A stretch of DNA of 64,000 bases from a virus. The notes beneath the pieces are model-generated. The model did not search any database and was not told the DNA's origin. It worked only from the letters and a program-made list of their open reading frames with translations. Position numbers and translations under genes: made by a program. Location of the stretch: IMG/VR virus record IMGVR_UViG_3300020162_001876, positions 46,999 to 110,998 of that record. One strand, written 5' to 3'. Shown piece by piece: positions 1 through 64,000 of the stretch. Every line of letters starts with the position of its first letter. The stretch's first letter is position 1.

Positions 1-1
1 A

Positions 2-631
2 GAAACAGATCCTAATCAATTAAGTTTTGATTTAGAAGAAAATGAAATGTTAGATGAAATGGCTACATTTTATAAAATCAAACCAGGTATGGAAGATGAA
101 GCTAAAGATGCTATCGCAGCTGAAAAAGCTAAACTAAGACCTGGAACTAATTTTTATAATACTTTAGATTCATTAGAAAATACTGGTGAAGCTGATTATA
201 TAAAATTTAAAAAAGCTACTATTAGCCCTGAACTTCCTCAAGGAAAAGATGTAGCAACTTGGAATAATCCCGCGACTAGAGGAGTATTAGAAAAAGATGG
301 TCCTTTAGCTCAATTTCTTGATGCAGGTTCATCACCTAGCGTTAATAAATCAGGTCGTCCTAAAAGTGAAAAAGGTGAAGAAACAGCAACCCCTAAAGCT
401 CCTACTAAACCTAAAGAAGATAAGATTAAAATTACTACTCCTAAAACCTCATCGACATCAGCTGAAAAATCACCTGCTAAAGAAAGAGATTTAGCTCAAG
501 AAATAAAAGATGCTGAAGCTGAAGTGAAAAAATTAGGAACAGCCGCTTTAAAAAGTCAAGATCCAAAAGATATGGCTAAAGCTAAAGCAGCGACTGCTAA
601 ACTAAAAGCTTTAAGAGCTGAGGTAAAATAA
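2..631 (+). CDS. Ala/Lys/Glu-rich protein, 5' end outside window
   Basis: The reading frame is already open at base 2 and no start is obvious, so the gene probably begins upstream; the first internal ATG is at 47. I do not recognise the product. The last third (from about 110 codons after the internal ATG) is low-complexity and highly charged, rich in Lys, Ala, Glu, Pro and Thr, and looks disordered or helical. It lies directly upstream of the large terminase and is closed by a strong terminator. That is the position of the small terminase in many T4-like phages, but I see no sequence feature that proves it. Confidence 0.75.
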   Translation, partial: ETDPNQLSFDLEENEMLDEMATFYKIKPGMEDEAKDAIAAEKAKLRPGTNFYNTLDSLENTGEADYIKFKKATISPELPQGKDVATWNNPATRGVLEKDGPLAQFLDAGSSPSVNKSGRPKSEKGEETATPKAPTKPKEDKIKITTPKTSSTSAEKSPAKERDLAQEIKDAEAEVKKLGTAALKSQDPKDMAKAKAATAKLKALRAEVK

Positions 632-654
632 TACTTTATAAAATTAAAGAAAGT

Positions 655-681
655 AGCCTAACATTTACGTTAGGCTTTTTT
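655..681 (+). terminator. Rho-independent terminator
   Basis: Perfect 8-bp stem AGCCTAAC/GTTAGGCT with a 6-nt loop followed by six T. It separates the first gene from the terminase. Confidence 0.9.
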
Positions 682-711
682 CTCCTTTATATAGTTATAT
701 AAAAAATTACA

Positions 712-2310
712 ATGAGTGATCAACAACTTCCATTAAAGGAAATCATAAAACAAGAATGGTTAAGATGTCATCAGGACCCAGTTTATTTTATGAAAAAATA
801 TTATTGGATTCAACATCCTCAACGAGGAAGAATTCAATTTAATTTATACCCATTCCAAGAAAAAGTATTACAGCAAATTCAAAAGAATGAGTATACAATT
901 ATTAACAAATCAAGACAGCTAGGTATATCAACATTAGCATCAGCTTATGCTTTATGGTTAATGTTATTTAATAAAGATAAAAACATACTTTGTATAGCAA
1001 CCAAGCAAGAAACTGCTAAAAATATGGTTACTAAAGTACGTTTTGCTTATGATAACTTACCTAAATGGATGAAATCTGGTGAGAAACCAGCTGAGAATAA
1101 TAAATTATCTCTTAAGTTAACTAATGGTTCTCAAATTAAAGCTGTTGGTGCAACAGCAGATGCTGGTAGATCTGAAGCTGTTTCTTTTCTTATTATTGAT
1201 GAGGCAGCGTTTATTGAGGGAATCGATGAGATATTCGCATCAGCACAACAAACCTTAGCAACTGGGGGACAATGTTTAGCGTTATCTACGCCTTATGGTA
1301 CAGGTAATTGGTTTCATAAATCTTTTACTAAAGCCCAAGCTAAAGAAAATAAATTTGTCCCTTTAAGATTACCTTGGACAGTACATCCTGAACGAGATCA
1401 AACTTGGAGAGATGCCCAAGATGAAATTTTAGGGCTTAGACATGCAGCTCAAGAATGTGATTGTGATTTTAGCACATCAGGAGATACTGTTATTGAACCT
1501 GATATGCTTAATTTCTTAGAATCTACTTTTGTAACAGAACCTATTGAAAGACGAGGAATAGATGGATCTTTATGGATATGGGAACAACCTGATTATTCAA
1601 AATCTTATATGGTTGTAGCCGATGTTGCTAGAGGTGATGGAAGTGATTACTCAGCATTTCATATTTTTGATATAGCTGAAGCTAAACAAGTAGCTGAATT
1701 TAAATCTCAAGTAACAACTAAAGATTATGCTCATATTTTATTTTCAATAGCTACAGAATATAATGATGCCTTATTAGTAGTAGAAAATGCTAATATTGGT
1801 TGGAGTGTATTAGAACAATTAATAGATAGAGGGTATAGAAATTTATATTATTCTTCTAAAGCAGATACAACAATGGGTGCTAACGAAAACCAACTAGCAA
1901 GAATGGAAAACGGCCAAGGTATGCTCCCAGGCTTTACTACTTCAATGAAGACAAGACCACTTTGTATCTCAAAATTAGTTTCGTACATTCAAGAAAAATC
2001 AGTTACAATACAATCTAAAAGATTATTAGATGAATTAAGAACTTTTGTTTGGAAAAATGGTAAAGCCCAATCACAAAATGGATACAATGATGACTTAGTA
2101 ATGTCATTCAGTATTGGTTTATTTTTACGTGATACTGCTCTTCGTTTTAGACAACAAGGTTTAGATTTAACTAGAGCTACTTTAGGAAGTTTTCATGTTT
2201 CAAGTCAACAAGCTCCAAGTGTATTCTCATATAATAATCATACAGATAACCCTTACAAAATGGATAATGGGGTAGGAGGAACTGAAGACTTTAGTTGGCT
2301 TCTTGGTTAA
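712..2310 (+). CDS. 17: Terminase large subunit (T4 gp17-like)
   Basis: Packaging motor ATPase and nuclease that pumps DNA into the prohead through the portal. The 532-residue protein has the two-domain terminase layout. The N-terminal ATPase has a T4-type Walker A at residues 67-74 (SRQLGIST), Walker B LIIDEA at about 160-165 and the coupling motif STPYGTGN at 192-199. The RNase H-like nuclease domain begins near residue 298, with the first acidic residue in VVADVARGDGSDYS (D304), a second acidic site in VVENANIGW and a final DD near the end (NDDLVMS). Length is usual for the family. The portal follows 33 bp downstream. Confidence 0.95.
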   Translation: MSDQQLPLKEIIKQEWLRCHQDPVYFMKKYYWIQHPQRGRIQFNLYPFQEKVLQQIQKNEYTIINKSRQLGISTLASAYALWLMLFNKDKNILCIATKQETAKNMVTKVRFAYDNLPKWMKSGEKPAENNKLSLKLTNGSQIKAVGATADAGRSEAVSFLIIDEAAFIEGIDEIFASAQQTLATGGQCLALSTPYGTGNWFHKSFTKAQAKENKFVPLRLPWTVHPERDQTWRDAQDEILGLRHAAQECDCDFSTSGDTVIEPDMLNFLESTFVTEPIERRGIDGSLWIWEQPDYSKSYMVVADVARGDGSDYSAFHIFDIAEAKQVAEFKSQVTTKDYAHILFSIATEYNDALLVVENANIGWSVLEQLIDRGYRNLYYSSKADTTMGANENQLARMENGQGMLPGFTTSMKTRPLCISKLVSYIQEKSVTIQSKRLLDELRTFVWKNGKAQSQNGYNDDLVMSFSIGLFLRDTALRFRQQGLDLTRATLGSFHVSSQQAPSVFSYNNHTDNPYKMDNGVGGTEDFSWLLG

Positions 2311-2316
2311 AATCCA

Positions 2317-2329
2317 AATATTTATAATA
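2317..2329 (+). promoter_or_regulatory. Late-type promoter motif
   Basis: AATATTTATAATA, 14 nt before the portal start; a member of the recurring late-type motif (see findings). No TTTG at the -33 distance. Confidence 0.55.
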
Positions 2330-2343
2330 TATAATAAAATTTT

Positions 2344-4272
2344 ATGGTAGATACTTCATTCTTTGGTAGATTACAAAGATTATTTTCAACAGATGTAATA
2401 ATAAGAAATGTTGGAGGTAATCAATTAAAAGTAATGGATACAGATCGTATCCAACAACTTGGTACTATCCAAACAAACTCACTTTATGATAGATATAATA
2501 AAGTTTATACTACTACAGGTGGACTAAATTTTAATTATAATAATGATTTATCATATCCTACTACACGTATTCAGTTATACACTGATTATGAATTAATGGA
2601 TAGTGATTCAATTATTGCTTCTACATTAGATATATTAGCTGATGAAACTTGTTTAAGAAATGATTTAGGAGAAGTATTACAAATACGATCTTCAGATGAA
2701 ACCATACAAAAAATACTTTATAATTTATTTTATGATGTATTAAATATCGAGTTTAATCTTTGGTCTTGGACTCGTAATATGTGTAAGTATGGCGATTTTT
2801 ATCTTAAATTAGAAATATCAGAGAAATTTGGTGTATATAATGTAATACCATTTTCTTCTTATTCTATTATTAGATTAGAAGGTAAAAATCCTGAAAAGCC
2901 GCAAGAAGTAAAATTCAAATATGATCCAACTTTTACATCTCAACAATCACCATTAGGTCCTCAAGTTATTTCTAATTATAATCGCAATACTAATGAAGGT
3001 ATAATTTTTGATAATTATGAAATGGCTCACTTCAGATTATTATCTGATTTTAATTATTTACCTTATGGTAGATCTTATATTGAGCCTGCTCGTAAAATTT
3101 TCAAACAATTAACTTTAATGGAAGACGCGATGTTAATACATCGTATTGTAAGAGCACCTGAAAAACGTACATTCTTTATTAATGTTGGTAATATTCCACC
3201 TAATGAGGTAGAAAATTACATGCAAAAGACTATTAATAAGATGAAGAAAACTCCGCATATTGATCATCAAACTGGTGAATACAATTTAAAATATAATATG
3301 CAAAACATTCTTGAGGATTTTTACATTCCAGTAAGAGGTGGAGATGCAACTACAAGAATTGAGACTACAAAAGGATTAGAATACACTGCTATAGAAGATG
3401 TTACTTATTTAAGAGATAAATTATTCGCTGCTCTTAAAGTTCCAAAAGCTTATTTTGGATTTGAAAAAGATTTAACAGGTAAAGCAACTTTAGCTGCTGA
3501 AGATATTCGTTTTGTAAGAACTGTAGAGAGAATTCAAAGAATATTAATATCTGAATTAACCAAAATTGCTTTAGTTCATTTATACTCACAAGGATATGAT
3601 GGGGAGTCATTAACTAATTTTGAATTATCATTAACAGTTCCTTCAATTATATATGAACAAGAAAAAGTAGCCTTATTAAAAGAAAAATCTGGATTAGCTA
3701 CTGAATTATTACAAAATAAAATTGTTCCTACTGACTGGATTTATGATAATATTTTCCATTTTAGTGAAGATCAATATGATGAATATAGAGATTTAATACT
3801 TGAAGACGCTAAACGTAAGTTTAGAATAGATCAAATTGAAACTGAAGGTAATGATCCTTATAAAACAGGTGAAGCTTATGGTACGCCACATGCTTTAGCA
3901 TCACTTTATGGTTCTAGTAGATATCCTGGTACAGAAGGTGTGCCAAAAGGGTATAATGAAGATGGTGATACTTATCCTGATCAAGTATTAGGACGTCCTA
4001 AAGAAAGATCATCAAATATTAATACTCAAGATAGTGCTCTAGGTAAAGATAGATTAGGTAGAATTGGAATGAAAAAAGATGATTCTGAATCTAAAGGATT
4101 TAAAACTTCTTATAAAGGTGGTTCTCCATTAGCTTTAGAAAATGTTGCAACACAAGCAATTTATCATCAAATTTCAAATAATTTAAAAAATATGTTCCCT
4201 CAACGTAAAATAAAATTGTATGAAGAGAGCGATTTATTAAATGAAGATAACCTTTTAAAAGAAGATAAATAA
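2344..4272 (+). CDS. 20: Portal vertex protein (T4 gp20-like)
   Basis: Dodecameric portal through which DNA enters and leaves the head and on which the prohead is nucleated. Several stretches match T4 gp20 as I recall it: SDSIIASTLDILADE in the N-terminal third, the central RAPEKRTFFINVGNIPP with the following LEDFYIPVRGGDATTRIET, and the C-terminal stem region. At 642 residues it is longer than T4 gp20. The extra C-terminus ends in an acidic Leu-rich tail (LLNEDNLLKEDK) that resembles the N-terminus of the 80-residue protein at 7917. Confidence 0.93.
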   Translation: MVDTSFFGRLQRLFSTDVIIRNVGGNQLKVMDTDRIQQLGTIQTNSLYDRYNKVYTTTGGLNFNYNNDLSYPTTRIQLYTDYELMDSDSIIASTLDILADETCLRNDLGEVLQIRSSDETIQKILYNLFYDVLNIEFNLWSWTRNMCKYGDFYLKLEISEKFGVYNVIPFSSYSIIRLEGKNPEKPQEVKFKYDPTFTSQQSPLGPQVISNYNRNTNEGIIFDNYEMAHFRLLSDFNYLPYGRSYIEPARKIFKQLTLMEDAMLIHRIVRAPEKRTFFINVGNIPPNEVENYMQKTINKMKKTPHIDHQTGEYNLKYNMQNILEDFYIPVRGGDATTRIETTKGLEYTAIEDVTYLRDKLFAALKVPKAYFGFEKDLTGKATLAAEDIRFVRTVERIQRILISELTKIALVHLYSQGYDGESLTNFELSLTVPSIIYEQEKVALLKEKSGLATELLQNKIVPTDWIYDNIFHFSEDQYDEYRDLILEDAKRKFRIDQIETEGNDPYKTGEAYGTPHALASLYGSSRYPGTEGVPKGYNEDGDTYPDQVLGRPKERSSNINTQDSALGKDRLGRIGMKKDDSESKGFKTSYKGGSPLALENVATQAIYHQISNNLKNMFPQRKIKLYEESDLLNEDNLLKEDK

Positions 4273-4276
4273 AATT

Positions 4277-4290
4277 AATATTTATAATTA
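4277..4290 (+). promoter_or_regulatory. Late-type promoter motif
   Basis: AATATTTATAATTA, 23 nt before the gene at 4314; late-type class. Confidence 0.5.
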
Positions 4291-4313
4291 GTAGTTAACT
4301 ATATATTGAATAA

Positions 4314-5171
4314 ATGGCTAATATAAAGCATAACAAATATAAAAACACTGGAATATTATTCGAATTGCTGGTAAGAAAAATTACAGCAGATACTATGTCT
4401 AGTCATGATTCTAAAGCTGTATCTTTAATTAAAAAGTATTTTGTTAATACTGAATTAGCTAAGGAAAATAAGCTTTACCAATCTATATCTAAATCACAAA
4501 ACATTAGTGAGGCTCAAGCAGAGTCGATTCTTTCAACCATTTTGGAGGTAAGTAAATCCTTAGATAAAACACAATTATCTAAGGAAAAATACAATTTGAT
4601 TAAAGAAATTAAATCAAATTTTGATATTGATGACTTTTTTAAGGCTAAGATTAATAATTATAAATTATTATCTTCAACATATACATTATTAGAGGCCAAT
4701 ATATCTCCTACTAAAAATTTAGAGGATATTCTTAGTTCTAAAATGAATATCCTAGAACATATAGCTCAAATTAATAATATAAACTCACCACTACCTTCTG
4801 TAAGTGAATTTGAAACTTTAGATAAAGGAACTCGTGCGTTAGTTTATAAAATAATGTTAGAAAAATTTAATAATAGATTTAATACTTTATCTAATGATCA
4901 AAAAGATGTATTAAAAGAATATATTAATCATATTTCTAATACTACTAATTTAAAAAAATATGTAGATTCTAAATTTACATTATTAAAAGAATCTCTTTTA
5001 AAATTTCTGCCTAAAATAGAAGATACTACTATTAAAATCAAAGTAAATGAGACAATAAATCTTATTAACCCTATTTTAGAATCTAAAACTCTAAAAGACG
5101 ATAATATAGTTACATTATTACAGTATCAAGAATTATATAGTGAATTAATAAAAATTCATAATGAACAATAA
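4314..5171 (+). CDS. Conserved head-region protein of unknown function
   Basis: A 285-residue, Lys/Asn/Ile-rich, mostly helical protein. Its N-terminus (KYKNTGILFELLVRKITAD) resembles hypothetical proteins I recall next to the portal gene in marine and Bacteroidota T4-like phages; no function is known to me. No membrane segment or catalytic motif is visible. It lies between portal and prohead protease and overlaps the next gene by 11 nt, so the two are probably translationally coupled and serve head assembly. Confidence 0.8.
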   Translation: MANIKHNKYKNTGILFELLVRKITADTMSSHDSKAVSLIKKYFVNTELAKENKLYQSISKSQNISEAQAESILSTILEVSKSLDKTQLSKEKYNLIKEIKSNFDIDDFFKAKINNYKLLSSTYTLLEANISPTKNLEDILSSKMNILEHIAQINNINSPLPSVSEFETLDKGTRALVYKIMLEKFNNRFNTLSNDQKDVLKEYINHISNTTNLKKYVDSKFTLLKESLLKFLPKIEDTTIKIKVNETINLINPILESKTLKDDNIVTLLQYQELYSELIKIHNEQ

Positions 5172-5832
5172 TTTAAAAGAACTAGTATTAAAACATTTAG
5201 CTGAACTTCTAGATGAAGAATCAGCTTCCAGTGGTGCTGGTGGATATTTAACTAAAGCTTTTGTTAGAAAACCAACTAATCAAGACAAAAATTCACCTAC
5301 AGGGTTTGAAAAAATGCCTAAATCTGGTGATGTTTATAAAAAAATGGGATTTAGAATTATTAAGCCTAATGAAAGAATTGATGCTAAAGATTTATGGAAG
5401 GGACAACATTTAGAAGAAAAAATGGGATACCCTACTCCTAAAGCTTTTAGAAAAATTAAAAAACAACATGAAATTTCTAAATCGGGGCATGAAGATTTAC
5501 CTAACCCTGATAAATACTTTGAACTAGTGAAATTTAAAATAGTTGAACCTGAAAAAGAAAAAAAAGAACCAATTAATGAAGTTCGTTACTCTCAATTTAA
5601 AAATGAAACTAGGACTAGAAAACCTCAAGAGCAATTACATATAGGAATTAAAAAAATTCAACATACTTTAGACGAAGTAAATAAATTAGTTGAGTTTGCT
5701 ACTAGAATGAAAACAGAATTAAAAGGTGATGCCGAACAAATGAATTACTTAAAACGTACTCATAATGCATTAATTAAAATCAATGAAAAAATACAATCAA
5801 TTAACGAAAAAATTAAAGGTTTAACAGAATAA
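5161..5832 (+). CDS. Unknown head-region protein with helical N-terminal leader
   Basis: A 223-residue protein that I do not recognise. The first 20 residues form an amphipathic helix (LKELVLKHLAELLDEES) followed by a Gly/Ser hinge (ASSGAGGY); the unrelated gene at 37090 has the same arrangement (see findings). The middle is basic and Pro-rich, and the C-terminal 70 residues are a predicted coiled coil. It overlaps the upstream gene by 11 nt, and its TAATG stop/start overlaps the small gene at 5832. Confidence 0.8.
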   Translation: MNNNLKELVLKHLAELLDEESASSGAGGYLTKAFVRKPTNQDKNSPTGFEKMPKSGDVYKKMGFRIIKPNERIDAKDLWKGQHLEEKMGYPTPKAFRKIKKQHEISKSGHEDLPNPDKYFELVKFKIVEPEKEKKEPINEVRYSQFKNETRTRKPQEQLHIGIKKIQHTLDEVNKLVEFATRMKTELKGDAEQMNYLKRTHNALIKINEKIQSINEKIKGLTE

Positions 5833-5981
5833 TGGCAGCCGTAAAATCAAAATCAAGTTCTACACCAACTAAAATAGATAAACCTAAAAGAAAAAGACCT
5901 GGTGTTCATTCTAAATCTAAAACTTCTAAGTTAAAAGGTTCTAAGAATTATAAAAAATTATATAGAGGACAAGGACTTTAA
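5832..5981 (+). CDS. Very basic 49-residue protein
   Basis: A short gene starting in the TAATG overlap with the upstream stop. The product is extremely rich in Lys, Arg and Ser (KPKRKRPGVHSKSKTSKLKG) and ends in KNYKKLYRGQGL, with almost no acidic residues. Similar tiny basic proteins sit at this place in related phages as far as I recall. Composition and location in the head operon suggest a nucleic-acid-binding or capsid-internal protein; that is inference. Confidence 0.75.
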   Translation: MAAVKSKSSSTPTKIDKPKRKRPGVHSKSKTSKLKGSKNYKKLYRGQGL

Positions 5982-5982
5982 A

Positions 5983-5992
5983 AATATTTATA
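5983..5992 (+). promoter_or_regulatory. Late-type motif directly at the start of the next gene
   Basis: AATATTTATA ends 3 nt before the ATG at 5996, far closer than at other late genes. If it works as a promoter the message would be leaderless. Confidence 0.4.
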
Positions 5993-5995
5993 CCC

Positions 5996-7282
5996 ATGAC
6001 AGTACAAAATTTATACACGCAATACTTAGATGGTAAGGTAACCAAACAAAAATTTCTTTATGAAGTACGTAGAGATCAAAATCTTACTATGATATCTCCC
6101 AGCAATTCATTTGAAGATGTTGTTAAGATATTAAAAAATAAATCTATTATATCAGAAAAAGCTCATAAAGAAGCTAAACAATCTACTGGAAAGCAAGAAG
6201 TTGATATTATATCTAAAACTATTGATATGGTTAACCCATATGAGTATGCTAATGGTATGGATTATGAATTAGGAATTATAGATGTTCCTGTAACTGAGGG
6301 GGATTTAGATGAAGAAAATGTACTTAAAGTACAGAAAAAAGTATTAGCTAATCTTACTAAAAATCCTTCATATTATACTGAAAAATTGTATGGTAGAGTT
6401 AAATTCGATGGTGATAAAACTATTGAAATTAACAAAAAATCAATGGATGCTATTGGTAAAGGTAAAAATGCTAAAATAATCAGAGAAGGATTAGGAGACA
6501 AACAATACTTTGATGCTCTCCGCAATTCAGATGCAAATAGTATAGAATCTGCTAAAAAAGTTTTAAAAAGAAAATTTAAAGATTTAGGTGATAAGAATAT
6601 AGAATATTTAGCTAAAGAATGGGCTAAAAGAGCATTAGATGAACATGGGCAATATGCTGATAAAGTAGCTGATGTAAACCCACTTTCACAAAATGAATTA
6701 AAAGAAAATTACACTCCATTTTCTATAAATGAAGAACAAGAAGCCGTACTCCAAAGATATGCTGAAGCTACAGGTATACCATTAGACAATTTAAAAAATA
6801 TGGTTGCTGAAGCTAGAGCAAAGAAAGCTAAAAAAGATTATGATGGAGATGGAACAATAGAATTACCTGAAGAAGAATATATGGGGTCTCGTAATAAATC
6901 TATTAAACAATCTATGGCAGAAGATATAGATTTAGGTCATCAAGATAATGAACCTCGTATGATTAAAGGTGAATTATATCAAATAGCTAAACAAGCTACT
7001 GAATTGTACAAAATGATTGATTCCGTAGATAATATGGGAGAAATTGATTTTCCTCATTGGTGGCAGGCAAAAATTGTTTTAGCTAAAAATTATTTAACTG
7101 GAGCTAAAGATTATTTGGATAGTGCTTTAACAGTAGGTAATGAAGAAGGAGAAATGGATGAAGCAGTTGCTTTAAAAGATAAAGCAGGTAATACTCAATA
7201 TGCTAAAGATTCAACTGAAGCTTCAAATATAGAAAGAGCAGCTCGAACTAAAGGTGTAATCTTAACTAAAATGAATGTATAA
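5996..7282 (+). CDS. Prohead-region protein, possible core component
   Basis: A 428-residue protein lying between the portal group and the prohead protease. Its N-terminal segment (GKVTKQKFLYEVRRDQNL followed by SFEDVVKILKNKSII) is a block I recall from Bacteroidota T4-like phages. Around residues 280-292 it carries an EF-hand-like loop DYDGDGTIELPEE. The sequence is highly charged with many Glu and Lys. By position it may be a prohead core component like T4 gp67/68, but no similarity proves this. Its stop and the protease start share one base. Confidence 0.8.
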   Translation: MTVQNLYTQYLDGKVTKQKFLYEVRRDQNLTMISPSNSFEDVVKILKNKSIISEKAHKEAKQSTGKQEVDIISKTIDMVNPYEYANGMDYELGIIDVPVTEGDLDEENVLKVQKKVLANLTKNPSYYTEKLYGRVKFDGDKTIEINKKSMDAIGKGKNAKIIREGLGDKQYFDALRNSDANSIESAKKVLKRKFKDLGDKNIEYLAKEWAKRALDEHGQYADKVADVNPLSQNELKENYTPFSINEEQEAVLQRYAEATGIPLDNLKNMVAEARAKKAKKDYDGDGTIELPEEEYMGSRNKSIKQSMAEDIDLGHQDNEPRMIKGELYQIAKQATELYKMIDSVDNMGEIDFPHWWQAKIVLAKNYLTGAKDYLDSALTVGNEEGEMDEAVALKDKAGNTQYAKDSTEASNIERAARTKGVILTKMNV

Positions 7283-7899
7283 TGAGTAAATCATTATTAA
7301 TAGAATACGCCTTATTTACACCTAAATCAACAGTATTAACTGAAGGTAAAGGTGATAGAAACTTAGTAGTTCAAGGTGTTATTCAAAGAGCAGATGCTAA
7401 AAACCAAAACGGTAGAATTTACCCTAAAGATATTTTAGCACGTGAAGTTGAAAAATACATTGAAGGGCCTGTATCTGAAAACAGAGCATTAGGTGAATTA
7501 GATCACCCAGAATCAATGGTAATTAATTTAAAAAACGTATCTCATAACATCAAACAATTATGGTGGGATGGAGATGATTTAATGGGTAAAGTAGAAGTAT
7601 TACCAACACCTTCAGGTAACATCTTAAAAGAATTATTCTTAAATAAAATTACAGTAGGTATTTCTTCCCGCGGTATGGGTTCAGTTCAACCATTAGGAGA
7701 AGGTACAGTTGAAGTACAAGACGATTTCGAACTATTATGTTGGGATTTTGTTTCTACACCATCAACACAAGGGGCTTTTATGACTCCAACAGGATTAAGC
7801 GAAGGATATAAACCACAACATACAAGCAAATACTCAAAAATTAACTCACTAGTATCAGACATTATCTGTTCTCAATCAGGTATATGTTGTATTAGATAA
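7282..7899 (+). CDS. 21: Prohead core protease (T4 gp21-like)
   Basis: Serine protease of the assemblin/gp21 type that matures the prohead by cleaving scaffold, capsid and internal proteins. Visible motifs: the N-terminal strand VQGVIQRADAKNQNGRIYP, catalytic His75 in ELDHPES and the nucleophile in GISSRGMG (Ser128 or Ser129). Length (205 residues) fits the family. It is followed by a small gene, the scaffold and the major capsid gene, which is the T4 order. Confidence 0.92.
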   Translation: MSKSLLIEYALFTPKSTVLTEGKGDRNLVVQGVIQRADAKNQNGRIYPKDILAREVEKYIEGPVSENRALGELDHPESMVINLKNVSHNIKQLWWDGDDLMGKVEVLPTPSGNILKELFLNKITVGISSRGMGSVQPLGEGTVEVQDDFELLCWDFVSTPSTQGAFMTPTGLSEGYKPQHTSKYSKINSLVSDIICSQSGICCIR

Positions 7900-7916
7900 C
7901 CTTAAAAAAAATAAAC

Positions 7917-8159
7917 ATGGAAAACTTTAACTTTAAAAAATATCTTTCTGAAAGTAAATTATTAAAAGAGGATTTACAAAGCGACTTATTGTTAGCTAAT
8001 GATGGACCTTTAGGAACATTTGGAGTAATACAGAGAGCTATAGAAATGGCAGCTAGTAATAAAGTATCAACAGAAGAGTTATCAAACGCACTATATGAAG
8101 CCCTAACTGAAATAGGAGCTCTCACAGATGTAGAGATCCCGTCAACAGAATTCCGATAG
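7917..8159 (+). CDS. Small prohead protein with capsid-targeting-like N-terminus
   Basis: An 80-residue protein between protease and scaffold. Its N-terminus (MENFNFKKYLSESKLLKED) resembles in pattern the T4 internal-protein targeting peptide (MKTYQEFIAEA): aromatic/basic residues, then a Leu-x-Glu site suitable for gp21-type cleavage. The rest is helical and acidic. I infer an internal or core protein of the prohead; the related leader at 49374 supports a shared signal. A strong terminator follows. Confidence 0.75.
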   Translation: MENFNFKKYLSESKLLKEDLQSDLLLANDGPLGTFGVIQRAIEMAASNKVSTEELSNALYEALTEIGALTDVEIPSTEFR

Positions 8160-8203
8160 AATAAAAATTCTCTCTTAATTTTACCTAATTATTTTAAAAA
8201 ATC

Positions 8204-8232
8204 AAGCGCTTCCTAAAAAGAAGCGCTTTTTT
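8204..8232 (+). terminator. Rho-independent terminator
   Basis: Perfect 9-bp stem AAGCGCTTC/GAAGCGCTT, 7-nt loop, then a T run. It ends the protease transcript ahead of the scaffold gene. Confidence 0.9.
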
Positions 8233-8243
8233 ACTTCTCCTTA

Positions 8244-8252
8244 TATATTTAT
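8244..8252 (+). promoter_or_regulatory. Late-type promoter motif before the scaffold gene
   Basis: TATATTTAT just after the terminator, implying a leader of roughly 90 nt before the scaffold ATG. The leader contains a 7-bp hairpin ATTACTT/AAGTAAT at about 8312-8331. The long leader on a very highly expressed gene may be regulatory. Confidence 0.5.
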
Positions 8253-8350
8253 GGATATCTCAATGATAGATTATCTCAATATAATCTCCCTCATAATCAA
8301 AACATTCTATATTACTTCCTAATAAGTAATCAAAACAATCACAAATTATT

Positions 8351-9289
8351 ATGGCAAACGAAAACACTAAAATTTTTAGTGAAGCAATCGCTGAAGCAAA
8401 AGCTATTAGAGAAACCGCAATGGCTAATGCTAAATTAGCTCTTGAAGAAGCTTTCGCTCCTCGTATCCAAGAAATGATGAACAATAAACTTGCATCATTA
8501 TCTGAAGATGAAGGAGAGATAGAAGAAGAATTTAAATCATCTAATGGAGCTATGCCTGGGACTGATTCAATGGAAGAAATTTCATTAGAAGAGTTACTAG
8601 CAGAATTAGAAGGTCTTGAAGAAGGTCAAGAAGAAGAACAACCAATAGAAGAAAACGAACTTTTTGAATTCGAAGAAGAAGATACAGTAGCTGAAATTAC
8701 AGTTGAAGATCTTAAAGATATCGTTAGAGAAGTAGTATCAGATTTATTAGGAGGTTCAGAAGAAACAGACGAAGAAGAAATGGCTGGCGAAGATGGAGAA
8801 ATGGATGGAGAAGAAGAAATAACAGATGAAGAAGATGAATTAAGTTTAGAAGAAATTTTAGCTGAACTTGATTTAGAAGAAACTTATGCTTATGATGATG
8901 TTCCTGAAGACAATCCAGATGATATTGAAGATGATAAAGAACTTGAAGAAGCTATGTCAACTATTGCGGAATTACGTTCTGAACTTAACGAAGTTAATCT
9001 TTTAAATTCTAAATTACTTTATGTTAACAAGTTGTTTAAATCTAAAAATTTAACAGAAGCTCAAAAAATAAAAGTTATTAACGCTTTTGATAGAGCTGAA
9101 ACAGTTAAAGAGTCTAAAAACATCTATGAAACGTTACAAGAATCATTAACAGCTACTCAAATTAAGAAGAATCCAATTAAAGAATCTCTTTCATTTGCTT
9201 CTAAACCAGCAGGGGTCGCTGATAGAAAACCAATCGTTGAAAATAACGATTTTATTGCAAGAATGCAAAAACTTGCAGGAATTATTTAA
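8351..9289 (+). CDS. 22: Prohead scaffold/core protein (T4 gp22-like)
   Basis: Internal scaffold around which the capsid assembles; degraded by the gp21 protease. The 312-residue protein is extremely acidic (long Glu/Asp runs between residues 50 and 200), as expected for gp22. A conserved helical C-terminal block (SELNEVNLLNSKLLYVNKLF, then NLTEAQKIKVINAFDRAET) is typical of gp22-type scaffolds. It starts with a basic/Ala-rich helix and ends in KLAGII. The gene sits directly before the major capsid gene. Confidence 0.9.
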   Translation: MANENTKIFSEAIAEAKAIRETAMANAKLALEEAFAPRIQEMMNNKLASLSEDEGEIEEEFKSSNGAMPGTDSMEEISLEELLAELEGLEEGQEEEQPIEENELFEFEEEDTVAEITVEDLKDIVREVVSDLLGGSEETDEEEMAGEDGEMDGEEEITDEEDELSLEEILAELDLEETYAYDDVPEDNPDDIEDDKELEEAMSTIAELRSELNEVNLLNSKLLYVNKLFKSKNLTEAQKIKVINAFDRAETVKESKNIYETLQESLTATQIKKNPIKESLSFASKPAGVADRKPIVENNDFIARMQKLAGII

Positions 9290-9325
9290 AAAATTAAAAA
9301 CAACAAAAATTAAAAAATTAAAAAC

Positions 9326-11008
9326 ATGTCAAATTTAGTAAATTCACTATTAGAGACTGCTAACCCATATACATCTATTCAAAAAGATGCAGCTAGATTA
9401 GCTGGAAAATGGGGTAGATCAGGTCTTTTAGAAGGTATTTCTAATGAAACTGATAAGTCTAACATGGCTATCATCTTAGAAAACCAAGCAAAACAATTAG
9501 TAGTAGAGTCTTCAAACACAGGTACTGGAGCATCTTTTACTGCGGGAACAGGTGAGCAATATGCAGCTGTAGCATTACCATTAGTACGTAAAGTATTTGG
9601 TCAATTAGCTGCTAAAGAATTTGTTTCTGTTCAACCAATGAGCTTACCAGCTGGTTTAGTATTCTTCTTAGATTTCCAATATGGAACTGATGTAGCTCCA
9701 TTCTCAACAGCAGCAGGTACTAACTCAATGTACGGTAATAACTCAGCTAACTTCGGTAACGAAAGAGCAGGTGGTTTATATGGTGCAGGTAGATTCGGAT
9801 ATTCATCTAACCAATTCTCAGGATCTCATGCAAGTGGTACAATTGGGCAAGCTGCTTCAACAAAAGCAACTCTTACATGTACAACAGCTTCATGGAGTGA
9901 TATTTCTTTTGATGCTGATTTATCTGGTTCTGTAGCTGCAGGTACTATTAAAGCTTTAACATTACCAACTTCAAGTATTACAAGTTGTGATGTAAACGCT
10001 ATTCGTGCTTTTGCAGTAAGTGGTTCAGGTGCTTTCACACCAGCTAAACAATTACCTCAATTTACACAATTAAATTTAGTTCCTGGTAATATTACTTATT
10101 TCTTTACTGCTTCTCAAGCTGAGGTTACAACAGCTGTAGCTGCTTTAACTACTATATTCTATAGTAAACAAACTGCTGATAACGCAAGAGGTGACTTCGA
10201 AGATGCTTCAGGTGCTGGATATCCAAACGCTGAATCATCTACTGAGATTAAAATTCCTGAGATTAACGTTCAAATGAGATCAGAAGCTATTGTTGCTAAA
10301 ACAAGAAAATTAAAAGCTCAATGGACTCCAGAATTCTCTCAAGATTTAAACGCTTTCCATTCATTAGATGCTGAAGCTGAATTAACTTCTATCTTATCAG
10401 AGTACATCTCATTAGAGATTGATCTTGAAATCTTAGATATGTTAATCCAAAACGTTCCAACTAACCAAGTTGAAGTATGGTCGGCTAAAATTGGTAACCA
10501 ATTAGTGAATGGTACTATGCAATCAAACACATCAGGTGCTTACTACACTCAAATGTCTTGGTTCCAAACTTTAGGAATTAAATTACAAAAGATTTCTAAC
10601 ATTATTCACCAAAGAACTTTAAGAGGTGGTGCTAACTTCATGGTAGTATCTCCAACTGTAGCTACAATCTTAGAATCAATCCCAGGATTCGCTGCTGATA
10701 CAGATGGTGATGTAACTAAAGCTTCATACGCGTTTGGTGTTCAGAAAATCGGTGCTTTAAACTCTAGATATAAAGTTTACAAAAACCCTTACATGTTAGA
10801 AAACACTATCTTGTTAGGATTTAGAGGTAACCAATTCTTAGAATCAGGTGCTGTTTATGCTCCATATGTTCCACTTATCATGACTCCATTAGTGTATGAT
10901 CCAAATACTTTCACTCCTAGAAAAGGTATCATGACTCGTTACGCTAAGAAAATGGTAAGACCAGAATTCTATGGTAAAGTATTAGTAGCTGATACTAACA
11001 TTATCTAA
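9326..11008 (+). CDS. 23: Major capsid protein (T4 gp23-like)
   Basis: HK97-fold capsid subunit. The N-terminus has the gp23 pattern: a short propeptide containing KWGRSGLLEG and ILENQAKQLVVE, then a probable gp21 cleavage after Glu61 (VVE/SSNTG), close to residue 65 in T4. Downstream are VSVQPMSLPAGLVFFLDF (compare T4 gp23 GVQPMNSPTGQVF) and the conserved C-terminal TPRKGIMTRYAKKMVRPEFYG. At 560 residues it is slightly longer than T4 gp23. Codon use is unusually uniform, as expected of a highly expressed gene. A strong terminator follows. Confidence 0.95.
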   Translation: MSNLVNSLLETANPYTSIQKDAARLAGKWGRSGLLEGISNETDKSNMAIILENQAKQLVVESSNTGTGASFTAGTGEQYAAVALPLVRKVFGQLAAKEFVSVQPMSLPAGLVFFLDFQYGTDVAPFSTAAGTNSMYGNNSANFGNERAGGLYGAGRFGYSSNQFSGSHASGTIGQAASTKATLTCTTASWSDISFDADLSGSVAAGTIKALTLPTSSITSCDVNAIRAFAVSGSGAFTPAKQLPQFTQLNLVPGNITYFFTASQAEVTTAVAALTTIFYSKQTADNARGDFEDASGAGYPNAESSTEIKIPEINVQMRSEAIVAKTRKLKAQWTPEFSQDLNAFHSLDAEAELTSILSEYISLEIDLEILDMLIQNVPTNQVEVWSAKIGNQLVNGTMQSNTSGAYYTQMSWFQTLGIKLQKISNIIHQRTLRGGANFMVVSPTVATILESIPGFAADTDGDVTKASYAFGVQKIGALNSRYKVYKNPYMLENTILLGFRGNQFLESGAVYAPYVPLIMTPLVYDPNTFTPRKGIMTRYAKKMVRPEFYGKVLVADTNII

Positions 11009-11033
11009 GAATAACGATTCTTAATATTAAAGA

Positions 11034-11061
11034 GACCTAGCGAAAGCTAGGTCTTTTTTTT
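11034..11061 (+). terminator. Rho-independent terminator after the capsid gene
   Basis: GACCTAGC/GCTAGGTC 8-bp stem closed by a GAAA tetraloop and followed by eight T. Confidence 0.95.
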
Positions 11062-11071
11062 ATTACTTATT

Positions 11072-11086
11072 AATATTTATAATAAA
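11072..11086 (+). promoter_or_regulatory. Late-type promoter motif
   Basis: AATATTTATAATAAA, 16 nt before the ATG at 11103; a full match to the late-type consensus. Confidence 0.6.
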
Positions 11087-11102
11087 TTAAAACAATAAAA
11101 AA

Positions 11103-11366
11103 ATGGCAGATATTTTTGAAGGACACTTACCAAGACTAGAATCCCCATTAAGTAGATTAGAAGTAGTATCTTCTAGTTATACAAGCAGTGGGTATATTTT
11201 TGAACAAACTCCAAGAGCAATTAATTGTAGCTCAGATGGTACCTTATTAGTAACTATGGGTAGCTCTGTAACAGCATCTCTTTATGTAAATGCAGGACTA
11301 AACCCATACCGAATAGAAAAAATTCATTCAGGATCTTCAGCAGGAACTATAGTAGGATTATATTAA
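11103..11366 (+). CDS. Small virion protein of unknown function
   Basis: An 87-residue, Ser/Thr/Gly-rich protein predicted to be all-beta, first gene of the operon after the capsid. The C-terminal part (LYVNAGLNPYRIEKIHSGSS) looks like a small decoration or fibre-associated domain; I do not recognise it securely. No Cys, no signal peptide. It precedes the fibre cassette. Confidence 0.75.
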   Translation: MADIFEGHLPRLESPLSRLEVVSSSYTSSGYIFEQTPRAINCSSDGTLLVTMGSSVTASLYVNAGLNPYRIEKIHSGSSAGTIVGLY

Positions 11367-11372
11367 GATATT

Positions 11373-11531
11373 ATGATAGGATCAAATATTTACATAACAA
11401 ATAGGTTTACAGTAGGTGATAAAATTACATCACGTATTAGTGCTTTCAAATCAAGAGTATTAGCAAATGGAGGAACTTTTGAAAGTGAGACCTGCTTAAA
11501 AAACACACTAACAACATTAAACAACCTATAA
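11373..11531 (+). CDS. 52-residue homologue of the N-terminus of the fibre at 20014
   Basis: A short gene starting 6 nt after the previous stop and ending in a TAATG overlap with the next gene. Its C-terminal half (GDKITSRISAFKSRVLANGG, then TFESETCLKN) aligns with the first 45 residues of the 643-residue fibre at 20014 (LGAKIKNLVQAFKTRVLGDG, then SLFEAESCLET). There the segment is fused to the fibre; here it is a separate gene. A virion-attachment or chaperone-like head piece is plausible but unproven. Confidence 0.8.
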   Translation: MIGSNIYITNRFTVGDKITSRISAFKSRVLANGGTFESETCLKNTLTTLNNL

Positions 11532-12790
11532 TGAGTTTACTAGATTCAGCTTCGTTAATTTTAACACCAAACGCTTACTCATCTTCAAAAATATATAGTA
11601 TAATTCCATCTAACGGGAATGGTGATGCAGTATTTCAAAGAAATAGTCAAGCTATAGTAACTAATTCATCAAATTTGCTAACTTTACAACCTAGCACACT
11701 ACCTAGAATACAATATCCTAACACAGGATCAGGTTGCCCTAGTTTCTTATTTGAATATGTCAAAACCCAACAAGTAACATATAGTACTACACCGTACTCT
11801 AGTTCTACCTTCTGGAATCAAGGTTCAGGGTCAACATCACAAGTATCAACTATAAATTCACCCGAAGGTATAGCCAATGCTTCTGAAATAATAGCATCAG
11901 GTTCAGGGGAGCATTACCTAAGATCACATACATTAGGGGCAGCAACTTCAGGATCTATGTATACTGTATCAGCATACGTAAAACAAAAAGAATATGAGTT
12001 TGTTCAATTAAGAACTGCAAATGCAATAACATCCGTGAGTACTTTTGACTTTACTACTAAAACTATAACTGCTGGAAATAACGCTGTAAGTGCGAGTTTT
12101 GAGGAACTTCCCAACGGTTGGTATAGAATATGGCACCGAACAACCCCAATTACATCAGGGTCATTCCGTGTTGGTATACACTTATTAAGTGGATCTTCTA
12201 CAACTACTAATTTTACAGCGCCTGAAGGTAATACTGATGGAGTGTATTTTTACGGACCTCAACTAGAGCTAGGAAATTTAACAAGTTACATACCTACTAC
12301 AAGTAGCGCAACTGCTACAAGAGTTGGCGAACCCCTAACAATATCTAATTTATATACAAATGATATAATAACCAACCAAGGAGGTACATGGTATGTAGAA
12401 TTGGATAATACTCAAACTCCCATAGTAAGAGATGCAGCTTTTGGAATAAGGTTAGATACAACATCAAGTCTGGGTAACCCAGCAACTAATTTTAGAATAT
12501 CACCTCAAACTAATGGGAAAATGAGTATAATATCAGGTTCTACTGCTGTTTCAAATAATCTAGGAACTACTGATACTCTTAAAATTGCAATGAAATGGAA
12601 TGGTACTAACTTAGTAAGTTTTTTTAACAATAATCAATCAGCATCAGTTGCATTTACCGCAACAAATATGGAATATTTACACATAGGTGGTTCTAATGGG
12701 CCTGGTGTTCCAATGTATCTAAAGAAATTATATATATTTCCAAAACCATTAACTGACGATGAATGTAGATCTTTAATACAATTACAATAA
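11531..12790 (+). CDS. Fibre/adhesin with lectin-like (ConA/LamG-type) domain, copy 1
   Basis: A 419-residue secreted-type beta protein without signal peptide, probably a virion adhesin. Residues 1-60 (SLLDSASLILTPNAYSSSKI) match the segment after residue 45 of the fibre at 20014. Residues 125-245 form a carbohydrate-binding-like beta sandwich ending in GVYFYGPQLELG. The C-terminal 150 residues look like a concanavalin-A/LamG domain (LKIAMKWNGTNLVSFFNNNQ, then LKKLYIFPKPLTDDE). Contacting host glycans is inferred from the folds. It is the middle gene of a three-gene cassette that recurs at 20014-22256. Confidence 0.8.
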   Translation: MSLLDSASLILTPNAYSSSKIYSIIPSNGNGDAVFQRNSQAIVTNSSNLLTLQPSTLPRIQYPNTGSGCPSFLFEYVKTQQVTYSTTPYSSSTFWNQGSGSTSQVSTINSPEGIANASEIIASGSGEHYLRSHTLGAATSGSMYTVSAYVKQKEYEFVQLRTANAITSVSTFDFTTKTITAGNNAVSASFEELPNGWYRIWHRTTPITSGSFRVGIHLLSGSSTTTNFTAPEGNTDGVYFYGPQLELGNLTSYIPTTSSATATRVGEPLTISNLYTNDIITNQGGTWYVELDNTQTPIVRDAAFGIRLDTTSSLGNPATNFRISPQTNGKMSIISGSTAVSNNLGTTDTLKIAMKWNGTNLVSFFNNNQSASVAFTATNMEYLHIGGSNGPGVPMYLKKLYIFPKPLTDDECRSLIQLQ

Positions 12791-12791
12791 T

Positions 12792-13082
12792 ATGCATATT
12801 TATAAATTAAAATACCAGGACAAAACAAAAGCTACACAAGATTTTGTTAAAAAAGGAATATACTTAGAAACATCTGAAGGGATACAGTGGAGTGATTTTA
12901 TATTAGCTATAGTTGATATAGGATTAATTGTAGATATAGATGGCACTTACGATTCTAATGATAATATAATTACACCACCTACTTTTATTCCTGGATATCA
13001 TTATGATATAATGAGTACATTGGAAATAGATTTTGGAGATAATGAAATTTTTCCAAACAATCCTAAACATGGATTTCTATAA
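12792..13082 (+). CDS. Cassette partner of the fibre, copy 1
   Basis: A 96-residue acidic protein, third member of the fibre cassette. It aligns with the 104-residue product at 21942: both start with a short Ile/Lys strand (IYKLKYQD against ISKLKYDD) and end with GYHYDIMS...NNPKHGF against GYHFDVMS...NNPKHMF. Function unknown; being always directly behind the fibre gene it may be a fibre chaperone or baseplate adaptor (inference). Confidence 0.8.
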   Translation: MHIYKLKYQDKTKATQDFVKKGIYLETSEGIQWSDFILAIVDIGLIVDIDGTYDSNDNIITPPTFIPGYHYDIMSTLEIDFGDNEIFPNNPKHGFL

Positions 13083-13089
13083 AATGCAA

Positions 13090-13112
13090 AGAGGACATAA
13101 GTCCTCTTTTTT
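13090..13112 (+). terminator. Rho-independent terminator
   Basis: AGAGGAC/GTCCTCT stem, 4-nt loop ATAA, then five T; ends the first fibre cassette. Confidence 0.9.
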
Positions 13113-13129
13113 ATTCAACATATTTTGTC

Positions 13130-13144
13130 TATATTTATAATAAA
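13130..13144 (+). promoter_or_regulatory. Late-type promoter motif
   Basis: TATATTTATAATAAA, 17 nt before the phoH start. Confidence 0.6.
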
Positions 13145-13161
13145 CAAATAAACGTTTCACT

Positions 13162-13848
13162 ATGGCATCCAACCGTCACACTGATGAGGTTTTCACACAA
13201 AAAAGAAAACCAAAAAATCCAATTAAGTTCCAACTCCAACTTAATGAAGAACAAAAATTAGCAAAAGCACTTATTATAGAAAATCCAGTAGTCGTTTTGA
13301 AAGGAATGGCAGGATCAGGAAAAACTTTAGTAGCAGTACAAGCTGCGCTAGATATGCTGTTTAGTAGAGAAGTAGAGAAAATTATTATAACAAGACCTAC
13401 AGTAGCTAAAGAAGAATTAGGTTTTTTACCAGGGGATATTAAAGAAAAGATGGATCCGTGGTTAGCACCAATATATCACAACTTATACATGCTATACGGT
13501 AAGGATAAAGTTGATAAAGAATTAGAACAAGGTAATATTGAAATTGTACCATTTGCATTTATGAGAGGTAGAACATTTGTAAACTCTTTTGTAATAGTGG
13601 ATGAGGCGCAAAACGTTACTCAAGATCAAATGGAAACTGTTTTAGGAAGACTTGGTAAAGGATCTAAAATGGTAATATGCGGGGATTTAGCTCAAATAGA
13701 TTTAAAAGTAAAAAAAGAAACTGGATTTTCTTTCTTAACAAGAGTCGAAGAACAAGTAGCAGGATTTAAAATATTTGCTTTAAAACAAAACCACAGACAT
13801 GAAATTGTATCTCCAATATTAAAAGTATACCAAGACTTTAGAGATTAG
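13162..13848 (+). CDS. phoH: PhoH-like ATPase
   Basis: PhoH-family P-loop NTPase, widespread in phages of marine bacteria; its role in infection is not settled (ATPase/RNA-helicase-like activity is proposed for the family). Walker A is GMAGSGKT at residues 48-55, the family motif ITRPTV near 76-81 and Walker B FVIVDEAQN at 143-151, followed by the sensor-like VICGDLAQIDL and the C-terminal KQNHRHEIV. The length of 228 residues is normal for the phage form. It lies alone between two late-type motifs, inside the structural region. Confidence 0.95.
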   Translation: MASNRHTDEVFTQKRKPKNPIKFQLQLNEEQKLAKALIIENPVVVLKGMAGSGKTLVAVQAALDMLFSREVEKIIITRPTVAKEELGFLPGDIKEKMDPWLAPIYHNLYMLYGKDKVDKELEQGNIEIVPFAFMRGRTFVNSFVIVDEAQNVTQDQMETVLGRLGKGSKMVICGDLAQIDLKVKKETGFSFLTRVEEQVAGFKIFALKQNHRHEIVSPILKVYQDFRD

Positions 13849-13863
13849 AATATTTATATTAAA
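13849..13863 (+). promoter_or_regulatory. Late-type promoter motif overlapping the phoH stop region
   Basis: AATATTTATATTAAA beginning one base after the phoH stop codon and ending 9 nt before the neck gene. Confidence 0.5.
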
Positions 13864-13872
13864 TAATTTAAT

Positions 13873-15039
13873 ATGGCTAATTCACAAGTTTGGACAGGAA
13901 CTGCTACTTTTATTCAAGGCGCAGCTACTCCATTTGGATTTTATGATAATGACTACCAATTTCAGATAGATGCTGTAAAAGTAGCAAAATTTTGTGCTCA
14001 ACGTTTAGGATATCCTTCAATGGATATTGAAATGGATAGTGGTTCATTCTTTGCTTGTTTTGAAGAAGCTGTAACAACATATGGCAATGAACTTTATTTA
14101 TATCAAATTAGAAATAATTTTATATCTTTAGAAGCTAATCCAAATCAAACTGTTTTAAACAACATTGTAATCCAACCTTCATTAGGAAATTTAATTAGAA
14201 TAGCGTCTGATTATGGTAGTGAAGCGGGAGTAGGAGGACATACAAATTACTACTCAGGCTCATTGGATATGACAGCAGGTCAGCAAGATTATGACTTAAC
14301 CGCTTGGGCTTCATCTTCAGGAGTAATATCAGGAAATGATTCAATTGAAATAAAAAATATTTTTTATGAAAATGCACCTGCTATTGTAAGATATTTTGAC
14401 CCTTATGCGGGAACCGGATACGGTTCACAACAATTATTAGACGCTTTTGGATTTGGTAACCAATCCCCAGCTATTAACTTTATGTTAATGCCTCTTAACT
14501 ATGATCTTGCAACAATTCAAGCGATTGAATTAAATGATCAAATAAGAAGATCAGCATTTTCATTTAATATTGTAAATAATAAATTAAAAATATTTCCTAT
14601 CCCTACTCATGATAAAAAACTATATTTTGAATATATCAAAGTATCAGAAAGAGACAGTGTTATACCAACTAGTGGCCCTGGATCTGGAGATAATTTAATT
14701 ACTGATATTTCAAATGTCCCTTATGAAAACCCAACTTATTCTAATATAAACGCTCCAGGTAGATATTGGATATTTGAATATACCCTAGCATTAGCAGCTG
14801 AAACTCTAGCATTTATTAGAGGTAAATATACTCAAGTACCTATACCAGGCGCAGAAGTAACGTTAAATCAGGCAGATTTATTAGGAAAAGCTAAAGATCT
14901 ACAACTGGCGTTAATTGAAAAATTACGTTTAGATTTAGACGAAGCTTCACGTAAGATGCAATTAGAAAGAAAAAAAGCTGAAAATGATGCTATGCAATCT
15001 ACTTTACAGCAAATACCAATGAATATTTTTATAGGATAA
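13873..15039 (+). CDS. Neck protein, probably T4 gp13-like
   Basis: A 388-residue protein directly upstream of gp14- and gp15-like genes, the T4 order for neck and tail completion. The N-terminal half contains the helical LGYPSMDIEMDSGSFFACFE that I associate with gp13-type neck proteins of marine T4-like phages; the centre is a beta domain (NIVNNKLKIFPIPTHDKKLYF) and the C-terminus is a long charged helix (LRLDLDEASRKMQLERKKAE). Assignment rests on order plus general resemblance. Confidence 0.7.
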   Translation: MANSQVWTGTATFIQGAATPFGFYDNDYQFQIDAVKVAKFCAQRLGYPSMDIEMDSGSFFACFEEAVTTYGNELYLYQIRNNFISLEANPNQTVLNNIVIQPSLGNLIRIASDYGSEAGVGGHTNYYSGSLDMTAGQQDYDLTAWASSSGVISGNDSIEIKNIFYENAPAIVRYFDPYAGTGYGSQQLLDAFGFGNQSPAINFMLMPLNYDLATIQAIELNDQIRRSAFSFNIVNNKLKIFPIPTHDKKLYFEYIKVSERDSVIPTSGPGSGDNLITDISNVPYENPTYSNINAPGRYWIFEYTLALAAETLAFIRGKYTQVPIPGAEVTLNQADLLGKAKDLQLALIEKLRLDLDEASRKMQLERKKAENDAMQSTLQQIPMNIFIG

Positions 15040-15040
15040 T

Positions 15041-15565
15041 ATGGCATATTTTGGAAGAAGTAGAGATATTAATACATTTACTAATATTAATAACGAATTA
15101 TTAGGACAAGTAATTGAACAAAAAGTTGGTTACTATCAAGTTATTTTAGATGAAACTACACCTAATATTTATGGTGAAAGTACAAATAAAAAATATAATG
15201 GTCCTGTATTATTAACTTGTTTATTAGAAAGAGGTGATACAACTCCTATAACAGATGATTTTGGAATGGATTTTGAAAGAAAATTAACTGTAAGATTTTT
15301 TAAACCTCATTTAATAATAGCCAATGTAGAACCTTCGGTAGGTGATGTAATTTTATGGAATGAAGATTACTATGAAGTAAATAATGTTAATGAAAATCAA
15401 TTAGTAGTTGGTAAAGATCCTGAATATGCTTATACAAGCCAAGATTTCGTCCCTGAAGCAGGTTCAAGTTTATCAATAATATTAGAATGTTTCTATATCC
15501 GCCCAGAAAAAGTTAATATCAGAGAAAATAGATACCCAGGTAATCCTGGTTCTTTAACAGTTTAA
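15041..15565 (+). CDS. Neck protein, T4 gp14-like
   Basis: A 174-residue protein one base after the gp13-like gene. The central stretch (VEPSVGDVILWNEDYYEVNN) corresponds in pattern to the T4 gp14 block with GDLIYF...LFEI, and it is followed by conserved acidic/aromatic residues. It is shorter than T4 gp14 (about 256 residues). In T4 gp13 and gp14 together form the collar that closes the filled head. Confidence 0.65.
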   Translation: MAYFGRSRDINTFTNINNELLGQVIEQKVGYYQVILDETTPNIYGESTNKKYNGPVLLTCLLERGDTTPITDDFGMDFERKLTVRFFKPHLIIANVEPSVGDVILWNEDYYEVNNVNENQLVVGKDPEYAYTSQDFVPEAGSSLSIILECFYIRPEKVNIRENRYPGNPGSLTV

Positions 15566-15574
15566 TAATTAATA

Positions 15575-16450
15575 ATGGAAATTAAACCACGTCCCATAAA
15601 TAGAAGAGAATTCTTAACATCTCTTTCAGAACCCTACCAAGAACCGGAAGTGGCAATACAACCCTATACTAATCCTAATTCTAAAGAATCCTTAAATGCC
15701 CAACCTGGACAACCTGAATTTAATAGAGCTTTAGAAACTTCATTAAAAAATGATGAAATTGCTACTATTAATATAGGATTAGAAGATCATGATAATGCTA
15801 TTTTATATTATTTAAATAATGTTATAAAACCTACAGTAATTCAAAATGAAAGACAAATAGCAGTTCCAATTATATATGGTTCACCTGAAAGATGGAAGTC
15901 AATTCAATATGATGGATTTTATCGTGATAAAAATGGAAAGACTATGGTTCCTTTAATTATGTTTAAAAGAGAATCATTTGAAAAGAATAGAACTTTAGGT
16001 AATAAGTTAGATGGTAATGTAGTTCATAATGTTCAATATTTTGAAAAACAATATTCACAACGAAATGTATATGATAATTTTGACGTTTTAAATAATCAAA
16101 AACCTCAAAAAGAATATATTTTAGGAATAATACCTGATTATATTACTTTAACTTATAAATTAAGCATTTTTACAGATTATATAGAGCAAATGAATCCTAT
16201 AATAGAAGCATTAGAATTCGCATCAGATTCATATTGGGGAGATCCACAAAAATATCAATTTAGAGCTATAATGAATTCTTTCCCTACTCCTGTATTATTA
16301 GAAAATAATACCGATAGAGCTAGCAAAAGTGAAATTACTTTAATTTTGCAGGGATATATTATACCTAATACTATAAATGTAGCTCAAGCAGGGCCTAATC
16401 CTAAATCATATAATGTTACAAAAACAATTTTTACTGAAAAAATAAAATAA
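15575..16450 (+). CDS. 15: Tail sheath stabiliser/completion protein (T4 gp15-like)
   Basis: The 291-residue protein carries two blocks that match T4 gp15 as I remember it: IAVPIIYGSPERWKSI (T4 IRVPITYASKEHFMMK) and LTYKLSIFTDYIEQMNPIIE (T4 MIYELSIFTRYEDDMFQIVE). In T4 gp15 forms the hexameric ring ending the tail and joins it to the neck. The N-terminal 60 residues, rich in Pro and Gln, are an extension. The order gp13-gp14-gp15 supports the call. Confidence 0.85.
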   Translation: MEIKPRPINRREFLTSLSEPYQEPEVAIQPYTNPNSKESLNAQPGQPEFNRALETSLKNDEIATINIGLEDHDNAILYYLNNVIKPTVIQNERQIAVPIIYGSPERWKSIQYDGFYRDKNGKTMVPLIMFKRESFEKNRTLGNKLDGNVVHNVQYFEKQYSQRNVYDNFDVLNNQKPQKEYILGIIPDYITLTYKLSIFTDYIEQMNPIIEALEFASDSYWGDPQKYQFRAIMNSFPTPVLLENNTDRASKSEITLILQGYIIPNTINVAQAGPNPKSYNVTKTIFTEKIK

Positions 16451-16451
16451 A

Positions 16452-16841
16452 ATGGCAGCAGGAACATACAATATTACATTAGAACAAGGTTCAACAGTAG
16501 ATTTTCAAATCCAATATAAGGATTCAAATAATAGTCCTATTAATCTAACAGGATATGGAGCTGCTATGCAAATTAGAAGCAATTATGCTGATAATAACCC
16601 TACAACTTACATAACTCTATCAAGTTCTTTAGCGACAGATGGAACAGGATTAAATATGGCCTCTTCAAGTACAGGATATATAGGAGTATTCATATCTGCC
16701 TGCTCATCATCAGCATTAAATTTTTCAAATGCTAGATATGATTTAGAAATATATTCAGGTAGTGTAGGTTCATGTCCTATAACTACACGTATTTTAGAAG
16801 GTCAAGTTTATTTAAGTAAAGAAACAACAAGATTTATATAA
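16452..16841 (+). CDS. Small beta-structured virion protein
   Basis: A 129-residue Ser/Thr-rich protein with the pattern YNITLEQGSTVDFQIQYKDS at the N-terminus and NLTGYGAAMQIRS next, a beta-sandwich block I recall from many T4-like phage tail or fibre-associated proteins. No function known. It begins the fibre gene run and its stop overlaps the next start (ATAATG). Confidence 0.75.
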   Translation: MAAGTYNITLEQGSTVDFQIQYKDSNNSPINLTGYGAAMQIRSNYADNNPTTYITLSSSLATDGTGLNMASSSTGYIGVFISACSSSALNFSNARYDLEIYSGSVGSCPITTRILEGQVYLSKETTRFI

Positions 16842-18313
16842 TGTCTCAAGTAAATATAACATTAAATACTAACACAGTTGACATTAATACAACTAATAAC
16901 CAAATAGTTGTAAATGATCCCTCTAATAATATAGTTAATGTAGTACAACCTGTCACTACAGTAGTAGAAGTAATTACTTCAGGACCACAAGGTCCACCAG
17001 GAACTAGTTCTATAGCTGATACAGGTTCATTTGTAACAACTTCATCATTTAACGCTTTTACTTCATCTTACAATACAGGAAGTTTTACAGGAAGTTTTAC
17101 AGGTTCTTTATTTGGTACATCTTCTTGGGCACAAAACTCAATATCTTCTTCATATCCATTAACAGTAATAGGAAGTAGTTTATTCTCAACTTATGCTCCA
17201 GGAGGAGGTAGCACAACTGGAAGTATTTATATTGGCAGTTCTGCCGGCGGCAATGCCGGAAGATCCAACTACTCAAACTTTATAGGTCAACAAGCTGGGC
17301 AATTAGCAACAAGTGCCAGCAACTCAAACTTCATAGGTCAAAATGCTGGTACTTTTGCTTCAAATGCTAATAATTCAAACTTTTTAGGTTGGGAAGCTGG
17401 CTATTCTGCATCATCTGCTAATAATTCAAACTTTTTAGGTAATCAAGCTGGTGATAGGGCACCAAATGCTAACAACTCAAACTTCTTAGGTAATCAAGCT
17501 GGTAAATTTGCAACGACTGCTCAATACTCAAACTTTTTTGGTGCTGGTGCTGGCTATTCTTCATCAACTGCTTATCATTCAAACTTTTTAGGAAACAATG
17601 CTGGATTTCAAGTAAGATCTGGTTACTACTCAAACTTTATGGGTCAAAATGCTGGATTTCAAGCTACAAATGCTGCATATTCAAACTTTATAGGTCATCA
17701 AGCTGGTTTTCAATCAACATATGCAAACAATTCAAACTTTTTTGGTGCTGGTGCTGGCGGGGCTGCAACAGATGCTGCATATTCAAACTTTATAGGTCAT
17801 CAAGCTGGTTATAGCGCTACAAATGCTAGCTATTCAACATTAATAGGCTATAGCGTAGGATCAAGTCTCAATTCTGTTAATACTAAAATTGGTGCAAACA
17901 ATATTATAATAGGTACTAATATTACCTTGGCAAGAGATATATCGAACGCAATTAATTTAGGAGGAATTATATTTGCAACCGGTTCATATTCAGCAATTAC
18001 AGGAAACCCATACTCAGGTTCACAATTTGGAACAGGTAGGGTAGGTATAAATGTAGTAAATCCAACATATACTTTAGAGGTAGGAGGAACAGTGGCATTT
18101 CCAAATATATCAAATGCAGCCCATCCAGATGTACTTTACCGTAGTCAAATAAATGGTGAGATAACATATGGAGCAGCACCATCAGCAGCAACCACAGCAA
18201 GCGTAAATCAAATAAACACCCCAAACACTAGTAATGTCTTTATAAGACCTCAAGAACTAGACCAAAGTAAATTTGCAACACATAATATTTATAATAATTT
18301 AAACTTTACATAA
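16841..18313 (+). CDS. Fibre protein with YadA-like 17-residue repeats
   Basis: A 490-residue, probably trimeric fibre. Residues 1-60 are Asn/Thr/Val-rich, then a collagen-like PQGPPG and the TGSFTGSFTGSLFGTSSW module shared with the fibres at 18796 and 22528. Residues 145-331 are eleven perfect-length 17-residue repeats of the type SNFLGNQAG plus eight variable residues, resembling the left-handed beta-roll of YadA-type heads. The C-terminal part includes GRVGINVVNPTYTLEVGG, a common phage fibre module. The gene overlaps both neighbours by one base. Confidence 0.85.
   Translation: MSQVNITLNTNTVDINTTNNQIVVNDPSNNIVNVVQPVTTVVEVITSGPQGPPGTSSIADTGSFVTTSSFNAFTSSYNTGSFTGSFTGSLFGTSSWAQNSISSSYPLTVIGSSLFSTYAPGGGSTTGSIYIGSSAGGNAGRSNYSNFIGQQAGQLATSASNSNFIGQNAGTFASNANNSNFLGWEAGYSASSANNSNFLGNQAGDRAPNANNSNFLGNQAGKFATTAQYSNFFGAGAGYSSSTAYHSNFLGNNAGFQVRSGYYSNFMGQNAGFQATNAAYSNFIGHQAGFQSTYANNSNFFGAGAGGAATDAAYSNFIGHQAGYSATNASYSTLIGYSVGSSLNSVNTKIGANNIIIGTNITLARDISNAINLGGIIFATGSYSAITGNPYSGSQFGTGRVGINVVNPTYTLEVGGTVAFPNISNAAHPDVLYRSQINGEITYGAAPSAATTASVNQINTPNTSNVFIRPQELDQSKFATHNIYNNLNFT
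17273..17833 (+). repeat. Eleven tandem 51-bp units inside the fibre gene
   Basis: Each unit begins with TCAAACTT and encodes SNF(I/L/F/M)G followed by AG or similar at a fixed distance. All eleven are exactly 51 bp, and a diverged twelfth (STLIGYSVGS) follows. Third-position differences show that the copies are not recent. Confidence 0.9.
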
Positions 18314-18786
18314 TGGCCGGAGTAATATTAAACAAACAACCTATATTCACAGCAACACCTTTATTGATTACAAATCAAATTGATCCACAAATACCATCAA
18401 CACTCAGACAACCTGGAATAGATAACTATACTACAATTTATACAGATGCAAGTGATTATGGTTCTCTAATTACTAAAGTAACAGTTGTATCAACTGGTTT
18501 AGTTGGAGATACTGTTACAACTAAGGTAATTTATTTAGGTATAGTAGATACTACCTCTGGTGTAGCATCACTATACCAATCTAAAGTAATGACTGGTATA
18601 AGTGGTTTAACTTCAAATGATATAGTACCATATGTTACTTTTGAATTTGGTGGAGGATTAGTTATGAATAAAAATAAGGGATATCGATTAGTTATAGCCG
18701 CTAGTACTAATAATGATACTACTAGCGAAGCAGGAGACCAAATCAGTGTAATAGTAGAAGGTGGAACATACGACCAACCAGCATAA
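18313..18786 (+). CDS. Virion protein of unknown function in the fibre cluster
   Basis: A 157-residue beta-rich protein with a hydrophilic N-terminus (VILNKQPIFTATPLLITNQI) and a C-terminal strand pair (ISVIVEGGTYDQPA). No catalytic residues, no signal. It shares a TAATGG junction with the upstream fibre gene and is 9 nt from the next one, so it is translated with them; probably a fibre-tip or adaptor protein (inference). Confidence 0.75.
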   Translation: MAGVILNKQPIFTATPLLITNQIDPQIPSTLRQPGIDNYTTIYTDASDYGSLITKVTVVSTGLVGDTVTTKVIYLGIVDTTSGVASLYQSKVMTGISGLTSNDIVPYVTFEFGGGLVMNKNKGYRLVIAASTNNDTTSEAGDQISVIVEGGTYDQPA

Positions 18787-18795
18787 TAAAATCAA

Positions 18796-20010
18796 ATGAA
18801 CAACGGATTTTACGAATTTTCTCGAGGTAAGCAAGAAACTGCTACAACTTCTTCGGTATTTCCATATACCGGATCAGCTATTATTACTGGTTCATTAACA
18901 ATAACAGGATCATTAGAAATAACAGGATCTTTAGATGTAAGTGGAATTATAACAGGTTCATTATTTGGAACAGCATCATTTGCTGCATCAAGCTCGCAAG
19001 CTGTTACCGCATCATATGCTTTGAATGGAGGAGTAACACAACTACTGGCAGGACCTAACATCACTCTAGCCCCTACTAACGGATTAGGGCAAGTTACAAT
19101 TAGTGCAGCAGGTAGTGGTGGTTCAAGTTTCAATACTGCAACTGGATCTTATGGATCATTCTATAGTACATCCTCACAAACAAATCCAGTAGCAAACATA
19201 CCTCGTTCAATGTCTCTTAACGAAACATATATTACAAATGGAGTATCAGTATCAGGTTCAACAAATCCTTTTAACACTTACATTAAAACAGAAAATGCAG
19301 GTGTGTATAATATACAATTTTCTGCTCAATTAGACAAAACTGATGCAGGAAAAGATGAGATATTAATATGGCTTAGAAAAAATGGAATTGATCTAACTGA
19401 TACTGCTACCACTGTAACATTGACTAATAATAATGATAAGGTTGTTGCTGCTTGGAACTGGTTTACAAATTCAGCAGCAAATGATTATTACCAAATCATG
19501 TGGTTATCTAATGATACTAATATAAGATTACTTGCTGAACCAATCTCAGAAACACATCCAGGTATCCCTTCTGTAATAGTAACAGTAAATAGAGTAGACC
19601 AATTCTTATCAAATACAGGTTCATTCTCAGGTTCATTTACAGGACAGTTTACAGGTTCATTATTTGGTACAGCTTCTTATGCATTGAATGCTTCAACAGC
19701 ATCTTTTGCTCCTTCATATTTACCAATCACTCTCCCTCAAACTACAGGATTAACAATTTCATTTACTCAAGATAGAGTGTACGGAACCTACTCATCACCT
19801 GAAACAGGAGGTAGTATAACATCTAATACAGGGTCAGCTATTTTAGGAGTTACAAACCTAATAATCCACAGCTCATCAGTAGCTCCAACTTTAGGATCTG
19901 ATTTTAAAAAATTAACAGGAAGTTCTAATTACGTAGCAGGACTAAACTACATCTATTGTACATACATTACAGATAATGAAATTATTTATTCAATAAATCA
20001 AGCAACATAG
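18796..20010 (+). CDS. Fibre protein with C1q/TNF-like domain
   Basis: A 404-residue fibre. Residues 25-60 are short beta repeats of (I/L)TGSL(T/E/D) type, ending in the shared module ITGSLFGTASFA; a second copy of this module occurs around residues 280-295. Between them, roughly residues 120-270, is a jelly-roll domain that looks C1q/TNF-like (AGVYNIQFSAQLDKTDAGKD, then VAAWNWFTNSAANDYYQIMW). C1q-like domains are common at trimeric phage fibre tips. The C-terminal 100 residues are another beta domain. Confidence 0.8.
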   Translation: MNNGFYEFSRGKQETATTSSVFPYTGSAIITGSLTITGSLEITGSLDVSGIITGSLFGTASFAASSSQAVTASYALNGGVTQLLAGPNITLAPTNGLGQVTISAAGSGGSSFNTATGSYGSFYSTSSQTNPVANIPRSMSLNETYITNGVSVSGSTNPFNTYIKTENAGVYNIQFSAQLDKTDAGKDEILIWLRKNGIDLTDTATTVTLTNNNDKVVAAWNWFTNSAANDYYQIMWLSNDTNIRLLAEPISETHPGIPSVIVTVNRVDQFLSNTGSFSGSFTGQFTGSLFGTASYALNASTASFAPSYLPITLPQTTGLTISFTQDRVYGTYSSPETGGSITSNTGSAILGVTNLIIHSSSVAPTLGSDFKKLTGSSNYVAGLNYIYCTYITDNEIIYSINQAT

Positions 20011-20013
20011 GTT

Positions 20014-21945
20014 ATGGGATTAAGAAGAGTAATGCTCTTTACATTAGGAGCAAAAATAAAGAACTTAGTACAAGCTTTTAAAACTCGAGTATTAGGTGAT
20101 GGTAGTTTATTTGAAGCAGAGAGTTGTTTAGAAACCCAATTAAATGTAATAAATGACGAGGGGTTACTAGACTCCGCAAGTTTAGTTATAACACCAAATG
20201 GTTATGAGGAAAATGTATTATATAGTGTTATCCCAAATGATGGAACAACAGATTTAACTTTTACAAGAGCAACAACAGCAATAAGAGTTAATAATAATCA
20301 CTTAGTGGAGTTTGTTCCTTATAATATATTTAGTAGAAGTGAAGAGTTTGAGAACGGTTATTGGACTAAACAGGGTACATCAGTAACATCGAACAGTATG
20401 GAAGCACCTGATGGTACAATGACGGCTGATAGTATTATAGGAACATCAGGTAGAGCATATGCATATAATGGTGGAGTAGCGACAAATATTGTTTCAAGTG
20501 CTCTTACTAATAGAAATGAGGTGACGGTTTCTTTCTATTTAAAATATAAAGGATTAAATAGGATTAGAGTTATGTATGGGAATACTACTTCTATAAACAG
20601 TTATAGATATATAACAGTTAATTTAGAAAATGGGAGTCTTATAGACAATTCCGCAAATATAACCAATCCCTTTATTGAATCTGTTGAAGGGGGTTGGTAT
20701 AGAGTTGGATTTAGTAGTATTATGAATGTAGGAACTACCAATAATAGATTTGCTGTTGGTTTAGGAGATACAACAAAAACTACTGGTGATGGTGTTGACG
20801 GAGTTTATATGTGGGGTGCTCAATTAGTAGATGGGGACCAAGCTAAAGAATATTTCAGAGTAACAAACGGATTTAACGTGCCAAGACTTGATTACATATC
20901 TGGATCTGAATGTCCTACACTCCTTACTGAACCACAACTTACAAATAGTTGGACTAATAACAATGTTACAACTGGATATACTACCAATACAAATGCTATT
21001 AAAGGTGCTACTATTTCTAATGCTTTTGGAGAAGGGTTTGATGGGTTTGAGTATAATTTTATTGGTGGTGCAAGTTTTATAGCATCTTCTACTAATATTA
21101 GAGTTTTTGATACAAGAAATTTACCAGTACAAAGACTATGTTTATATGTTAAAGCACCATCATCTGATTTTTTTGGAATTCAATATTCAAATGTTGGGCA
21201 AGTTATATATAAATTTTCAACTTTAGAAGTAAGCAATAGTACTATTGGTGCAATTAAAAAGATAAATAATGACACCTATGCTCTATACATACACACTGAT
21301 ACAGCAGTAACGAGTCAGTTTTCACAAGTTAGGGTAGCATTCGTGACATCTCTAACAAATGATGATAATATTGATGGTAGTGCTATTTTAGGTTTAGCAT
21401 ATTATCAAGGAGCAGCAACAGGTACTACACTACCTCTAACTTATAACCCAATAATAACAGGCGCATCATCAGTTACAAAAAACGCTGAAACTCTCACTAA
21501 GACAGGTATTGAAAATCTCATAGGTCAAACAGAAGGTACTTTGTTAGTTAAGGGATACCAGTTCGATAGAGGTATTGTTTTAAGGATAAGGAACAGTGGA
21601 AGTACAACACTTAACAGAATTGCAATATTCTGTTCAAGTAATTCTGGTGTAGTTGAATGTGCTATAACTAAAAATGGTACACCTGTAAATTCAGGTACTT
21701 CGACATCACCAATTGTTTTTAAAAAAAATATTGCCTTTGTTTATTCAAATTTAGGTTTTAAAGTTTTTATAAATGGTGCTATAATTTTTACGCACACATA
21801 CGCAACACCAACAGATTTTACCGCAGCATTAGATACATTAGACTTAGGTTCTGTGTCTGAAAGAGCTACCGCTAGATTTGAATTAGTGGCTTTATGGAAA
21901 ACACAATTAACAGATGAACAAGCAATACAATTAACTACATTATGA
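20014..21945 (+). CDS. Large fibre/adhesin with two lectin-like regions, copy 2 (fused form)
   Basis: A 643-residue fibre. Residues 1-48 match the separate 52-residue protein encoded at 11373, and residues 49-100 (LLDSASLVITPNGYEENVLY) match the start of the fibre at 11531, so here both are one gene. Two beta-sandwich regions follow (WTKQGTSVTSNSMEAPDGT to GVYMWGAQLVDGDQ, and a second to about residue 490), then a C-terminal ConA-like domain ending in LWKTQLTDEQAIQL. Its stop overlaps the cassette partner gene by 4 nt. Confidence 0.85.
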   Translation: MGLRRVMLFTLGAKIKNLVQAFKTRVLGDGSLFEAESCLETQLNVINDEGLLDSASLVITPNGYEENVLYSVIPNDGTTDLTFTRATTAIRVNNNHLVEFVPYNIFSRSEEFENGYWTKQGTSVTSNSMEAPDGTMTADSIIGTSGRAYAYNGGVATNIVSSALTNRNEVTVSFYLKYKGLNRIRVMYGNTTSINSYRYITVNLENGSLIDNSANITNPFIESVEGGWYRVGFSSIMNVGTTNNRFAVGLGDTTKTTGDGVDGVYMWGAQLVDGDQAKEYFRVTNGFNVPRLDYISGSECPTLLTEPQLTNSWTNNNVTTGYTTNTNAIKGATISNAFGEGFDGFEYNFIGGASFIASSTNIRVFDTRNLPVQRLCLYVKAPSSDFFGIQYSNVGQVIYKFSTLEVSNSTIGAIKKINNDTYALYIHTDTAVTSQFSQVRVAFVTSLTNDDNIDGSAILGLAYYQGAATGTTLPLTYNPIITGASSVTKNAETLTKTGIENLIGQTEGTLLVKGYQFDRGIVLRIRNSGSTTLNRIAIFCSSNSGVVECAITKNGTPVNSGTSTSPIVFKKNIAFVYSNLGFKVFINGAIIFTHTYATPTDFTAALDTLDLGSVSERATARFELVALWKTQLTDEQAIQLTTL

Positions 21946-22256
21946 TAAAGATATCTAAATTAAAATATGATGATAGAGAATCAGGTATAAACGATTTAAT
22001 AAATAAGGAAGTTATAGATAGTGACGGAGTGTTTGGTACAGGTATAAATGCTGTAGTAGAAGTTGGTAGAATACTATTATTAGATGGGGTTTGTGATGAT
22101 GAAGGAAACGAGGTTGAACCAACTCAATATTATGATGGGTACCACTTTGATGTAATGAGTGAAAGAGAAATAATATTTGAAAATGAAATACAAGTTAATA
22201 ACCCAAAACATATGTTTGCAGGATATGAAAATTATGACAATCAAATAAATGAATAA
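21942..22256 (+). CDS. Cassette partner of the fibre, copy 2
   Basis: A 104-residue acidic protein homologous to the product at 12792 (shared GYHFDVMSE, then NNPKHMF). The ATGA overlap with the fibre gene suggests coupled translation. Compared with copy 1 it has about ten extra C-terminal residues. Function unknown. Confidence 0.8.
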   Translation: MIKISKLKYDDRESGINDLINKEVIDSDGVFGTGINAVVEVGRILLLDGVCDDEGNEVEPTQYYDGYHFDVMSEREIIFENEIQVNNPKHMFAGYENYDNQINE

Positions 22257-22518
22257 AATGAAAAAGAAATTATATAATATATTACCAAAATTTATTACCA
22301 CTTTAAAACATGGTGATAAAATTGCACATACACTTTACGGAACCTTATTCTACTTAATATTATTATTTATAGTAGGGCCTCATATTTCCTTATTTCTTAC
22401 ATGGGCCCTAGCTGTCGGAGTAGAGATATATGATACAAAAACCCATAAAGGAGACATAGTAGACTTTTTATCTACAATAATTTTACCAACTCTAATATAT
22501 TTATTAACAAATCAATAA
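22249..22518 (+). CDS. Small membrane protein, possible holin-like or VanZ-like
   Basis: An 89-residue protein with two or three hydrophobic segments (LYGTLFYLILLFIVG, HISLFLTWALAVGVEIY, LSTIILPTLIYLLTN) and a conserved-looking HGDKIAHTLYG...EIYDTKT...DIVDFL pattern, which I associate with small DUF2279/VanZ-like membrane proteins. ATG at 22258 is an equally good start. It sits unusually inside the fibre cluster. Confidence 0.65.
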   Translation: MNKMKKKLYNILPKFITTLKHGDKIAHTLYGTLFYLILLFIVGPHISLFLTWALAVGVEIYDTKTHKGDIVDFLSTIILPTLIYLLTNQ

Positions 22519-22527
22519 AATTATAAT

Positions 22528-23034
22528 ATGAGTACAATTAGTACATCCGGTATATCAGTCTCTCAAGTAATCCGAGCAGAACATTTATTAAGAATAATAG
22601 GAGCATTAAATGGTACTCTTAATAATACTATAATACTATCAGGTTCCCTTTCAGTAACGGGTTCAGCCACTTTTAATAGTGGTATAACCGGATCATTACA
22701 AGGTACAGCATCATTTGCTTTAACCTCTTCAATAACTACAGCGATAACAGGTAGTACAGGGTACATCCCGATGTTTACTGGAAGTAGAGCTTTAAAAAAT
22801 TCTAATATATATCAAGATAAGGACGGTAGAGTAGGTATAGGAATAAGTGAACCACAATCATGTGCTTCTTTAGAAATAAGTTCATATGACAGTAAAGCAG
22901 GATTGATACTACCAATAGTTGAAAGTACAGGATCTATTAATTTACCTGCTAGAGGGTTAATGGTATTTGATATAAGTGTAAAGAAAGTAGCAGTATATGA
23001 AAGCTCAACTTGGAAATACTTAGCATTTCAGTAA
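22528..23034 (+). CDS. Short fibre protein
   Basis: A 168-residue protein built from the same fibre modules as its neighbours: SGSLSVTGSATFNSGITGSL then QGTASFALTSS, a GRVGIGISEPQSCASLEIS motif (a phage fibre motif with Gly-Ile-Gly-x-x-x-Pro) and a C-terminal domain ending in AVYESSTWKYLAF, which is a frequent end of phage tail fibre proteins in Bacteroidota. Probably a receptor-binding accessory fibre. Confidence 0.75.
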   Translation: MSTISTSGISVSQVIRAEHLLRIIGALNGTLNNTIILSGSLSVTGSATFNSGITGSLQGTASFALTSSITTAITGSTGYIPMFTGSRALKNSNIYQDKDGRVGIGISEPQSCASLEISSYDSKAGLILPIVESTGSINLPARGLMVFDISVKKVAVYESSTWKYLAFQ

Positions 23035-23049
23035 TAAATAAATAACGTT

Positions 23050-23301
23050 ATGATAAAACCAACAAAATTAAAACAAGAAGAATTACAAGAGTTACAAGAT
23101 TTTCAACAAAAATCTGAATTTTTAATTTCACAACTAGGTCAATTACAATTTAAAAAATTGCAAATTGAAAAAGAAGAATTAATTTTAAAAAATTCTTTTG
23201 ACCATATTACTAAATTAGAAACTGAATTAAGTGAAAAACTTAAAACATTATATGGTGATGTTCAAATAGATTTAAAAACAGGTGAAATAATATATTCCTA
23301 A
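23050..23301 (+). CDS. Small coiled-coil protein
   Basis: An 83-residue protein that is nearly all alpha-helical coiled coil (LQELQDFQQKSEFLISQLGQ, then LQFKKLQIEKEELILKNS), ending in a short strand IDLKTGEIIYS. Related small proteins stand just before the sheath gene in other T4-like phages as I recall; function unknown. Confidence 0.75.
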   Translation: MIKPTKLKQEELQELQDFQQKSEFLISQLGQLQFKKLQIEKEELILKNSFDHITKLETELSEKLKTLYGDVQIDLKTGEIIYS

Positions 23302-23325
23302 AATATAGGTTTTGAGCCCTTTTTT

Positions 23326-23340
23326 AATATTTATTATCAA
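23326..23340 (+). promoter_or_regulatory. Late-type promoter motif before the sheath gene
   Basis: AATATTTATTATCAA, 30 nt before the sheath ATG. Confidence 0.5.
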
Positions 23341-23370
23341 ATGATTAACAATAAAACTAAATAAATAAAA

Positions 23371-25464
23371 ATGGCTGAAACTTTATTATCTCCAGGTGTT
23401 CTAACTAGAGAAAATGACCAATCACAGATTACTCAAGGCCCTATTACTGCGGGTGCAGCTATAATAGGACCTACAGTATCAGGTCCTGTTAGAATTCCAA
23501 CTTTAGTTACTTCTTATAGTGACTATTTAAATAAATTCGGTGGGTCTTTCATCAGTGGTGGAACATCCTACGAATACTTAACATCAATCTCTACTTATAA
23601 TTATTTCCAACAAGGTGGAACTACTTTATTAGTAACTAGAGCAGTAAGTGGTACATTCTTACCTGCTACCTCTAGTGCTACAAATAATATAGCTTCTATA
23701 GTTGGAGGATTCGCATCTGCTTCTTTTGTAACACAATCTTCTTCAACAGCTTCATGGAATCAAATTTTAATTACTACTAATACAGCATTTGGTGATGTAA
23801 GATATACTATTTATAATTATCCTTACTATAGTACTGGTTCTTATTTTTATGATAATACTATTAATACTTTATATGTTGGAGTAGGTAATGGGAATTTTGA
23901 TGGAATTAATGCTATAACTTCTACTTCTCAGTGGGCTACATTATTAACTAATGCAGTAAATGCTTCAGGTTCATCTGGAAATGCTCTTTCAAATCTAGTA
24001 TCAGCTTCAATATCAGGTAGTAGTATTAGATTCACAGCAGATAATGCAGGAACAATTTATAATAATTTAGCTTTAACTAGTAGTTTTGGATACGGAACTC
24101 CAGTAACATCTAGTTTTAGAGGTGGTACTGATTCAACCCCAAATACAGTATTTGTACTAGAAACATTATCTCAAGGTGCTATTAATAATAGTTTTAGTAC
24201 TGAAGGAACTAATAATACTTTACTATCAGGTTCAAATAATAACATTAGATATGAATTATTAAATGTTAGTACAGGAAGTGGTACATTTGATTTATTAATT
24301 AGAAGAGGTAACGATAATATTAATTCTAAAGTAGTATTAGAACAATGGACTGGATTATCATTAGATCCTAACCAGCCAAATTATATTGAAGCAGTAATTG
24401 GTAATCAATCAACAACTACTGATAATGGATATACACAAGTAACTGGTGACTACACTAACAAATCAAGATATGTAAGAGTAAAATCAGTAGCTTACACCAC
24501 TCCAAATTACTTTGATAATAATGGTACACCAGTATCTTCTTATACAGCATCTTTACCAATAGCTCAAAGTGGTTCATTCGGCGGAGCTTTAGGAGTTAAT
24601 TGTGCAGTTTACGGTTTATCAAACTCAGATTATACTTCATCAATTACTTTATTAAGCAACCCAGATGAATATAAATTTAACATAATCACTACTCCAGGTA
24701 TCACAGCTACAACAGGAAACGCCGTTATTACTTCATTAACTAATATGGCTTCTGATAGAGGAGATTGTATAGCAATTGTTGATATGTCTGCTTTTGGAAA
24801 CAATATAGCTACAGTAATTAATAATGCAACATCAGTTGATAGTTCATATGCAGCGACTTATTACCCATGGGTTCAAATTAGTGCTCCTAATACAGGAAAA
24901 TTAACATGGGTTCCACCATCAACAATCATACCAAGTGTTTATGCTTATAATGATAGAATAGGTGCTCCATGGTTTGCTCCTGCAGGATTTACAAGAGGTG
25001 GGTTAAGTGTTATTCAAGCTGAAAGAAAATTATCTCCATCTGATAGAGATGCTTTATATGCTGGTAAAATTAATTCATTAGCTACATTCCCTGGACAAGG
25101 TGTAGTAGCGTATGGTCAGAAAACTCTACAGAAAAAAGCATCAGCTTTAGATAGAATTAATGTTAGAAGATTATTAATTGAATTAAAATCTTATATTGGA
25201 CAAATAGCTGATGGATTAGTGTTTGAACAAAATACAGCTGCTACAAGAAATAGATTCTTAAGACAAGTAAATCCATACTTAGATTCAATTCAACAAAGAC
25301 AAGGTGTGTATGCTTATAAAGTAGTAATGGATGAATCAAATAATACAGCTGATGTAATTGATAGAAATCAATTATTAGGTCAAATTTTTATTCAACCTAC
25401 TAGAACTGCTGAGTTTATTATATTAGACTTTAATGTTACACCAACCGGTGCAACTTTCGCGTAA
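23371..25464 (+). CDS. 18: Tail sheath protein (T4 gp18-like)
   Basis: Contractile sheath subunit. The 697-residue protein starts with the sheath signature LLSPGVLTRENDQSQITQG and continues with the AGAAIIGPTVSGPVRIPTLV block. The C-terminal third holds the conserved sheath core (APWFAPAGFTRGGLSVIQAE, then RRLLIELKSYIGQIADGLVF, then NPYLDSIQQRQGVYAYKVVM). The middle is a variable insertion domain exposed on the sheath surface. Length is close to T4 gp18 (659). Confidence 0.95.
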   Translation: MAETLLSPGVLTRENDQSQITQGPITAGAAIIGPTVSGPVRIPTLVTSYSDYLNKFGGSFISGGTSYEYLTSISTYNYFQQGGTTLLVTRAVSGTFLPATSSATNNIASIVGGFASASFVTQSSSTASWNQILITTNTAFGDVRYTIYNYPYYSTGSYFYDNTINTLYVGVGNGNFDGINAITSTSQWATLLTNAVNASGSSGNALSNLVSASISGSSIRFTADNAGTIYNNLALTSSFGYGTPVTSSFRGGTDSTPNTVFVLETLSQGAINNSFSTEGTNNTLLSGSNNNIRYELLNVSTGSGTFDLLIRRGNDNINSKVVLEQWTGLSLDPNQPNYIEAVIGNQSTTTDNGYTQVTGDYTNKSRYVRVKSVAYTTPNYFDNNGTPVSSYTASLPIAQSGSFGGALGVNCAVYGLSNSDYTSSITLLSNPDEYKFNIITTPGITATTGNAVITSLTNMASDRGDCIAIVDMSAFGNNIATVINNATSVDSSYAATYYPWVQISAPNTGKLTWVPPSTIIPSVYAYNDRIGAPWFAPAGFTRGGLSVIQAERKLSPSDRDALYAGKINSLATFPGQGVVAYGQKTLQKKASALDRINVRRLLIELKSYIGQIADGLVFEQNTAATRNRFLRQVNPYLDSIQQRQGVYAYKVVMDESNNTADVIDRNQLLGQIFIQPTRTAEFIILDFNVTPTGATFA

Positions 25465-25478
25465 GGATAGATTCGTTT

Positions 25479-25494
25479 AATATTTATAATAAAA
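25479..25494 (+). promoter_or_regulatory. Late-type promoter motif
   Basis: AATATTTATAATAAAA, 10 nt before the tail tube ATG; full consensus. Confidence 0.6.
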
Positions 25495-25504
25495 TAAAAA
25501 CAAC

Positions 25505-25993
25505 ATGGCAGTATTAAACCCTAACGAAATAATGTTCACTGCATTTGAACCTAAAGTATCAAATAGATTCATAATGTATATTGATGGAATTCCAGCTTAT
25601 ATGATTAAAAAAGCTTCAGCTCCAGGATTCGATGCAGGTGAAATCACACTAGATCACATAAATGTTTACCGTAAAATAAAAGGTAAAATTAAATGGAATG
25701 ATGTTAATATCTCATTATATGATCCAATTGCTCCAGCAGGATCACAAGCTGTAATGGAGTGGATGCGTCTATCTCACGAATCTGTAACGGGTAGAGATGG
25801 ATACTCAGATTTCTATAAAAAAGACTTAACATTTAATGTTTTAGGTCCTGTAGGTGATGTAGTTGGTGAATGGATTATAAAAGGTGCATTTGTTAAAACC
25901 GCAACATTTGGGGATTATGATTGGTCTCAAGGAGAAACAGCAATTGAAATCAATTGTACTTTAGCAATGGATTATTGTATCTTAAACTTCTAA
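25505..25993 (+). CDS. 19: Tail tube protein (T4 gp19-like)
   Basis: Inner tube subunit of the contractile tail. The 162-residue length equals that of T4 gp19 (163). The typical pattern is present: PKVSNRFIMYIDGIPAYMIK near the N-terminus, the basic/strand KIKGKIKWNDVNISLYDPI, VMEWMRLSH, and the end of the beta barrel in AIEINCTLAMDYCIL. It follows the sheath gene directly and is closed by a terminator. Confidence 0.95.
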   Translation: MAVLNPNEIMFTAFEPKVSNRFIMYIDGIPAYMIKKASAPGFDAGEITLDHINVYRKIKGKIKWNDVNISLYDPIAPAGSQAVMEWMRLSHESVTGRDGYSDFYKKDLTFNVLGPVGDVVGEWIIKGAFVKTATFGDYDWSQGETAIEINCTLAMDYCILNF

Positions 25994-26015
25994 TTAAGAA
26001 AAATAAAAAGAAAAG

Positions 26016-26043
26016 AGCTCACATTTATTTGTGAGCTTTTTTT
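26016..26043 (+). terminator. Rho-independent terminator after the tail tube gene
   Basis: AGCTCACA/TGTGAGCT 8-bp stem with a 6-nt loop and a T run. Confidence 0.9.
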
Positions 26044-26050
26044 ATTTTAC

Positions 26051-26066
26051 TATATTTATATATAAA
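26051..26066 (+). promoter_or_regulatory. Late-type promoter motif
   Basis: TATATTTATATATAAA, 14 nt before the gp26-like gene. Confidence 0.55.
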
Positions 26067-26080
26067 CACAAATAAAATTT

Positions 26081-26827
26081 ATGGAAAACCAAGTTACAAA
26101 ACCAAAATTCCCTACAGAAATTGTAGAACTTCCTTCAAAGGGTCTTTTATATGATAAAGATAATCCTCTTTCAAGTGGTCAAATTGAAATGAAATATATG
26201 ACTGCTAGAGAAGAAGATATTTTAACTAACTCAAATTATATCCAACAAGGTATTGTTTTAGATAAATTATTAGAATCACTTATTGTTTCTAAAGTAGATT
26301 TAAAAGATATTATTATTGGAGATAAAAACGCAATTTTAATTGCTTCTCGTATCTTGGGATATGGGCAAGAATATGAGTTTGAATCTGGAGGTAAACATTA
26401 TAAAGTAGATTTAACAACTTTAAAAGATAAAGAATTACCTAAAGATGTAGACTATACTAAAAGTAATCAATTTTATTATACCTTACCAGCATCAGGTGTT
26501 GAAGTAGGTTATAAAATTTTAACTCATGGTGATGAATTAGCTATAGAAGCTGAATTAAAAGGATTAAAGAAAATTTATCCTAATGGTGGTTTACCTGAAG
26601 TTTCTACTCGTTTAAAATATATTGTTAATACTATTAATGGAAATACTGATAGAAAAGTAGTTAGAGAATTTATTGATAATGAATTATTAGCTAGAGACGC
26701 AAGATCATTACGTCAAGAAATCAAAAGAGTATCACCAGATATTGATTTAACTATTCAAGGTGATGGCGGGGAGGACATCACAGTACCTATTAGTCTTAAC
26801 TTTTTTTGGCCTGACTACGAGTTATAG
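26081..26827 (+). CDS. T4 gp26-like baseplate hub/tail assembly protein, frame-0 product
   Basis: A 248-residue protein of the T4_baseplate (gp26) type by its N-terminal block VELPSKGLLYDKDNPLSSG followed by IEMKYMTAREEDILTNSN. It sits between tail tube and tape measure, where other long-tailed phages keep the G/GT assembly chaperones. The frame-0 end is LNFFWPDYEL. A run of seven T at 26801-26807, read TTT TTT TGG, lies 18 nt before the stop codon, and the +1/-2 frame continues into conserved-looking sequence, so a longer product is likely (see the next entry and findings). Confidence 0.85.
   Translation: MENQVTKPKFPTEIVELPSKGLLYDKDNPLSSGQIEMKYMTAREEDILTNSNYIQQGIVLDKLLESLIVSKVDLKDIIIGDKNAILIASRILGYGQEYEFESGGKHYKVDLTTLKDKELPKDVDYTKSNQFYYTLPASGVEVGYKILTHGDELAIEAELKGLKKIYPNGGLPEVSTRLKYIVNTINGNTDRKVVREFIDNELLARDARSLRQEIKRVSPDIDLTIQGDGGEDITVPISLNFFWPDYEL
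26801..26807 (+). promoter_or_regulatory. Probable programmed frameshift site (T7 run)
   Basis: Seven T in frame as TTT TTT TGG. Slipping +1 (or -2) joins residue Phe242 of the gp26-like protein to the overlapping frame GLTTSYRINLFSQMNEIV. The mechanism and efficiency cannot be judged from sequence alone. Confidence 0.55.
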
Positions 26828-27080
26828 AATAAATTTATTTTCTCAAATGAATGAAATAGTATTTCATGGTAAAGGAGGGTATACTTGGGATACAGTTTAT
26901 AATTGGCCTATTTGGCTTCGAAATTTTACCTTTAAAAAATTAAAAGAATGGTATGATAAAGAACAAGCACAAGCCGAAGCCCAAAATAATCAATTAACAA
27001 ATAATAATGTAGCTGAAGTAGCTAGACCTAATATTCTTCCAACAAGTACATATAATGCAACAGTGCCTACCAAAAAGTAG
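26808..27080 (+). CDS. Frameshifted extension (gp51/GT-like C-terminal part)
   Basis: This frame encodes GLTTSYRINLFSQMNEIVFH, then GKGGYTWDTVYNWPIWLRNF and a Lys/Gln/Ala-rich tail. The hydrophobic part upstream of the first usable ATG (26847) belongs to the conserved-looking block, which argues that it is made by frameshifting from the gp26-like gene (giving about 332 residues) and not started on its own. If it starts at 26847 it would be a 77-residue protein. The stop codon lies inside the terminator hairpin. Confidence 0.65.
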   Translation, partial: GLTTSYRINLFSQMNEIVFHGKGGYTWDTVYNWPIWLRNFTFKKLKEWYDKEQAQAEAQNNQLTNNNVAEVARPNILPTSTYNATVPTKK

Positions 27081-27089
27081 GCACTTTTT
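27062..27089 (+). terminator. Terminator, left copy of the pair around the kinase-like gene
   Basis: AGTGCCTAC/GTAGGCACT 9-bp stem, loop CAAAAA, then T5. The left arm and the stop codon of the frameshifted reading frame overlap it. Confidence 0.9.
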
Positions 27090-27097
27090 ATCTATTC

Positions 27098-27112
27098 AAT
27101 ATTTATATTAAA
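27098..27112 (+). promoter_or_regulatory. Late-type promoter motif before the kinase-like gene
   Basis: AATATTTATATTAAA, 9 nt before ATG 27122; together with the preceding terminator it is nearly repeated at 27850-27889. Confidence 0.55.
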
Positions 27113-27121
27113 ATTAAAATA

Positions 27122-27823
27122 ATGATATATTTAAAAGAAATAATTAAAGAAATTCTTATACAAGAGTTTACTCAAACTGATTTTAATAAAGCAAAAACCT
27201 GGGATGAAATTGTAAACTTATTTTCTCAATATAAAAGAGATTTAACCCCTTTTACTAAATATAAAGAAGAACATTCATTTTTAGGAAGCGGAAAAAACGG
27301 AAAAGTATTTAAAATAGAAAACTCAGATAAAGTTATTAAAATTACTAAAAATATATATGATATTTATATAGCTGATGATTTATTAGGAACCTCATATAAA
27401 CATTTACCTAAAATTTATAACGTAGTTGGATATGAAGAAGGAGTAAAAAACCCTTATTCTAAAAGAAGCAAATACGCAGGTGTTATAGTAATGGAATATT
27501 TAAATGAACTTCCAAAAGACTTATTCAAATTATTTTTAATGATGTTCCCTAATTATAATAAAAAAGGATTTTGGATGACAGATTTTTTAGATGGTATTTT
27601 AGATAGTAATGAAATAGGACAGTTATTAATAGAACTAGACCCTACAATTGAATCTACTATTAAAAAATATGATTTTTTAAATCAATTAGAAGGAATAAAA
27701 AATGATTTAAATCAAGCATTTGATTTAGAAGAAATAAGTGACCAACTAGACCCAACTCCAGGTAATTTCTTAATGAGAGGAAATACAATAGTATTTACTG
27801 ATATAGTACAATCTGATAATTAA
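27122..27823 (+). CDS. Protein-kinase-like protein, inserted cassette
   Basis: A 233-residue protein with a reduced protein-kinase-like pattern: Gly-rich loop LGSGKNGKVFKI (residues 54-65), a possible ATP-binding Lys in VIKI (Lys73), a hinge-like VIVMEYLNELP (122-131), and near the end PTPGNFLMRGNTIVFTDIV, which mimics the catalytic-loop Asn and the DFG Asp (Asn215, Asp227). The HRD motif is not recognisable (only Asp210-Pro-Thr), so it could be an inactive relative or a kinase-fold phosphotransferase. The N-terminus (MIYLKEIIKEILIQEF) resembles the helical leaders of other possible virion proteins here. It is flanked by two near-identical terminator/promoter units. Confidence 0.75.
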   Translation: MIYLKEIIKEILIQEFTQTDFNKAKTWDEIVNLFSQYKRDLTPFTKYKEEHSFLGSGKNGKVFKIENSDKVIKITKNIYDIYIADDLLGTSYKHLPKIYNVVGYEEGVKNPYSKRSKYAGVIVMEYLNELPKDLFKLFLMMFPNYNKKGFWMTDFLDGILDSNEIGQLLIELDPTIESTIKKYDFLNQLEGIKNDLNQAFDLEEISDQLDPTPGNFLMRGNTIVFTDIVQSDN

Positions 27824-27849
27824 AATTTAATTTTATTTTAATATAATAA

Positions 27850-27873
27850 TGCCTACTAAAAAGTAGGCACTTT
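27850..27873 (+). terminator. Terminator, right copy
   Basis: TGCCTACT/AGTAGGCA 8-bp stem, loop AAAA, then TTT-C-T; the stem and A-loop are almost identical to the terminator at 27062-27089. Confidence 0.8.
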
Positions 27874-27874
27874 C

Positions 27875-27884
27875 TATATTTATA
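27875..27884 (+). promoter_or_regulatory. Late-type promoter motif before the tape measure gene
   Basis: TATATTTATA, 17 nt before ATG 27902. Confidence 0.5.
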
Positions 27885-27901
27885 CTATATACTAAGTTAT
27901 T

Positions 27902-30253
27902 ATGGCTACAACACCTAATCAAAATTCACTAGAACAAGACTTAATTGACTTATTAAATCGTCGTAGGGGAATTGAAGAAGCAAGTCTAGATGATGCTAGG
28001 GATTTGGCTAATATTTTACAATCTCAAACTAAAGAAATTAAATTTCAAATAATAGAAAGAAATCAACTTCGTTCTATAGGGAGAGATATAGTTAAAATAT
28101 CAACAGAAGCCTATACTATTCAAGATAAAGAATTAGGTACTACTAAAAGTTTAACAGATTTAGCTAAACAAAGACAAGCTTTAGAAAAAAATATTTTACT
28201 TTTATCTTCTTTAAAAAACAAAAATTACTCCAGTGACGCTAAAATCAACCAGGATATAAAAAATTCCATCCAGGAACAAATTGAAGTCGCTATTAAGTTA
28301 AAACAAGAAATAGAAGGTATTGAAAAACTTTCTGAAAGTATATATAATAATTTTGGAGTTAAAACCTTTGGAGCTCTATCAGATATAGCAAAAGCTATAC
28401 CTGGATTAAAAAGATTCTCAGAACCCTTTAATGCCGCAGCGGAAGCCTCAAGAAAAGCAGCAGTTCTTAGTAAAGAATATATTAAAAATGAAAATTTAAA
28501 ATTAGCGGCAGCTACTAAAGGTAATGGATTAGATAGAGATAGAATTAAGCAATTAGGTTTAGAAAATGAATTACTAGATCGTAATGGCAATGCTATTCAA
28601 GGATCCGCAGCTGCCATGAAAGCCCAAGCGTTAATAAATAAAGATTTAGCTAAACCCCAAAATTCCTTTTTAGCTGGTGTTAAATCATTAGGTCCTGCTC
28701 TAACCAAAGCGTTTGGGCCTATGTTTATATTACTTGAAGTCTTTAATGCTTTTAAAGGGATAGATAAAGCTATAGGTGATACTGCTAAACAATTAGGTAT
28801 TTCTTATGAATCATCTGCTAAATTAAGTAGAGAATTTAACTCTATAGCTAATAATAGTAATAATGTATTTGTTACTACTAAAGGGCTACATGAGTCATTT
28901 AATCAAATAAATGCTGCTTTAGGCACTAACTCAGTTTTAAATGAAGAATTATTATTAACTCAAACTGAACTTACCAAACAAGCTGGTTATAGTGTTGAAG
29001 CTGCTACTCAAATTTCTAAATTATCTTTAGCTACAGGAAAGCCTGCTAAAGAAATCACTACAGCTTTTTTAGGACAAGCTAAAGCTTTAAATTTAACTAA
29101 CAAAACTGCTATTAATGAAAAATCATTATTAGAAAGTATAGCTAAAACTTCAAAAGCCACTTTAATTACATTTGCCGCTCAACCTGGTAAATTAGCTGAA
29201 GCGGCATATGAAGCTAAAAGGGTAGGATTAGAATTAGAGTCAATAAAAGGAATACAAGATTCATTACTTAATATTGAATCCTCAATTGCCTCTGAATTTG
29301 AAGCAGAAGTAATAACTGGTAAACAATTAAATTTAGAAAGAGCAAGATATTATGCTTTAACTAATAATATAGCAGGAGTAGCAAAAGAATTAGGAAATCA
29401 AGGTATTGACCAAAATAGATTTGCTAAAATGAACCTTCTACAACAAGAATCTATAGCTAAAGCTATGGGTATGAGTAGAGATCAAATGGCAGAAATGTTA
29501 ATGGATCAAACTGCTATGAGTAGATTATCACAAGTTGATGGAAATACTGCTAAAGAAAAATTTGATAACTTAGTAAAACAAGTTGGGTTAGAAGAAGCTA
29601 AAAAACAATTAGGAGATGAAACTTTAGCCCAACAAATGGCATCTGCTTCTATCCAAGACAGATTCTTAGCATCTGTTGAAAAATTAAAAGAAGTATTTGT
29701 AACTTTAGCTGAACCTTTAATACCTGTAGTAAGTGCATTTGCAAACGCTTTTGCTTACCTAGCAAAAATGCCAGGATTATTAACTACTATATCAGTTTTA
29801 TTAGCTGGAATGGCAGCACGAAGTATAGCTACAGCTATAGCTAGTATATTCACTAGTAGCGCTATGTTAGGTCCTATAGGAATAGCTGCAGGAATAGCAG
29901 GATCTATAGGAATGATGGCTATGATAGCAAAAAGTGAATCAGCGGTTCCTGTAGGAGATATCAATTCCCCAGCTAGTGGCAAAACTCAGGTTTCTACTAA
30001 AGAAGGAGGATTATTTAATTTAAGTGAAAATGATGATTTAGTAGCATTTCCAGGAGCATCTCAAATGATGAGACAACCCAAAACTGTAGTGGTTAATAAT
30101 TCTCAATCTCCTATGATTGATTATGAAAAATTGGGAATGCATGTTGCTAAAGCTGTAACAGCTAATCCCATCCAAGCTGTAGCTAATATAGATGGAGTTA
30201 GTATAACAAGGGAAATGCAAACCCCAATGGGAATAACTACACGCAAAATATAA
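27902..30253 (+). CDS. Tape measure protein
   Basis: A 783-residue protein that probably sets tail length and occupies the tube lumen. The N-terminal 350 residues are mostly charged coiled coil, followed by Ala/Leu-rich helices. Residues about 620-700 hold several hydrophobic segments (FVTLAEPLIPVVSAFANAFA, then GLLTTISVLLAGMAARSIA, then GIAAGIAGSIGMMAMIA). The end (TQVSTKEGGLFNLSENDDLV) is a C-terminal block I recall from tape measure proteins of Bacteroidota T4-like phages. The position after tube and chaperone-like genes fits. T4 gp29 is shorter (590), so a longer tail is expected. Confidence 0.8.
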   Translation: MATTPNQNSLEQDLIDLLNRRRGIEEASLDDARDLANILQSQTKEIKFQIIERNQLRSIGRDIVKISTEAYTIQDKELGTTKSLTDLAKQRQALEKNILLLSSLKNKNYSSDAKINQDIKNSIQEQIEVAIKLKQEIEGIEKLSESIYNNFGVKTFGALSDIAKAIPGLKRFSEPFNAAAEASRKAAVLSKEYIKNENLKLAAATKGNGLDRDRIKQLGLENELLDRNGNAIQGSAAAMKAQALINKDLAKPQNSFLAGVKSLGPALTKAFGPMFILLEVFNAFKGIDKAIGDTAKQLGISYESSAKLSREFNSIANNSNNVFVTTKGLHESFNQINAALGTNSVLNEELLLTQTELTKQAGYSVEAATQISKLSLATGKPAKEITTAFLGQAKALNLTNKTAINEKSLLESIAKTSKATLITFAAQPGKLAEAAYEAKRVGLELESIKGIQDSLLNIESSIASEFEAEVITGKQLNLERARYYALTNNIAGVAKELGNQGIDQNRFAKMNLLQQESIAKAMGMSRDQMAEMLMDQTAMSRLSQVDGNTAKEKFDNLVKQVGLEEAKKQLGDETLAQQMASASIQDRFLASVEKLKEVFVTLAEPLIPVVSAFANAFAYLAKMPGLLTTISVLLAGMAARSIATAIASIFTSSAMLGPIGIAAGIAGSIGMMAMIAKSESAVPVGDINSPASGKTQVSTKEGGLFNLSENDDLVAFPGASQMMRQPKTVVVNNSQSPMIDYEKLGMHVAKAVTANPIQAVANIDGVSITREMQTPMGITTRKI

Positions 30254-30259
30254 CTTTAC

Positions 30260-30274
30260 AATATTTATTATAAA
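30260..30274 (+). promoter_or_regulatory. Late-type promoter motif
   Basis: AATATTTATTATAAA, 17 nt before ATG 30292. Confidence 0.55.
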
Positions 30275-30291
30275 CAATAAAATATAACACA

Positions 30292-30579
30292 ATGGGATTA
30301 TTAACATTATTAAACTCAGGAGTAAGTAATTTAGGATATGATGGAACACCTGTTCCTTCAACTATAAATAACAACCCTCCAGGATTTACTCGTCATAATT
30401 TATTTTCTACTAATGGTCAACCTAACGTAGCATCTAATATTATAGTTGGAGGAGTGACAGGATTACAGGCACCTCCTGTAACTTATATTCCTTCAAATTT
30501 AGAAGAAAGAGATCCATTAAATACTAGCATTTACAGAAATGCTCCAGGACAAGGATACCTAGACAACTTACCAGGATAA
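30292..30579 (+). CDS. Small baseplate-region protein
   Basis: A 95-residue Pro/Asn/Gly-rich protein with little predicted secondary structure (GYDGTPVPSTINNNPPGFTR). It stands 4 nt before a large baseplate gene and is probably a structural peptide or linker of the baseplate. I do not recognise it. Confidence 0.7.
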   Translation: MGLLTLLNSGVSNLGYDGTPVPSTINNNPPGFTRHNLFSTNGQPNVASNIIVGGVTGLQAPPVTYIPSNLEERDPLNTSIYRNAPGQGYLDNLPG

Positions 30580-30583
30580 TTAA

Positions 30584-32524
30584 ATGGCTTTAAGATATCT
30601 TCGAACTAGTCTAAAGTCTCTCCAGTTCGGTAACGATACTCCTGGAGGTGGCTCTAGTGGTCTTCCATATATTAAAACGGGTTTACCTGAAGACTCACCT
30701 GCGGGTGAGTACTTAGCAGGAATCGCACGAAATAGTATGGATTGGCCGCTTAGAGGTGGGGCTTACTCAACTGTAGCGTCTACTATAGACTCGGTTAGAA
30801 TATCGCGTTTTTTAACTGATCTTCCTAGAGGATATGTATTTACCTCTAAACAAGTTCAATTACAAAAATCTAATCCTAAAATTGAGACAGGAGGTTTTGC
30901 TTCTAGATTAAATACTCAAACTTACAATTTAAATGCTAATTTACTAGCACAAGTTTTTGAACAAGGTACTGGTGTTCATATACCAAGACCGGGTGCTAAT
31001 GCTAATGAATTAGGGCCTGACAATCCTCAAGCTAAATATGAGTGGATTGTATCTCATAAAGACACAAATCAAAACAGATTAGTAGCACTTTATGGTTCTA
31101 AAATTCAACAAAATTCAACTGGATTATTTCTTGATTCTGCTGTAACTAAATTAGGAATCTCTACTGATGATAATATTTTATTTGATTATGAAATGGGACC
31201 TGATTCATTGTATGGAGATGGTAACACAACTATATTTAGAACTACAAATACTACTACAGCTTTTAAAGGGTATACTTCTAAAGGATTTATTAAAACTGGA
31301 TATAATCCTATTTTTAAAACATTATCTCAAGATACTCCTTATAGTTCAAGTTATATAGCGTCTTTATATAATACTTCTAATGTAGATGCCTTCATACAAT
31401 CATCTATAGTAGCACAATCATTTGGTATTCCTAGTAATGCCCAAACAGTAAATCTTATAAGAGATGAATTTAATTCTGAAGATAATACAAGTTATCAACA
31501 ATCATCTCCCGATTATATAAGGCCTGAATTTGTACCTGTAGGTACGTCTCCTATAAATTACTTTGGTAATACAATGGGTTATAGTGCTTTATTAGCATCT
31601 GAACCTGGTAAATTACAGGATTTTAGAACAGCTACTATAGATCTTAATCCTTTAGCTGAAGATTATACTGATTTTTATGTTCCAATGATTACTAGAATTG
31701 GAATAGGAAGTCCCGGAGCCAGAAAAGATAGAAGTAATCCTTATATTCCTTTTGCAGAAGGGCAGGATAAGATTAATATGTCTCCTATTTATAGAAGTGA
31801 TATTAATGATAGAGTTGAAGACGATAGCCCATCTGTTAGAGATTTAATTAAGTTTTGTATAGAAGTTATAGATAATGATAATCCCAATATAACAGATAGA
31901 ATGCATTTTAGAGCATTTATTACTAATTTCTCTGATGATATAGGAGCTGAATGGGATTCAAAAAAATACATGGGTAGAGGTGAAAACTTTTACACTTACC
32001 AAGGATTTACAAGAGAAGTAGGATTTACTTTTATAGTAGCAGCCCAGTCAGTTCAAGAAATGGAAAAACTTTACCAAAAAACTAACTACTTAGCTTCTAC
32101 ATTATTACCTGATTATCAATTAGGCACAGGATTTATGAGGGGTAGTCTTCATAAATTAACTATAGGAGAATATTTTTATAGAGTTCCTGGAGTTATTACA
32201 TCTATGAATATAAGTGTAGAGGACAATTATGCTTGGGAAATTAAAATGAAACAACCTGAATTAAGAAAACAAAATAATGATAAAGGGGTAGGTAAAGATC
32301 AACTTCAAATGGAAGTTCCGCAAATATTAAAAATTCAAATGCGTTTTAAACCTATAATGGGTAAATTACCACAAAAAGGTCTTAAAGAACCTGTCATAGT
32401 TTCTGAAGCTATAGCTAATAATTATTTATTAAGAGAAGATTTTAATTATGAATATAAGTTTCCTAAACCATCAGCAATAACTAATCCTACAGATTTAAAA
32501 GAAATTTCTCCAGAATTAAATTAG
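30584..32524 (+). CDS. Baseplate/tail-tube junction protein (gp48/gp54-type role proposed)
   Basis: A 646-residue protein. The C-terminal third (REVGFTFIVAAQSVQEMEKL, then GEYFYRVPGVITSMNISVED, then VPQILKIQMRFKPI) has the arrangement of phage tube-initiator or tube-cap proteins, in which a PGV(I/L)TS strand is followed by an amphipathic strand with (K/R)F(K/I)PI. The N-terminal part is Gly/Ser-rich and unfamiliar. Its position between the tape measure and LysM/hub genes fits a tube-baseplate junction role. A terminator overlaps its stop codon. Confidence 0.6.
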   Translation: MALRYLRTSLKSLQFGNDTPGGGSSGLPYIKTGLPEDSPAGEYLAGIARNSMDWPLRGGAYSTVASTIDSVRISRFLTDLPRGYVFTSKQVQLQKSNPKIETGGFASRLNTQTYNLNANLLAQVFEQGTGVHIPRPGANANELGPDNPQAKYEWIVSHKDTNQNRLVALYGSKIQQNSTGLFLDSAVTKLGISTDDNILFDYEMGPDSLYGDGNTTIFRTTNTTTAFKGYTSKGFIKTGYNPIFKTLSQDTPYSSSYIASLYNTSNVDAFIQSSIVAQSFGIPSNAQTVNLIRDEFNSEDNTSYQQSSPDYIRPEFVPVGTSPINYFGNTMGYSALLASEPGKLQDFRTATIDLNPLAEDYTDFYVPMITRIGIGSPGARKDRSNPYIPFAEGQDKINMSPIYRSDINDRVEDDSPSVRDLIKFCIEVIDNDNPNITDRMHFRAFITNFSDDIGAEWDSKKYMGRGENFYTYQGFTREVGFTFIVAAQSVQEMEKLYQKTNYLASTLLPDYQLGTGFMRGSLHKLTIGEYFYRVPGVITSMNISVEDNYAWEIKMKQPELRKQNNDKGVGKDQLQMEVPQILKIQMRFKPIMGKLPQKGLKEPVIVSEAIANNYLLREDFNYEYKFPKPSAITNPTDLKEISPELN

Positions 32525-32545
32525 GTTCCATTAGGAACCTTTTTT
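32523..32545 (+). terminator. Rho-independent terminator overlapping the stop codon
   Basis: AGGTTCC/GGAACCT stem, loop ATTA, then five or more T; the left arm starts within the TAG stop of the preceding gene. Confidence 0.9.
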
Positions 32546-32551
32546 ATTTTG

Positions 32552-32567
32552 CATATTTATATTAAAA
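32552..32567 (+). promoter_or_regulatory. Late-type promoter motif
   Basis: CATATTTATATTAAAA, 9 nt before ATG 32577. Confidence 0.5.
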
Positions 32568-32576
32568 TGTAAAAGT

Positions 32577-32897
32577 ATGCCAAGTAGATACCAAATGATC
32601 TCTACAATGAAATCAGATACAGGTGTTACCTCAACCTCAGGTAAAACTATGTATAAACCAACTTATTACCCTAATATTGAAGCTCAATCTGATGATAATT
32701 ATATTTTAACAGGAGTAGCTGATAGGCTAGATAATATAGCTTTTGATTTTTATGGAGATTCCACTTTATGGTGGGTCATATCTATGGTTAATAATTTAGA
32801 AGGTGATTCTATTTATCCTCCATTAGGAATGTATTTAAGAATACCTAAGGATTTAGCTAATATTTTATCTAAATATAATCAATCAAATAATATATAA
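32577..32897 (+). CDS. Baseplate wedge protein, gp53/LysM-like
   Basis: A 106-residue protein whose second half has the LysM-like pattern of T4 gp53 and tail protein X: DRLDNIAFDFYGDSTLWWVI, a short Asn-rich turn, then IYPPLGMYLRIP. In these families the domain holds the wedge or tube end together. The first 40 residues are a polar extension. It is followed by the putative hub gene. Confidence 0.75.
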   Translation: MPSRYQMISTMKSDTGVTSTSGKTMYKPTYYPNIEAQSDDNYILTGVADRLDNIAFDFYGDSTLWWVISMVNNLEGDSIYPPLGMYLRIPKDLANILSKYNQSNNI

Positions 32898-32903
32898 TAA
32901 GTT

Positions 32904-35447
32904 ATGGCCGATTTAGATTACACTAATATCGCAGGTTCACCCTTTCAACCTTATGTTGCTACTCAAATAGAGAAACGTAAAGCTTTAGTTAATAAAGACT
33001 ATAGAAGTTCATCTGAACTAAATTGGTTATCTAATAAAAATGTTTGGATTAGAGTAAGTTCTGGAGCTAATGTTAAATATGGTAACATGGGTTATCAAGG
33101 ATTACAAGGAGACGAATTATCTAAAAAATACATCCTGCAAGGAGGATTATTAAATCATCTCCCAGGAGCGGACATCTACTCATTACGTTCAGGAATAGGC
33201 CCTGATGGAGCTTATGGTATAGGTGGAACTGATTTTGGTTTGACTCCTATGCCAGGTATGACTAACATTTCTATTAAAACTGGTGGTAAATTAGGTACTT
33301 TAAAAGAAACAACTATTGACTTTGTATGCCATAATATGGAGCAACTTAATATAATGGAAGCTCTATATATGAAATTAGGTTTTGGTTTATTAGTAGAATG
33401 GGGGCATACTTATTATATTGATAATAAAACTGAAAAAATAGAAAATGTTCCTCAACCCCTTCCTTTTTATGGCATTCATACCAAAGAAGAACTAATGGGA
33501 GCTATTACAACTCATAGAAAATTGCATAGTGGTAATTATGATGCTTCTTGGGGTACTATTAAAAATTTCACTTATTCTTTATCTAAAAACGGTACATTTA
33601 ATTGCCAAGTCCAATTAGTAGGAGCAGGAGACATTTTAGAATCCTTAAAAGTTAACATATCAGGAGATTATTCAGGTAGTGCTCCTACAGATAATGAATT
33701 ATCAGGTTCAATATATCCAGTAGTTTCAGATTTTAATAAATCATTATTAAATAAAGCTTTATATAAAATATATTCTAAAGATGTAATTAATGCTCCTGAT
33801 GATACTAGTGGTTTAGAAAAACTAGCTAATAAAGCAGCTGATTTTTTATTTGGAGATAATATAGTAAGGGATAACTATACTATAGAAACTAATATTAATT
33901 ATCTAAATTATATTCAACCTTTTTATTCTAATATAAATCTTAATTTATTAAATTGGGGTAATAATACAGAATTACAAAGAAAAGGATATCATTATAGATT
34001 AGTTAATGAGCCCGGTGTATCTACTAATTATGATGGAGATATAGATACTAAAGTACCAGCTATTACAGTTTCTAATTATTTCGCTCGATTAGTGATGGAT
34101 TACGAATTATCAGGAGAAGAAGAAGCTAATACTACAGATATTACTAAACCAGGTTTAGCTCAAGTGTATATAACTTTAGGTAATTTATTACTATTAATAA
34201 AATCTACAGGAATGTTATATCAAAGAAATGACGGGGAAGGGTCAGATAAACAACGTCCTTACATCTATATAGATGTAAACCCAGATACTAATAGATGTTT
34301 TACTTTCCAAGGACATTGCTCTTTAGATCCTTCAATATGTTTAATAGGTTCAGATACTTTACCATTTGGAATAACTTCTCAAGTATTTTATGATATAAGA
34401 GCTAATTTTCCTTGGCATAATGATAATTCAAATTTGGGTGGTAGATTTATGTGGACTTTAGTAAATGTAGATTGGGTAGCTAGTTTAATAAAAAAATGGA
34501 GAGCAAATGATAAAAAAGGAAATGTTTATTTTGTAGATTTAGTTAAAGATATTTTAGATGGAATTTCTAAAGCTACTGGGGGATATAATGAATTTAGAAT
34601 TGTACCTGATGATGATTCAAGATGTGTAAGAATACTAGATGATAGAAGAATGATAAATCCTGGGGCAACTATTCCTGATAATTATTATACTGAAATACCT
34701 ATATTAGGTAAAAGAAGTATAGTTTATGATTTTAATTATACTTCTAAAATTGCACCTAATACTGCTGCTATGATTGTAGTAGCTGCCCAAGCACAACCTT
34801 ATGGAGTTCAAGGAACCGAAAACGCCTTAGCTTTTTCTCATTTAAATAAAGGATTATATAATAGATTAGATACAGTAGTAGTAGATTCGGGGACTGAAAG
34901 TAATAAAAATACTAATCCTAATAGTAATGTTATTGAAAGATATGTTGAATTAAGAGATTTTATAAAAGAAATTTACAGCGGGGAAGGAGGAGTTAACGCC
35001 ATATCTGATCCTAATGAAGCTAATAAAATATTAGAACAAAACGAAGCATCAGGTTCAGTAAATTCAGCTTTAGTAAAAGAAGCATTACCTACAGCCTTAA
35101 AAACTCTTTACTTTGAATTAGTAGCTGAAGCTACAAAAATTGACTCTAATTTTGCAAATACTGAAGAAGCAGTGGCTTTACAAAACTCATATAATGATGC
35201 TCTTAAATGGTTGCAAAATTCTAAAGCAGAAGATTTAGTAGATAGATTAGAATCCTATAAAATCCTATCAGAGTCTACTAAAAAATATAGATATTTAGTA
35301 GCCGATATAATATCAGGTCCTGGTTCAGTAGTAGGAAGTTATCCTACTAGATTTTATAAATCTCCTAATACTTTAGATAGTGATATAGAAAGTGCTTGGG
35401 AAGCATATATTGATAAAATATTTGTAAATTCTAAATCTAATTTCTAA
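32904..35447 (+). CDS. Probable baseplate hub protein
   Basis: An 847-residue protein with alternating beta-rich and helical parts. The block LKETTIDFVCHNMEQLNIME, then YMKLGFGLLVEWGHTYYID, and the later IIKKWRAND-like part are familiar from large baseplate proteins in Bacteroidota T4-like phages. The next gene (1-nt overlap) begins with a segment that in hub proteins usually follows directly, so the hub may be split over two genes here. No enzymatic motif is visible. Confidence 0.65.
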   Translation: MADLDYTNIAGSPFQPYVATQIEKRKALVNKDYRSSSELNWLSNKNVWIRVSSGANVKYGNMGYQGLQGDELSKKYILQGGLLNHLPGADIYSLRSGIGPDGAYGIGGTDFGLTPMPGMTNISIKTGGKLGTLKETTIDFVCHNMEQLNIMEALYMKLGFGLLVEWGHTYYIDNKTEKIENVPQPLPFYGIHTKEELMGAITTHRKLHSGNYDASWGTIKNFTYSLSKNGTFNCQVQLVGAGDILESLKVNISGDYSGSAPTDNELSGSIYPVVSDFNKSLLNKALYKIYSKDVINAPDDTSGLEKLANKAADFLFGDNIVRDNYTIETNINYLNYIQPFYSNINLNLLNWGNNTELQRKGYHYRLVNEPGVSTNYDGDIDTKVPAITVSNYFARLVMDYELSGEEEANTTDITKPGLAQVYITLGNLLLLIKSTGMLYQRNDGEGSDKQRPYIYIDVNPDTNRCFTFQGHCSLDPSICLIGSDTLPFGITSQVFYDIRANFPWHNDNSNLGGRFMWTLVNVDWVASLIKKWRANDKKGNVYFVDLVKDILDGISKATGGYNEFRIVPDDDSRCVRILDDRRMINPGATIPDNYYTEIPILGKRSIVYDFNYTSKIAPNTAAMIVVAAQAQPYGVQGTENALAFSHLNKGLYNRLDTVVVDSGTESNKNTNPNSNVIERYVELRDFIKEIYSGEGGVNAISDPNEANKILEQNEASGSVNSALVKEALPTALKTLYFELVAEATKIDSNFANTEEAVALQNSYNDALKWLQNSKAEDLVDRLESYKILSESTKKYRYLVADIISGPGSVVGSYPTRFYKSPNTLDSDIESAWEAYIDKIFVNSKSNF

Positions 35448-36421
35448 TGGCTTTAATTTTAGATCTCGGAAAAACAGATTCATGTTTAAATACTTATAGA
35501 GAAGTATTCTCTGATCCTTATAAATCAGGAGATGATAACTCCTTCAATGCTGGGGTTATATTACCTTTAGATTTTAGTTTAGAAATGGATGGATTAAGTG
35601 GAATAATCCCTCATTCGGCCTTTGTAATCCCTTCAAATTCATTACCACAATCATATCTAATCCAATCAGGTTCTGAAGCTGGTAAACAAAAAATTGCTTT
35701 TATTCTTCATACAATAGATCAAAATTTTAATAATAATAAATGGACAACTAAAATTACAGGACAAACTCTTAATATTAGATTTGAACCACTAACTGAAGAA
35801 GAAAAGGCAGCTATTAAAAAAGCTCAAGAAGCTAATAAAGAACCAAGTTTATCAGATTATGGAAGTGCTGGAAATCAAACTTCTAGTAAAAATAAACAGG
35901 TAGCTTATGATAAAATGGAAGCTACATTCCCTGGATTTAAAACTAAATTAAAACAAGTAGCAGCTAATATAGGAGTGACAGAAGATATCTTAACTACAGT
36001 AATGTACAAAGAATCGGGTATAAGAACCAATATCAGAAATAGTATAGGGTGTGTAGGATTAATTCAATTTTGTCCTGATAAAGGAGGAGGAATTACTAAA
36101 ACTATAAGTGGTAAAACTTATAATCTATCATTTGTTCAAAATATGAATGGTTTAGATCAATTAGATGTAGTTGAAAGATACTTTAAAGCTTTAGGTTTTA
36201 ATAGTAGTAAAAATTCTAATGCTGGTGAGTTATATGGAGCTACTTTTTATCCTATTTCTAAAGGAAAACCTCAAAATTGGATTATGGGTAGTGAAAAAAG
36301 TGCAGAGTATGCTATCAAAGTAGCCACTCAAAATCCTGGCATAACTAAATTTAGTACTGCTAGATTAAATGGTCAAACTGTAATTGATAAAGCAGCATTT
36401 GAGAAATATGTTTATTCTTAA
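35447..36421 (+). CDS. Hub C-terminal segment fused to lytic transglycosylase (tail lysozyme)
   Basis: A 324-residue protein in two parts. Residues 1-112 are a beta segment (VILPLDFSLEMDGLSGIIPH, then NNKWTTKITGQTL) typical of the end of baseplate hub proteins. Residues 150-320 resemble a soluble lytic transglycosylase: the catalytic Glu is Glu189 in VMYKESGIR, and GCVGLIQF (201-208) corresponds to the GLMQ motif. A charged linker joins them. It should cut peptidoglycan during DNA injection, as T4 gp5 does with a different lysozyme fold. The GGG/Cys pattern near residue 209 is a local variation. Confidence 0.8.
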   Translation: MALILDLGKTDSCLNTYREVFSDPYKSGDDNSFNAGVILPLDFSLEMDGLSGIIPHSAFVIPSNSLPQSYLIQSGSEAGKQKIAFILHTIDQNFNNNKWTTKITGQTLNIRFEPLTEEEKAAIKKAQEANKEPSLSDYGSAGNQTSSKNKQVAYDKMEATFPGFKTKLKQVAANIGVTEDILTTVMYKESGIRTNIRNSIGCVGLIQFCPDKGGGITKTISGKTYNLSFVQNMNGLDQLDVVERYFKALGFNSSKNSNAGELYGATFYPISKGKPQNWIMGSEKSAEYAIKVATQNPGITKFSTARLNGQTVIDKAAFEKYVYS

Positions 36422-36427
36422 TAAATT

Positions 36428-37024
36428 ATGAAATACTTTCCAAAATCAAGAGTAATAACTAACCAAAAATCATCCCCAGGTCAATTTAAAACAACTAATG
36501 GGGATGAATATAATGGGCTCTATTATACTACATTTAAAGGAGAATCATTCACCGGAGAAAGTCCTACTAATGGTTTTTCAGCTCCCTTAACTGATACCCC
36601 TCCGGTAGCTAGTTTCGATTTTAGTAATCCTACAATTGAAAATTATAAACAATTAAAACCTGTTAATATTAATTTAGTTGATCCTACCCCTTTTACTCCA
36701 CGTCCTACTGAAGAAGATTATAGAATTGGTAAAATAACAAGATATTTTGCTAGACAAAGAAATGGCACTACCTTTAGGTTAATGGAAATTGATAAAGCAA
36801 CATATAATGCTTTTGCAAATGGTGTTGGTAATGCTAATACTTCATTATGGAAAGTAGTCTCAATATTTTGGCAGATATCAGGTCCACTTTATAATGAGAA
36901 AACAAATAATATAACAATTAGAGCTGGTATAATAGATACTAATCAAAGAATATTAGATAAAACTGAACCTAATTTTATTGGTATAAAACAGTATTTAACT
37001 GATTTAAAACAATTTTCAAGATAA
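36428..37024 (+). CDS. Baseplate-region protein of unknown function
   Basis: A 198-residue protein with an N-terminal Tyr/Gly-rich part (NGLYYTTFKGESFTGESPTN), a central EEDYRIGKITRYFARQ and a C-terminal WQISGPLYNEK...AGIIDTNQRIL. I recall similar blocks in unannotated baseplate-adjacent genes of related phages; function unknown. It is 6 nt after the lysozyme gene. Confidence 0.75.
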   Translation: MKYFPKSRVITNQKSSPGQFKTTNGDEYNGLYYTTFKGESFTGESPTNGFSAPLTDTPPVASFDFSNPTIENYKQLKPVNINLVDPTPFTPRPTEEDYRIGKITRYFARQRNGTTFRLMEIDKATYNAFANGVGNANTSLWKVVSIFWQISGPLYNEKTNNITIRAGIIDTNQRILDKTEPNFIGIKQYLTDLKQFSR

Positions 37025-37035
37025 TTAAAAAATTA

Positions 37036-37050
37036 AATATTTATAATAAA
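37036..37050 (+). promoter_or_regulatory. Late-type promoter motif
   Basis: AATATTTATAATAAA, 39 nt before ATG 37090; exact consensus. Confidence 0.6.
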
Positions 37051-37089
37051 CTAGTTTTTTAATAATAGTTAAACATAAATAATTAAAAT

Positions 37090-37782
37090 ATGTCTCATAT
37101 CAAATTGCAAGATCTTCTTAATGAAATCGATTGGATAATTAACTCTAAAACAGCCTCTAGTGGAGGAGGTGGTAAAAGATTTATCCCTACAGAAGGAAAA
37201 GTTCCTAGTAAAGTATTTACAAGTTTACCTGACCATTTTAAATTAAGAGGAAGTAGAGTATTAATATCTCCTGATGCTATTATTGCTATAAATTCTATCC
37301 AAAGAGGTAGAGGTGGGGCGACTAATTATAAAGAATTAGTAGGCAAAATCCAACAAGCTTTTGCTGTAAAAAGAGAAAAAGCAGACCTTAATATAGGACC
37401 CGCAGATACTACTAGTGATTTATCTACTTTTAAAAAAGGATTAATAGGTAGACTAGACTCAGCTGTTATAAATGGTAAAGAATTTAAAGTATGGAATGGA
37501 GAAGGTAAAGCTAAAGAAGATGGTAGTTTTATATTTCCATTAAGTCAATTTAAAACTTCTTCCTTACAAGAAAATGAAGAAGGTCTTACTTCACAACTAT
37601 ATACCCTTATTAGTAATGAAATGAGATTAGGTAAAAGAGCAAATATGACTGGGGCATCCCATCATATAGAAGAACATGAAAAAGCAGAAAAAGCAGTTGA
37701 AAATTTTCTTAGAATGAACCCATCTATGGAAGAACAACGAGATAGAATTGAAGATCATTTTTATAAACAACTATTTAAATAA
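37090..37782 (+). CDS. Unknown virion-type protein with helical leader and Gly hinge
   Basis: A 230-residue protein. It starts with an amphipathic helix (IKLQDLLNEIDWII) followed by TASSGGGGKRF; the gene at 5161 has the same helix-then-ASSGxGG arrangement. The C-terminal 60 residues are a charged helix with HHIEEHEKAEKAVENFL. Expected from a late promoter and possibly packaged in the head; no enzyme motif identified. Confidence 0.75.
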   Translation: MSHIKLQDLLNEIDWIINSKTASSGGGGKRFIPTEGKVPSKVFTSLPDHFKLRGSRVLISPDAIIAINSIQRGRGGATNYKELVGKIQQAFAVKREKADLNIGPADTTSDLSTFKKGLIGRLDSAVINGKEFKVWNGEGKAKEDGSFIFPLSQFKTSSLQENEEGLTSQLYTLISNEMRLGKRANMTGASHHIEEHEKAEKAVENFLRMNPSMEEQRDRIEDHFYKQLFK

Positions 37783-37802
37783 AATCTTAAATAATAAATT
37801 AA

Positions 37803-37834
37803 TTTGGCTCCTATAAGGAGCCTTTTTATATTTA
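37803..37834 (+). promoter_or_regulatory. Host-like promoter TTTG-N20-TATATTTA (polymerase gene)
   Basis: TTTG at 37803-37806 and TATATTTA at 37827-37834, separated by exactly 20 nt; ATG follows at 37854. Confidence 0.75.
37806..37827 (+). terminator. Terminator nested in a promoter spacer
   Basis: GGCTCCT/AGGAGCC stem, loop ATA, then T5. The stem lies between the TTTG and TATATTTA elements of the polymerase promoter (37803-37834). Confidence 0.9.
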
Positions 37835-37853
37835 ATTAAATAAAGGTTATAAT

Positions 37854-39185
37854 ATGTTTTATATAGTAGAATCACAAGAGCAATTATCGCAATTACATCC
37901 ACAAGAAAGTTGTTATATTAATACAATCCCATTATCATCTAACTACCACCCAGTATTAACTGAAGTATCATTAATTTATTATAAACCAAAATATGGTAAG
38001 GGATTAGTATTTACTATAAATCACAGTGAGGGATTTTACTTAAGTTTAGATAAAGTAAAAGAATTTATTTTAAACCATAAAATAATTTATGTTTTAGATA
38101 AAAAAACCACTTCTCATTTAATAGGAGAGGAATTTTTACAAAGTAAAGTACAAGATATTAATTTATTGTCATTACACGCCTCCCCAATCACTCCGTATAT
38201 ACAAGATTGTGAAACAAGCATTCACACTCATTTCCAAAGACTTTATAAGGATAAACCATATTTAAACTCTATTATTCCTATTTGTAAACATTATGACACT
38301 CAAGAAAAAATTTATAATGTAATACAAGAATGGGTAGAAAAACAACATGAAATCAAGTATTATAACGAGGAATATATTAAAGTGTTCTATCACATCGAAA
38401 AGCAAGGTATAACGTTAGATTTACCGGTTTTTAATGAAAGTTTTAATTTAAGTAATCCTAAATTTAATATAAAAGATGATAAAATTTATACACAATTTAA
38501 CTTAAATAATTTTACTTCTCGTCCTTCAAATTCATTTAATGGAATAAATTTTGCAGCTTTAAATAAACATAATGGACAACGAGCCTCTTTTATACCTCAA
38601 AATGATTACTTATTTGAATTTGATTATGATTCATATCATCCTCGTATTTTAGCTAAATTAATTGGATATGAATTTGAGGAAGAATCAGTTCATACTCATT
38701 TAGGGCAAATGTATTTTAAAACCAATATATTAACAGAGGAACAATACCAACAATCTAAAGAGTTAACATTTAAACAACTATATGGAGGGGTTTTTGAACA
38801 ATATAAAGATATTCCATATTTTGCTAAAATTATCCAATATACTGATAAAATATATAAAGATTTTAATTCCCTGGGATATATTGAATTAATAGGAGGGAGA
38901 AAACTATATAATATAGAAAATGCAACTCCACAAAAACTATTAAATTATATAATACAATCAGGAGAAACTTTTTATAATGTAAATTCTATAAAGAAAGTAT
39001 TAGAATATTTGGAGAATAAAAAAAGTAATATTATCTTATATACCTACGATTCTATATTAATAGATTATGATAAAGAAGATGGAAAAGAAACTCTAAAAGG
39101 TATTAGAAATATATTAGAAAATAGTTTTGGATTTAAAATAAACGCTAGTTATGGGACAAATTACAATAATTTAACAAAAATATAA
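37854..39185 (+). CDS. Small family A DNA polymerase
   Basis: A 443-residue polymerase of the Pol I family, unlike the family B enzyme (gp43) of T4. Motif A is FEFDYDSYHPR (residues 254-264, catalytic Asp257). Motif B is the shortened SKELTFKQLYGG (301-312). Motif C is YTYDSILIDY (397-405), with Asp399 followed by Ser where HDE is usual. A family A helix precedes these (FYHIEKQGITLDLPVF, 178-193), as does TSRPSNSFNGINFAAL (221-236). The N-terminal 160 residues have no recognisable exonuclease motifs. It is much shorter than typical phage PolA. It may be the replicative enzyme or a specialised one. Confidence 0.8.
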   Translation: MFYIVESQEQLSQLHPQESCYINTIPLSSNYHPVLTEVSLIYYKPKYGKGLVFTINHSEGFYLSLDKVKEFILNHKIIYVLDKKTTSHLIGEEFLQSKVQDINLLSLHASPITPYIQDCETSIHTHFQRLYKDKPYLNSIIPICKHYDTQEKIYNVIQEWVEKQHEIKYYNEEYIKVFYHIEKQGITLDLPVFNESFNLSNPKFNIKDDKIYTQFNLNNFTSRPSNSFNGINFAALNKHNGQRASFIPQNDYLFEFDYDSYHPRILAKLIGYEFEEESVHTHLGQMYFKTNILTEEQYQQSKELTFKQLYGGVFEQYKDIPYFAKIIQYTDKIYKDFNSLGYIELIGGRKLYNIENATPQKLLNYIIQSGETFYNVNSIKKVLEYLENKKSNIILYTYDSILIDYDKEDGKETLKGIRNILENSFGFKINASYGTNYNNLTKI

Positions 39186-39194
39186 ATAAAAATT

Positions 39195-39662
39195 ATGATT
39201 AATACACAGGTTATAGATCCTTCATATATTTATTTCAAATACGACATTGATGTCACATGCCCTGATTTAAAAGATATGAATAAATTATTTTGCACATTTT
39301 CTAGCAAAAATGACTTAGAGGAAACTCTTTCAAAAATACAATCTCAATACAAAATTTTATTTAGTAAAATATTTGTACTATACATAGAATCTACTGAGGA
39401 ATATGTTTGTACTTATAATATAGATCATAATAATATGACTAATAACTTATTATATAATACTATTTTATTACATAGAAAGAAAGAAAGTAATACTCTTTAT
39501 ACTATTAATGCTTTAAATGATTTGATTAAATCATTAAATGGTGGTGTGTTAGATAATAGTTTTATGATTAATTGGAGAGATTATCAAAATAGTATATTAC
39601 TTACTCATACAGGAGCATTGAAAAAACTTGATACTAAGATTTACAAAATAATCACTTTATAA
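39195..39662 (+). CDS. Unknown protein in the replication cluster
   Basis: A 155-residue protein 9 nt after the polymerase gene. The C-terminal block (LYTINALNDLIKSLNGGVLD, then NWRDYQNSILLT) is one I recall from unannotated genes next to replication genes in T4-like phages. A mixed alpha/beta fold is likely; no catalytic signature. A translation or transcription regulator is conceivable by position only. Confidence 0.75.
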   Translation: MINTQVIDPSYIYFKYDIDVTCPDLKDMNKLFCTFSSKNDLEETLSKIQSQYKILFSKIFVLYIESTEEYVCTYNIDHNNMTNNLLYNTILLHRKKESNTLYTINALNDLIKSLNGGVLDNSFMINWRDYQNSILLTHTGALKKLDTKIYKIITL

Positions 39663-39667
39663 AAACA

Positions 39668-39699
39668 TTTGGCTTCCTTAGGAAGCCTTATTATATTTA
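39668..39699 (+). promoter_or_regulatory. Host-like promoter TTTG-N20-TATATTTA (SSB gene)
   Basis: TTTG at 39668-39671, TATATTTA at 39692-39699, 20-nt spacer; ATG at 39741. Confidence 0.75.
39671..39690 (+). terminator. Terminator nested in a promoter spacer
   Basis: GGCTTCC/GGAAGCC stem with loop TTA, followed by TTATTA; it lies inside the promoter at 39668-39699. Confidence 0.75.
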
Positions 39700-39740
39700 C
39701 GAATACAAATTAGTTTTAACATTTTAAATTTAAAAAAGTT

Positions 39741-40568
39741 ATGAATTTAGACTTGATTCAAAACAAGCTTAATGAATTGTCTGCACCTAAAGGGGGAGGA
39801 CAAAAAACAAACGATAAAGCACTTAGCTTTTGGAAACCACCTGTTGGGAAAGCCTTAGTAAGGTTTGTACCTTCAAAATTTAATCCTGAAAATCCATTTA
39901 GAGAATTATACTTCCATTATGGTATAGGGAAAAGAACAATTATTTCACCTTCAAACTTTGGTGAAAAAGATCCAATTATTGAATTTGCAAAAGAGCTTCG
40001 CAAAACTAAAGAACCTGAAAACTGGAAATTAGCTAAAAAACTTGAACCTAAAATGAGAGTTTTTGCCCCTGTTATTGTTAGAGGTGAAGAAGAAAAAGGA
40101 GTTCGTTTATGGGAATTTGGTAAAGAAATTTACCAATCATTATTATCACTAGCAGCTGATGAGGATATCGGAGATTTCACAGATGTGATGGAAGGTAGAG
40201 ATATGAAAGTTGAAACAGTAGGTCCTGAAACTACAGGAACTGATTATAATAAATCTCGTATTATGCCTGCTCTTAAAACTTCACCATTATGTAATGACAA
40301 TAGTGAATTAACTAAATGGTTAGAAACTCAACCAGATCCAACTTCATTCTCTAAAAAGTATACTTTTGATGAGATTAAACAATTTTTAGCTGAATGGTTA
40401 AATCCTGAAGAAGAAACTAAAGAAGAAGGAAGTATTATAGATGGTCCTGCTACAGATTTCGAACCATCTACTCCAGTAGAATCTAAATTTGAATTAGATA
40501 CTAAACCAAAAGCTAAAAGGGAAATTCCAACAGCAGATGAGTTTGAGGATTTATTTAACGAAGACTAA
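39741..40568 (+). CDS. 32: Single-stranded DNA-binding protein (T4 gp32-like)
   Basis: A 275-residue gp32-type protein. The N-terminal basic part (LSFWKPPVGKALVRFVPSKF) and the core with RELYFHYGI and MRVFAPVIVRGEEEKGVRLW match the family. The long acidic C-terminal tail (ADEFEDLFNED) is the protein-interaction arm. The Cys/His zinc ligands of T4 gp32 are missing (only one Cys), as in several distant relatives. It heads the recombination/replication operon ssb-uvsX-exonuclease-helicase. Confidence 0.93.
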   Translation: MNLDLIQNKLNELSAPKGGGQKTNDKALSFWKPPVGKALVRFVPSKFNPENPFRELYFHYGIGKRTIISPSNFGEKDPIIEFAKELRKTKEPENWKLAKKLEPKMRVFAPVIVRGEEEKGVRLWEFGKEIYQSLLSLAADEDIGDFTDVMEGRDMKVETVGPETTGTDYNKSRIMPALKTSPLCNDNSELTKWLETQPDPTSFSKKYTFDEIKQFLAEWLNPEEETKEEGSIIDGPATDFEPSTPVESKFELDTKPKAKREIPTADEFEDLFNED

Positions 40569-40575
40569 TTAATTT

Positions 40576-41646
40576 ATGGCCAGTAAAAAAGAAGAAAGCC
40601 TTTCCGGCAAAGTCGGAAAGGCAGTTACTGGAACTTTTTCACTTGATAAGTTCAAAAAAGGTAAAAATTTAGGACAGGGTGCTTCAAATTTTAAACCACA
40701 AGCGTGGATTAAATTTACTGAACCGGTTGCTGAAACATTAGAAATGCCTGGTATCCCTAAAGGGCATATCTCATTAGTGAGGGGTCATAGTAATACAGGT
40801 AAAACAACCTTATTAATTGAAGCGGCTATTGAAGCTCAAAAAACCAACGTACTTCCAGTTATTATAATTACTGAGATGAAACACAGTTGGGAACATTGGT
40901 CAGCAATGGGATTTGATTTAGGGGAAACTGTAGATACAGATGGTAATAAGGAATATGCTGGATTTTTCTTATATGCTGATAGAGAACAACTTCAATCAAT
41001 TGAAGATGTAGCAGCATTTATTGCTGATTTATTAGATGAACAGAAAAAAGGAAATTTACCTTATGATTTATTATTCTTATGGGATTCAATTGGTTCTATT
41101 CCCTGCCAAATGTCATTAGAGAAAAATTCTAATTCTCCAATGTGGAATGCTGGAGCGATGTCTCAGCAGTTTAGTAATTTTATTAATCAAAGAATTGTAA
41201 TGTCTCGTAAGGAATCACAACCTTATACTAATACAATGCTTTGTGTAAATAAAGTATGGGTAGAACCCGCTTTAATGCCTATGGCTCAACCTAAATTACG
41301 TAATAAAAACGGTGATAGTATGTTTTTTGATGCTTCATTTATTATTACTTTTGGTAACGTAACTAGTCCTGGTACTCAAAAAGTTAAAGCTACTAGAAAT
41401 GGTAAAGAAATTGAGTTTGCATTAAAAACTAAAATATCTTGTGATAAAAATCACGTAACAGGTGTAACCGCTAAAGGGACTATTGTAAGTACAGCTCACG
41501 GGTTTATTAAAAATTCACCTAATGAAATAAATAAGTATAAAAAAGAACATTCTAAAAATTGGGCTAGCATTTTAGGTAGTGATGATTTTGACATTGTTGA
41601 AGAAGAAAATACAGATTTTGTTGGGATAGATACATCAGAAATTTAA
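40576..41646 (+). CDS. uvsX: RecA-like recombinase (T4 UvsX-like)
   Basis: Strand-exchange protein for recombination-dependent replication and repair. Walker A is GHSNTGKT (residues 70-77), Walker B LLFLWDS (165-171), followed by the L1/L2 region and the C-terminal KAKGTIVSTAHGFI-like end. Length 356 (T4 391). The first 16 codons contain a perfect 9-bp inverted repeat (40598-40622). It lies directly after gp32 and before the 5'-3' exonuclease. Confidence 0.92.
   Translation: MASKKEESLSGKVGKAVTGTFSLDKFKKGKNLGQGASNFKPQAWIKFTEPVAETLEMPGIPKGHISLVRGHSNTGKTTLLIEAAIEAQKTNVLPVIIITEMKHSWEHWSAMGFDLGETVDTDGNKEYAGFFLYADREQLQSIEDVAAFIADLLDEQKKGNLPYDLLFLWDSIGSIPCQMSLEKNSNSPMWNAGAMSQQFSNFINQRIVMSRKESQPYTNTMLCVNKVWVEPALMPMAQPKLRNKNGDSMFFDASFIITFGNVTSPGTQKVKATRNGKEIEFALKTKISCDKNHVTGVTAKGTIVSTAHGFIKNSPNEINKYKKEHSKNWASILGSDDFDIVEEENTDFVGIDTSEI
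40598..40622 (+). promoter_or_regulatory. Hairpin in the first codons of uvsX
   Basis: GCCTTTCCG/CGGAAAGGC with a 7-nt loop, no T run after it. It is inside the coding sequence 23 nt after the ATG, so it may influence translation or be cleaved; it is not a terminator. Confidence 0.6.
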
Positions 41647-41648
41647 TT

Positions 41649-42677
41649 ATGAATTATAAAGATCTTTTAAATAATATAAAAGAAGATTCAACTAGTGAGG
41701 CCCTGCATTTAAATAGTAGGGTCTTACTTGTCGATAGTATGAATACCTTCTTAAGATCATTTGCTGTTATAAACAGTACAAATACTCAAGGAACTCAAAT
41801 AGGAGGTATGGTTGGATTTTTAAGATCATTAGCTTATGTAGTTAACTTAATACAACCTACTAGGGTAATATGTGTTTTTGATGGTGAAGGAAATACTACA
41901 AGTAGAAAAAATTTATATTCTGATTATAAAGCTAATCGTAAATTAAAAAGAGTGACAAATTGGTCCTCATTTGATAATTTAGAAGAAGAATCTGCTTCAT
42001 TATCACAACAAATGTTAAGATTAATTGATTATTTAAAAACGCTACCTATAAACATTATAACAAGGGATAAATTAGAAGCAGATGATATTATAGGTTATTT
42101 ATCCCCTAGATTCGATTCTACTATTATAATGTCAGCGGACCAGGATTTTTTACAATTATGTAGTGATAAAGTGCAAGTATATTCACCAATTAAGAAAAAA
42201 TTTTATGGTCCTAAAGAAGTGTTCGATGAATATGGGTTATGGCCTCAAAACTTTATAAATTATAAAGTATTAATGGGTGACACATCAGATAATTTACCTG
42301 GAGTTAAAGGTTTAGGTCCTAAAAAATTATATAAATTATTTCCTGAAATAACAGGAGATAGACAAGTACCTTTACAAGAAATTATTCAAAAAGGATATGA
42401 TAATAGTGAGGTAAATGGTCTTTATGGTAATGTTTATTTATTTAGAAAACAGTTGGAAATCAACGAGAAACTAATGTCATTAGCAAACCCCAATATGCCT
42501 GACTATGATATCAAAGTACTTAAAGATCTAATTAAAGAAGAACCTTATACTCTAAATCAAACAAGATTCTTACAATTACATCAATCAGATTTACTAGAAA
42601 TTCAAATCTCTCCTAATATAGAGTTTTGGGTCTCAAATAATTTTTCATATCTTACAAAATATAAACATAAAAAATAA
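41649..42677 (+). CDS. rnh: 5'-3' exonuclease/flap nuclease (T4 RNase H-like)
   Basis: FEN-family nuclease that removes RNA primers. Metal-binding acidic motifs are visible: RVLLVDSMNTF near the N-terminus, ICVFDGEGNTTSRK, KLEADDIIGYL, SADQDFLQL, and the helix-hairpin-helix region GDTSDNLPGVKGLGPKKLY. Length 342 is close to T4 Rnh (305). It sits between uvsX and the helicase, which matches its role in lagging-strand processing. Confidence 0.92.
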   Translation: MNYKDLLNNIKEDSTSEALHLNSRVLLVDSMNTFLRSFAVINSTNTQGTQIGGMVGFLRSLAYVVNLIQPTRVICVFDGEGNTTSRKNLYSDYKANRKLKRVTNWSSFDNLEEESASLSQQMLRLIDYLKTLPINIITRDKLEADDIIGYLSPRFDSTIIMSADQDFLQLCSDKVQVYSPIKKKFYGPKEVFDEYGLWPQNFINYKVLMGDTSDNLPGVKGLGPKKLYKLFPEITGDRQVPLQEIIQKGYDNSEVNGLYGNVYLFRKQLEINEKLMSLANPNMPDYDIKVLKDLIKEEPYTLNQTRFLQLHQSDLLEIQISPNIEFWVSNNFSYLTKYKHKK

Positions 42678-42688
42678 AAGTTATATAA

Positions 42689-44074
42689 ATGGTTGCATTT
42701 TCAAGTTTAAAGGATTATGGTCCTACTTTTCAAATAAAAGTTATAAGTTCCTTGTTAAAAAATAAGGGATTTTTACTTAATGTTAGAGACATTATTGATG
42801 ATAATCATTTTGAACATCCTGGCCATAAATGGATTTTAACTGAAGCATTAAAATATTTTGATAAATTTCATACTACTCCTACTCTTGATTCATTAAAAAT
42901 AGAAGTTAAGAAAATTGATAATGATATTTTACAAACAGCTGTAAAAGAGCAATTAAAATTAATTTACACCACTCAATATGATGATCAAGAATATGTTGAA
43001 GAAGAATTTGCTAACTTCTGTAAAAATCAATTACTAAAAAACGCATTACTTGATTCAGTAGATTTATTAAAAAGTGGTCATTACGATGATATTAGATTAT
43101 TAATTGATAATGCTTTAAAAGCAGGGGCCGATAAAAATCTAGGTCACGAGTATAAAAAAGATGTTGAATCTCGTTATAGAGAATCAAGTAGAAAAGTAGT
43201 ACCTACACCTTGGGCCATATTAAATACATTACTACAAGGTGGATTAGGTGGAGGTGATTATGGTTTAATCTATGGTGGTCCTGGTGGTGGTAAATCATGG
43301 GATTTAGTAGCCTTAGGAGCATTTGCTGGTTCATTAGGTTATAAAGTAATTCATTATACTTTAGAATTAGGTGAAGATTATGTTGGTAAAAGATATGATG
43401 CCTACTACACAGGGATTTCTGTAAGTGATGTTCACAATTTTCAAGATAAAATTAAGGAAATGTTAGATGAATATGATGATAATATTATTATTAAAGAATA
43501 TCCATCTAAAGGAGCATCTTTAACTACAATTAAATCGCATATTCAAAAAACAATGGATTTAGGTTTTACTCCTGATTTAATTTTAATTGATTATGTAGAT
43601 TTATTAAAACCTCCTTCAAGACGTAAAGAAAAAAAAGAAGAAATTGATGATTTACATTATGGAACTAAAGGTTTAGCCAAAGAATTAAATTTGCCTATTT
43701 GGTCTGTTTCACAAGTAAATAGAGCAGGTGCTAAAGATGAAATTGTAGAAGGTGATAAATCAGCAGGTTCATATGAAAAACAAGCCATTGTAGATTTTGG
43801 TATGTCTCAATCTAGGTTGAAAAAAGATAAAACTGAAGGTACAGGTAGATGGCATATTCAAAAGAATCGTTATGGTCCTGATGGTATGACTTACAATGTC
43901 AATATTGATACATCTTGTGGTCATATTGAAGTGCTAGGAGAATATGATGATACTGAAGATTATAAAAATCAACCACAAGCTTCTGCATCTAAATTTGGAG
44001 GAATTACTTCTAATGAGAAAAATACAATGAGTAATTTATTTAAAAATTTTACTTTAAACACTGATACTGAATAA
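42689..44074 (+). CDS. 41: Replicative DNA helicase (DnaB/T4 gp41-like)
   Basis: Hexameric helicase. Walker A is GGPGGGKS (residues 196-203), Walker B LILIDYVDLL (297-306), followed by SVSQVNRAGAKDE with the sensor Gln, and a C-terminal part rich in acidic residues as in gp41. The N-terminal 150 residues form the DnaB-like collar. Length 461 (T4 gp41 475). It closes the ssb-uvsX-exonuclease operon; a primase gene is not in this window. Confidence 0.92.
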   Translation: MVAFSSLKDYGPTFQIKVISSLLKNKGFLLNVRDIIDDNHFEHPGHKWILTEALKYFDKFHTTPTLDSLKIEVKKIDNDILQTAVKEQLKLIYTTQYDDQEYVEEEFANFCKNQLLKNALLDSVDLLKSGHYDDIRLLIDNALKAGADKNLGHEYKKDVESRYRESSRKVVPTPWAILNTLLQGGLGGGDYGLIYGGPGGGKSWDLVALGAFAGSLGYKVIHYTLELGEDYVGKRYDAYYTGISVSDVHNFQDKIKEMLDEYDDNIIIKEYPSKGASLTTIKSHIQKTMDLGFTPDLILIDYVDLLKPPSRRKEKKEEIDDLHYGTKGLAKELNLPIWSVSQVNRAGAKDEIVEGDKSAGSYEKQAIVDFGMSQSRLKKDKTEGTGRWHIQKNRYGPDGMTYNVNIDTSCGHIEVLGEYDDTEDYKNQPQASASKFGGITSNEKNTMSNLFKNFTLNTDTE

Positions 44075-44083
44075 TATTTATAA
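44073..44083 (+). promoter_or_regulatory. Late-type motif before nrdB
   Basis: AATATTTATAA, 26 nt before the nrdB ATG and immediately behind the helicase stop. Confidence 0.45.
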
Positions 44084-44109
44084 CCACGTCTTTTAAATTT
44101 TAAAAATTT

Positions 44110-45060
44110 ATGTTAACAATACCTCGCCATTATTATAAACCATTTGAATATCAAGAAGCTTTTGATTTTTATTTAAATCAACAAAGAGCTCACTGGTTAG
44201 CAGATGAAGTTCCTTTAGCATCTGATTTAAATGATTGGAAATTAAAACTAACAGAAGAAGAAAAAAACCTAATAGGTAACATTTTAAAATCATTTGCTCA
44301 AACTGAAGTACATGTAAATGATTATTGGTCATCAAATGTATCTAAATGGTTCCCAAAACCTGAAATAGTAGCAATGACTTCTACATTTGGTTCTTTTGAA
44401 GCAATTCATGCTCAAGCATATGCTCGATTAAACGAAGAATTAGGATTAGAAGATTTTGCAGCCTTTTTGGAAGATGAAGCATCAGCTGCTAAAATTGATA
44501 GATTATTAAATACTCCTAATGAAACTTTAGAAGAAAAAGCGCAATCTTTAGCAATATTTTCTGCTTTTACTGAAGGTGTTAATTTGTTTTCTTCATTCGC
44601 TATATTAATGTCTTTTCAATTAAGAAATTTAATGAAAGGTACCGGACAAATTGTAGAATGGAGTGTAAGAGATGAATCTTTACATTCAAAAGCTGGGTGT
44701 TGGCTATTTAGAACTTTATTAAATGAGAATCCTAAATTAAACACTGATGATTTACGTAATAAAATAACTGAAGCTTGTCATTTATCAGTAAAATTAGAAT
44801 TTGATTTTATTGATAAAGCTTTTGAAATGGGTGATATTGAAGGTTTAAATAAAGATCAATTAAAAAACTTTATTAAAGCTAGAGCAAATGAAAAAATAGT
44901 TGAATTGGGTTATCATGCTATATATAATGATATTGACCCAAATTTATTAAAACAAATGGAGTGGTTTGGTCATTTAACATCAGGTAAAACACATCAAGAT
45001 TTTTTCGCAGGTAGAGTAACAAGTTATGCAAAATCCACAGCCGATTGGGATGATTTATAA
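44110..45060 (+). CDS. nrdB: Ribonucleotide reductase class I small subunit
   Basis: Radical-generating beta subunit. The 316-residue ferritin-like protein has the metal-ligand helices: FAQTEVHVNDYW, SFEAIHAQAYARL, SAFTEGVNLFSSF and VEWSVRDESLHSKAGC. Length is short but normal for phage NrdB. It is followed 14 nt later by nrdA, so the order is B then A. It supplies dNTPs together with NrdA. Confidence 0.93.
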   Translation: MLTIPRHYYKPFEYQEAFDFYLNQQRAHWLADEVPLASDLNDWKLKLTEEEKNLIGNILKSFAQTEVHVNDYWSSNVSKWFPKPEIVAMTSTFGSFEAIHAQAYARLNEELGLEDFAAFLEDEASAAKIDRLLNTPNETLEEKAQSLAIFSAFTEGVNLFSSFAILMSFQLRNLMKGTGQIVEWSVRDESLHSKAGCWLFRTLLNENPKLNTDDLRNKITEACHLSVKLEFDFIDKAFEMGDIEGLNKDQLKNFIKARANEKIVELGYHAIYNDIDPNLLKQMEWFGHLTSGKTHQDFFAGRVTSYAKSTADWDDL

Positions 45061-45074
45061 ATAAATAATTAAAA

Positions 45075-46802
45075 ATGAGTATACAAGTAGATACAAGTAC
45101 ATGGGTTAAAGGAAAACAATACCCAACATGGGCTGATGAAATTTCATTAAGTATTATTTCTAAAGGGTATTTATTACCTGAAGAAGATATGTTTAAGGCT
45201 TTTACTAGAGTTAGCAAAGCATCAGCACGAAGATTAAAAAGAAAAGACTTACAACCATTCTTTTATGAAGCAATGGTTAAAAATTGGTTATGTTTAGCAT
45301 CACCTGTATTTTCAAATATGGGAACTGAAAGAGGTATGCCTATTTCATGTTTTGGAATTGATGTAGATGATTCAATTGAAGGAATTGCTCATTCTAATTC
45401 TGAATTAATGAGATTATCTTCACAAGGGGGTGGAGTAGGAGTAGGTTTATCTCGTATTAGAGGTAGAGGTAAAACTATTAAAGATAACGGTGTAAGTGAA
45501 GGAGTAGTACCTTGGGCTAAAATATTTGATTCAACTATATTAGCAACTAATCAAGGCTCAGTACGTAGAGGAGCAGCATCTGTTAATTTAAGTATTAATC
45601 ATCCTGATATCGAAGAATTTATGAGTATTCGTAGACCAAAAGGTGATGTTAATAGACAATGCTTAAATCTTCATCAATGTGTTATAATTGATGATGAATT
45701 TATGAATAAACTTGAAGAAAGAGATCCTAAATCATTAAAATTATGGGGAGAAATTCTTAAAACTCGTTTAGAAACAGGTGAACCCTATATAATGTTTGAG
45801 GATAATATTAATAATACTAACCCTCAACCCTATAAAAATAATAATCTTAAAGTAACAATGACAAACATTTGTTCTGAAATTGCACTTTATACAGATGAAT
45901 TACACTCATTCATATGTTGTTTATCCTCATTAAATTTAGCAAGATGGGATGAATGGAAAGATTATAAATTTGAAAATGGTATGACCTTACCCGAGTTATC
46001 TACTTGGTTTTTAGAAGGAGCATTACAAGAATTTATTGATAGAGCAAAACATATTAAGTTTTTTGAAAATACTGTACGTTCCGCTACTAAAGGAAGAGCA
46101 ATTGGCTTAGGGGTTTTAGGATGGCATACATTTTTACAATCTAAAAATTTACCATTTATCGGAATACAAGCAGATACTTATACTAGAATGATGTTTGATT
46201 TTATTGAACAAGAATCTATTAAAGCCTCTAAAGCTCAAGCATTAGAATATGGTGAACCTGAATGGTGTAAAGGAACCGGATTACGTCATACACATTTAAT
46301 GGCTATAGCTCCAACAGTATCAAATGCCCATATTTCAGGGGGTGTTTCACCTTCAATTGAACCAATTCCTGCTAATGTTTTTAATTTAAAAACAGCTAAA
46401 GGAGTATTTATTAAGAAAAATCCAATATTAGAAAAATTATTAGAAAGTAAAGGATTTAATATTGATAGTGTTTGGGATCAAATATTAAAAGATCAAGGTT
46501 CAGTATTAGGATTACCTGATTATATTTTATCAGATGAAGAAAAAGAAGTATTTTTAACTTTTAAAGAGATTAACCAGTTAGAAATTGTAAAACAAAATGC
46601 TATTAGACAAAAATATGTTGATCAAGCAATTTCTTTAAATTTATCTTTTGATCCTAACGATACACCTAAATGGATTAGTACTGTACATAAAGAAGCACAT
46701 GCTTTAGGGATTAAAACCTTATACTATTTAAGAACTGAATCAGTATTAAGAGGAGATAATTTACAACGTACCGCTGAAAGTTGTGTTAGTTGTGAAGGTT
46801 AA
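45075..46802 (+). CDS. nrdA: Ribonucleotide reductase class I large subunit, without ATP cone
   Basis: Catalytic alpha subunit, 575 residues. Cys92 (SCFG), the radical Cys266 in NICSE and a second redox Cys (281/282) form the active-site set; the C-terminal CVSCEG (Cys570, Cys573) is the shuttle pair that regenerates it. The protein starts directly with the helical R1 domain, so the N-terminal ATP-cone is absent and dATP feedback inhibition is probably lost. A terminator follows. Confidence 0.93.
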   Translation: MSIQVDTSTWVKGKQYPTWADEISLSIISKGYLLPEEDMFKAFTRVSKASARRLKRKDLQPFFYEAMVKNWLCLASPVFSNMGTERGMPISCFGIDVDDSIEGIAHSNSELMRLSSQGGGVGVGLSRIRGRGKTIKDNGVSEGVVPWAKIFDSTILATNQGSVRRGAASVNLSINHPDIEEFMSIRRPKGDVNRQCLNLHQCVIIDDEFMNKLEERDPKSLKLWGEILKTRLETGEPYIMFEDNINNTNPQPYKNNNLKVTMTNICSEIALYTDELHSFICCLSSLNLARWDEWKDYKFENGMTLPELSTWFLEGALQEFIDRAKHIKFFENTVRSATKGRAIGLGVLGWHTFLQSKNLPFIGIQADTYTRMMFDFIEQESIKASKAQALEYGEPEWCKGTGLRHTHLMAIAPTVSNAHISGGVSPSIEPIPANVFNLKTAKGVFIKKNPILEKLLESKGFNIDSVWDQILKDQGSVLGLPDYILSDEEKEVFLTFKEINQLEIVKQNAIRQKYVDQAISLNLSFDPNDTPKWISTVHKEAHALGIKTLYYLRTESVLRGDNLQRTAESCVSCEG

Positions 46803-46827
46803 ATAATATTATAAATCTTTAAAAAGA

Positions 46828-46852
46828 AGCCCTAGATATTCTAGGGCTTTTT
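46828..46852 (+). terminator. Rho-independent terminator after nrdA
   Basis: AGCCCTAGA/TCTAGGGCT 9-bp stem, loop TAT, then T run. Confidence 0.95.
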
Positions 46853-46868
46853 ATATTTATATTAAAAT
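46852..46868 (+). promoter_or_regulatory. Late-type promoter motif before the lysis genes
   Basis: TATATTTATATTAAAAT starting in the T run of the terminator; the first lysis-region gene starts 61 nt later. Confidence 0.5.
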
Positions 46869-46929
46869 AGTTCTTGTTAATATGGTTTTATTATTAGGTT
46901 ATAATTAATCAATTTAAAAACATATTATT

Positions 46930-47169
46930 ATGGGATTTTTTAGCATTTTTAAGAAATCAAATGATTACAACGAAAAAGTTGTAATAGGATTTCTATCTTT
47001 TATGGTAATGGTTATCGCAATCGCAATAGACCTAATTACAGGATACATGGGCAAGGCATTGGAATTAAATGAATACATATTTGATGCATTCATGTATATA
47101 ACTCTTGGCAGTTTTCTTCCTGATGTAATTGAAAAGTTTGCCGGTTTTAGAAATAATAAACCAGAATAA
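46930..47169 (+). CDS. Small two-TM membrane protein, possible holin-related
   Basis: A 79-residue protein with two hydrophobic segments (VVIGFLSFMVMVIAIAIDLI and IFDAFMYITLGSFLPDVI) and charged ends, the size of small phage holins or antiholins. It is the first gene of the lysis block, 10 nt ahead of the LydA-like holin. Two-segment phage proteins of this type are known to me only as uncharacterised holin-like proteins. Confidence 0.7.
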   Translation: MGFFSIFKKSNDYNEKVVIGFLSFMVMVIAIAIDLITGYMGKALELNEYIFDAFMYITLGSFLPDVIEKFAGFRNNKPE

Positions 47170-47179
47170 ACTTAAAATC

Positions 47180-47575
47180 TTGAAAAACTTAAATGAATTT
47201 ATACCTGCATTTCTAAATGGGGGATGGGTAGTATTATTAATAGGGGCAGCAGGAATGATTGCCCGATTAGTGACTTCCTCTTCTCCTGAAGAAACCAGTA
47301 CCAATAATATTGTTAAAAATATCATAGCAGCTATGATTACTTCTTTATTGGCTTGGTTTATCCTAGAACAATTTGAAATTGACTCATTATATAAGGCTTT
47401 AATTTACGGTTTAGGAGGTCTAAATTCACCAGAAATCTTAAGTGGAATTTTAAAAATATCTACATCATTCTCAAATAACCCAGGTGAGTTCCTTTCAAAT
47501 ATAAAATCAGGTAAGGTACAAACATCTCCTAAAAGAAATACAAAAGTCATAAAAAGACCAGTTAAAAGAAAATAA
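47180..47575 (+). CDS. Candidate holin (LydA-like)
   Basis: The frame is open further upstream (an ATG at 47129 lies inside the preceding gene), but I choose TTG 47180, 10 nt after the preceding stop, giving 131 residues. The sequence FLNGGWVVLLIGAAGMIARL followed by a polar loop and IIAAMITSLLAWFILEQFEI and an Gly-rich third segment LIYGLGGLNSPEILSGIL fits the LydA/three-TM holin pattern. The C-terminus is basic (KRNTKVIKRPVKRK). Holin function is inferred from topology and place. Confidence 0.7.
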   Translation: MKNLNEFIPAFLNGGWVVLLIGAAGMIARLVTSSSPEETSTNNIVKNIIAAMITSLLAWFILEQFEIDSLYKALIYGLGGLNSPEILSGILKISTSFSNNPGEFLSNIKSGKVQTSPKRNTKVIKRPVKRK

Positions 47576-47579
47576 TTAT

Positions 47580-48281
47580 ATGAACAACCAAAAGACATTT
47601 ATGTTAGTTTTAACCTCAATCGTTCTACTTATTGCAGGTTATGGAATTTATGTAGAGAAGAGTATTAAAGCTTCTGCTACAACAATCTTAGAGGATAGGC
47701 TAAAACCTGTACCTCTTATCTCTCACAGATTCGATTACTATGGAACTACCATCCAGGATAACTTTTCCAGTAATGTAGTTAACTATGAACAATTACTAGC
47801 CAATAGAGGGGAAATGGAAAGAGTAAAGAGAGAAACTGAAGAAGGTTGGAATGCTTACAAAGAAACTTACTTAACTCCTGAAGAAGCAAAATTAGTAGAA
47901 CGTGCTCAAAAGGGAATGGATGAGGCTGATGCTTTGGTTAGTTTATTATTAGAAAAAGCAGTTACTGATAGAAAAGCAGTAGATAGTATTCTAAAAACTG
48001 GAATATTAAATGAAAAAATCACTCCTGTACTTGACGATACCAATGCTTTAATGGATTTACAAACTGAGGTTGGTAAACAAGAAACTATCAAAATGATTGA
48101 GTTACTTAAAAACTTTTCAAATTTTATGATGGGTGCCTTAGCTTTAGCAATTGTATTACTAGGTTCTATAGTATATCCAATGATAAAGAAGCCAAAAGAA
48201 CAACCTAAAACAAGAAGAAAAGCTCCTGTTAAAAAACCAGCGGCTAGAAAAACAACACCTAGAAAAACTGTTAAAAAATAA
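47580..48281 (+). CDS. Membrane protein with MCP-type four-helix-bundle-like ectodomain and basic tail
   Basis: A 233-residue protein with an N-terminal TM (residues 7-25, LVLTSIVLLIAGYGIYV), an extracytoplasmic all-helical stretch of about 155 residues, a second TM (about 186-205, MMGALALAIVLLGSIVYPMI) and a Lys/Pro/Ala-rich cytoplasmic tail (KAPVKKPAARKTTPRK). The ectodomain, with EEGWNAYKETYLTPEEAKLV and VSLLLEKAVTDRKAVDS, resembles the 4HB_MCP sensor of chemoreceptors. No signalling domain follows. It lies between the holin candidate and the endolysin. A lysis-timing sensor or a superinfection-exclusion protein is possible (speculative). Confidence 0.7.
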   Translation: MNNQKTFMLVLTSIVLLIAGYGIYVEKSIKASATTILEDRLKPVPLISHRFDYYGTTIQDNFSSNVVNYEQLLANRGEMERVKRETEEGWNAYKETYLTPEEAKLVERAQKGMDEADALVSLLLEKAVTDRKAVDSILKTGILNEKITPVLDDTNALMDLQTEVGKQETIKMIELLKNFSNFMMGALALAIVLLGSIVYPMIKKPKEQPKTRRKAPVKKPAARKTTPRKTVKK

Positions 48282-48721
48282 TGAAAAAACTTTTTATCTT
48301 TTTTATATTTTTAATATCTTTTATGAGCTATTCTCAAGCTAAATATTATATATGTTTTGCCCCAAATATAGCTTTTAATTCAACCACCCAAGATCCCAAA
48401 AACTTATTAGGATGTAACATAGAAATAGGTAAGTATGTAGGAAATACTTCTATAGGAATTACAACAGGTTTATACTCTATAGAGAGTAAATCATTATACT
48501 CAGAATTAATTGTCACTGTACCTATCAGTAAAGAATATCCAATTTCAATATCAGCAGGAGTAGGATGGTTTTATTTCCAAAAAGATATTACAATGGAGTA
48601 TGATATTAACTATGCTTTTAAACTTAAAGATGATTTATCACTTATAATAACATTAAATAATCAAAGTGCTTTTGGTACTACTTCACAAGCTTTTTGCATA
48701 GGGTTAAATAAGGATTTTTAA
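48281..48721 (+). CDS. Secreted small outer-membrane beta-barrel-like protein
   Basis: A 146-residue protein with a clear signal peptide (KKLFIFFIFLISFMSYSQA, cleavage after SYSQA). The mature part alternates hydrophobic and polar residues with IGKYVGNTSIGITTGLYS and SISAGVGWFYF, like short outer-membrane barrels of Bacteroidota. It starts at the last base of the upstream stop. It may modify the cell envelope of the infected host; not recognised further. Confidence 0.7.
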   Translation: MKKLFIFFIFLISFMSYSQAKYYICFAPNIAFNSTTQDPKNLLGCNIEIGKYVGNTSIGITTGLYSIESKSLYSELIVTVPISKEYPISISAGVGWFYFQKDITMEYDINYAFKLKDDLSLIITLNNQSAFGTTSQAFCIGLNKDF

Positions 48722-48724
48722 TTA

Positions 48725-48739
48725 AATATTTATTATAAA
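48725..48739 (+). promoter_or_regulatory. Late-type promoter motif before the endolysin gene
   Basis: AATATTTATTATAAA, 15 nt before ATG 48755. Confidence 0.55.
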
Positions 48740-48754
48740 TAAAAACCACATAAT

Positions 48755-49366
48755 ATGAGTTTAACATCACTACAGACTAAAATTGGAGTAGCAGCTGACG
48801 GAGCATTTAGCCCAGGCACAATGAAAAAAGCAATGGAGTTTTATAAATTAACTCCAGTAAGAGCAGCACATTTCTTTGCTCAAACCTCTCACGAAACAGG
48901 AGGGTTTAAAGCATTCTCGGAAAATTTAAACTACTCAGCACAAGGTCTACAAGGTATATTTGGAAAATATTTTCCAGGTAATTTAGAAGAATCTTACGCT
49001 AGAAATCCTGAAAAGATTGCAAATAGAGTCTATGCATCGAGAATGGGTAATGGAGATGAAAAATCAGGAGATGGTTGGAAATTTAGAGGAAGAGGTGCTC
49101 TTCAGTTAACTGGAAAAGATAACTACAAGGCATTTTCAGACTACTTAAAGAAACCTGAAATCATGACTAACCCTGATCTAGTAGCTACAACGTATTCATT
49201 TGAATCAGCAATGTTCTTCTTTGATAAAAACAAATTATGGTCAATCTGTGATCAAGGAATCAATGATGCAGCTATATTAGCTCTTACAAAAAGAATTAAC
49301 GGTGGTACTCACGGGTTAGAAGATAGAAATCAAAAAACTAAAAAGTATTACGAATACGTTAAATAA
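48755..49366 (+). CDS. Endolysin, glycoside hydrolase family 19 type
   Basis: A 203-residue enzyme of the GH19 (chitinase/lysozyme) fold expected to cut peptidoglycan at lysis. Catalytic Glu47 is in QTSHETGGF and the second Glu57 in FSENLNYSAQGL; further family motifs are KFRGRGALQLTGKDNY and the C-terminal LTKRINGG. There is no signal peptide, so it needs a holin to reach the wall. Length is normal. Confidence 0.93.
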   Translation: MSLTSLQTKIGVAADGAFSPGTMKKAMEFYKLTPVRAAHFFAQTSHETGGFKAFSENLNYSAQGLQGIFGKYFPGNLEESYARNPEKIANRVYASRMGNGDEKSGDGWKFRGRGALQLTGKDNYKAFSDYLKKPEIMTNPDLVATTYSFESAMFFFDKNKLWSICDQGINDAAILALTKRINGGTHGLEDRNQKTKKYYEYVK

Positions 49367-49373
49367 AATTGTT

Positions 49374-49964
49374 ATGGATAACTTTGATATAAAAAAATAT
49401 CTAATTGAAAATCAACTAACAACTAATTCACAGCAGTTAAATGAAATAAATTGGAAAGGATTAGCCGCTGGGGCTGCTATGACGTTGGGTACGTTAGGCG
49501 CGCAAGGACAAACAACAGAACCAACTGCACAAACATCAACAACTCAAACAACACAACAAAAATCAATGTTCGGTACACCAGAACAAAGAGCTGCTGCTAA
49601 GGCTAAAAGAGAAGCTCAACGTAAAAAGAATTTTGATATTTCTGTAAATAATGCTTATGGAATGGGATTTGTTGAAGATATTGAAGAAGAAGAATTTAAT
49701 ACTGGTTGTAATATAGCCAATAATCAAGAATTAAAATATTTAGATAGTTCATCACCTGAATTCCCTAATTTCGTATATAGAGAAATGGAAGATGGTACCA
49801 AAGTTAAGATTAATATGAAAAAATATCTTAATTATATTAGAAAACAAAATAAACAAGCTGATGTACCTTTAGATGGGTTACAAGGACCTAACTTTAAATC
49901 AACAAAATGTGGTGTTTCAAAGGATGCTGCTAAACAATCTAAAAGTGATTGGGGAAAAAAATAA
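49374..49964 (+). CDS. Unknown protein with capsid-targeting-like leader
   Basis: A 196-residue protein. The N-terminus MDNFDIKKYLIENQLTTNSQ closely parallels that of the prohead-region protein at 7917 (MENFNFKKYLSESKLL). Residues 30-50 contain a short Gly/Ala-rich segment (WKGLAAGAAMTLGTLGAQG), followed by a Gln/Thr-rich stretch and a charged C-terminal domain with a pair of Cys. It may be an internal virion protein delivered with DNA; inferred from the leader only. Confidence 0.75.
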   Translation: MDNFDIKKYLIENQLTTNSQQLNEINWKGLAAGAAMTLGTLGAQGQTTEPTAQTSTTQTTQQKSMFGTPEQRAAAKAKREAQRKKNFDISVNNAYGMGFVEDIEEEEFNTGCNIANNQELKYLDSSSPEFPNFVYREMEDGTKVKINMKKYLNYIRKQNKQADVPLDGLQGPNFKSTKCGVSKDAAKQSKSDWGKK

Positions 49965-49975
49965 TTTAAGTTAAT

Positions 49976-50401
49976 ATGAAAACATCACTTATAATCACAT
50001 TAACATTGACAACAGCTTGCGCATTTATAGGTTCCTACTTTATGGAACTCACAGCAGATAACATCGAACAATATCTTTCAGTAGCATTTGTAGTATTTGC
50101 TGATGGATTTTTTGGTGTGTGGGCAGGTACAAAAACTAAGGGTTTCCAAACTTGCAAAGCATTAAAAGTATTAAGAACCTTTGGATTCTGGGTAGTAATG
50201 CTATCTGCTATATTAACTATAGAGAAAGGATTTACTGGAACATCGTGGTTAAGTGAAACTATTATGGCTCCATTTTTAGTATTTCAATTAATTTCTATTT
50301 TTAAAAATGCTTCAATGGTAGGTATAGTAAAAAATGAGCTACTTATACAAATTTTAGACAAACTAGATAAACATAAAGGTGAAAGAGATAACAGCAATTA
50401 A
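49976..50401 (+). CDS. Candidate holin (phage_holin_4-like)
   Basis: A 141-residue membrane protein with four hydrophobic segments (LIITLTLTTACAFIGSYF, YLSVAFVVFADGFFGVWAG, TFGFWVVMLSAILTI and APFLVFQLISIF). The short charged loop KTKGFQTCKALKVLR between segments 2 and 3 and the LISIFKNASM end match the holin_4 pattern. It would be a second holin candidate after the LydA-like one. It overlaps the next gene by 23 nt. Confidence 0.7.
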   Translation: MKTSLIITLTLTTACAFIGSYFMELTADNIEQYLSVAFVVFADGFFGVWAGTKTKGFQTCKALKVLRTFGFWVVMLSAILTIEKGFTGTSWLSETIMAPFLVFQLISIFKNASMVGIVKNELLIQILDKLDKHKGERDNSN

Positions 50402-50744
50402 CAAGCAAAATATAGTGTTAGCTATAGTAGCAGGACTATTAATATGGAACCTTATCAATACTAGAGGAATTTCTACAGATATTAAACAATACAAAAAACA
50501 GATAGAGCTAATAGAAACAAAAGTAGACTCTGCAAAAACTATAGACAAAACTATAACAGTAAAGATAGACTCAGTTCAACAAAGAGTGTTTGGAATTTCA
50601 AAAGAAATTCACTATATTGATAAAAATATAAACATAATAAAAAAACAAACAGATGAAAAAGTTAGCAGTTCTAATAGGTTTTCTAATGCTGAGCTTGAGC
50701 AGTTTTTCTCAAACAGATACAACCAAGGTAGTAATTCCAACTAA
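50379..50744 (+). CDS. Candidate inner-membrane spanin (Rz-like)
   Basis: A 121-residue protein starting with GTG. Residues 12-27 form a TM anchor (IVLAIVAGLLIWNLIN), followed by a long periplasmic coiled coil (IKQYKKQIELIETKVDSAKT, then ISKEIHYIDKNINIIKKQ). N-terminal anchor plus coiled coil is the i-spanin topology. The end overlaps the next gene by 92 nt in a different frame, as in Rz/Rz1 pairs. Confidence 0.7.
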   Translation: MKEITAINKQNIVLAIVAGLLIWNLINTRGISTDIKQYKKQIELIETKVDSAKTIDKTITVKIDSVQQRVFGISKEIHYIDKNINIIKKQTDEKVSSSNRFSNAELEQFFSNRYNQGSNSN

Positions 50745-51054
50745 GACTGCTAGACTTATAGTAGCAGATCTTATCAGATATGATGGATGTAAATTTGAAT
50801 TAGAACTTACTAAAGAGAAAATAGCAAAACTCCAAGAAAGAGAGGCACAGAAAGACACCATCATAAAATTACTAAATGATAAGGATGAGAATAATAAATT
50901 CATCATTCGTCAACAAGAATTACAAATAGGTCAATATGAACACTTAACAGATGATTTAACTAAAGAAATCAAAAGTAAAAAAAGAAGTACAGTGTTTTGG
51001 AAAATGACAACCGGAGTTACTACTTTTTTTAGTATTTATCTTCTTTTAAAATAA
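50653..51054 (+). CDS. Spanin-like partner: signal peptide, coiled coil, C-terminal TM
   Basis: A 133-residue protein with a signal peptide (KLAVLIGFLMLSLSSFSQ), the segment IPTKTARLIVADLIRYDGCK that I recall from Bacteroidota phage lysis loci, a long coiled coil and a C-terminal hydrophobic end (MTTGVTTFFSIYLLLK). No lipobox Cys is present, so it is not a classical Rz1 lipoprotein. It starts inside the upstream gene (92-nt overlap). A spanin-type role is inferred. Confidence 0.7.
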   Translation: MKKLAVLIGFLMLSLSSFSQTDTTKVVIPTKTARLIVADLIRYDGCKFELELTKEKIAKLQEREAQKDTIIKLLNDKDENNKFIIRQQELQIGQYEHLTDDLTKEIKSKKRSTVFWKMTTGVTTFFSIYLLLK

Positions 51055-51056
51055 AA

Positions 51057-51088
51057 TTTGGCTCTCTTAAAGAGCCTTATTATATTTA
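51057..51088 (+). promoter_or_regulatory. Host-like promoter TTTG-N20-TATATTTA (modification genes)
   Basis: TTTG at 51057-51060, TATATTTA at 51081-51088, 20-nt spacer; ATG of the DpdA-like gene at 51110. Confidence 0.75.
51061..51079 (+). terminator. Terminator nested in a promoter spacer
   Basis: GCTCT/AGAGC stem (GGCTCT/AGAGCC including the preceding G) with loop TAA, then TTATT; located between TTTG and TATATTTA of the promoter 51057-51088. Confidence 0.75.
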
Positions 51089-51109
51089 GTTATATAAATT
51101 ATTTAAGTT

Positions 51110-51895
51110 ATGAAAATTTCACATGAATTACCACTCAGTCTATTTCCATATAGTATAGACTGGAACGATTACGAATATTGTTTACCTCATTTGTTAGATA
51201 AACATGAAGATTATAGACAATTTTTTCTAGACTCTAATGAAAGAGGCCGTTTTATTATAATGGATAATGGTCTATTTGAAGGTGTTACTCACACAACTCA
51301 GGATTTATTAGAAAAAATAGATTTAATTCAACCTAATATTTTCATTGTACCTGATGAATGGAATGAAAGGGACATTACGGCTAAAAACGCCAAACATTGG
51401 ACTCAGTACAAATTGCCGTTTAAAACTAAATTAATGGTAGTATTGCAAGGTAAGACCGTAAATGAAATACATACTTTATATCAACAATGTGTAGATTTAG
51501 GTTATACACATTTTGCTTTTAACCATTCATCAATTGTTTACCAAGAACTAGGAGGATCAGAAAACCCATTAGCTAATCAATCTGTTGGAAGAGTATTATT
51601 AATACAATACTTACTATCACAAAATGTAATTAAAGAACATCATTACATCCATTTATTAGGGGCATCAACCCCTCAAGAATTTACATTTTATAGAGACGCT
51701 TTACCTACATTAATTAATTCAGTTGATACTTCAAATCCAATTATTTGCGGAGCTTTAGGTATTAAGTATACTGAATTTGGTTTATTAGAAAAACCTAAAG
51801 AAAAAATTGAAGAGTTTATGGAAAAAGATTTGTCTTCCTCATTAGAAGATATTATATTTAATATAAATAAATTTAAAGAATTTTGTAATAAATGA
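51110..51895 (+). CDS. DpdA-like (TGT-fold) 7-deazaguanine DNA transglycosylase
   Basis: A 261-residue protein with tRNA-guanine-transglycosylase-type motifs. FIIMDNGLFEG (residues 49-58) corresponds to TDSGGFQ with the general acid/base Asp52. YIHLLGASTPQEF (179-191) corresponds to the HYLMGVGKPEDL helix of TGT. NSVDTSNP (203-210) corresponds to the nucleophile region (Asp206). The zinc CxCxxC-H site of tRNA TGTs is absent and the protein is short, as in phage DpdA enzymes that insert preQ0-type bases into DNA. A queC-like gene follows three genes later, supporting base exchange in DNA. Not proven biochemically. Confidence 0.7.
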   Translation: MKISHELPLSLFPYSIDWNDYEYCLPHLLDKHEDYRQFFLDSNERGRFIIMDNGLFEGVTHTTQDLLEKIDLIQPNIFIVPDEWNERDITAKNAKHWTQYKLPFKTKLMVVLQGKTVNEIHTLYQQCVDLGYTHFAFNHSSIVYQELGGSENPLANQSVGRVLLIQYLLSQNVIKEHHYIHLLGASTPQEFTFYRDALPTLINSVDTSNPIICGALGIKYTEFGLLEKPKEKIEEFMEKDLSSSLEDIIFNINKFKEFCNK

Positions 51896-52035
51896 TAAAG
51901 TTTTATTTAATACAATTTATTAATTACCCACTTAGATGGTTTGGGTATAGTTATCAAAGAATAGCTGAGATAAATTATGAAACCTTTGAGATAACTTATC
52001 ATCCTTGGAAATTAGAAAAATTAAAACAAAAATAA
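51892..52035 (+). CDS. Short basic protein of 47 residues
   Basis: A gene overlapping the end of the DpdA-like gene (ATGA). The 47-residue product is aromatic and basic (FINYPLRWFGYSYQRIAEIN), with an even codon pattern. It lies between DpdA and QueC genes, so it could be a small accessory factor of the same pathway; function unknown. Confidence 0.6.
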   Translation: MIKFYLIQFINYPLRWFGYSYQRIAEINYETFEITYHPWKLEKLKQK

Positions 52036-52039
52036 AATT

Positions 52040-52264
52040 ATGGAAGAACAAAAATCTTATATGATGTCTCTTTATGATTATCTAGGTAAAGCAGCTGGGC
52101 CTGAATTAGGTAAAGAAGTAGCAGAAACTGCTGTAAAGTTAAAAGAAACTATAGAAAAAAGGTATGTAACTAATACTCGCTATAAGGGAGAAATACTAAT
52201 GTATCGTAGAGAATTTTTAGATGAATATTTTGGGAATAAAAAATACGAAGGAGAACAAAAATAG
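52040..52264 (+). CDS. Small conserved-type protein
   Basis: A 74-residue, mainly helical, charged protein (SLYDYLGKAAGPELGKEVAE, then EFLDEYFGNKKYEGEQK). Four nt after the previous gene, in the modification operon. Not recognised. Confidence 0.7.
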   Translation: MEEQKSYMMSLYDYLGKAAGPELGKEVAETAVKLKETIEKRYVTNTRYKGEILMYRREFLDEYFGNKKYEGEQK

Positions 52265-52280
52265 CGTTTGCCTATACGCT
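52263..52280 (+). promoter_or_regulatory. Hairpin upstream of the queC-like gene
   Basis: AGCGT/ACGCT stem with an 8-nt loop beginning in the stop codon of the previous gene, 33 nt before the queC ATG; no T run. It could be regulatory, but it does not match a preQ1 riboswitch as I know them. Confidence 0.4.
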
Positions 52281-52312
52281 TAAAATACCTGGCTTATTTA
52301 AAATTATAAATT

Positions 52313-53182
52313 ATGTCTAAAAAACATGTTGTAGTATCACTATCAGGTGGTATGGACTCAAGTACTTTGTTACTTAGATGTCTAAAAGAGTATGACACAG
52401 TTACTGCTATTAGCTTTGACTATGGTCAAAAACACAGAGTAGAGCTAGAGAGAGCTCAATCATTAGTAGATTATATCAACTATTGGGAAAATAAAATAGT
52501 TGAAGATGGTGATAAAGCACCATACTTTCAAATCAACTATCGTCAAATCCAATTAAATGGATTAGTTGATTTACTAGATTCAGCTTTAGTAACAGGAGGT
52601 GAAGATGTACCAGAAGGTCATTATGCAGAAGATAATATGAAAGCAACAGTTGTTCCTAACAGAAACAAAATATTTGCTTCTATTACCCAAGCAGTAGCTT
52701 TATCAGTTGCAAATAGAACAGGAGAGACTTGTGATATTGCAATGGGTATTCACGCAGGTGATCATGCAATCTATCCAGACTGTAGACAAGAATTCAGAGA
52801 TGCAGACGATGCAGCTTTTAGATTAGGTAATTGGGATGCTGAAAGAGTAGGATATTTTACACCTTATTTACAAGGAGATAAATTTACTATCCTACAAGAC
52901 GGAGAAGTATTATATGGAGAATTGGGATTAGATTTTGATGAAGTTTATAAAAGAACTAATACTTCCTATAAGCCAATCTTTATCCCTTATGAAAGCTTGA
53001 CAGACACAGCACCAGGTAAATGGTATTCAGATTATAAATCAGCTTCATCAGTTGAAAGAGTAGAAGCATTTATTAAATTAGGAAGAAAAGATCCAGCACC
53101 TTATGCAGACGAAAGTGGCCCAGTAACATGGGAACATGTAGTGGCGGAAGTAACAAAAGTATTAGATAACCATAACAAATAA
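52313..53182 (+). CDS. queC: QueC-like 7-cyano-7-deazaguanine synthase lacking the zinc cysteines
   Basis: PP-loop ATPase that in QueC converts carboxy-deazaguanine to preQ0 (via the amide). Motifs present: SGGMDSS (11-17), SFDYGQKH (34-41), VPNRN (114-118), MGIHAGDHAIYPDCRQEF (144-161). The C-terminal zinc site, normally SCY...CGxCxSCxxR, reads NTSYKP and SDYKSASSVERVEAF, so all four zinc ligands are replaced. Length 289 is longer than typical QueC (about 230) because of insertions around residues 60-105 and 170-210. No FolE, QueD or QueE is in the window. Confidence 0.88.
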   Translation: MSKKHVVVSLSGGMDSSTLLLRCLKEYDTVTAISFDYGQKHRVELERAQSLVDYINYWENKIVEDGDKAPYFQINYRQIQLNGLVDLLDSALVTGGEDVPEGHYAEDNMKATVVPNRNKIFASITQAVALSVANRTGETCDIAMGIHAGDHAIYPDCRQEFRDADDAAFRLGNWDAERVGYFTPYLQGDKFTILQDGEVLYGELGLDFDEVYKRTNTSYKPIFIPYESLTDTAPGKWYSDYKSASSVERVEAFIKLGRKDPAPYADESGPVTWEHVVAEVTKVLDNHNK

Positions 53183-53187
53183 AAATT

Positions 53188-53523
53188 ATGTTTGAAGCAA
53201 GCACAACAAACCTAGTAAACGGATACTCGGGTACATCAATAACAACTAACACCTTAGGAACACCTTATATTGGAACAACAAGTAATTTAGGTTTATCACA
53301 ATCAGTCACAAATCAAAATAATATGACAAAACAAGTAAAAGTAGCAGTATTTACTGTAGAAAGAAATGATAAAAATGAAGTTATTTCTTCAAAATTTATT
53401 AAAGAATTATGGGTTGAACAAAAGAATAGTTCATCTATTGAATTAGCAGTATCTAAATTTTTAGAACCTGATTTTGACCCAGAAACAATTGTAATAAAAA
53501 TACTCTATACTGCTTTATTTTAA
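53188..53523 (+). CDS. Unknown protein
   Basis: A 111-residue protein. The first 45 residues are Thr/Asn/Ser-rich and disordered-looking; from Met46 ([16 protein letters not shown]) the sequence is a compact alpha/beta stretch, so translation could start there. It ends in [10 protein letters not shown] and the next gene starts within a base of its stop. Not recognised. Confidence 0.65.
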
Positions 53524-53524
53524 T

Positions 53525-53788
53525 ATGGGACTTTATAGAAAGAAACCAGTTGTAATTGAAGCAGTTCAATTAAGAGACTTAGAAGTACGTACCTTAATGG
53601 CACTTCAAAATATTGCAGGATTAGGTAATGATATTTTTCGAGTTGAATCAGATGGTATTGTAATTAAAACTCTAGAAGGGGATATGAAAGCTTCAATAGG
53701 TGACTTTATCATTAAAGGAGTACAGGGAGAATTTTATCCATGCAAACCAGATATTTTTGAAAAAACTTACGAAGAAGTTTGGGATTAG
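53525..53788 (+). CDS. Conserved phage protein of unknown function
   Basis: An 87-residue protein of a family I recall from many phages: [14 protein letters not shown] at the start and [18 protein letters not shown], then [10 protein letters not shown] at the end. A small beta protein; no function is known to me. Confidence 0.8.
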
Positions 53789-53809
53789 CAAAAAAATTTC
53801 ATATATTTA
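53778..53809 (+). promoter_or_regulatory. Host-like promoter TTTG-N20-TATATTTA (lipoprotein gene)
   Basis: TTTG at 53778-53781 (inside the end of the upstream gene), TATATTTA at 53802-53809, 20-nt spacer; ATG at 53844. Confidence 0.7.
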
Positions 53810-53843
53810 AGTATAAATTAATTAACAAATAAAAAAACAAAAA

Positions 53844-54026
53844 ATGAAAAAAGTATTTTTAGTATTAGCATTAGTAGCAACAGTTTTAGTATCTTGTAAC
53901 AAAGTAAACACAGCTGAAACATCAACAGTAGATTCAACAGCAGTAGTAGTTGATACAGTACAAGTTGATTCAACAGTAGTTAGCGATGATGAAGCGAGAG
54001 ATTATTTAAAAGATACTGTAAAGTAA
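53844..54026 (+). CDS. Small lipoprotein
   Basis: A 60-residue protein with an N-terminal signal (KKVFLVLALVATVLVSC) and lipobox VLVSC; Cys18 would be lipidated. The mature part is short, Thr/Ser/Val/Asp-rich and acidic. It could be an o-spanin-like peptide or a surface-exclusion lipoprotein. It has its own host-like promoter, so early expression and exclusion are the more plausible guess. Confidence 0.75.
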   Translation: MKKVFLVLALVATVLVSCNKVNTAETSTVDSTAVVVDTVQVDSTVVSDDEARDYLKDTVK

Positions 54027-54182
54027 TTACCAACGCTCGCTGTTAATTGAGAAGTAGAGTGTATTAATTTCCGAACAAGGGTTTATAGTAGGAAGAGCTC
54101 ACTCATTGCACTCAATCAGAAACCCTGCTCAAAGTAATAGGTACAAATTCCTATTATTCCCTGAAAGACCAAGGTTGGTAAT
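54026..54182 (+). ncRNA. Structured non-coding element with 9-bp terminal helix
   Basis: ATTACCAAC (54026-54034) pairs perfectly with GTTGGTAAT (54174-54182). Inside, AGGGTTT (54078-54084) pairs with AAACCCT (54120-54126), and TAATAGG/CCTATTA (54135-54141/54150-54156) forms a hairpin with an 8-nt loop. No ORF of note. Family unknown; it directly precedes a tRNA-like element. Confidence 0.6.
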
Positions 54183-54188
54183 AAAAAA

Positions 54189-54276
54189 GAGTCGATTGGT
54201 GTAAGTGGGAATAAATACCACATTAGAGTAACATCGAGGCTGCCTCGGGATGAGGGTTCGAATCCCTCATCGACTC
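54189..54276 (+). tRNA. tRNA-like element, anticodon unresolved
   Basis: A perfect 7-bp acceptor AGTCGAT/ATCGACT (54190-54196/54269-54275) plus a G before it opposite C54276, as in tRNA-His. The T arm is GAGGG-TTCGAAT-CCCTC. Between them are two strong non-standard hairpins (GTGG/CCAC and CGAGG/CCTCG) in place of normal D and anticodon arms. Could be a degenerate tRNA or a tRNA-like domain. Confidence 0.5.
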
Positions 54277-54285
54277 CAAATTAAA

Positions 54286-54649
54286 CTACCGTTCTTTGAA
54301 ATAAACTAAATATAATTATGGAACAAATTTTAGCATTTGTTTTAGGTGTTAGTGCAGTTGCCTTTGTATGGGTAGTTGTGGTAGCGTTTAAGACAGCAAG
54401 CAAAGTAAAGGGATTTGAAAAACAATTCCAATCTATATACACATCTTTAATTAACAGAGATGAATTAGTAAATCGTAGAATAGACGAAGAAATCAACAGA
54501 GTAGATCTAATCTACAGCGAATGTAACAGACATACAGACTCCAGAGTAGATAAATTAGAAGCAAAAATCTTATCAGTTAATAAGGATGGTTGCAAACCTG
54601 TTAAGAAAAAAAAATTAATAAAAGGATAAATTAATCCGAAGAACGGTAG
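54286..54649 (+). repeat. 11-bp perfect inverted repeat flanking a gene
   Basis: CTACCGTTCTT (54286-54296) and AAGAACGGTAG (54639-54649) bracket the coding sequence 54318-54629 so that the whole gene lies in the loop of a potential terminal helix. Confidence 0.7.
54318..54629 (+). CDS. Single-TM protein with coiled coil
   Basis: A 103-residue protein: residues 4-26 form a TM (ILAFVLGVSAVAFVWVVVVA), followed by a charged, mostly helical tail (NRDELVNRRIDEEINRVDLI) and a basic end (KPVKKKKLIKG). Similar anchor-plus-coil proteins are common and uncharacterised in Bacteroidota T4-like phages. It is enclosed by an 11-bp inverted repeat. Confidence 0.75.
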   Translation: MEQILAFVLGVSAVAFVWVVVVAFKTASKVKGFEKQFQSIYTSLINRDELVNRRIDEEINRVDLIYSECNRHTDSRVDKLEAKILSVNKDGCKPVKKKKLIKG

Positions 54650-54656
54650 TAAAATA

Positions 54657-54688
54657 TTTGGCTTCCCAAAAAGAAATTATTATATTAA
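54657..54688 (+). promoter_or_regulatory. Host-like promoter variant TTTG-N20-TATATTAA
   Basis: TTTG 54657-54660 and TATATTAA 54681-54688, 20-nt spacer. Confidence 0.55.
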
Positions 54689-54736
54689 GTTATATTAAAA
54701 AAAGAAAAAAATAATTCGAGGTTTTTATCTCTATTA

Positions 54737-54750
54737 TATATTTATAATCA
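54737..54750 (+). promoter_or_regulatory. Late-type promoter motif
   Basis: TATATTTATAATCA, 12 nt before ATG 54763. Confidence 0.5.
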
Positions 54751-54762
54751 CATAAAATTAAA

Positions 54763-54909
54763 ATGACAACAATTCAAAACATACATCAAGATTTAACTAC
54801 AATAATGAGTAGAGCACTTAATACGTGGTCGCAGCTGTTATGTGGGGATGTCATTTTAGGCTTTAGCGCGTATAATAACGAACCGAAACAAGGTGGGATC
54901 GGAGTATGA
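54763..54909 (+). CDS. 48-residue protein, tentative
   Basis: A short frame directly after a late-type motif and followed by a strong terminator, so a one-gene transcription unit. The product starts MTTIQNIHQDLTTIMSRALN and continues with TWSQLLCGDVILGFSAYNNE. The second half is clearly richer in G+C than the surroundings, so an RNA function is an alternative. Not recognised. Confidence 0.5.
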   Translation: MTTIQNIHQDLTTIMSRALNTWSQLLCGDVILGFSAYNNEPKQGGIGV

Positions 54910-54939
54910 TATAATTAAGTAAACATATAAACTTAAATC

Positions 54940-54978
54940 AAGACTCGGATCAAAATAAAAGATTCGAGTCTTTTTTTT
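54940..54978 (+). terminator. Rho-independent terminator
   Basis: AAGACTCG/CGAGTCTT stem with a 17-nt loop, then a run of T. Confidence 0.85.
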
Positions 54979-54986
54979 CACTTAGG

Positions 54987-55018
54987 TTTGGCTTTTGGAA
55001 ATAAGTTTCGTATATTAT
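54987..55018 (+). promoter_or_regulatory. Host-like promoter variant TTTG-N20-TATATTAT
   Basis: TTTG 54987-54990, TATATTAT 55011-55018, 20-nt spacer; first of two tandem promoters before tRNA array 1. Confidence 0.65.
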
Positions 55019-55068
55019 AGCATAATAAGAAAATAAAGAAAAAGAAAGTAAAAAAGATTTAAAATAAG

Positions 55069-55100
55069 TTTGGCTCTCGAAAAAGAGTTTCGTATATTAA
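55069..55100 (+). promoter_or_regulatory. Host-like promoter of tRNA array 1
   Basis: TTTG 55069-55072, TATATTAA 55093-55100, 20-nt spacer. It is the second promoter with the same TTTCG context and nearly identical to 58634-58665. Confidence 0.7.
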
Positions 55101-55117
55101 ATCATAATAAAAAATAA

Positions 55118-55142
55118 AGAGTTCATTGACATATTGGATAAA
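55118..55142 (+). promoter_or_regulatory. rrn-like (boxA-type) leader before tRNA array 1
   Basis: The leader contains GTTCATTGACATATTGG (about 55121-55137) just before the first tRNA; an almost identical TCATTGAAATATTGG precedes tRNA array 2. It resembles the antitermination/processing leader of Bacteroidota rRNA operons as I recall it. Confidence 0.55.
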
Positions 55143-55149
55143 GTAAAAA

Positions 55150-55234
55150 GGAGGTGTGGACAGTTGGTTGTTAAGCGGTCTTGAAAATCGTCGCCCGTGC
55201 ATTCGGGTTGCAGGTTCGAATCCTGTCGCCTCCG
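55150..55234 (+). tRNA. tRNA-Ser(TGA)
   Basis: Class II. Acceptor GGAGGTG/CGCCTCC, anticodon loop CTTGAAA, long variable arm GCCCGTGCATTCGGGT, T arm with TTCGAAT, discriminator G. First gene of array 1. No encoded CCA. Confidence 0.88.
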
Positions 55235-55240
55235 CAATAT

Positions 55241-55312
55241 TGGCTCATAGTGTAACGGTTAGCACAAAACACTTTGACTGTTTTAGTCCAAGTTCGAATC
55301 TTGGTGAGCCAA
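55241..55312 (+). tRNA. tRNA-Gln(TTG)
   Basis: Acceptor TGGCTCA/TGAGCCA, anticodon stem AAACA/TGTTT with loop CTTTGAC, T loop TCGAATC region, discriminator A. Confidence 0.9.
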
Positions 55313-55321
55313 CAACAATTT

Positions 55322-55392
55322 CTAGTAGCGAAGCCCGGTTTCATGCCTCACTTGGACTGAGGAGTACGCAGGTTCGAATCCTGCCTATTAGA
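55322..55392 (+). tRNA. tRNA-Pro(TGG)
   Basis: Acceptor CTAGTAG/CTATTAG, anticodon stem CCTCA/TGAGG with loop CTTGGAC, T arm GCAGG/CCTGC. The D arm is poorly formed. Confidence 0.8.
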
Positions 55393-55398
55393 CGAAAG

Positions 55399-55454
55399 GA
55401 GACTGTTACTAATTTATTGGACCTCATAGTGGGGGGAATCGTAGAATTAGATTT
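55399..55454 (+). repeat. tRNA-spacer repeat, copy 1
   Basis: Starts with GAGACTGTTACTAATT and ends with CGTAGAATTAGATTT, directly before tRNA-Lys. CTAATT and AATTAG inside can pair. A second copy is at 55535-55596. Confidence 0.75.
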
Positions 55455-55455
55455 T

Positions 55456-55528
55456 GCCTTCGAAGCTCATGTGGACGGGCACTCCGCTTTTAACGGAGGG
55501 GTAGATGGTTCGAGGCCATCCGGGGGTA
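55456..55528 (+). tRNA. tRNA-Lys(TTT)
   Basis: Acceptor GCCTTCG/CGGGGGT (several G-T pairs), D stem GCTC/GGGC, anticodon stem CTCCG/CGGAG with loop CTTTTAA, T arm GATGG/CCATC, discriminator A. Confidence 0.85.
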
Positions 55529-55534
55529 CGAGAA

Positions 55535-55596
55535 GAGACTGTTACTAATTCATAGAAGACCACGCGAGTAAGTCCTCGAAGCGTAGAATTAGATTT
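55535..55596 (+). repeat. tRNA-spacer repeat, copy 2
   Basis: Same 16-nt start and same 15-nt end as copy 1 (55399-55454) with a different middle; directly before tRNA-Val. Confidence 0.75.
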
Positions 55597-55667
55597 GCCT
55601 CGTTGGCGTAATGGTAGCGTATTTGTTTTACATGCAAATGGCAGTGGTTCGATTCCACTACGAGGTA
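55597..55667 (+). tRNA. tRNA-Val(TAC)
   Basis: Acceptor GCCTCGT/ACGAGGT, anticodon loop TTTACAT in stem TTTGT/GCAAA, T arm AGTGG/CCACT, discriminator A. Confidence 0.85.
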
Positions 55668-55696
55668 CAAAAATGGGGATGATAGGCGATATCTAG

Positions 55697-55749
55697 CGGC
55701 AATTGGGTATCTGGGTTCATAGCCATACTATGAAATGTTAGTTTTGCCG
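55697..55749 (+). ncRNA. Structured spacer element
   Basis: CGGCAA (55697-55702) pairs with TTGCCG (55744-55749), enclosing a perfect hairpin TTCATAG/CTATGAA with loop CCATA (55716-55734). Perhaps a tRNA remnant; no anticodon arm seen. Confidence 0.4.
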
Positions 55750-55767
55750 AATTAATAGAGTAGTAGT

Positions 55768-55839
55768 TTCGTTAATAGTGTAGCGGAAACACGCCAGCTG
55801 TGAAAGCTGGAGGGTAGGGTTCGAGACCCGTTAATGAGC
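55768..55839 (+). tRNA. tRNA, probably His(GTG), atypical
   Basis: Acceptor TTCGTTA/TAATGAG, D stem GTGT/ACAC, anticodon stem CCAGC/GCTGG whose loop TGTGAAA contains GTG one place off the normal register, T stem with only three good pairs, and C as discriminator (typical of His). A regular tRNA-His is at 56680. Confidence 0.5.
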
Positions 55840-55845
55840 AAAATT

Positions 55846-55927
55846 GGGTAGCAAAAGTCGTTCGGATACGGCAGCGAGACTGTAAATCTCGTCCTTATAG
55901 GGAGTGGTTCGAGTCCACTGTTACCCA
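55846..55927 (+). tRNA. tRNA-Tyr(GTA)
   Basis: Class II. Acceptor GGGTAGC/GTTACCC, anticodon stem CGAGA/TCTCG with loop CTGTAAA, T arm AGTGG/CCACT, discriminator A. Confidence 0.9.
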
Positions 55928-55940
55928 CTGTATTAACTTG

Positions 55941-56013
55941 GGGCCTTTTGTATAGCTGGTGCGTACGCTAGTCTGAAGAACTAGAGGAACAGGTTCGATT
56001 CCTGTAGGGCCCA
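55941..56013 (+). tRNA. tRNA-Phe(GAA)
   Basis: Acceptor GGGCCTT/AGGGCCC, anticodon stem CTAGT/ACTAG with loop CTGAAGA, T arm ACAGG/CCTGT, discriminator A. Confidence 0.92.
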
Positions 56014-56019
56014 CGAAGA

Positions 56020-56099
56020 AGGAGAATGTGGGTTCGAATCCCACCTGGTCTAGCTAAAACTGGGTCGGTAGTGTAACGGTAACATAACTTCGCATTAGG
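56020..56099 (+). tRNA. tRNA halves in permuted order (3' half first)
   Basis: A 3' half (T arm GTGGG-TTCGAAT-CCCAC, acceptor strand CTGGTCT, discriminator A; 56028-56052) is followed 9 nt later by a 5' half (GGGTCGG, 56062-56068, D-arm-like and an anticodon-like loop CTTCGCA). The two acceptor strands can pair over all 7 positions if G-T pairs are allowed. The 5' half runs up to the start of tRNA-Asn. May be a permuted gene or two remnants. Confidence 0.45.
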
Positions 56100-56169
56100 A
56101 TCCTTAGCTCAGAGGCAGAGCGGTTGTTTGTTAGGCAACGGGTCGAGATTTCGAAATTCTCAGGATCCT
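56098..56169 (+). tRNA. tRNA-Asn(GTT), copy 1
   Basis: Acceptor GGATCCT/AGGATCC, D stem GCTC/GAGC, anticodon stem GTTGT/GCAAC with loop TTGTTAG, T arm GAGAT/TTCTC. Discriminator T is unusual for Asn. Confidence 0.8.
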
Positions 56170-56175
56170 CAAAAT

Positions 56176-56247
56176 TGGCTTGTCGTATAAAGGTTATTAC
56201 GGATGACTGTTAATCATCTTATGAAGGTTCGATTCCTTCCAGGCCAG
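56176..56247 (+). tRNA. tRNA-Asn(GTT), copy 2
   Basis: Acceptor TGGCTTG/CAGGCCA, anticodon stem GATGA/TCATC with loop CTGTTAA, T arm GAAGG/CCTTC, discriminator G as expected for Asn. Confidence 0.9.
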
Positions 56248-56254
56248 CAAAATT

Positions 56255-56326
56255 GCTCCTATAGTAGAATGGTTAGCACACATCTCTGATAAGGATGAAA
56301 TGGAGGTTCAATTCCTTCTAGGAGTA
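56255..56326 (+). tRNA. tRNA-Ile(GAT)
   Basis: Acceptor GCTCCTA/TAGGAGT, anticodon stem CATCT/GGATG with loop CTGATAA, T loop TTCAATT, discriminator A. Confidence 0.9.
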
Positions 56327-56332
56327 CAAAAT

Positions 56333-56417
56333 GGAAAGTAAATCACACAGGGTGTGAGACCGCTTGCTAAGCGAATCATGCGTTAATTCGCATGGGGATC
56401 GAGACCTCTGCTTTCCT
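56333..56417 (+). tRNA. tRNA-Ser(GCT)
   Basis: Class II. Acceptor GGAAAGT/GCTTTCC, anticodon loop TTGCTAA (stem imperfect), variable arm ATGCG/CGCAT, T loop ATCGAGA instead of TTCGA. Discriminator T. Confidence 0.75.
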
Positions 56418-56548
56418 CAAAAAAACCTCTTCACCGTCCTCACAACGCATCTAAGGAATGTAGGAGATGAAAGTACGAACGGGGCCCTGTGGTAAGACAC
56501 TTTAAAATCAGATAGTACAATGATAGAGTAAGGGGTTCTCTATCAACT

Positions 56549-56618
56549 GCCGACTTGATCAGGTGATCGAAAATATCTCATAAGTATTTTCAGAGTGGAT
56601 CGTTACCACTAGTCGGTA
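56549..56618 (+). tRNA. tRNA-Met(CAT) or Ile2, copy 1
   Basis: Acceptor GCCGACT/AGTCGGT, short D arm, anticodon stem AATAT/GTATT with loop CTCATAA, T arm AGTGG/CCACT with loop ATCGTTA, discriminator A. Confidence 0.75.
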
Positions 56619-56623
56619 CAAAA

Positions 56624-56671
56624 ATCAACGAGACGAAGGAGGTCACGTAGGTTCGAATCCTACCGTTGATT
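56624..56671 (+). tRNA. tRNA-like minihelix without D and anticodon arms
   Basis: Perfect acceptor ATCAACG/CGTTGAT and T arm GTAGG-TTCGAAT-CCTAC joined by only 16 nt, so the total is 48 nt with no space for D or anticodon arms. Discriminator T. Either a deletion remnant or a functional acceptor/T-arm minihelix. Confidence 0.5.
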
Positions 56672-56679
56672 TAGTATAT

Positions 56680-56751
56680 GGTGGTTCTAGCTTATCGGTA
56701 AAGCGCTTGACTGTGAATCAGGAGAACAGGGTTCGATCCCCGGAATCACCC
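56680..56751 (+). tRNA. tRNA-His(GTG)
   Basis: GGTGGTT/AATCACC acceptor with the His hallmarks of an extra 5' G opposite C discriminator, D stem GCTT/AAGC, anticodon stem CTTGA/TCAGG with loop CTGTGAA. Confidence 0.88.
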
Positions 56752-56764
56752 AAAATTAATTATT

Positions 56765-56965
56765 ATGGCAAGAGAATACAGTGAAAGTGAAAAAATGCTA
56801 CTTGAAGCAGTAGTTGGATTGTTTATAATACATCCTAACCCTCAATTAAAAGGTAAAGAAAAAAGAGTAATGAAAATTGCTTATGAGGTAATGGATAAAA
56901 TGTTAGAAAAAAATGCCCCTGTGGTGAAAATGGTAAACACACTATCTTTAAACGGTAGCGCTTAG
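56765..56965 (+). CDS. Small helical protein whose 3' end lies in tRNA-Leu
   Basis: A 66-residue protein starting 13 nt after tRNA-His. Residues 1-48 are a credible small helical domain (SEKMLLEAVVGLFIIHPNPQ, then KEKRVMKIAYEVMDKMLEKN). The last 17 codons are read from the tRNA-Leu gene, so the original stop was probably lost or the ends overlap functionally. Not recognised. Confidence 0.65.
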   Translation: MAREYSESEKMLLEAVVGLFIIHPNPQLKGKEKRVMKIAYEVMDKMLEKNAPVVKMVNTLSLNGSA

Positions 56966-56994
56966 GCTTGCTGGTTCGACTCCAGTCAGGGGTA
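56915..56994 (+). tRNA. tRNA-Leu(TAA)
   Basis: Class II. Acceptor GCCCCTG/CAGGGGT, anticodon stem CTATC/GGTAG with loop TTTAAAC, T arm GCTGG/CCAGT, discriminator A. The 5' part overlaps the CDS 56765-56965 by 51 nt. Confidence 0.88.
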
Positions 56995-56998
56995 CAAA

Positions 56999-57103
56999 AT
57001 TGGAGTGGTGGAATTGGTAAACATCTTCCCTATCCGGCAGAGATAGGTACACTAGGCTGAGGATGCAATAAACTCAGTGCAGGTTCAAATCCTGTCTCCA
57101 ACT
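56999..57103 (+). tRNA. tRNA-Leu-like gene with enlarged anticodon region
   Basis: The D arm (TGGTGGAATTGGTAAACAT) is Leu-type and the T arm is GCAGG-TTCAAAT-CCTGT with acceptor TTGGAG/CTCCAA, but the gene is 105 nt, about 20 nt longer than class II tRNAs. CATCTT and GAGGATG can form an anticodon-stem-like helix around a 31-nt loop that includes the hairpin CCTATC/GATAGG. Anticodon not assigned. Confidence 0.5.
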
Positions 57104-57108
57104 TAACT

Positions 57109-57181
57109 GGTCTTATAGCATAAATGGAAATGCACTTGAATACGAATCAAGAGATTGTAGGTTCGACTCCTACTAAGACCT
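57109..57181 (+). tRNA. tRNA-Arg(ACG)
   Basis: Acceptor GGTCTTA/TAAGACC, D stem GCAT/ATGC, anticodon stem CTTGA/TCAAG with loop ATACGAA, T arm GTAGG/CCTAC. Confidence 0.92.
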
Positions 57182-57186
57182 CAACT

Positions 57187-57257
57187 GCCCTTATAGTTCA
57201 AAGGAAGAACATATCTCTTCTAAAGATAGAATCCTGGTTCGAGTCCAGGTAGGGGTT
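57187..57257 (+). tRNA. tRNA-Arg(TCT)
   Basis: Acceptor GCCCTTA/TAGGGGT, D stem GTTC/GAAC, anticodon stem TATCT/AGATA with loop CTTCTAA, T arm CCTGG/CCAGG. Confidence 0.92.
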
Positions 57258-57331
57258 CAAAAAAATCGTCTTGGATCATTTGATATGATTTAATGGGTAA
57301 CACCTGGTAGGTTAAGCGATATCCTATAAAT

Positions 57332-57400
57332 GCGTCACAGGCTAAGGTAGCCAAATGGATTCCAACCCCATAGGACAGAGTTCGATTCTTTGGTGGCGCG
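57332..57400 (+). tRNA. tRNA-Trp(CCA)
   Basis: Acceptor GCGTCAC/GTGGCGC, short D arm GCT/AGC, anticodon loop TTCCAAC (closing A-C mismatch), T arm CAGAG/CTTTG, discriminator G. Confidence 0.8.
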
Positions 57401-57405
57401 CAATT

Positions 57406-57476
57406 GGGGTAAAAGCACATAAGGATGTGCAGGCGGTAGACGCCGCAAGGCCTGGGTTCGAATCCCAAGTACTCCA
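57406..57476 (+). tRNA. tRNA-like gene, anticodon unresolved
   Basis: Acceptor GGGGTAA/GTACTCC (or TGGGGTA/TACTCCA), D stem GCACA/TGTGC and T loop TTCGAAT are clear. The anticodon arm (GGCGGTAGACGCC) has no 7-nt loop with T33, so identity is open. Confidence 0.55.
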
Positions 57477-57543
57477 CAAAAGTATTAATTATGAAAAAGA
57501 AATTCGATGCTCATTAGGTTTATTAACCTAAAATTTGAGCAAA

Positions 57544-57723
57544 ATGAGAATCAAAAACTATACTAACAAAGAGTATAAAAAAGAAAAAAGAAAAGAGTAT
57601 AAGGAATGGGATACTTGGTTTGAAGATTATTGGAGTAAAAAGTCAAAAATATGGGCTTTTAAATACCGAGAATATAGAACCTGGAAGTATAACAGAAAAA
57701 CACAATATAAACCTTTAAAATAA
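57544..57723 (+). CDS. Small basic aromatic protein
   Basis: A 59-residue protein from ATG 57544 (a TTG at 57535 in the same frame is less likely). It is rich in Lys, Tyr, Trp and Arg (KRKEYKEWDTWFEDYWSKKS, then WAFKYREYRTWKYNRK), a composition of small nucleic-acid-binding or host-interaction proteins of phages. The preceding hairpin (GCTCATTAGGTT paired to AACCTAA and GAGC, 57509-57540) lies in its leader. Not recognised. Confidence 0.65.
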   Translation: MRIKNYTNKEYKKEKRKEYKEWDTWFEDYWSKKSKIWAFKYREYRTWKYNRKTQYKPLK

Positions 57724-57729
57724 GTTATC

Positions 57730-58236
57730 ATGAGTAAACATCAGAAAACACTAGTAGTGGATTCAAGCTTTATCGCAAGAAGTATTATACCTGCAGAAAG
57801 AGCATTTGTGATTTCTTATAAAGGTAATGCAGAGGTAATAGCAGAACATCCAGAAACATTTGGATTAGTAAATCCAAATCTAGAGATTTACAAACCTTCT
57901 ATTATTAGAGTATTCACTTATGTGAAACAACACATACATAAAGTTGCTCTGACAAGAGATAACATCTACAAAAGAGATAACTATGAATGTGTATATTGTG
58001 GAAGTTCAAATCAAAGAACACTAACATTGGATCACGTGGTTCCTCAATCAAAAGGAGGAAAAGATAGCTGGGACAATTTAGTAACAGCATGCAGAACATG
58101 TAATCAGGAAAAAGCTGATTTAACATTAGAGGAATATGGAAAAGAAATTCCAGAACCAAAACGTCCACATTACCTGATGCTATTAAGACAAGTTCAGGAC
58201 ATACCAAGAGAATGGGAAACATTTTTATTCTTTTAG
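57730..58236 (+). CDS. HNH endonuclease
   Basis: A 168-residue protein with a full HNH domain: zinc Cys in YECVYCGSS, then LTLDHVVPQSKGGKDSWDNL with the HH-N core, and ACRTCNQEKADLTLEEYG with the second Cys pair. The N-terminal 80 residues are a beta region. It could be a homing-type nuclease located in the tRNA region, or a Cas9-HNH/McrA-like host-directed nuclease; there is no intron nearby, so free-standing. Confidence 0.9.
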   Translation: MSKHQKTLVVDSSFIARSIIPAERAFVISYKGNAEVIAEHPETFGLVNPNLEIYKPSIIRVFTYVKQHIHKVALTRDNIYKRDNYECVYCGSSNQRTLTLDHVVPQSKGGKDSWDNLVTACRTCNQEKADLTLEEYGKEIPEPKRPHYLMLLRQVQDIPREWETFLFF

Positions 58237-58245
58237 TAAAAAAAG

Positions 58246-58277
58246 TTTGGAAATTAGAAATAAAGTTCGTATATTTA
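58246..58277 (+). promoter_or_regulatory. Host-like promoter TTTG-N20-TATATTTA (zinc-ribbon gene)
   Basis: TTTG 58246-58249, TATATTTA 58270-58277; ATG at 58296. Confidence 0.7.
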
Positions 58278-58295
58278 AGTATAAGAAATTAAGAT

Positions 58296-58469
58296 ATGAA
58301 AGATTTTTTAAATTGGTTAGTAGGACTTCCAAAATGTAAAAAAGGAGGAAGATGTAATTCAGATTCAGAAATGGAATATACATTAGCCTCAAAAAGATTC
58401 TTTGAAAAGACAAATAGATGGTGCTGTTCTAAATGTAATAAAGAAGTAACAGACTATTTTAAAATTTAA
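58296..58469 (+). CDS. Small zinc-ribbon-like protein
   Basis: A 57-residue protein behind a host-like promoter. Cys14 and Cys20 (PKCKKGGRCN) with Cys43/44 and Cys47 (WCCSKCNKE) form a plausible four-Cys zinc site. The N-terminal helix is amphipathic (KDFLNWLVGLP). An early regulator or host-factor binder is possible by analogy with other small zinc proteins; no direct evidence. Confidence 0.7.
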   Translation: MKDFLNWLVGLPKCKKGGRCNSDSEMEYTLASKRFFEKTNRWCCSKCNKEVTDYFKI

Positions 58470-58470
58470 A

Positions 58471-58541
58471 ATCACCTACTACAAAACAGCACGTGAAATT
58501 AATACTGACTTGTACTGTCTGGAAGGTCAGGCTAGGTGAAT
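58471..58541 (+). ncRNA. Small structured element before tRNA-Cys
   Basis: TCACCTA (58472-58478) pairs with TAGGTGA (58533-58539); inside, TGAC/GTCA forms a hairpin. It is preceded by the sequence AAAATTTAAAATCAC, which also precedes the larger element at 58790. Confidence 0.5.
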
Positions 58542-58543
58542 TT

Positions 58544-58613
58544 GGGCAGGATGGTCTTGGAGGCCGGCAGGATTGCAAACTCTGCAGAGTAAGTTCGATT
58601 CTTACCTTGCCCT
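58544..58613 (+). tRNA. tRNA-Cys(GCA)
   Basis: Acceptor GGGCAGG/CTTGCCC, D stem GGTC/GGCC, anticodon loop TTGCAAA, T arm GTAAG/CTTAC, discriminator T as expected for Cys. Confidence 0.88.
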
Positions 58614-58633
58614 CAAAAAAAGATTAAAAAAGG

Positions 58634-58665
58634 TTTGGCTATCGGAAATTAATTTCGTATATTAA
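58634..58665 (+). promoter_or_regulatory. Host-like promoter of tRNA array 2
   Basis: TTTG 58634-58637, TATATTAA 58658-58665, 20-nt spacer, followed by a leader with TCATTGAAATATTGG; a near copy of the array 1 promoter/leader. Confidence 0.7.
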
Positions 58666-58707
58666 ATCATAATAAAAAGATCATTGAAATATTGGATAAG
58701 ATAAATT

Positions 58708-58780
58708 GCCCGAGTGGTGGAACGGCAGACACGCTTGACTTAGGATCAAGATATTGCGGGTTCGAATCCCGCCTTGGGTA
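58708..58780 (+). tRNA. tRNA-Leu(TAG)
   Basis: Acceptor GCCCGAG/CTTGGGT, anticodon stem CTTGA/TCAAG with loop CTTAGGA, T arm GCGGG/CCCGC, discriminator A; variable arm unusually short for Leu. Confidence 0.88.
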
Positions 58781-58789
58781 CAAAATTTA

Positions 58790-58970
58790 AAATCACTTGC
58801 TTGAAGATAAACAAATGATAAGAGGTAGTCTATTACAAACGTACAAAATAGATTATCATTAAACTGTACTAGCAGTTGTGTTTGTTGTAGAGATAGACCT
58901 GGAAAAACAGGATAAAGAAGAGAATCTGGAAACAGTAAATCTATTCCACTAGAATTTGGACAAGTGATTT
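58790..58970 (+). ncRNA. Structured RNA with 10-bp terminal helix and four hairpins
   Basis: AAATCACTTG (58790-58799) pairs perfectly with CAAGTGATTT (58961-58970). Inside: a long hairpin AATGATAA/TTATCATT plus TCTATT/AATAGA (58814-58860), AACTG/CAGTT (58862-58877), CCTG/CAGG with loop GAAAAA (58898-58911) and CTG-GAAA-CAG (58926-58935). Non-coding and not matching any RNA family I can name. Confidence 0.65.
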
Positions 58971-58980
58971 AAAACTAAAA

Positions 58981-59047
58981 TTAGAGTTAGCTTATAGTAA
59001 AGCAGCAGGGGCTAACCTGCAGAACGGATACGAGAACCGGCTCTAAT
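58981..59047 (+). tRNA. tRNA-like element, anticodon unresolved
   Basis: Acceptor TTAGAGT/GCTCTAA and D stem GCTT/AAGC are good. The anticodon arm GCAGG/CCTGC encloses only GGCTAA, and the T arm is degenerate (CGG/CCG, no TTCGA). Probably a decayed tRNA. Confidence 0.45.
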
Positions 59048-59052
59048 TATTT

Positions 59053-59124
59053 GCTTCTGAAACATAAATGGTAATGTACTTGATTTGTACTCAAGAAAAC
59101 GGGGTTCGATTCCTCGCAGAAGCT
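59053..59124 (+). tRNA. tRNA-Thr(TGT)
   Basis: Acceptor GCTTCTG/CAGAAGC, D stem ACAT/ATGT, anticodon stem CTTGA/TCAAG with loop TTTGTAC, T arm CGGGG/CCTCG. Confidence 0.92.
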
Positions 59125-59132
59125 CAATAATT

Positions 59133-59206
59133 GCATCATTCGCCTAGTAGGTATGGCACCACACTTCCAATGTGGAATAAGGCCGGTTCGAGACCGGCAT
59201 GATGCT
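59133..59206 (+). tRNA. tRNA-Gly(TCC)
   Basis: Acceptor GCATCAT/ATGATGC, anticodon stem CCACA/TGTGG with loop CTTCCAA, T arm GCCGG/CCGGC. Confidence 0.93.
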
Positions 59207-59257
59207 CAAGGGTGTGTGGGAACCCAAGAATATGTGATGAACATATACCCACAATCT

Positions 59258-59329
59258 GCTGCGTTAGTGAAGAGGTTAACACGTATCACTTTCTATGATA
59301 AGGCACGGGTTCGAATCCCGTACGCAGTA
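59258..59329 (+). tRNA. tRNA-Glu(TTC)
   Basis: Acceptor GCTGCGT/ACGCAGT, anticodon stem TATCA/TGATA with loop CTTTCTA, T arm ACGGG/CCCGT, discriminator A. A hairpin-rich 50-nt spacer precedes it. Confidence 0.93.
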
Positions 59330-59335
59330 CAATTT

Positions 59336-59407
59336 GGGGCTATAGTATAACGGCTATTACAATGGTTTTGCAAATCATAAATTGGAGTTCGATTCTCCAT
59401 AGCTCCA
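59336..59407 (+). tRNA. tRNA-Ala(TGC)
   Basis: Acceptor GGGGCTA/TAGCTCC, anticodon stem ATGGT/ATCAT with loop TTTGCAA, T arm TGGAG/CTCCA, discriminator A. Confidence 0.93.
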
Positions 59408-59463
59408 CAATAGCTTAATCGACTTTTGACAGATTTGACAACTTGGAACAGACAAGTAATTTT

Positions 59464-59535
59464 GGTCTATTGGTCCAGGGGAATGGATGCCTGCCTGTCA
59501 CGTAGGAGACCCGGGTTCGAATCCCGGATAGACCG
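59464..59535 (+). tRNA. tRNA-Asp(GTC)
   Basis: Acceptor GGTCTAT/ATAGACC, anticodon stem CCTGC/GTAGG with loop CTGTCAC, T arm CCGGG/CCCGG, discriminator G. Confidence 0.92.
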
Positions 59536-59541
59536 CATATC

Positions 59542-59612
59542 GCGAGGGGGAGGTAAGGTATCTCATGACTCTCATAAGGTCACTTAAATCGGTTCAATTC
59601 CGGTCCTACGCT
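59542..59612 (+). tRNA. tRNA-Met(CAT) or Ile2, copy 2
   Basis: Acceptor GCGAGGG/CCTACGC with one A-A mismatch, anticodon stem TGACT/GGTCA with loop CTCATAA, T arm ATCGG/CCGGT with loop TTCAATT. Confidence 0.75.
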
Positions 59613-59619
59613 ACAAATT

Positions 59620-59691
59620 GGTCTCGTAGCTCAGAGGTAGAGCAAGTTCCTCATAAGAACGAGGTCGGGATATCATAATTCCCCGGGACCA
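59620..59691 (+). tRNA. tRNA-Met(CAT), copy 3
   Basis: Acceptor GGTCTCG/CGGGACC, D stem GCTC/GAGC, anticodon stem GTTC/GAAC with loop CTCATAA, T stem GGGAT/TTCCC with an unusual loop, discriminator A. No GGG/CCC anticodon stem, so not an obvious initiator. Confidence 0.8.
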
Positions 59692-59736
59692 CAAAATTTA
59701 TCCAATATGAGAGCAATTCAATCGTCTCCAATGTAG

Positions 59737-59755
59737 TTTTAGCTATTAGCTAAAA
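59737..59755 (+). promoter_or_regulatory. Hairpin immediately before a start codon
   Basis: TTTTAGCT/AGCTAAAA with loop ATT ends 2 nt before ATG 59758; a possible translational control element. Confidence 0.5.
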
Positions 59756-59757
59756 TT

Positions 59758-59991
59758 ATGACTCAGAAATTGAGAATTTGGAGAGTAGTCCCAACCAGCA
59801 TGACTGGTGTTCAGGCTCCCACGTTTTTTGTTGAAACAACACAGAACGGACGAGAAGAAGCAGAAAAATCTGCAAACCTACAAGCAAGACAAAAATCTAG
59901 CTTGGGTAAGTTTAACAATTGGTATTTTGATTTAACAAGAATGAATGTCAGAGTTGACAAACATGGGAGGTATATCAAACATCACCAATAA
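59758..59991 (+). CDS. Small basic protein
   Basis: A 77-residue protein after the tRNA array: LRIWRVVPTSMTGVQAPTFF, then VETTQNGREEAEKSANLQAR, with a basic, aromatic C-terminus (DKHGRYIKHHQ). An alpha/beta fold is plausible. Not recognised. Confidence 0.7.
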   Translation: MTQKLRIWRVVPTSMTGVQAPTFFVETTQNGREEAEKSANLQARQKSSLGKFNNWYFDLTRMNVRVDKHGRYIKHHQ

Positions 59992-60012
59992 TAAAAAGTA
60001 TTTGAAGAAAGA

Positions 60013-60044
60013 TTTGGATATCTGGATCTTTCTTCTTATATTTA
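60013..60044 (+). promoter_or_regulatory. Host-like promoter TTTG-N20-TATATTTA
   Basis: TTTG 60013-60016, TATATTTA 60037-60044. A 10-bp inverted repeat GAAGAAAGAT/ATCTTTCTTC (60004-60035) overlaps it. ATG at 60062. Confidence 0.7.
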
Positions 60045-60061
60045 AGTATAAAATAAAAGTT

Positions 60062-60502
60062 ATGGAAAAAGAATTTGTACCTTACGAACAAGCATTAGAT
60101 TTAAAAGAATTAGGGTTTAATAGAAGAACATTCTCGCAGTATAATACACACCAGGGTAATGAGTGGATATTAACATTTGATTTGTCGGGAGAAGGTCAGT
60201 ATCCTAATAACTCTCCAGCATGTATAGCACCAACATTTTCACAAGCATTTAGATGGTTGTTAATTTTAGTAAATAAAAATAAACATTTTAGTAACAAATG
60301 GACAATTAGCTACAATGAGGATTATTACTCTTTATTTTTAGGCGGTTGTAATATGGGAGTATTTAAAGCAGAACTTGAATGTTTAAAGAAACTAATTGAA
60401 ATAGTAAAACAATCACAAAAAATATATGATGAGAGTCCACATAGTAAAACATTCAGAACACCTGCAAGTGATTACAACTCTAGAGGTGGTTATCGTAAAT
60501 AA
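60062..60502 (+). CDS. Conserved Bacteroidota-phage-type protein
   Basis: Starts at ATG 60062; the frame is open upstream from 59945 but that region contains the promoter. The 146-residue protein begins KEFVPYEQALDLKELGFNRR and contains APTFSQAFRWLL and a C-terminal AELECLKKLIEIVK, a block I recall from many uncharacterised Bacteroidota phage proteins. Function unknown. Confidence 0.8.
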   Translation: MEKEFVPYEQALDLKELGFNRRTFSQYNTHQGNEWILTFDLSGEGQYPNNSPACIAPTFSQAFRWLLILVNKNKHFSNKWTISYNEDYYSLFLGGCNMGVFKAELECLKKLIEIVKQSQKIYDESPHSKTFRTPASDYNSRGGYRK

Positions 60503-60546
60503 AATTAATAGAAATAGTAAATAATAAATAATAAAATAGTATAGTT

Positions 60547-61458
60547 ATGAAAAATTCGTTATCAACAAAAGGGTTATCAATGTCTCAAGCACAATCAGTT
60601 TCTAACTTGTGCAACCAAAGATCAAAAGAAATCACTAATAAGTTAGTGGATATTAACAATGTTTCAAAAACATTAGTTATCAACTCAGAAACTTATACTG
60701 AGACTCAAGGTAATCCAATGCCTACAAATGTAGTAGAATTGTTAACTGAAAAAGCAAGACTGTCTGCTACACAAGCATTTTTGATGGAGAACATCAAAGC
60801 AAAAGACGAATTAATCACAAGCATCCAAAGAGATCAGTTTGAGTATGAGGTAGAAGCACCTCAAAGACCAAAAACAGAAGTAAGAGTTTTACCTTTCTTA
60901 GTTGATGAGAATTGGGGTTGGAGTCAATTATCAGCTGCTGAACACAATGAGTATTTAGAGGCTGAAGCATATGCTTCACATATTGGACAATTTATCCATA
61001 AAGGAGGTAAATTGGATAAATTGAGATCAGAATTACCTACCATTAAAACTTTAGAGTTTATGGAAATTGAGGTAGGAAAGAAAACACCTATGAAAGTAAG
61101 TGTTCACCACACCTCAGACCAGTTACTTGAAATCCATGAACAGTTAGCAGCTCTACATAGAGGGTATGAGCAAAAAGTAAATTACTTTAAAGCCAAAGTA
61201 AAAAATTCAGTAACAACTGAAAATGCTCGTATTGCTAAAGAAAGAGCTGATATCCAATCAGAGGTAAATGAAATTAACTCAAAACAAGATGTTGAGTACA
61301 AAAATGCTTACGATAAATGGGCAGCTGAGTATAAGAAAGCATCTCAAGAATTTGAGATTGATCGTCAGAATAGAATTCACGAAACTGCCAATTTAAAAAT
61401 CGAAGTAGCAGAAAGATTCCAGCCTGTGATTGATATGTTCTTAAATAAATTAAAATAA
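60547..61458 (+). CDS. Unknown coiled-coil protein
   Basis: A 303-residue protein. Helical N-terminal half (LSMSQAQSVSNLCNQRSKEI, then KARLSATQAFLMENIKAKDE), a short central domain with RVLPFLVDENWGWSQLSAAE and a long C-terminal coiled coil (ARIAKERADIQSEVNEINSK). No enzyme motif. I do not recognise it beyond a feeling that it recurs in flavophages. Confidence 0.75.
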   Translation: MKNSLSTKGLSMSQAQSVSNLCNQRSKEITNKLVDINNVSKTLVINSETYTETQGNPMPTNVVELLTEKARLSATQAFLMENIKAKDELITSIQRDQFEYEVEAPQRPKTEVRVLPFLVDENWGWSQLSAAEHNEYLEAEAYASHIGQFIHKGGKLDKLRSELPTIKTLEFMEIEVGKKTPMKVSVHHTSDQLLEIHEQLAALHRGYEQKVNYFKAKVKNSVTTENARIAKERADIQSEVNEINSKQDVEYKNAYDKWAAEYKKASQEFEIDRQNRIHETANLKIEVAERFQPVIDMFLNKLK

Positions 61459-61503
61459 TTTGGTACCAAAGGGCTAAGCACAAGCCGATGCCCTAAGGTT
61501 TTA

Positions 61504-61809
61504 TGTCGGGAGTAGAAAGATTTTTATAAAACTATATATAAGATTTATTAATCATACTATGACATCAGCAAGACTTAGTGTCTCGCTTTAACAACTTTCG
61601 CTTCCACTACAACACCCAACAACTTCTGAGATAGAACTCAATCGTTAAACAAGTTACTGAAAGCTCATAGAGAAAGAGGAATCTTTACCACTAGACAGAT
61701 AATTGGTTAACAAAAAGAGACTTAGATTTTGTCTTTGCCTTTGAGGTAGAGGAAGGTTTTTGACATTGATTTGGTATTTGACATCGTCTATATACTTTTT
61801 CTCCCGACA
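61504..61809 (+). ncRNA. About 306-nt non-coding element with 9-bp terminal helix
   Basis: TGTCGGGAG (61504-61512) pairs perfectly with CTCCCGACA (61801-61809). Between them there is no credible ORF. Internal hairpins include AGAC/GTCT twice with the same TTAG in the loop (61571-61583 and 61718-61734). No RNase P or tmRNA signature that I can identify. The preceding 45 nt also contain hairpins (TTTGG/CCAAA, AGGGC/GCCCT). Confidence 0.6.
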
Positions 61810-61840
61810 ACATATTTTTTAAAAATAATTACAAAAAGGC

Positions 61841-61871
61841 TTGCTTACGCAGGTCTTTTTTCGTATATTTA
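61841..61871 (+). promoter_or_regulatory. Host-like promoter TTG-N20-TATATTTA
   Basis: TTG 61841-61843 and TATATTTA 61864-61871, 20-nt spacer with a CTTGC/GCAGG hairpin and T run inside; ATG at 61889. Confidence 0.65.
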
Positions 61872-61888
61872 GGTATAAGAAAGAAGTT

Positions 61889-62539
61889 ATGAAAATAGTA
61901 TTAGAAAAAGGACAACAATTGTTCTTCACATCAGACACACATTACTCACACTCAAACATTTGTAGTGCTACTACAAACTGGTCTGTGAACGATGGATATG
62001 CTCGTCAATTTGATTCATTACAAGATATGAACCAAAGACTGGTGGATAACATCAACAACATGGTTGGTGAAGATGATATTCTAATTCACTTAGGAGATTG
62101 GTCATTTGGAGGATTTGATAAGATTGAAGAATTTAGAAGTCAAATCAACTGTAAAAACATCCACTTGGTACTTGGAAATCATGATCACCACATTGAAAGA
62201 AACAAAGAAGGCGTACAAAGACTATTCTCTTCAGTACAAAACTACTTGAGATTAGAAGTAAAAAGACCAATCAACAAAGCAACAACTGAAAAGTTTACTT
62301 TCATTTGTATGCACTATCCAATTGCGTCATGGCACGATATGAACCAAGGAGTAATTCACTTGCATGGCCACGTTCATTTACCTGAACATTTAAGAATAGC
62401 AGAGGGTAAAGCAATGGATGTTGGAGTAGATGGAAACAAATTGGAACCTATATCATTAGATGAAATAGTAGAGATAATGAAAGATCGTCCAATTAAAAAA
62501 TTAGCCTTACCAAAGGATCATCACGAAAAAAGAATTTAA
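61889..62539 (+). CDS. Calcineurin-like metallophosphoesterase
   Basis: Start ATG 61889, 17 nt after the promoter; the longer frame from 61841 would run through the promoter. The 216-residue enzyme has all metal-binding blocks: FFTSDTHYSHSNI, LIHLGDWSFGG, LVLGNHDHH, CMHYPIASW and LHGHVHLP. Similar phage enzymes act on nucleotides, RNA ends or cyclic nucleotides; proximity to a kinase-like and an RNA ligase gene suggests RNA end processing (inference). Confidence 0.9.
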   Translation: MKIVLEKGQQLFFTSDTHYSHSNICSATTNWSVNDGYARQFDSLQDMNQRLVDNINNMVGEDDILIHLGDWSFGGFDKIEEFRSQINCKNIHLVLGNHDHHIERNKEGVQRLFSSVQNYLRLEVKRPINKATTEKFTFICMHYPIASWHDMNQGVIHLHGHVHLPEHLRIAEGKAMDVGVDGNKLEPISLDEIVEIMKDRPIKKLALPKDHHEKRI

Positions 62540-62540
62540 T

Positions 62541-62735
62541 ATGAAACTGCAGAAACTTTTTATAAAAGGAAGAAAATATAAAACTGATAAGACTATAGTA
62601 CTATGTACAAAGACAACCTGTAATTATTCTACAGAACATTTCCAAGGAGTGGTATTAGAATCAAAAGAGTACGCAACTGGAAGATTTAGTAAAACTTGGA
62701 TTATGGGAAGATTTGAAGAAGTAATTGAAGAATAA
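62541..62735 (+). CDS. Small protein of unknown function
   Basis: A 64-residue basic protein (LQKLFIKGRKYKTDKTIVLC, then WIMGRFEEVIEE) between the phosphoesterase and kinase-like genes with 1-3 nt spacing, so clearly part of their operon. A small beta barrel is likely. Confidence 0.7.
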   Translation: MKLQKLFIKGRKYKTDKTIVLCTKTTCNYSTEHFQGVVLESKEYATGRFSKTWIMGRFEEVIEE

Positions 62736-62738
62736 AAT

Positions 62739-63122
62739 ATGAAAGAGTTATTTTTATTAAGAGGATTACCAGGAGCAGGTAAATCAACATTAGCGAAATC
62801 ATTAGGTGGTTCGCATATGGAGGCTGATAAGTATTTTATGGATAAGGGTGAATATAAATTTGATCCAAGTAAAACAAGAGATGCTCATGAGTGGTGTCAA
62901 AATGCAGTAAGTGTTTGGATGGCAAACAATACAGAAAAGATTGTAGTATCAAACACATTTACTCAGGAATGGGAAATGGAGTATTACTTTGAATTAGCAA
63001 AAGAATACGGATACAGAGTTTATTCTTTAATTGTAGAAAATAGACATTCAGGAGTTAATTCTCATGGAGTACCAGAAGAAAAATTAGTACAAATGAAAAA
63101 TAGATTCGAGATATCGCTATGA
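62739..63122 (+). CDS. Polynucleotide-kinase-like P-loop protein
   Basis: A 127-residue P-loop kinase: Walker A GLPGAGKST (residues 9-17), an acidic MEADKYFMD motif after it, and VVSNTFTQEWEMEYYFELAK. The pattern is that of the kinase domain of phage Pnk and NEDD4BP2-like proteins; it has no phosphatase domain. Together with the adjacent RNA ligase it would repair broken RNA. It overlaps the next gene by 4 nt. Confidence 0.8.
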   Translation: MKELFLLRGLPGAGKSTLAKSLGGSHMEADKYFMDKGEYKFDPSKTRDAHEWCQNAVSVWMANNTEKIVVSNTFTQEWEMEYYFELAKEYGYRVYSLIVENRHSGVNSHGVPEEKLVQMKNRFEISL

Positions 63123-63697
63123 GAGAAACATTTGAAGATTACTTACAAAGACTAAAAGACAGACGCACAGAAGACGATTACAAGTACACTGATGAAGATT
63201 TTAAAAACTATATTCACTATATTTTCAATTGTTATGAAACTAACTTAAGTGTTTATAAATGTCTTGAATTTATGTATTTTGCAGAAAGAGATATAGATGA
63301 TACTTTATTCAATAGAGAACCTATTGAAGAATTAGGAATACTAGAAGTACCAATGCCTATACAGAAAGAAGAAAAAAGGTATAGTGAGGAAGAAGTAGAT
63401 TCCATTATAGCTGAAACTTGGAACAGTTGCGAAGATAATGAGGGGGATGAAACGTTTACACAAGCAAGAGGTAGGATTTTAAATCAATATAAACATAAAC
63501 AAGAGTCTACAGCTGATTACATTGACAGGCATATTATACAAGCGATGGTAGAATTACATAGACAAGAACAACACGACTTCTTACCAGGATTTATAAATCA
63601 ATTTGATCCTAAAGAAGGAGAAATAAATGGAGAAGAATGGACAGCAGTTCAGTTTTTAAAATGGTTAGAATTAAATAAATTTAAAATTATAAAATAA
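63119..63697 (+). CDS. Unknown acidic protein
   Basis: A 192-residue acidic, helical protein (ETFEDYLQRLKDRRTEDDYK, then EEVDSIIAETWNSCEDNEGD) between the kinase-like protein and the RNA ligase. No motifs recognised. It shares an ATGA overlap with the gene upstream and a one-base gap to the ligase. Confidence 0.7.
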   Translation: MRETFEDYLQRLKDRRTEDDYKYTDEDFKNYIHYIFNCYETNLSVYKCLEFMYFAERDIDDTLFNREPIEELGILEVPMPIQKEEKRYSEEEVDSIIAETWNSCEDNEGDETFTQARGRILNQYKHKQESTADYIDRHIIQAMVELHRQEQHDFLPGFINQFDPKEGEINGEEWTAVQFLKWLELNKFKIIK

Positions 63698-64000
63698 ATG
63701 GAAAATAACAACAGCTGCTGTTTTGTAGCAAAAATAAATGAAGTAAAAGCAATTGAAGGTGCTGATAACATCGAACAAGCAGTTATCGGTGGGTGGAATA
63801 CTATTGTAAAAAAAGGAGCACATCAAGTAAATGATTTAGTAGTATGTGCAACTACTGATGCAGTTATTCCATCAGAAATTTCTGATAGTATTGGTGTAAC
63901 CAATTACCTAAGAAAAGGAAACAGAGTAAGAACTGTAAAACTAAGAGGAGTATATTCAGAATGTTTAATCATCTCTCTAGACCTATTACCACAAATGAAA
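63698..64000 (+). CDS. RNA ligase, N-terminal part (3' end outside window)
   Basis: The first 101 codons of a gene running off the window. The sequence CFVAKINEVKAIEGADNIEQ, then AVIGGWNTIVKKGAHQVNDL and YLRKGNRVRTVKLRGVYSEC matches the N-terminal OB-type domain of DRB0094-type RNA ligases; the KxDG nucleotidyl-transfer motif would lie downstream of the window. It ends the kinase-phosphoesterase-ligase group. Confidence 0.8.
   Translation, partial: MENNNSCCFVAKINEVKAIEGADNIEQAVIGGWNTIVKKGAHQVNDLVVCATTDAVIPSEISDSIGVTNYLRKGNRVRTVKLRGVYSECLIISLDLLPQMK

Follow-up and report, generated by a model that had tools for sequence, protein, structure and literature searches.

In T4-type phages, genes are shuffled by way of PeSL (promoter-early stem-loop) cassettes, which, in the outline given by the citing source, are stem-loop terminator and promoter units that flank accessory or shuffled genes and mediate the shuffling (Arbiol 2010, Comeau 2014, cited in PMC4503421). 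T4 recombines at microhomologies of 6-10 bp, and its internal proteins oppose host defences: IPI inhibits GmrSD, and IPIII is required on one E. coli strain (PMC9391042). The first ten residues of IPIII are enough for capsid targeting. Experiments on the T4 capsid-targeting sequence (CTS) assigned residues 4 and 7 to targeting and residues 8 and 10 to processing, and gp21 cleaves after L/I-x-E (PMC9026906). Kinase domains of polyvalent proteins are phage-borne, including stand-alone versions in Bacteroidetes; they have lost the C-terminal subdomain and kept the active-site residues, and their injection has been proposed (Iyer 2017, PMC5512222). Promoter/stem-loop cassette shuffling, CTS-tagged internal proteins and truncated phage kinases are thus all known already, while, as far as could be searched, their joint occurrence appears to be new, with a minimal kinase behind an exchangeable CTS-like leader in cassettes that have a late-type promoter.

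The stretch of DNA analysed here (the window) comprises 64,000 nucleotides, positions 46,999 to 110,998 of the 110,998-base IMG/VR virus record IMGVR_UViG_3300020162_001876. Among isolates, the nearest one found was Flavobacterium phage immuto (NC_055915), whose MCP is 56% identical. Its hub and tape-measure genes stand in the same order with the site between them empty, and it too has several genes with CTS-like leaders, among them gp076, gp077, gp092 and gp095. The window also holds a cluster of 24 tRNA genes (55150-59612). Between its hub and tape-measure genes lies the gene of a 233-residue kinase-like protein, enclosed by two units of hairpin and promoter element (Table 1). We read the whole as a mobile cargo cassette of a T4-like phage, acquired by recombination, whose kinase-like enzyme would be packaged and injected by means of a CTS-like leader, and we hold this reading to be reasonably probable.

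Table 1. Features of the locus and of the prohead protease gene, in window coordinates.
Feature	Position	Strand	Basis
Gp21-like prohead protease, would cut the leader	7282..7899	+	57% to immuto protease; 34% to T4 gp21, E 4e-24
Hub/tail-chaperone gene, left neighbour	26081..26827	+	PHROG 150 'baseplate hub', E 3e-6; neighbour kept in all relatives
Second frame of left neighbour, entered at T7 run	26801..27080	+	Frame and T-run conserved, 23 sequences
Left terminator hairpin AGTGCCTACCAAAAAGTAGGCACT + TTTTTAT	27062..27085	+	Repeat scan, folding, terminator scoring; same hairpin at relatives' empty site
ATATTTATA, probable late-type promoter element of kinase-like gene	27099..27107	+	Motif strand bias; placement 15-60 nt upstream of ORFs
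Compact kinase-like protein, 233 aa	27122..27823	+	ORF; alignment, profile comparison, structure model and Foldseek
Leader codons 1-15 (MIYLKEIIKEILIQE), CTS-like, [LI]xE at residues 8-10 and 13-15	27122..27166	+	Site-variable; end Glu invariant, 41 sequences
Gly-loop GSGKNG, residues 55-60	27284..27301	+	G57, N59 invariant in 41 sequences
K73, VIK-type ATP-binding lysine	27338..27340	+	Invariant in 41-sequence alignment
Catalytic loop D210-PTPG-N215 (HRDLKPEN equivalent without H, R)	27749..27766	+	D210, N215 invariant, 41 sequences
D227, metal-binding (DFG-type) Asp, six residues before protein end	27800..27802	+	Invariant, 41 sequences
Right terminator hairpin, repeat copy 2	27850..27869	+	Repeat scan, folding, terminator scoring
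ATATTTATA, putative promoter element of tape-measure gene	27876..27884	+	Motif search; relatives' empty-site comparison
Tape-measure gene, right neighbour	27902..30253	+	tblastn to annotated tape measure of Flavobacterium phage immuto, E 5e-26

The window protein itself gave nothing meaningful against Pfam, PHROGs, PADLOC or PDB sequences, and matches to Cas9-WED, calmodulin and S100 were taken as chance. By tblastn against named phages it had no relative, nor did the wide family described below at E < 0.01, and a scan of bacterial and archaeal genomes returned none. Searching with a degenerate DNA pattern for FLGxGxNGxV[FY] led to a wider family of about 180 aa, at 75 loci, which matches the close family by hhalign (probability 95.7, E 9e-9); stand-alone members measure 178-238 aa. 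Eleven columns are invariant in the joint alignment of 41 sequences, namely E15 (the Glu that ends the leader), G57, N59, K73, A84, F185, L189, D210, N215, V224 and D227. With this alignment, AlphaFold2 gave a model of pLDDT 79.5 and pTM 0.75; an earlier model from six similar sequences (pLDDT 41.6) was discarded. Searched with Foldseek against the PDB, the model matched protein kinases and aminoglycoside phosphotransferases (APH; best E 2.8e-4, probability 0.9-1.0), with TM-scores to solved kinases that are low, at 0.3-0.4. Against viral models, the hits comprised phage kinases and a large number of short, uncharacterised proteins of phages. A kinase-like fold is therefore supported by the invariant catalytic residues, the profile comparison and the structure search of a predicted model, and the expectation of the earlier note that the structure would prove kinase-like was borne out. 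The same note had listed kinase motifs "but no HRD". The His and Arg are indeed absent (LDPTPGN), and the Gly-loop, Lys, Asn and Asp are invariant, but the catalytic Asp, D210, is present five residues ahead of N215.

By eye, the order of the motifs (Gly-loop, VIK, D-x4-N, then Asp) resembles that of the T7 gp0.7 protein kinase. Profile comparison was not significant (probability 3.6%), and gp0.7 was rejected as a homologue and kept as a functional likeness only. T7 gp0.7 is an early gene with a long C-terminal part, unlike the window gene. The likeness to the kinase domains of polyvalent proteins lies in the lost C-terminal subdomain and the kept active site. However, among the matches listed, none of the 41 members hit a Pfam kinase family at E up to 1, and because no Pfam kinase model recognises the window family, it is not placed among those kinases. 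Moreover, it has no His before the catalytic Asp, stands alone and carries a CTS-like leader. The chain stops six residues past the DFG-like Asp, so that the C-lobe beyond D227 is missing; with the incomplete C-lobe and no HRD His or Arg, this is not a canonical protein kinase.

These same absences would fit a pseudokinase or ATP-binding scaffold, packaged or not, that keeps the kinase fold and no longer transfers phosphate. So would immuto gp093, a divergent, leader-bearing family relative of 146 aa (tblastn E 5e-4; HMM E 6e-8 when scaled to 130 ORFs). It is smaller, and its gene belongs to a cluster that precedes the primase gene; the catalytic Asp is apparently missing, with Ser at that position. 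Nevertheless, we regard a loss of catalysis as rather improbable in the window family: the Lys, catalytic Asp, Asn and metal Asp are invariant in 41 divergent sequences, which is unexpected after lost catalysis, and truncated phage kinases with intact active-site residues are on record (PMC5512222). Alignment and model together point instead to a compact protein-kinase-like enzyme, presumably active, that keeps its ATP-binding and catalytic residues.

Close relatives of this protein (68-82% identity) were found on five IMG/VR contigs (L003-L007), none of which carries the gene at the window site. On L003 and L004 it lies between a homologue of window 39195-39662 and another gene that bears a leader, itself followed by a homologue of window 39741-40568 (probably gp32-like), while on L005-L007 it is located between MCP and PhoH. 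A pattern search for PGNFLMRG returned these five known loci and nothing further. Judged from sequence, then, the kinase-like gene is mobile, with three sites known in all. L003 also has a tandem duplication (L003:1424-3392) of a gene homologous to window 35447-36421, the starts of the two copies being near-identical.

The comparison between sites also reveals how the protein is put together. DNA identity is 57-65% over the first 15-20 codons and 74-83% over the body, with the switch at ...E|FT, and on L003 the leader of the kinase-like gene matches that of the next, unrelated gene at 50/57 nt. On this evidence the leader is exchangeable, the same body standing behind three different leaders. 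Its spacing is that of the T4 CTS, with hydrophobic residues at -6, -3 and -2 and Glu at 0, and is identical to that of IPII and IPIII; the T4 leader MKTYQEFIAE, MIYLKEIIKE of the window, MIRLKxLLxE of the wide family and MENSFNLKKFLAE of L003 all have it in common. Of 137 ORFs here, 13 have the pattern within their first 13 residues, where the background is 1.8% (p 2e-6). In a T4 control it picked 14/233 ORFs, including IPII, IPIII, Alt and gp24, and only four of the 14 are known gp21 substrates. The control overturned the expectation of a highly specific pattern: its specificity is moderate, and it is informative, not specific. As in T4 IPI-IPIII and Alt (PMC9026906, PMC9391042), leader spacing and [LI]xE go together with a gp21-like protease, and variable bodies follow similar leaders. 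The difference is that the body here is kinase-like, that the same body carries three different leaders, and that packaging is predicted.

Further genes with CTS-like leaders lie at L090:11905-18524 (G000:C1:31905-38524) and at window 7917-8159, 37090-37782 and 49374-49964. They are partly clustered, have bodies without clear family matches and are candidates for packaged proteins. On L109, L138, L144 and L150 (about 5001-8000), the gene after the wide-family kinase is often a large and variable one of 605-781 aa whose leader is similar, and this suggests that a second cargo island precedes the endonuclease and primase genes.

Leader spacing and the gp21-like protease together lead us to infer a packaged, injected effector. 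A late gene within the tail operon could also act during assembly. The protein might be a mobile, late-expressed moron product that stays unpackaged, uses its N-terminal helix for docking or dimerisation and acts in the producing cell, for example in assembly or against competing phages. The late-type promoter and the position among tail genes fit this, as does a leader pattern that is unspecific for packaged proteins. It is harder to explain in this way why the leader is swapped as a unit at ...E|FT and is common to unrelated neighbours, as on L003, and why the CTS spacing is kept and its Glu invariant in 41 sequences; we therefore think it rather improbable and prefer packaging.

How the gene came to its present site can be read from the relatives. 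The hub gene retrieved 80, of which 37 were examined and 33 had a hub gene traceable to the tape measure. The kinase-like gene is absent from the site in 31 of these 33 (some of them near-duplicates), where the hub/chaperone genes are followed by a single intergenic unit and then the tape measure. Even in the closest relatives, L008-L013, with 96-97% identical hub proteins, the site is empty, which makes a gain in the window lineage the simpler reading. The empty site of L014 reads CAACAGTGCCTACTAAAAAGTAGGCACTTTTTATATTTATACTATATACTAAGTTATTATGGCTACA, essentially the sequence expected once the repeat is collapsed: the left flank of the window aligns to it as far as the hairpin's end, the alignment of the right flank begins where the hairpin starts, and the two flanks overlap by 25 nt. 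The stop codon (TAG) of the second frame of the hub gene sits within the left hairpin, which marks the left copy as the ancestral target. Within that gene (26081-27080), the T-run at 26801-26807 lies in an almost invariant CTTTTTTTGGCCTGA, followed by a conserved +1 (or -2) frame in 23 sequences. In-frame stops stand right before the T-run in L014, L015, L017 and L018, and an ATG after it is often absent. A programmed frameshift is probable here; its product would be a fused chaperone of the G/GT type, encoded immediately before the tape measure.

The remaining two of the 33 relatives, L034 (6575-7228) and L035 (4438-5390), have different leader-bearing genes at the hub/tape-measure site. Both encode a 218-aa protein starting MILLKTFLKEIILKEFDK, whose body matches two PHROGs of unknown function, and L035 additionally encodes a 69-aa protein starting MDHFNLKKFLKESKLIKED. 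The 218-aa gene of L035 is flanked by its own terminator/promoter repeat (69 aligned columns with few differences). With different cargo inside a different repeat, L035 presents the arrangement proposed for the window a second time. The hub/tape-measure junction is thus an insertion hot spot; the kinase-like gene itself was seen there in one genome only.

The flanking units of the window gene are unusual in their likeness. Across the 110,998 bases of the record, the hairpin TGCCTAC(C/T)AAAAAGTAGGCA is present in exactly two copies, one on each side of the ORF, namely TGCCTACCAAAAAGTAGGCA (27064-27083) and TGCCTACTAAAAAGTAGGCA (27850-27869). Exact matches to TGCCTACYAAAAAGTAGGCA likewise number two, and these are still the sole two in the window at 3 mismatches (shuffles expect 0.01). 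The left hairpin folds at -14.4 kcal/mol (z -5.1) and scores as a standard intrinsic terminator; the right one folds at -11.6 kcal/mol (z -3.8) and has a poorer T tail, CTTTCT. The element ATATTTATA follows 15 nt past the left and 6 nt past the right hairpin. The window has 18 copies of it where 7 are expected, all on the plus strand, and the whole record (G000) has 31 on the plus and 3 on the minus strand. An ORF starts 15-60 nt downstream of 21 of those 31, the background being 5.6%, and by this placement the element behaves as a promoter element would. It is the reverse complement of the T4-late-promoter-like TATAAATAT, that is, read in the opposite direction. Sigma-70-like sites in the region are at chance level (103 vs 107.6), so that single such sites mean little, and the element shared by the units is ATATTTATA.

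Terminator hairpins followed by ATATTTATA are common between the genes of this genome, with another example at 26010-26060. What sets the two flanking units apart is therefore that they are nearly identical, rather than that they are there at all. The two near-identical copies that the earlier note had described on either side of the gene were confirmed, and the hairpin pair is unique in window and record. When 1217 distant pairs from this and related contigs were compared in 80-nt windows, the pair ranked among the top 0.25%. The sole higher score belongs to the pair around the same gene in L005, TTTTTCATATTTATCAACAAAC[A/T]AAAGTTTATGA, with 33/34 nt identical. On L003, a 13-nt copy of the 3' end of the preceding gene flanks the two-gene insert; this repeat is weak alone and inexact in L004. 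A repeat scan over all loci retrieved gave no further strong case; de-duplication had hidden L035 from it, and that locus was examined directly.

That the flanking units are alike through reuse of one good terminator, by convergence or independent origin, would suit the window-type hairpin at the empty site of many relatives, evidently a favoured terminator there, but is very unlikely given that the hairpin has no copy elsewhere in 111 kb, that unit pairs are so seldom this alike, and that L005 (same gene, other site) and L035 (other cargo) are bracketed by different, site-specific repeats. Insertion by recombination of a block of gene, terminator and promoter between the hub/tail-chaperone and tape-measure genes, as the earlier note had suggested, is supported by the sequence comparison, with the empty sites, the other cargo of L034 and L035 and the two other loci of L003-L007 all in its favour. 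The presence/absence pattern in related phages agrees: 31 of 33 are without the block, the reverse of a gene found in all relatives with unrelated flanks.

We propose the following course of events. First, recombination at the terminator/promoter unit would have brought the gene in, leaving the unit in two copies. The gene would then be expressed late from its own late-type promoter, and the leader, most likely like the T4 CTS, would dock the protein on the prohead core, where a gp21-like protease would cut the leader after [LI]-x-E. The enzyme would travel in the head and enter the host together with the DNA; early in infection it would phosphorylate proteins of the host, perhaps to counter defence. 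Since T4 internal proteins counter host defences, its likeliest purpose is to act against defence or to modify the host.

With PeSL cassettes, as the source cited above outlines them, the locus shares the terminator and promoter units that flank the moving gene; the difference is that the promoter here would be the late-type ATATTTATA in head and tail operons and that the moving genes bear a CTS-like leader. More tentatively, late-promoter/terminator units and CTS leaders might together form a swap system for injected effectors, both acting as recombination ports, by which one body, the minimal kinase, is placed in several head and tail operon sites, takes the local leader and is loaded into the head. 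If this were true, a protein kinase would be a T4-type internal protein and would join the set of proteins brought into the cell by T4-like phages. The three sites and the empty site would show how cargo moves and gains a packaging tag, and the sequence rule (hydrophobic -6, -3 and -2, Glu 0) could shortlist packaged proteins in uncultured T4-like phages.
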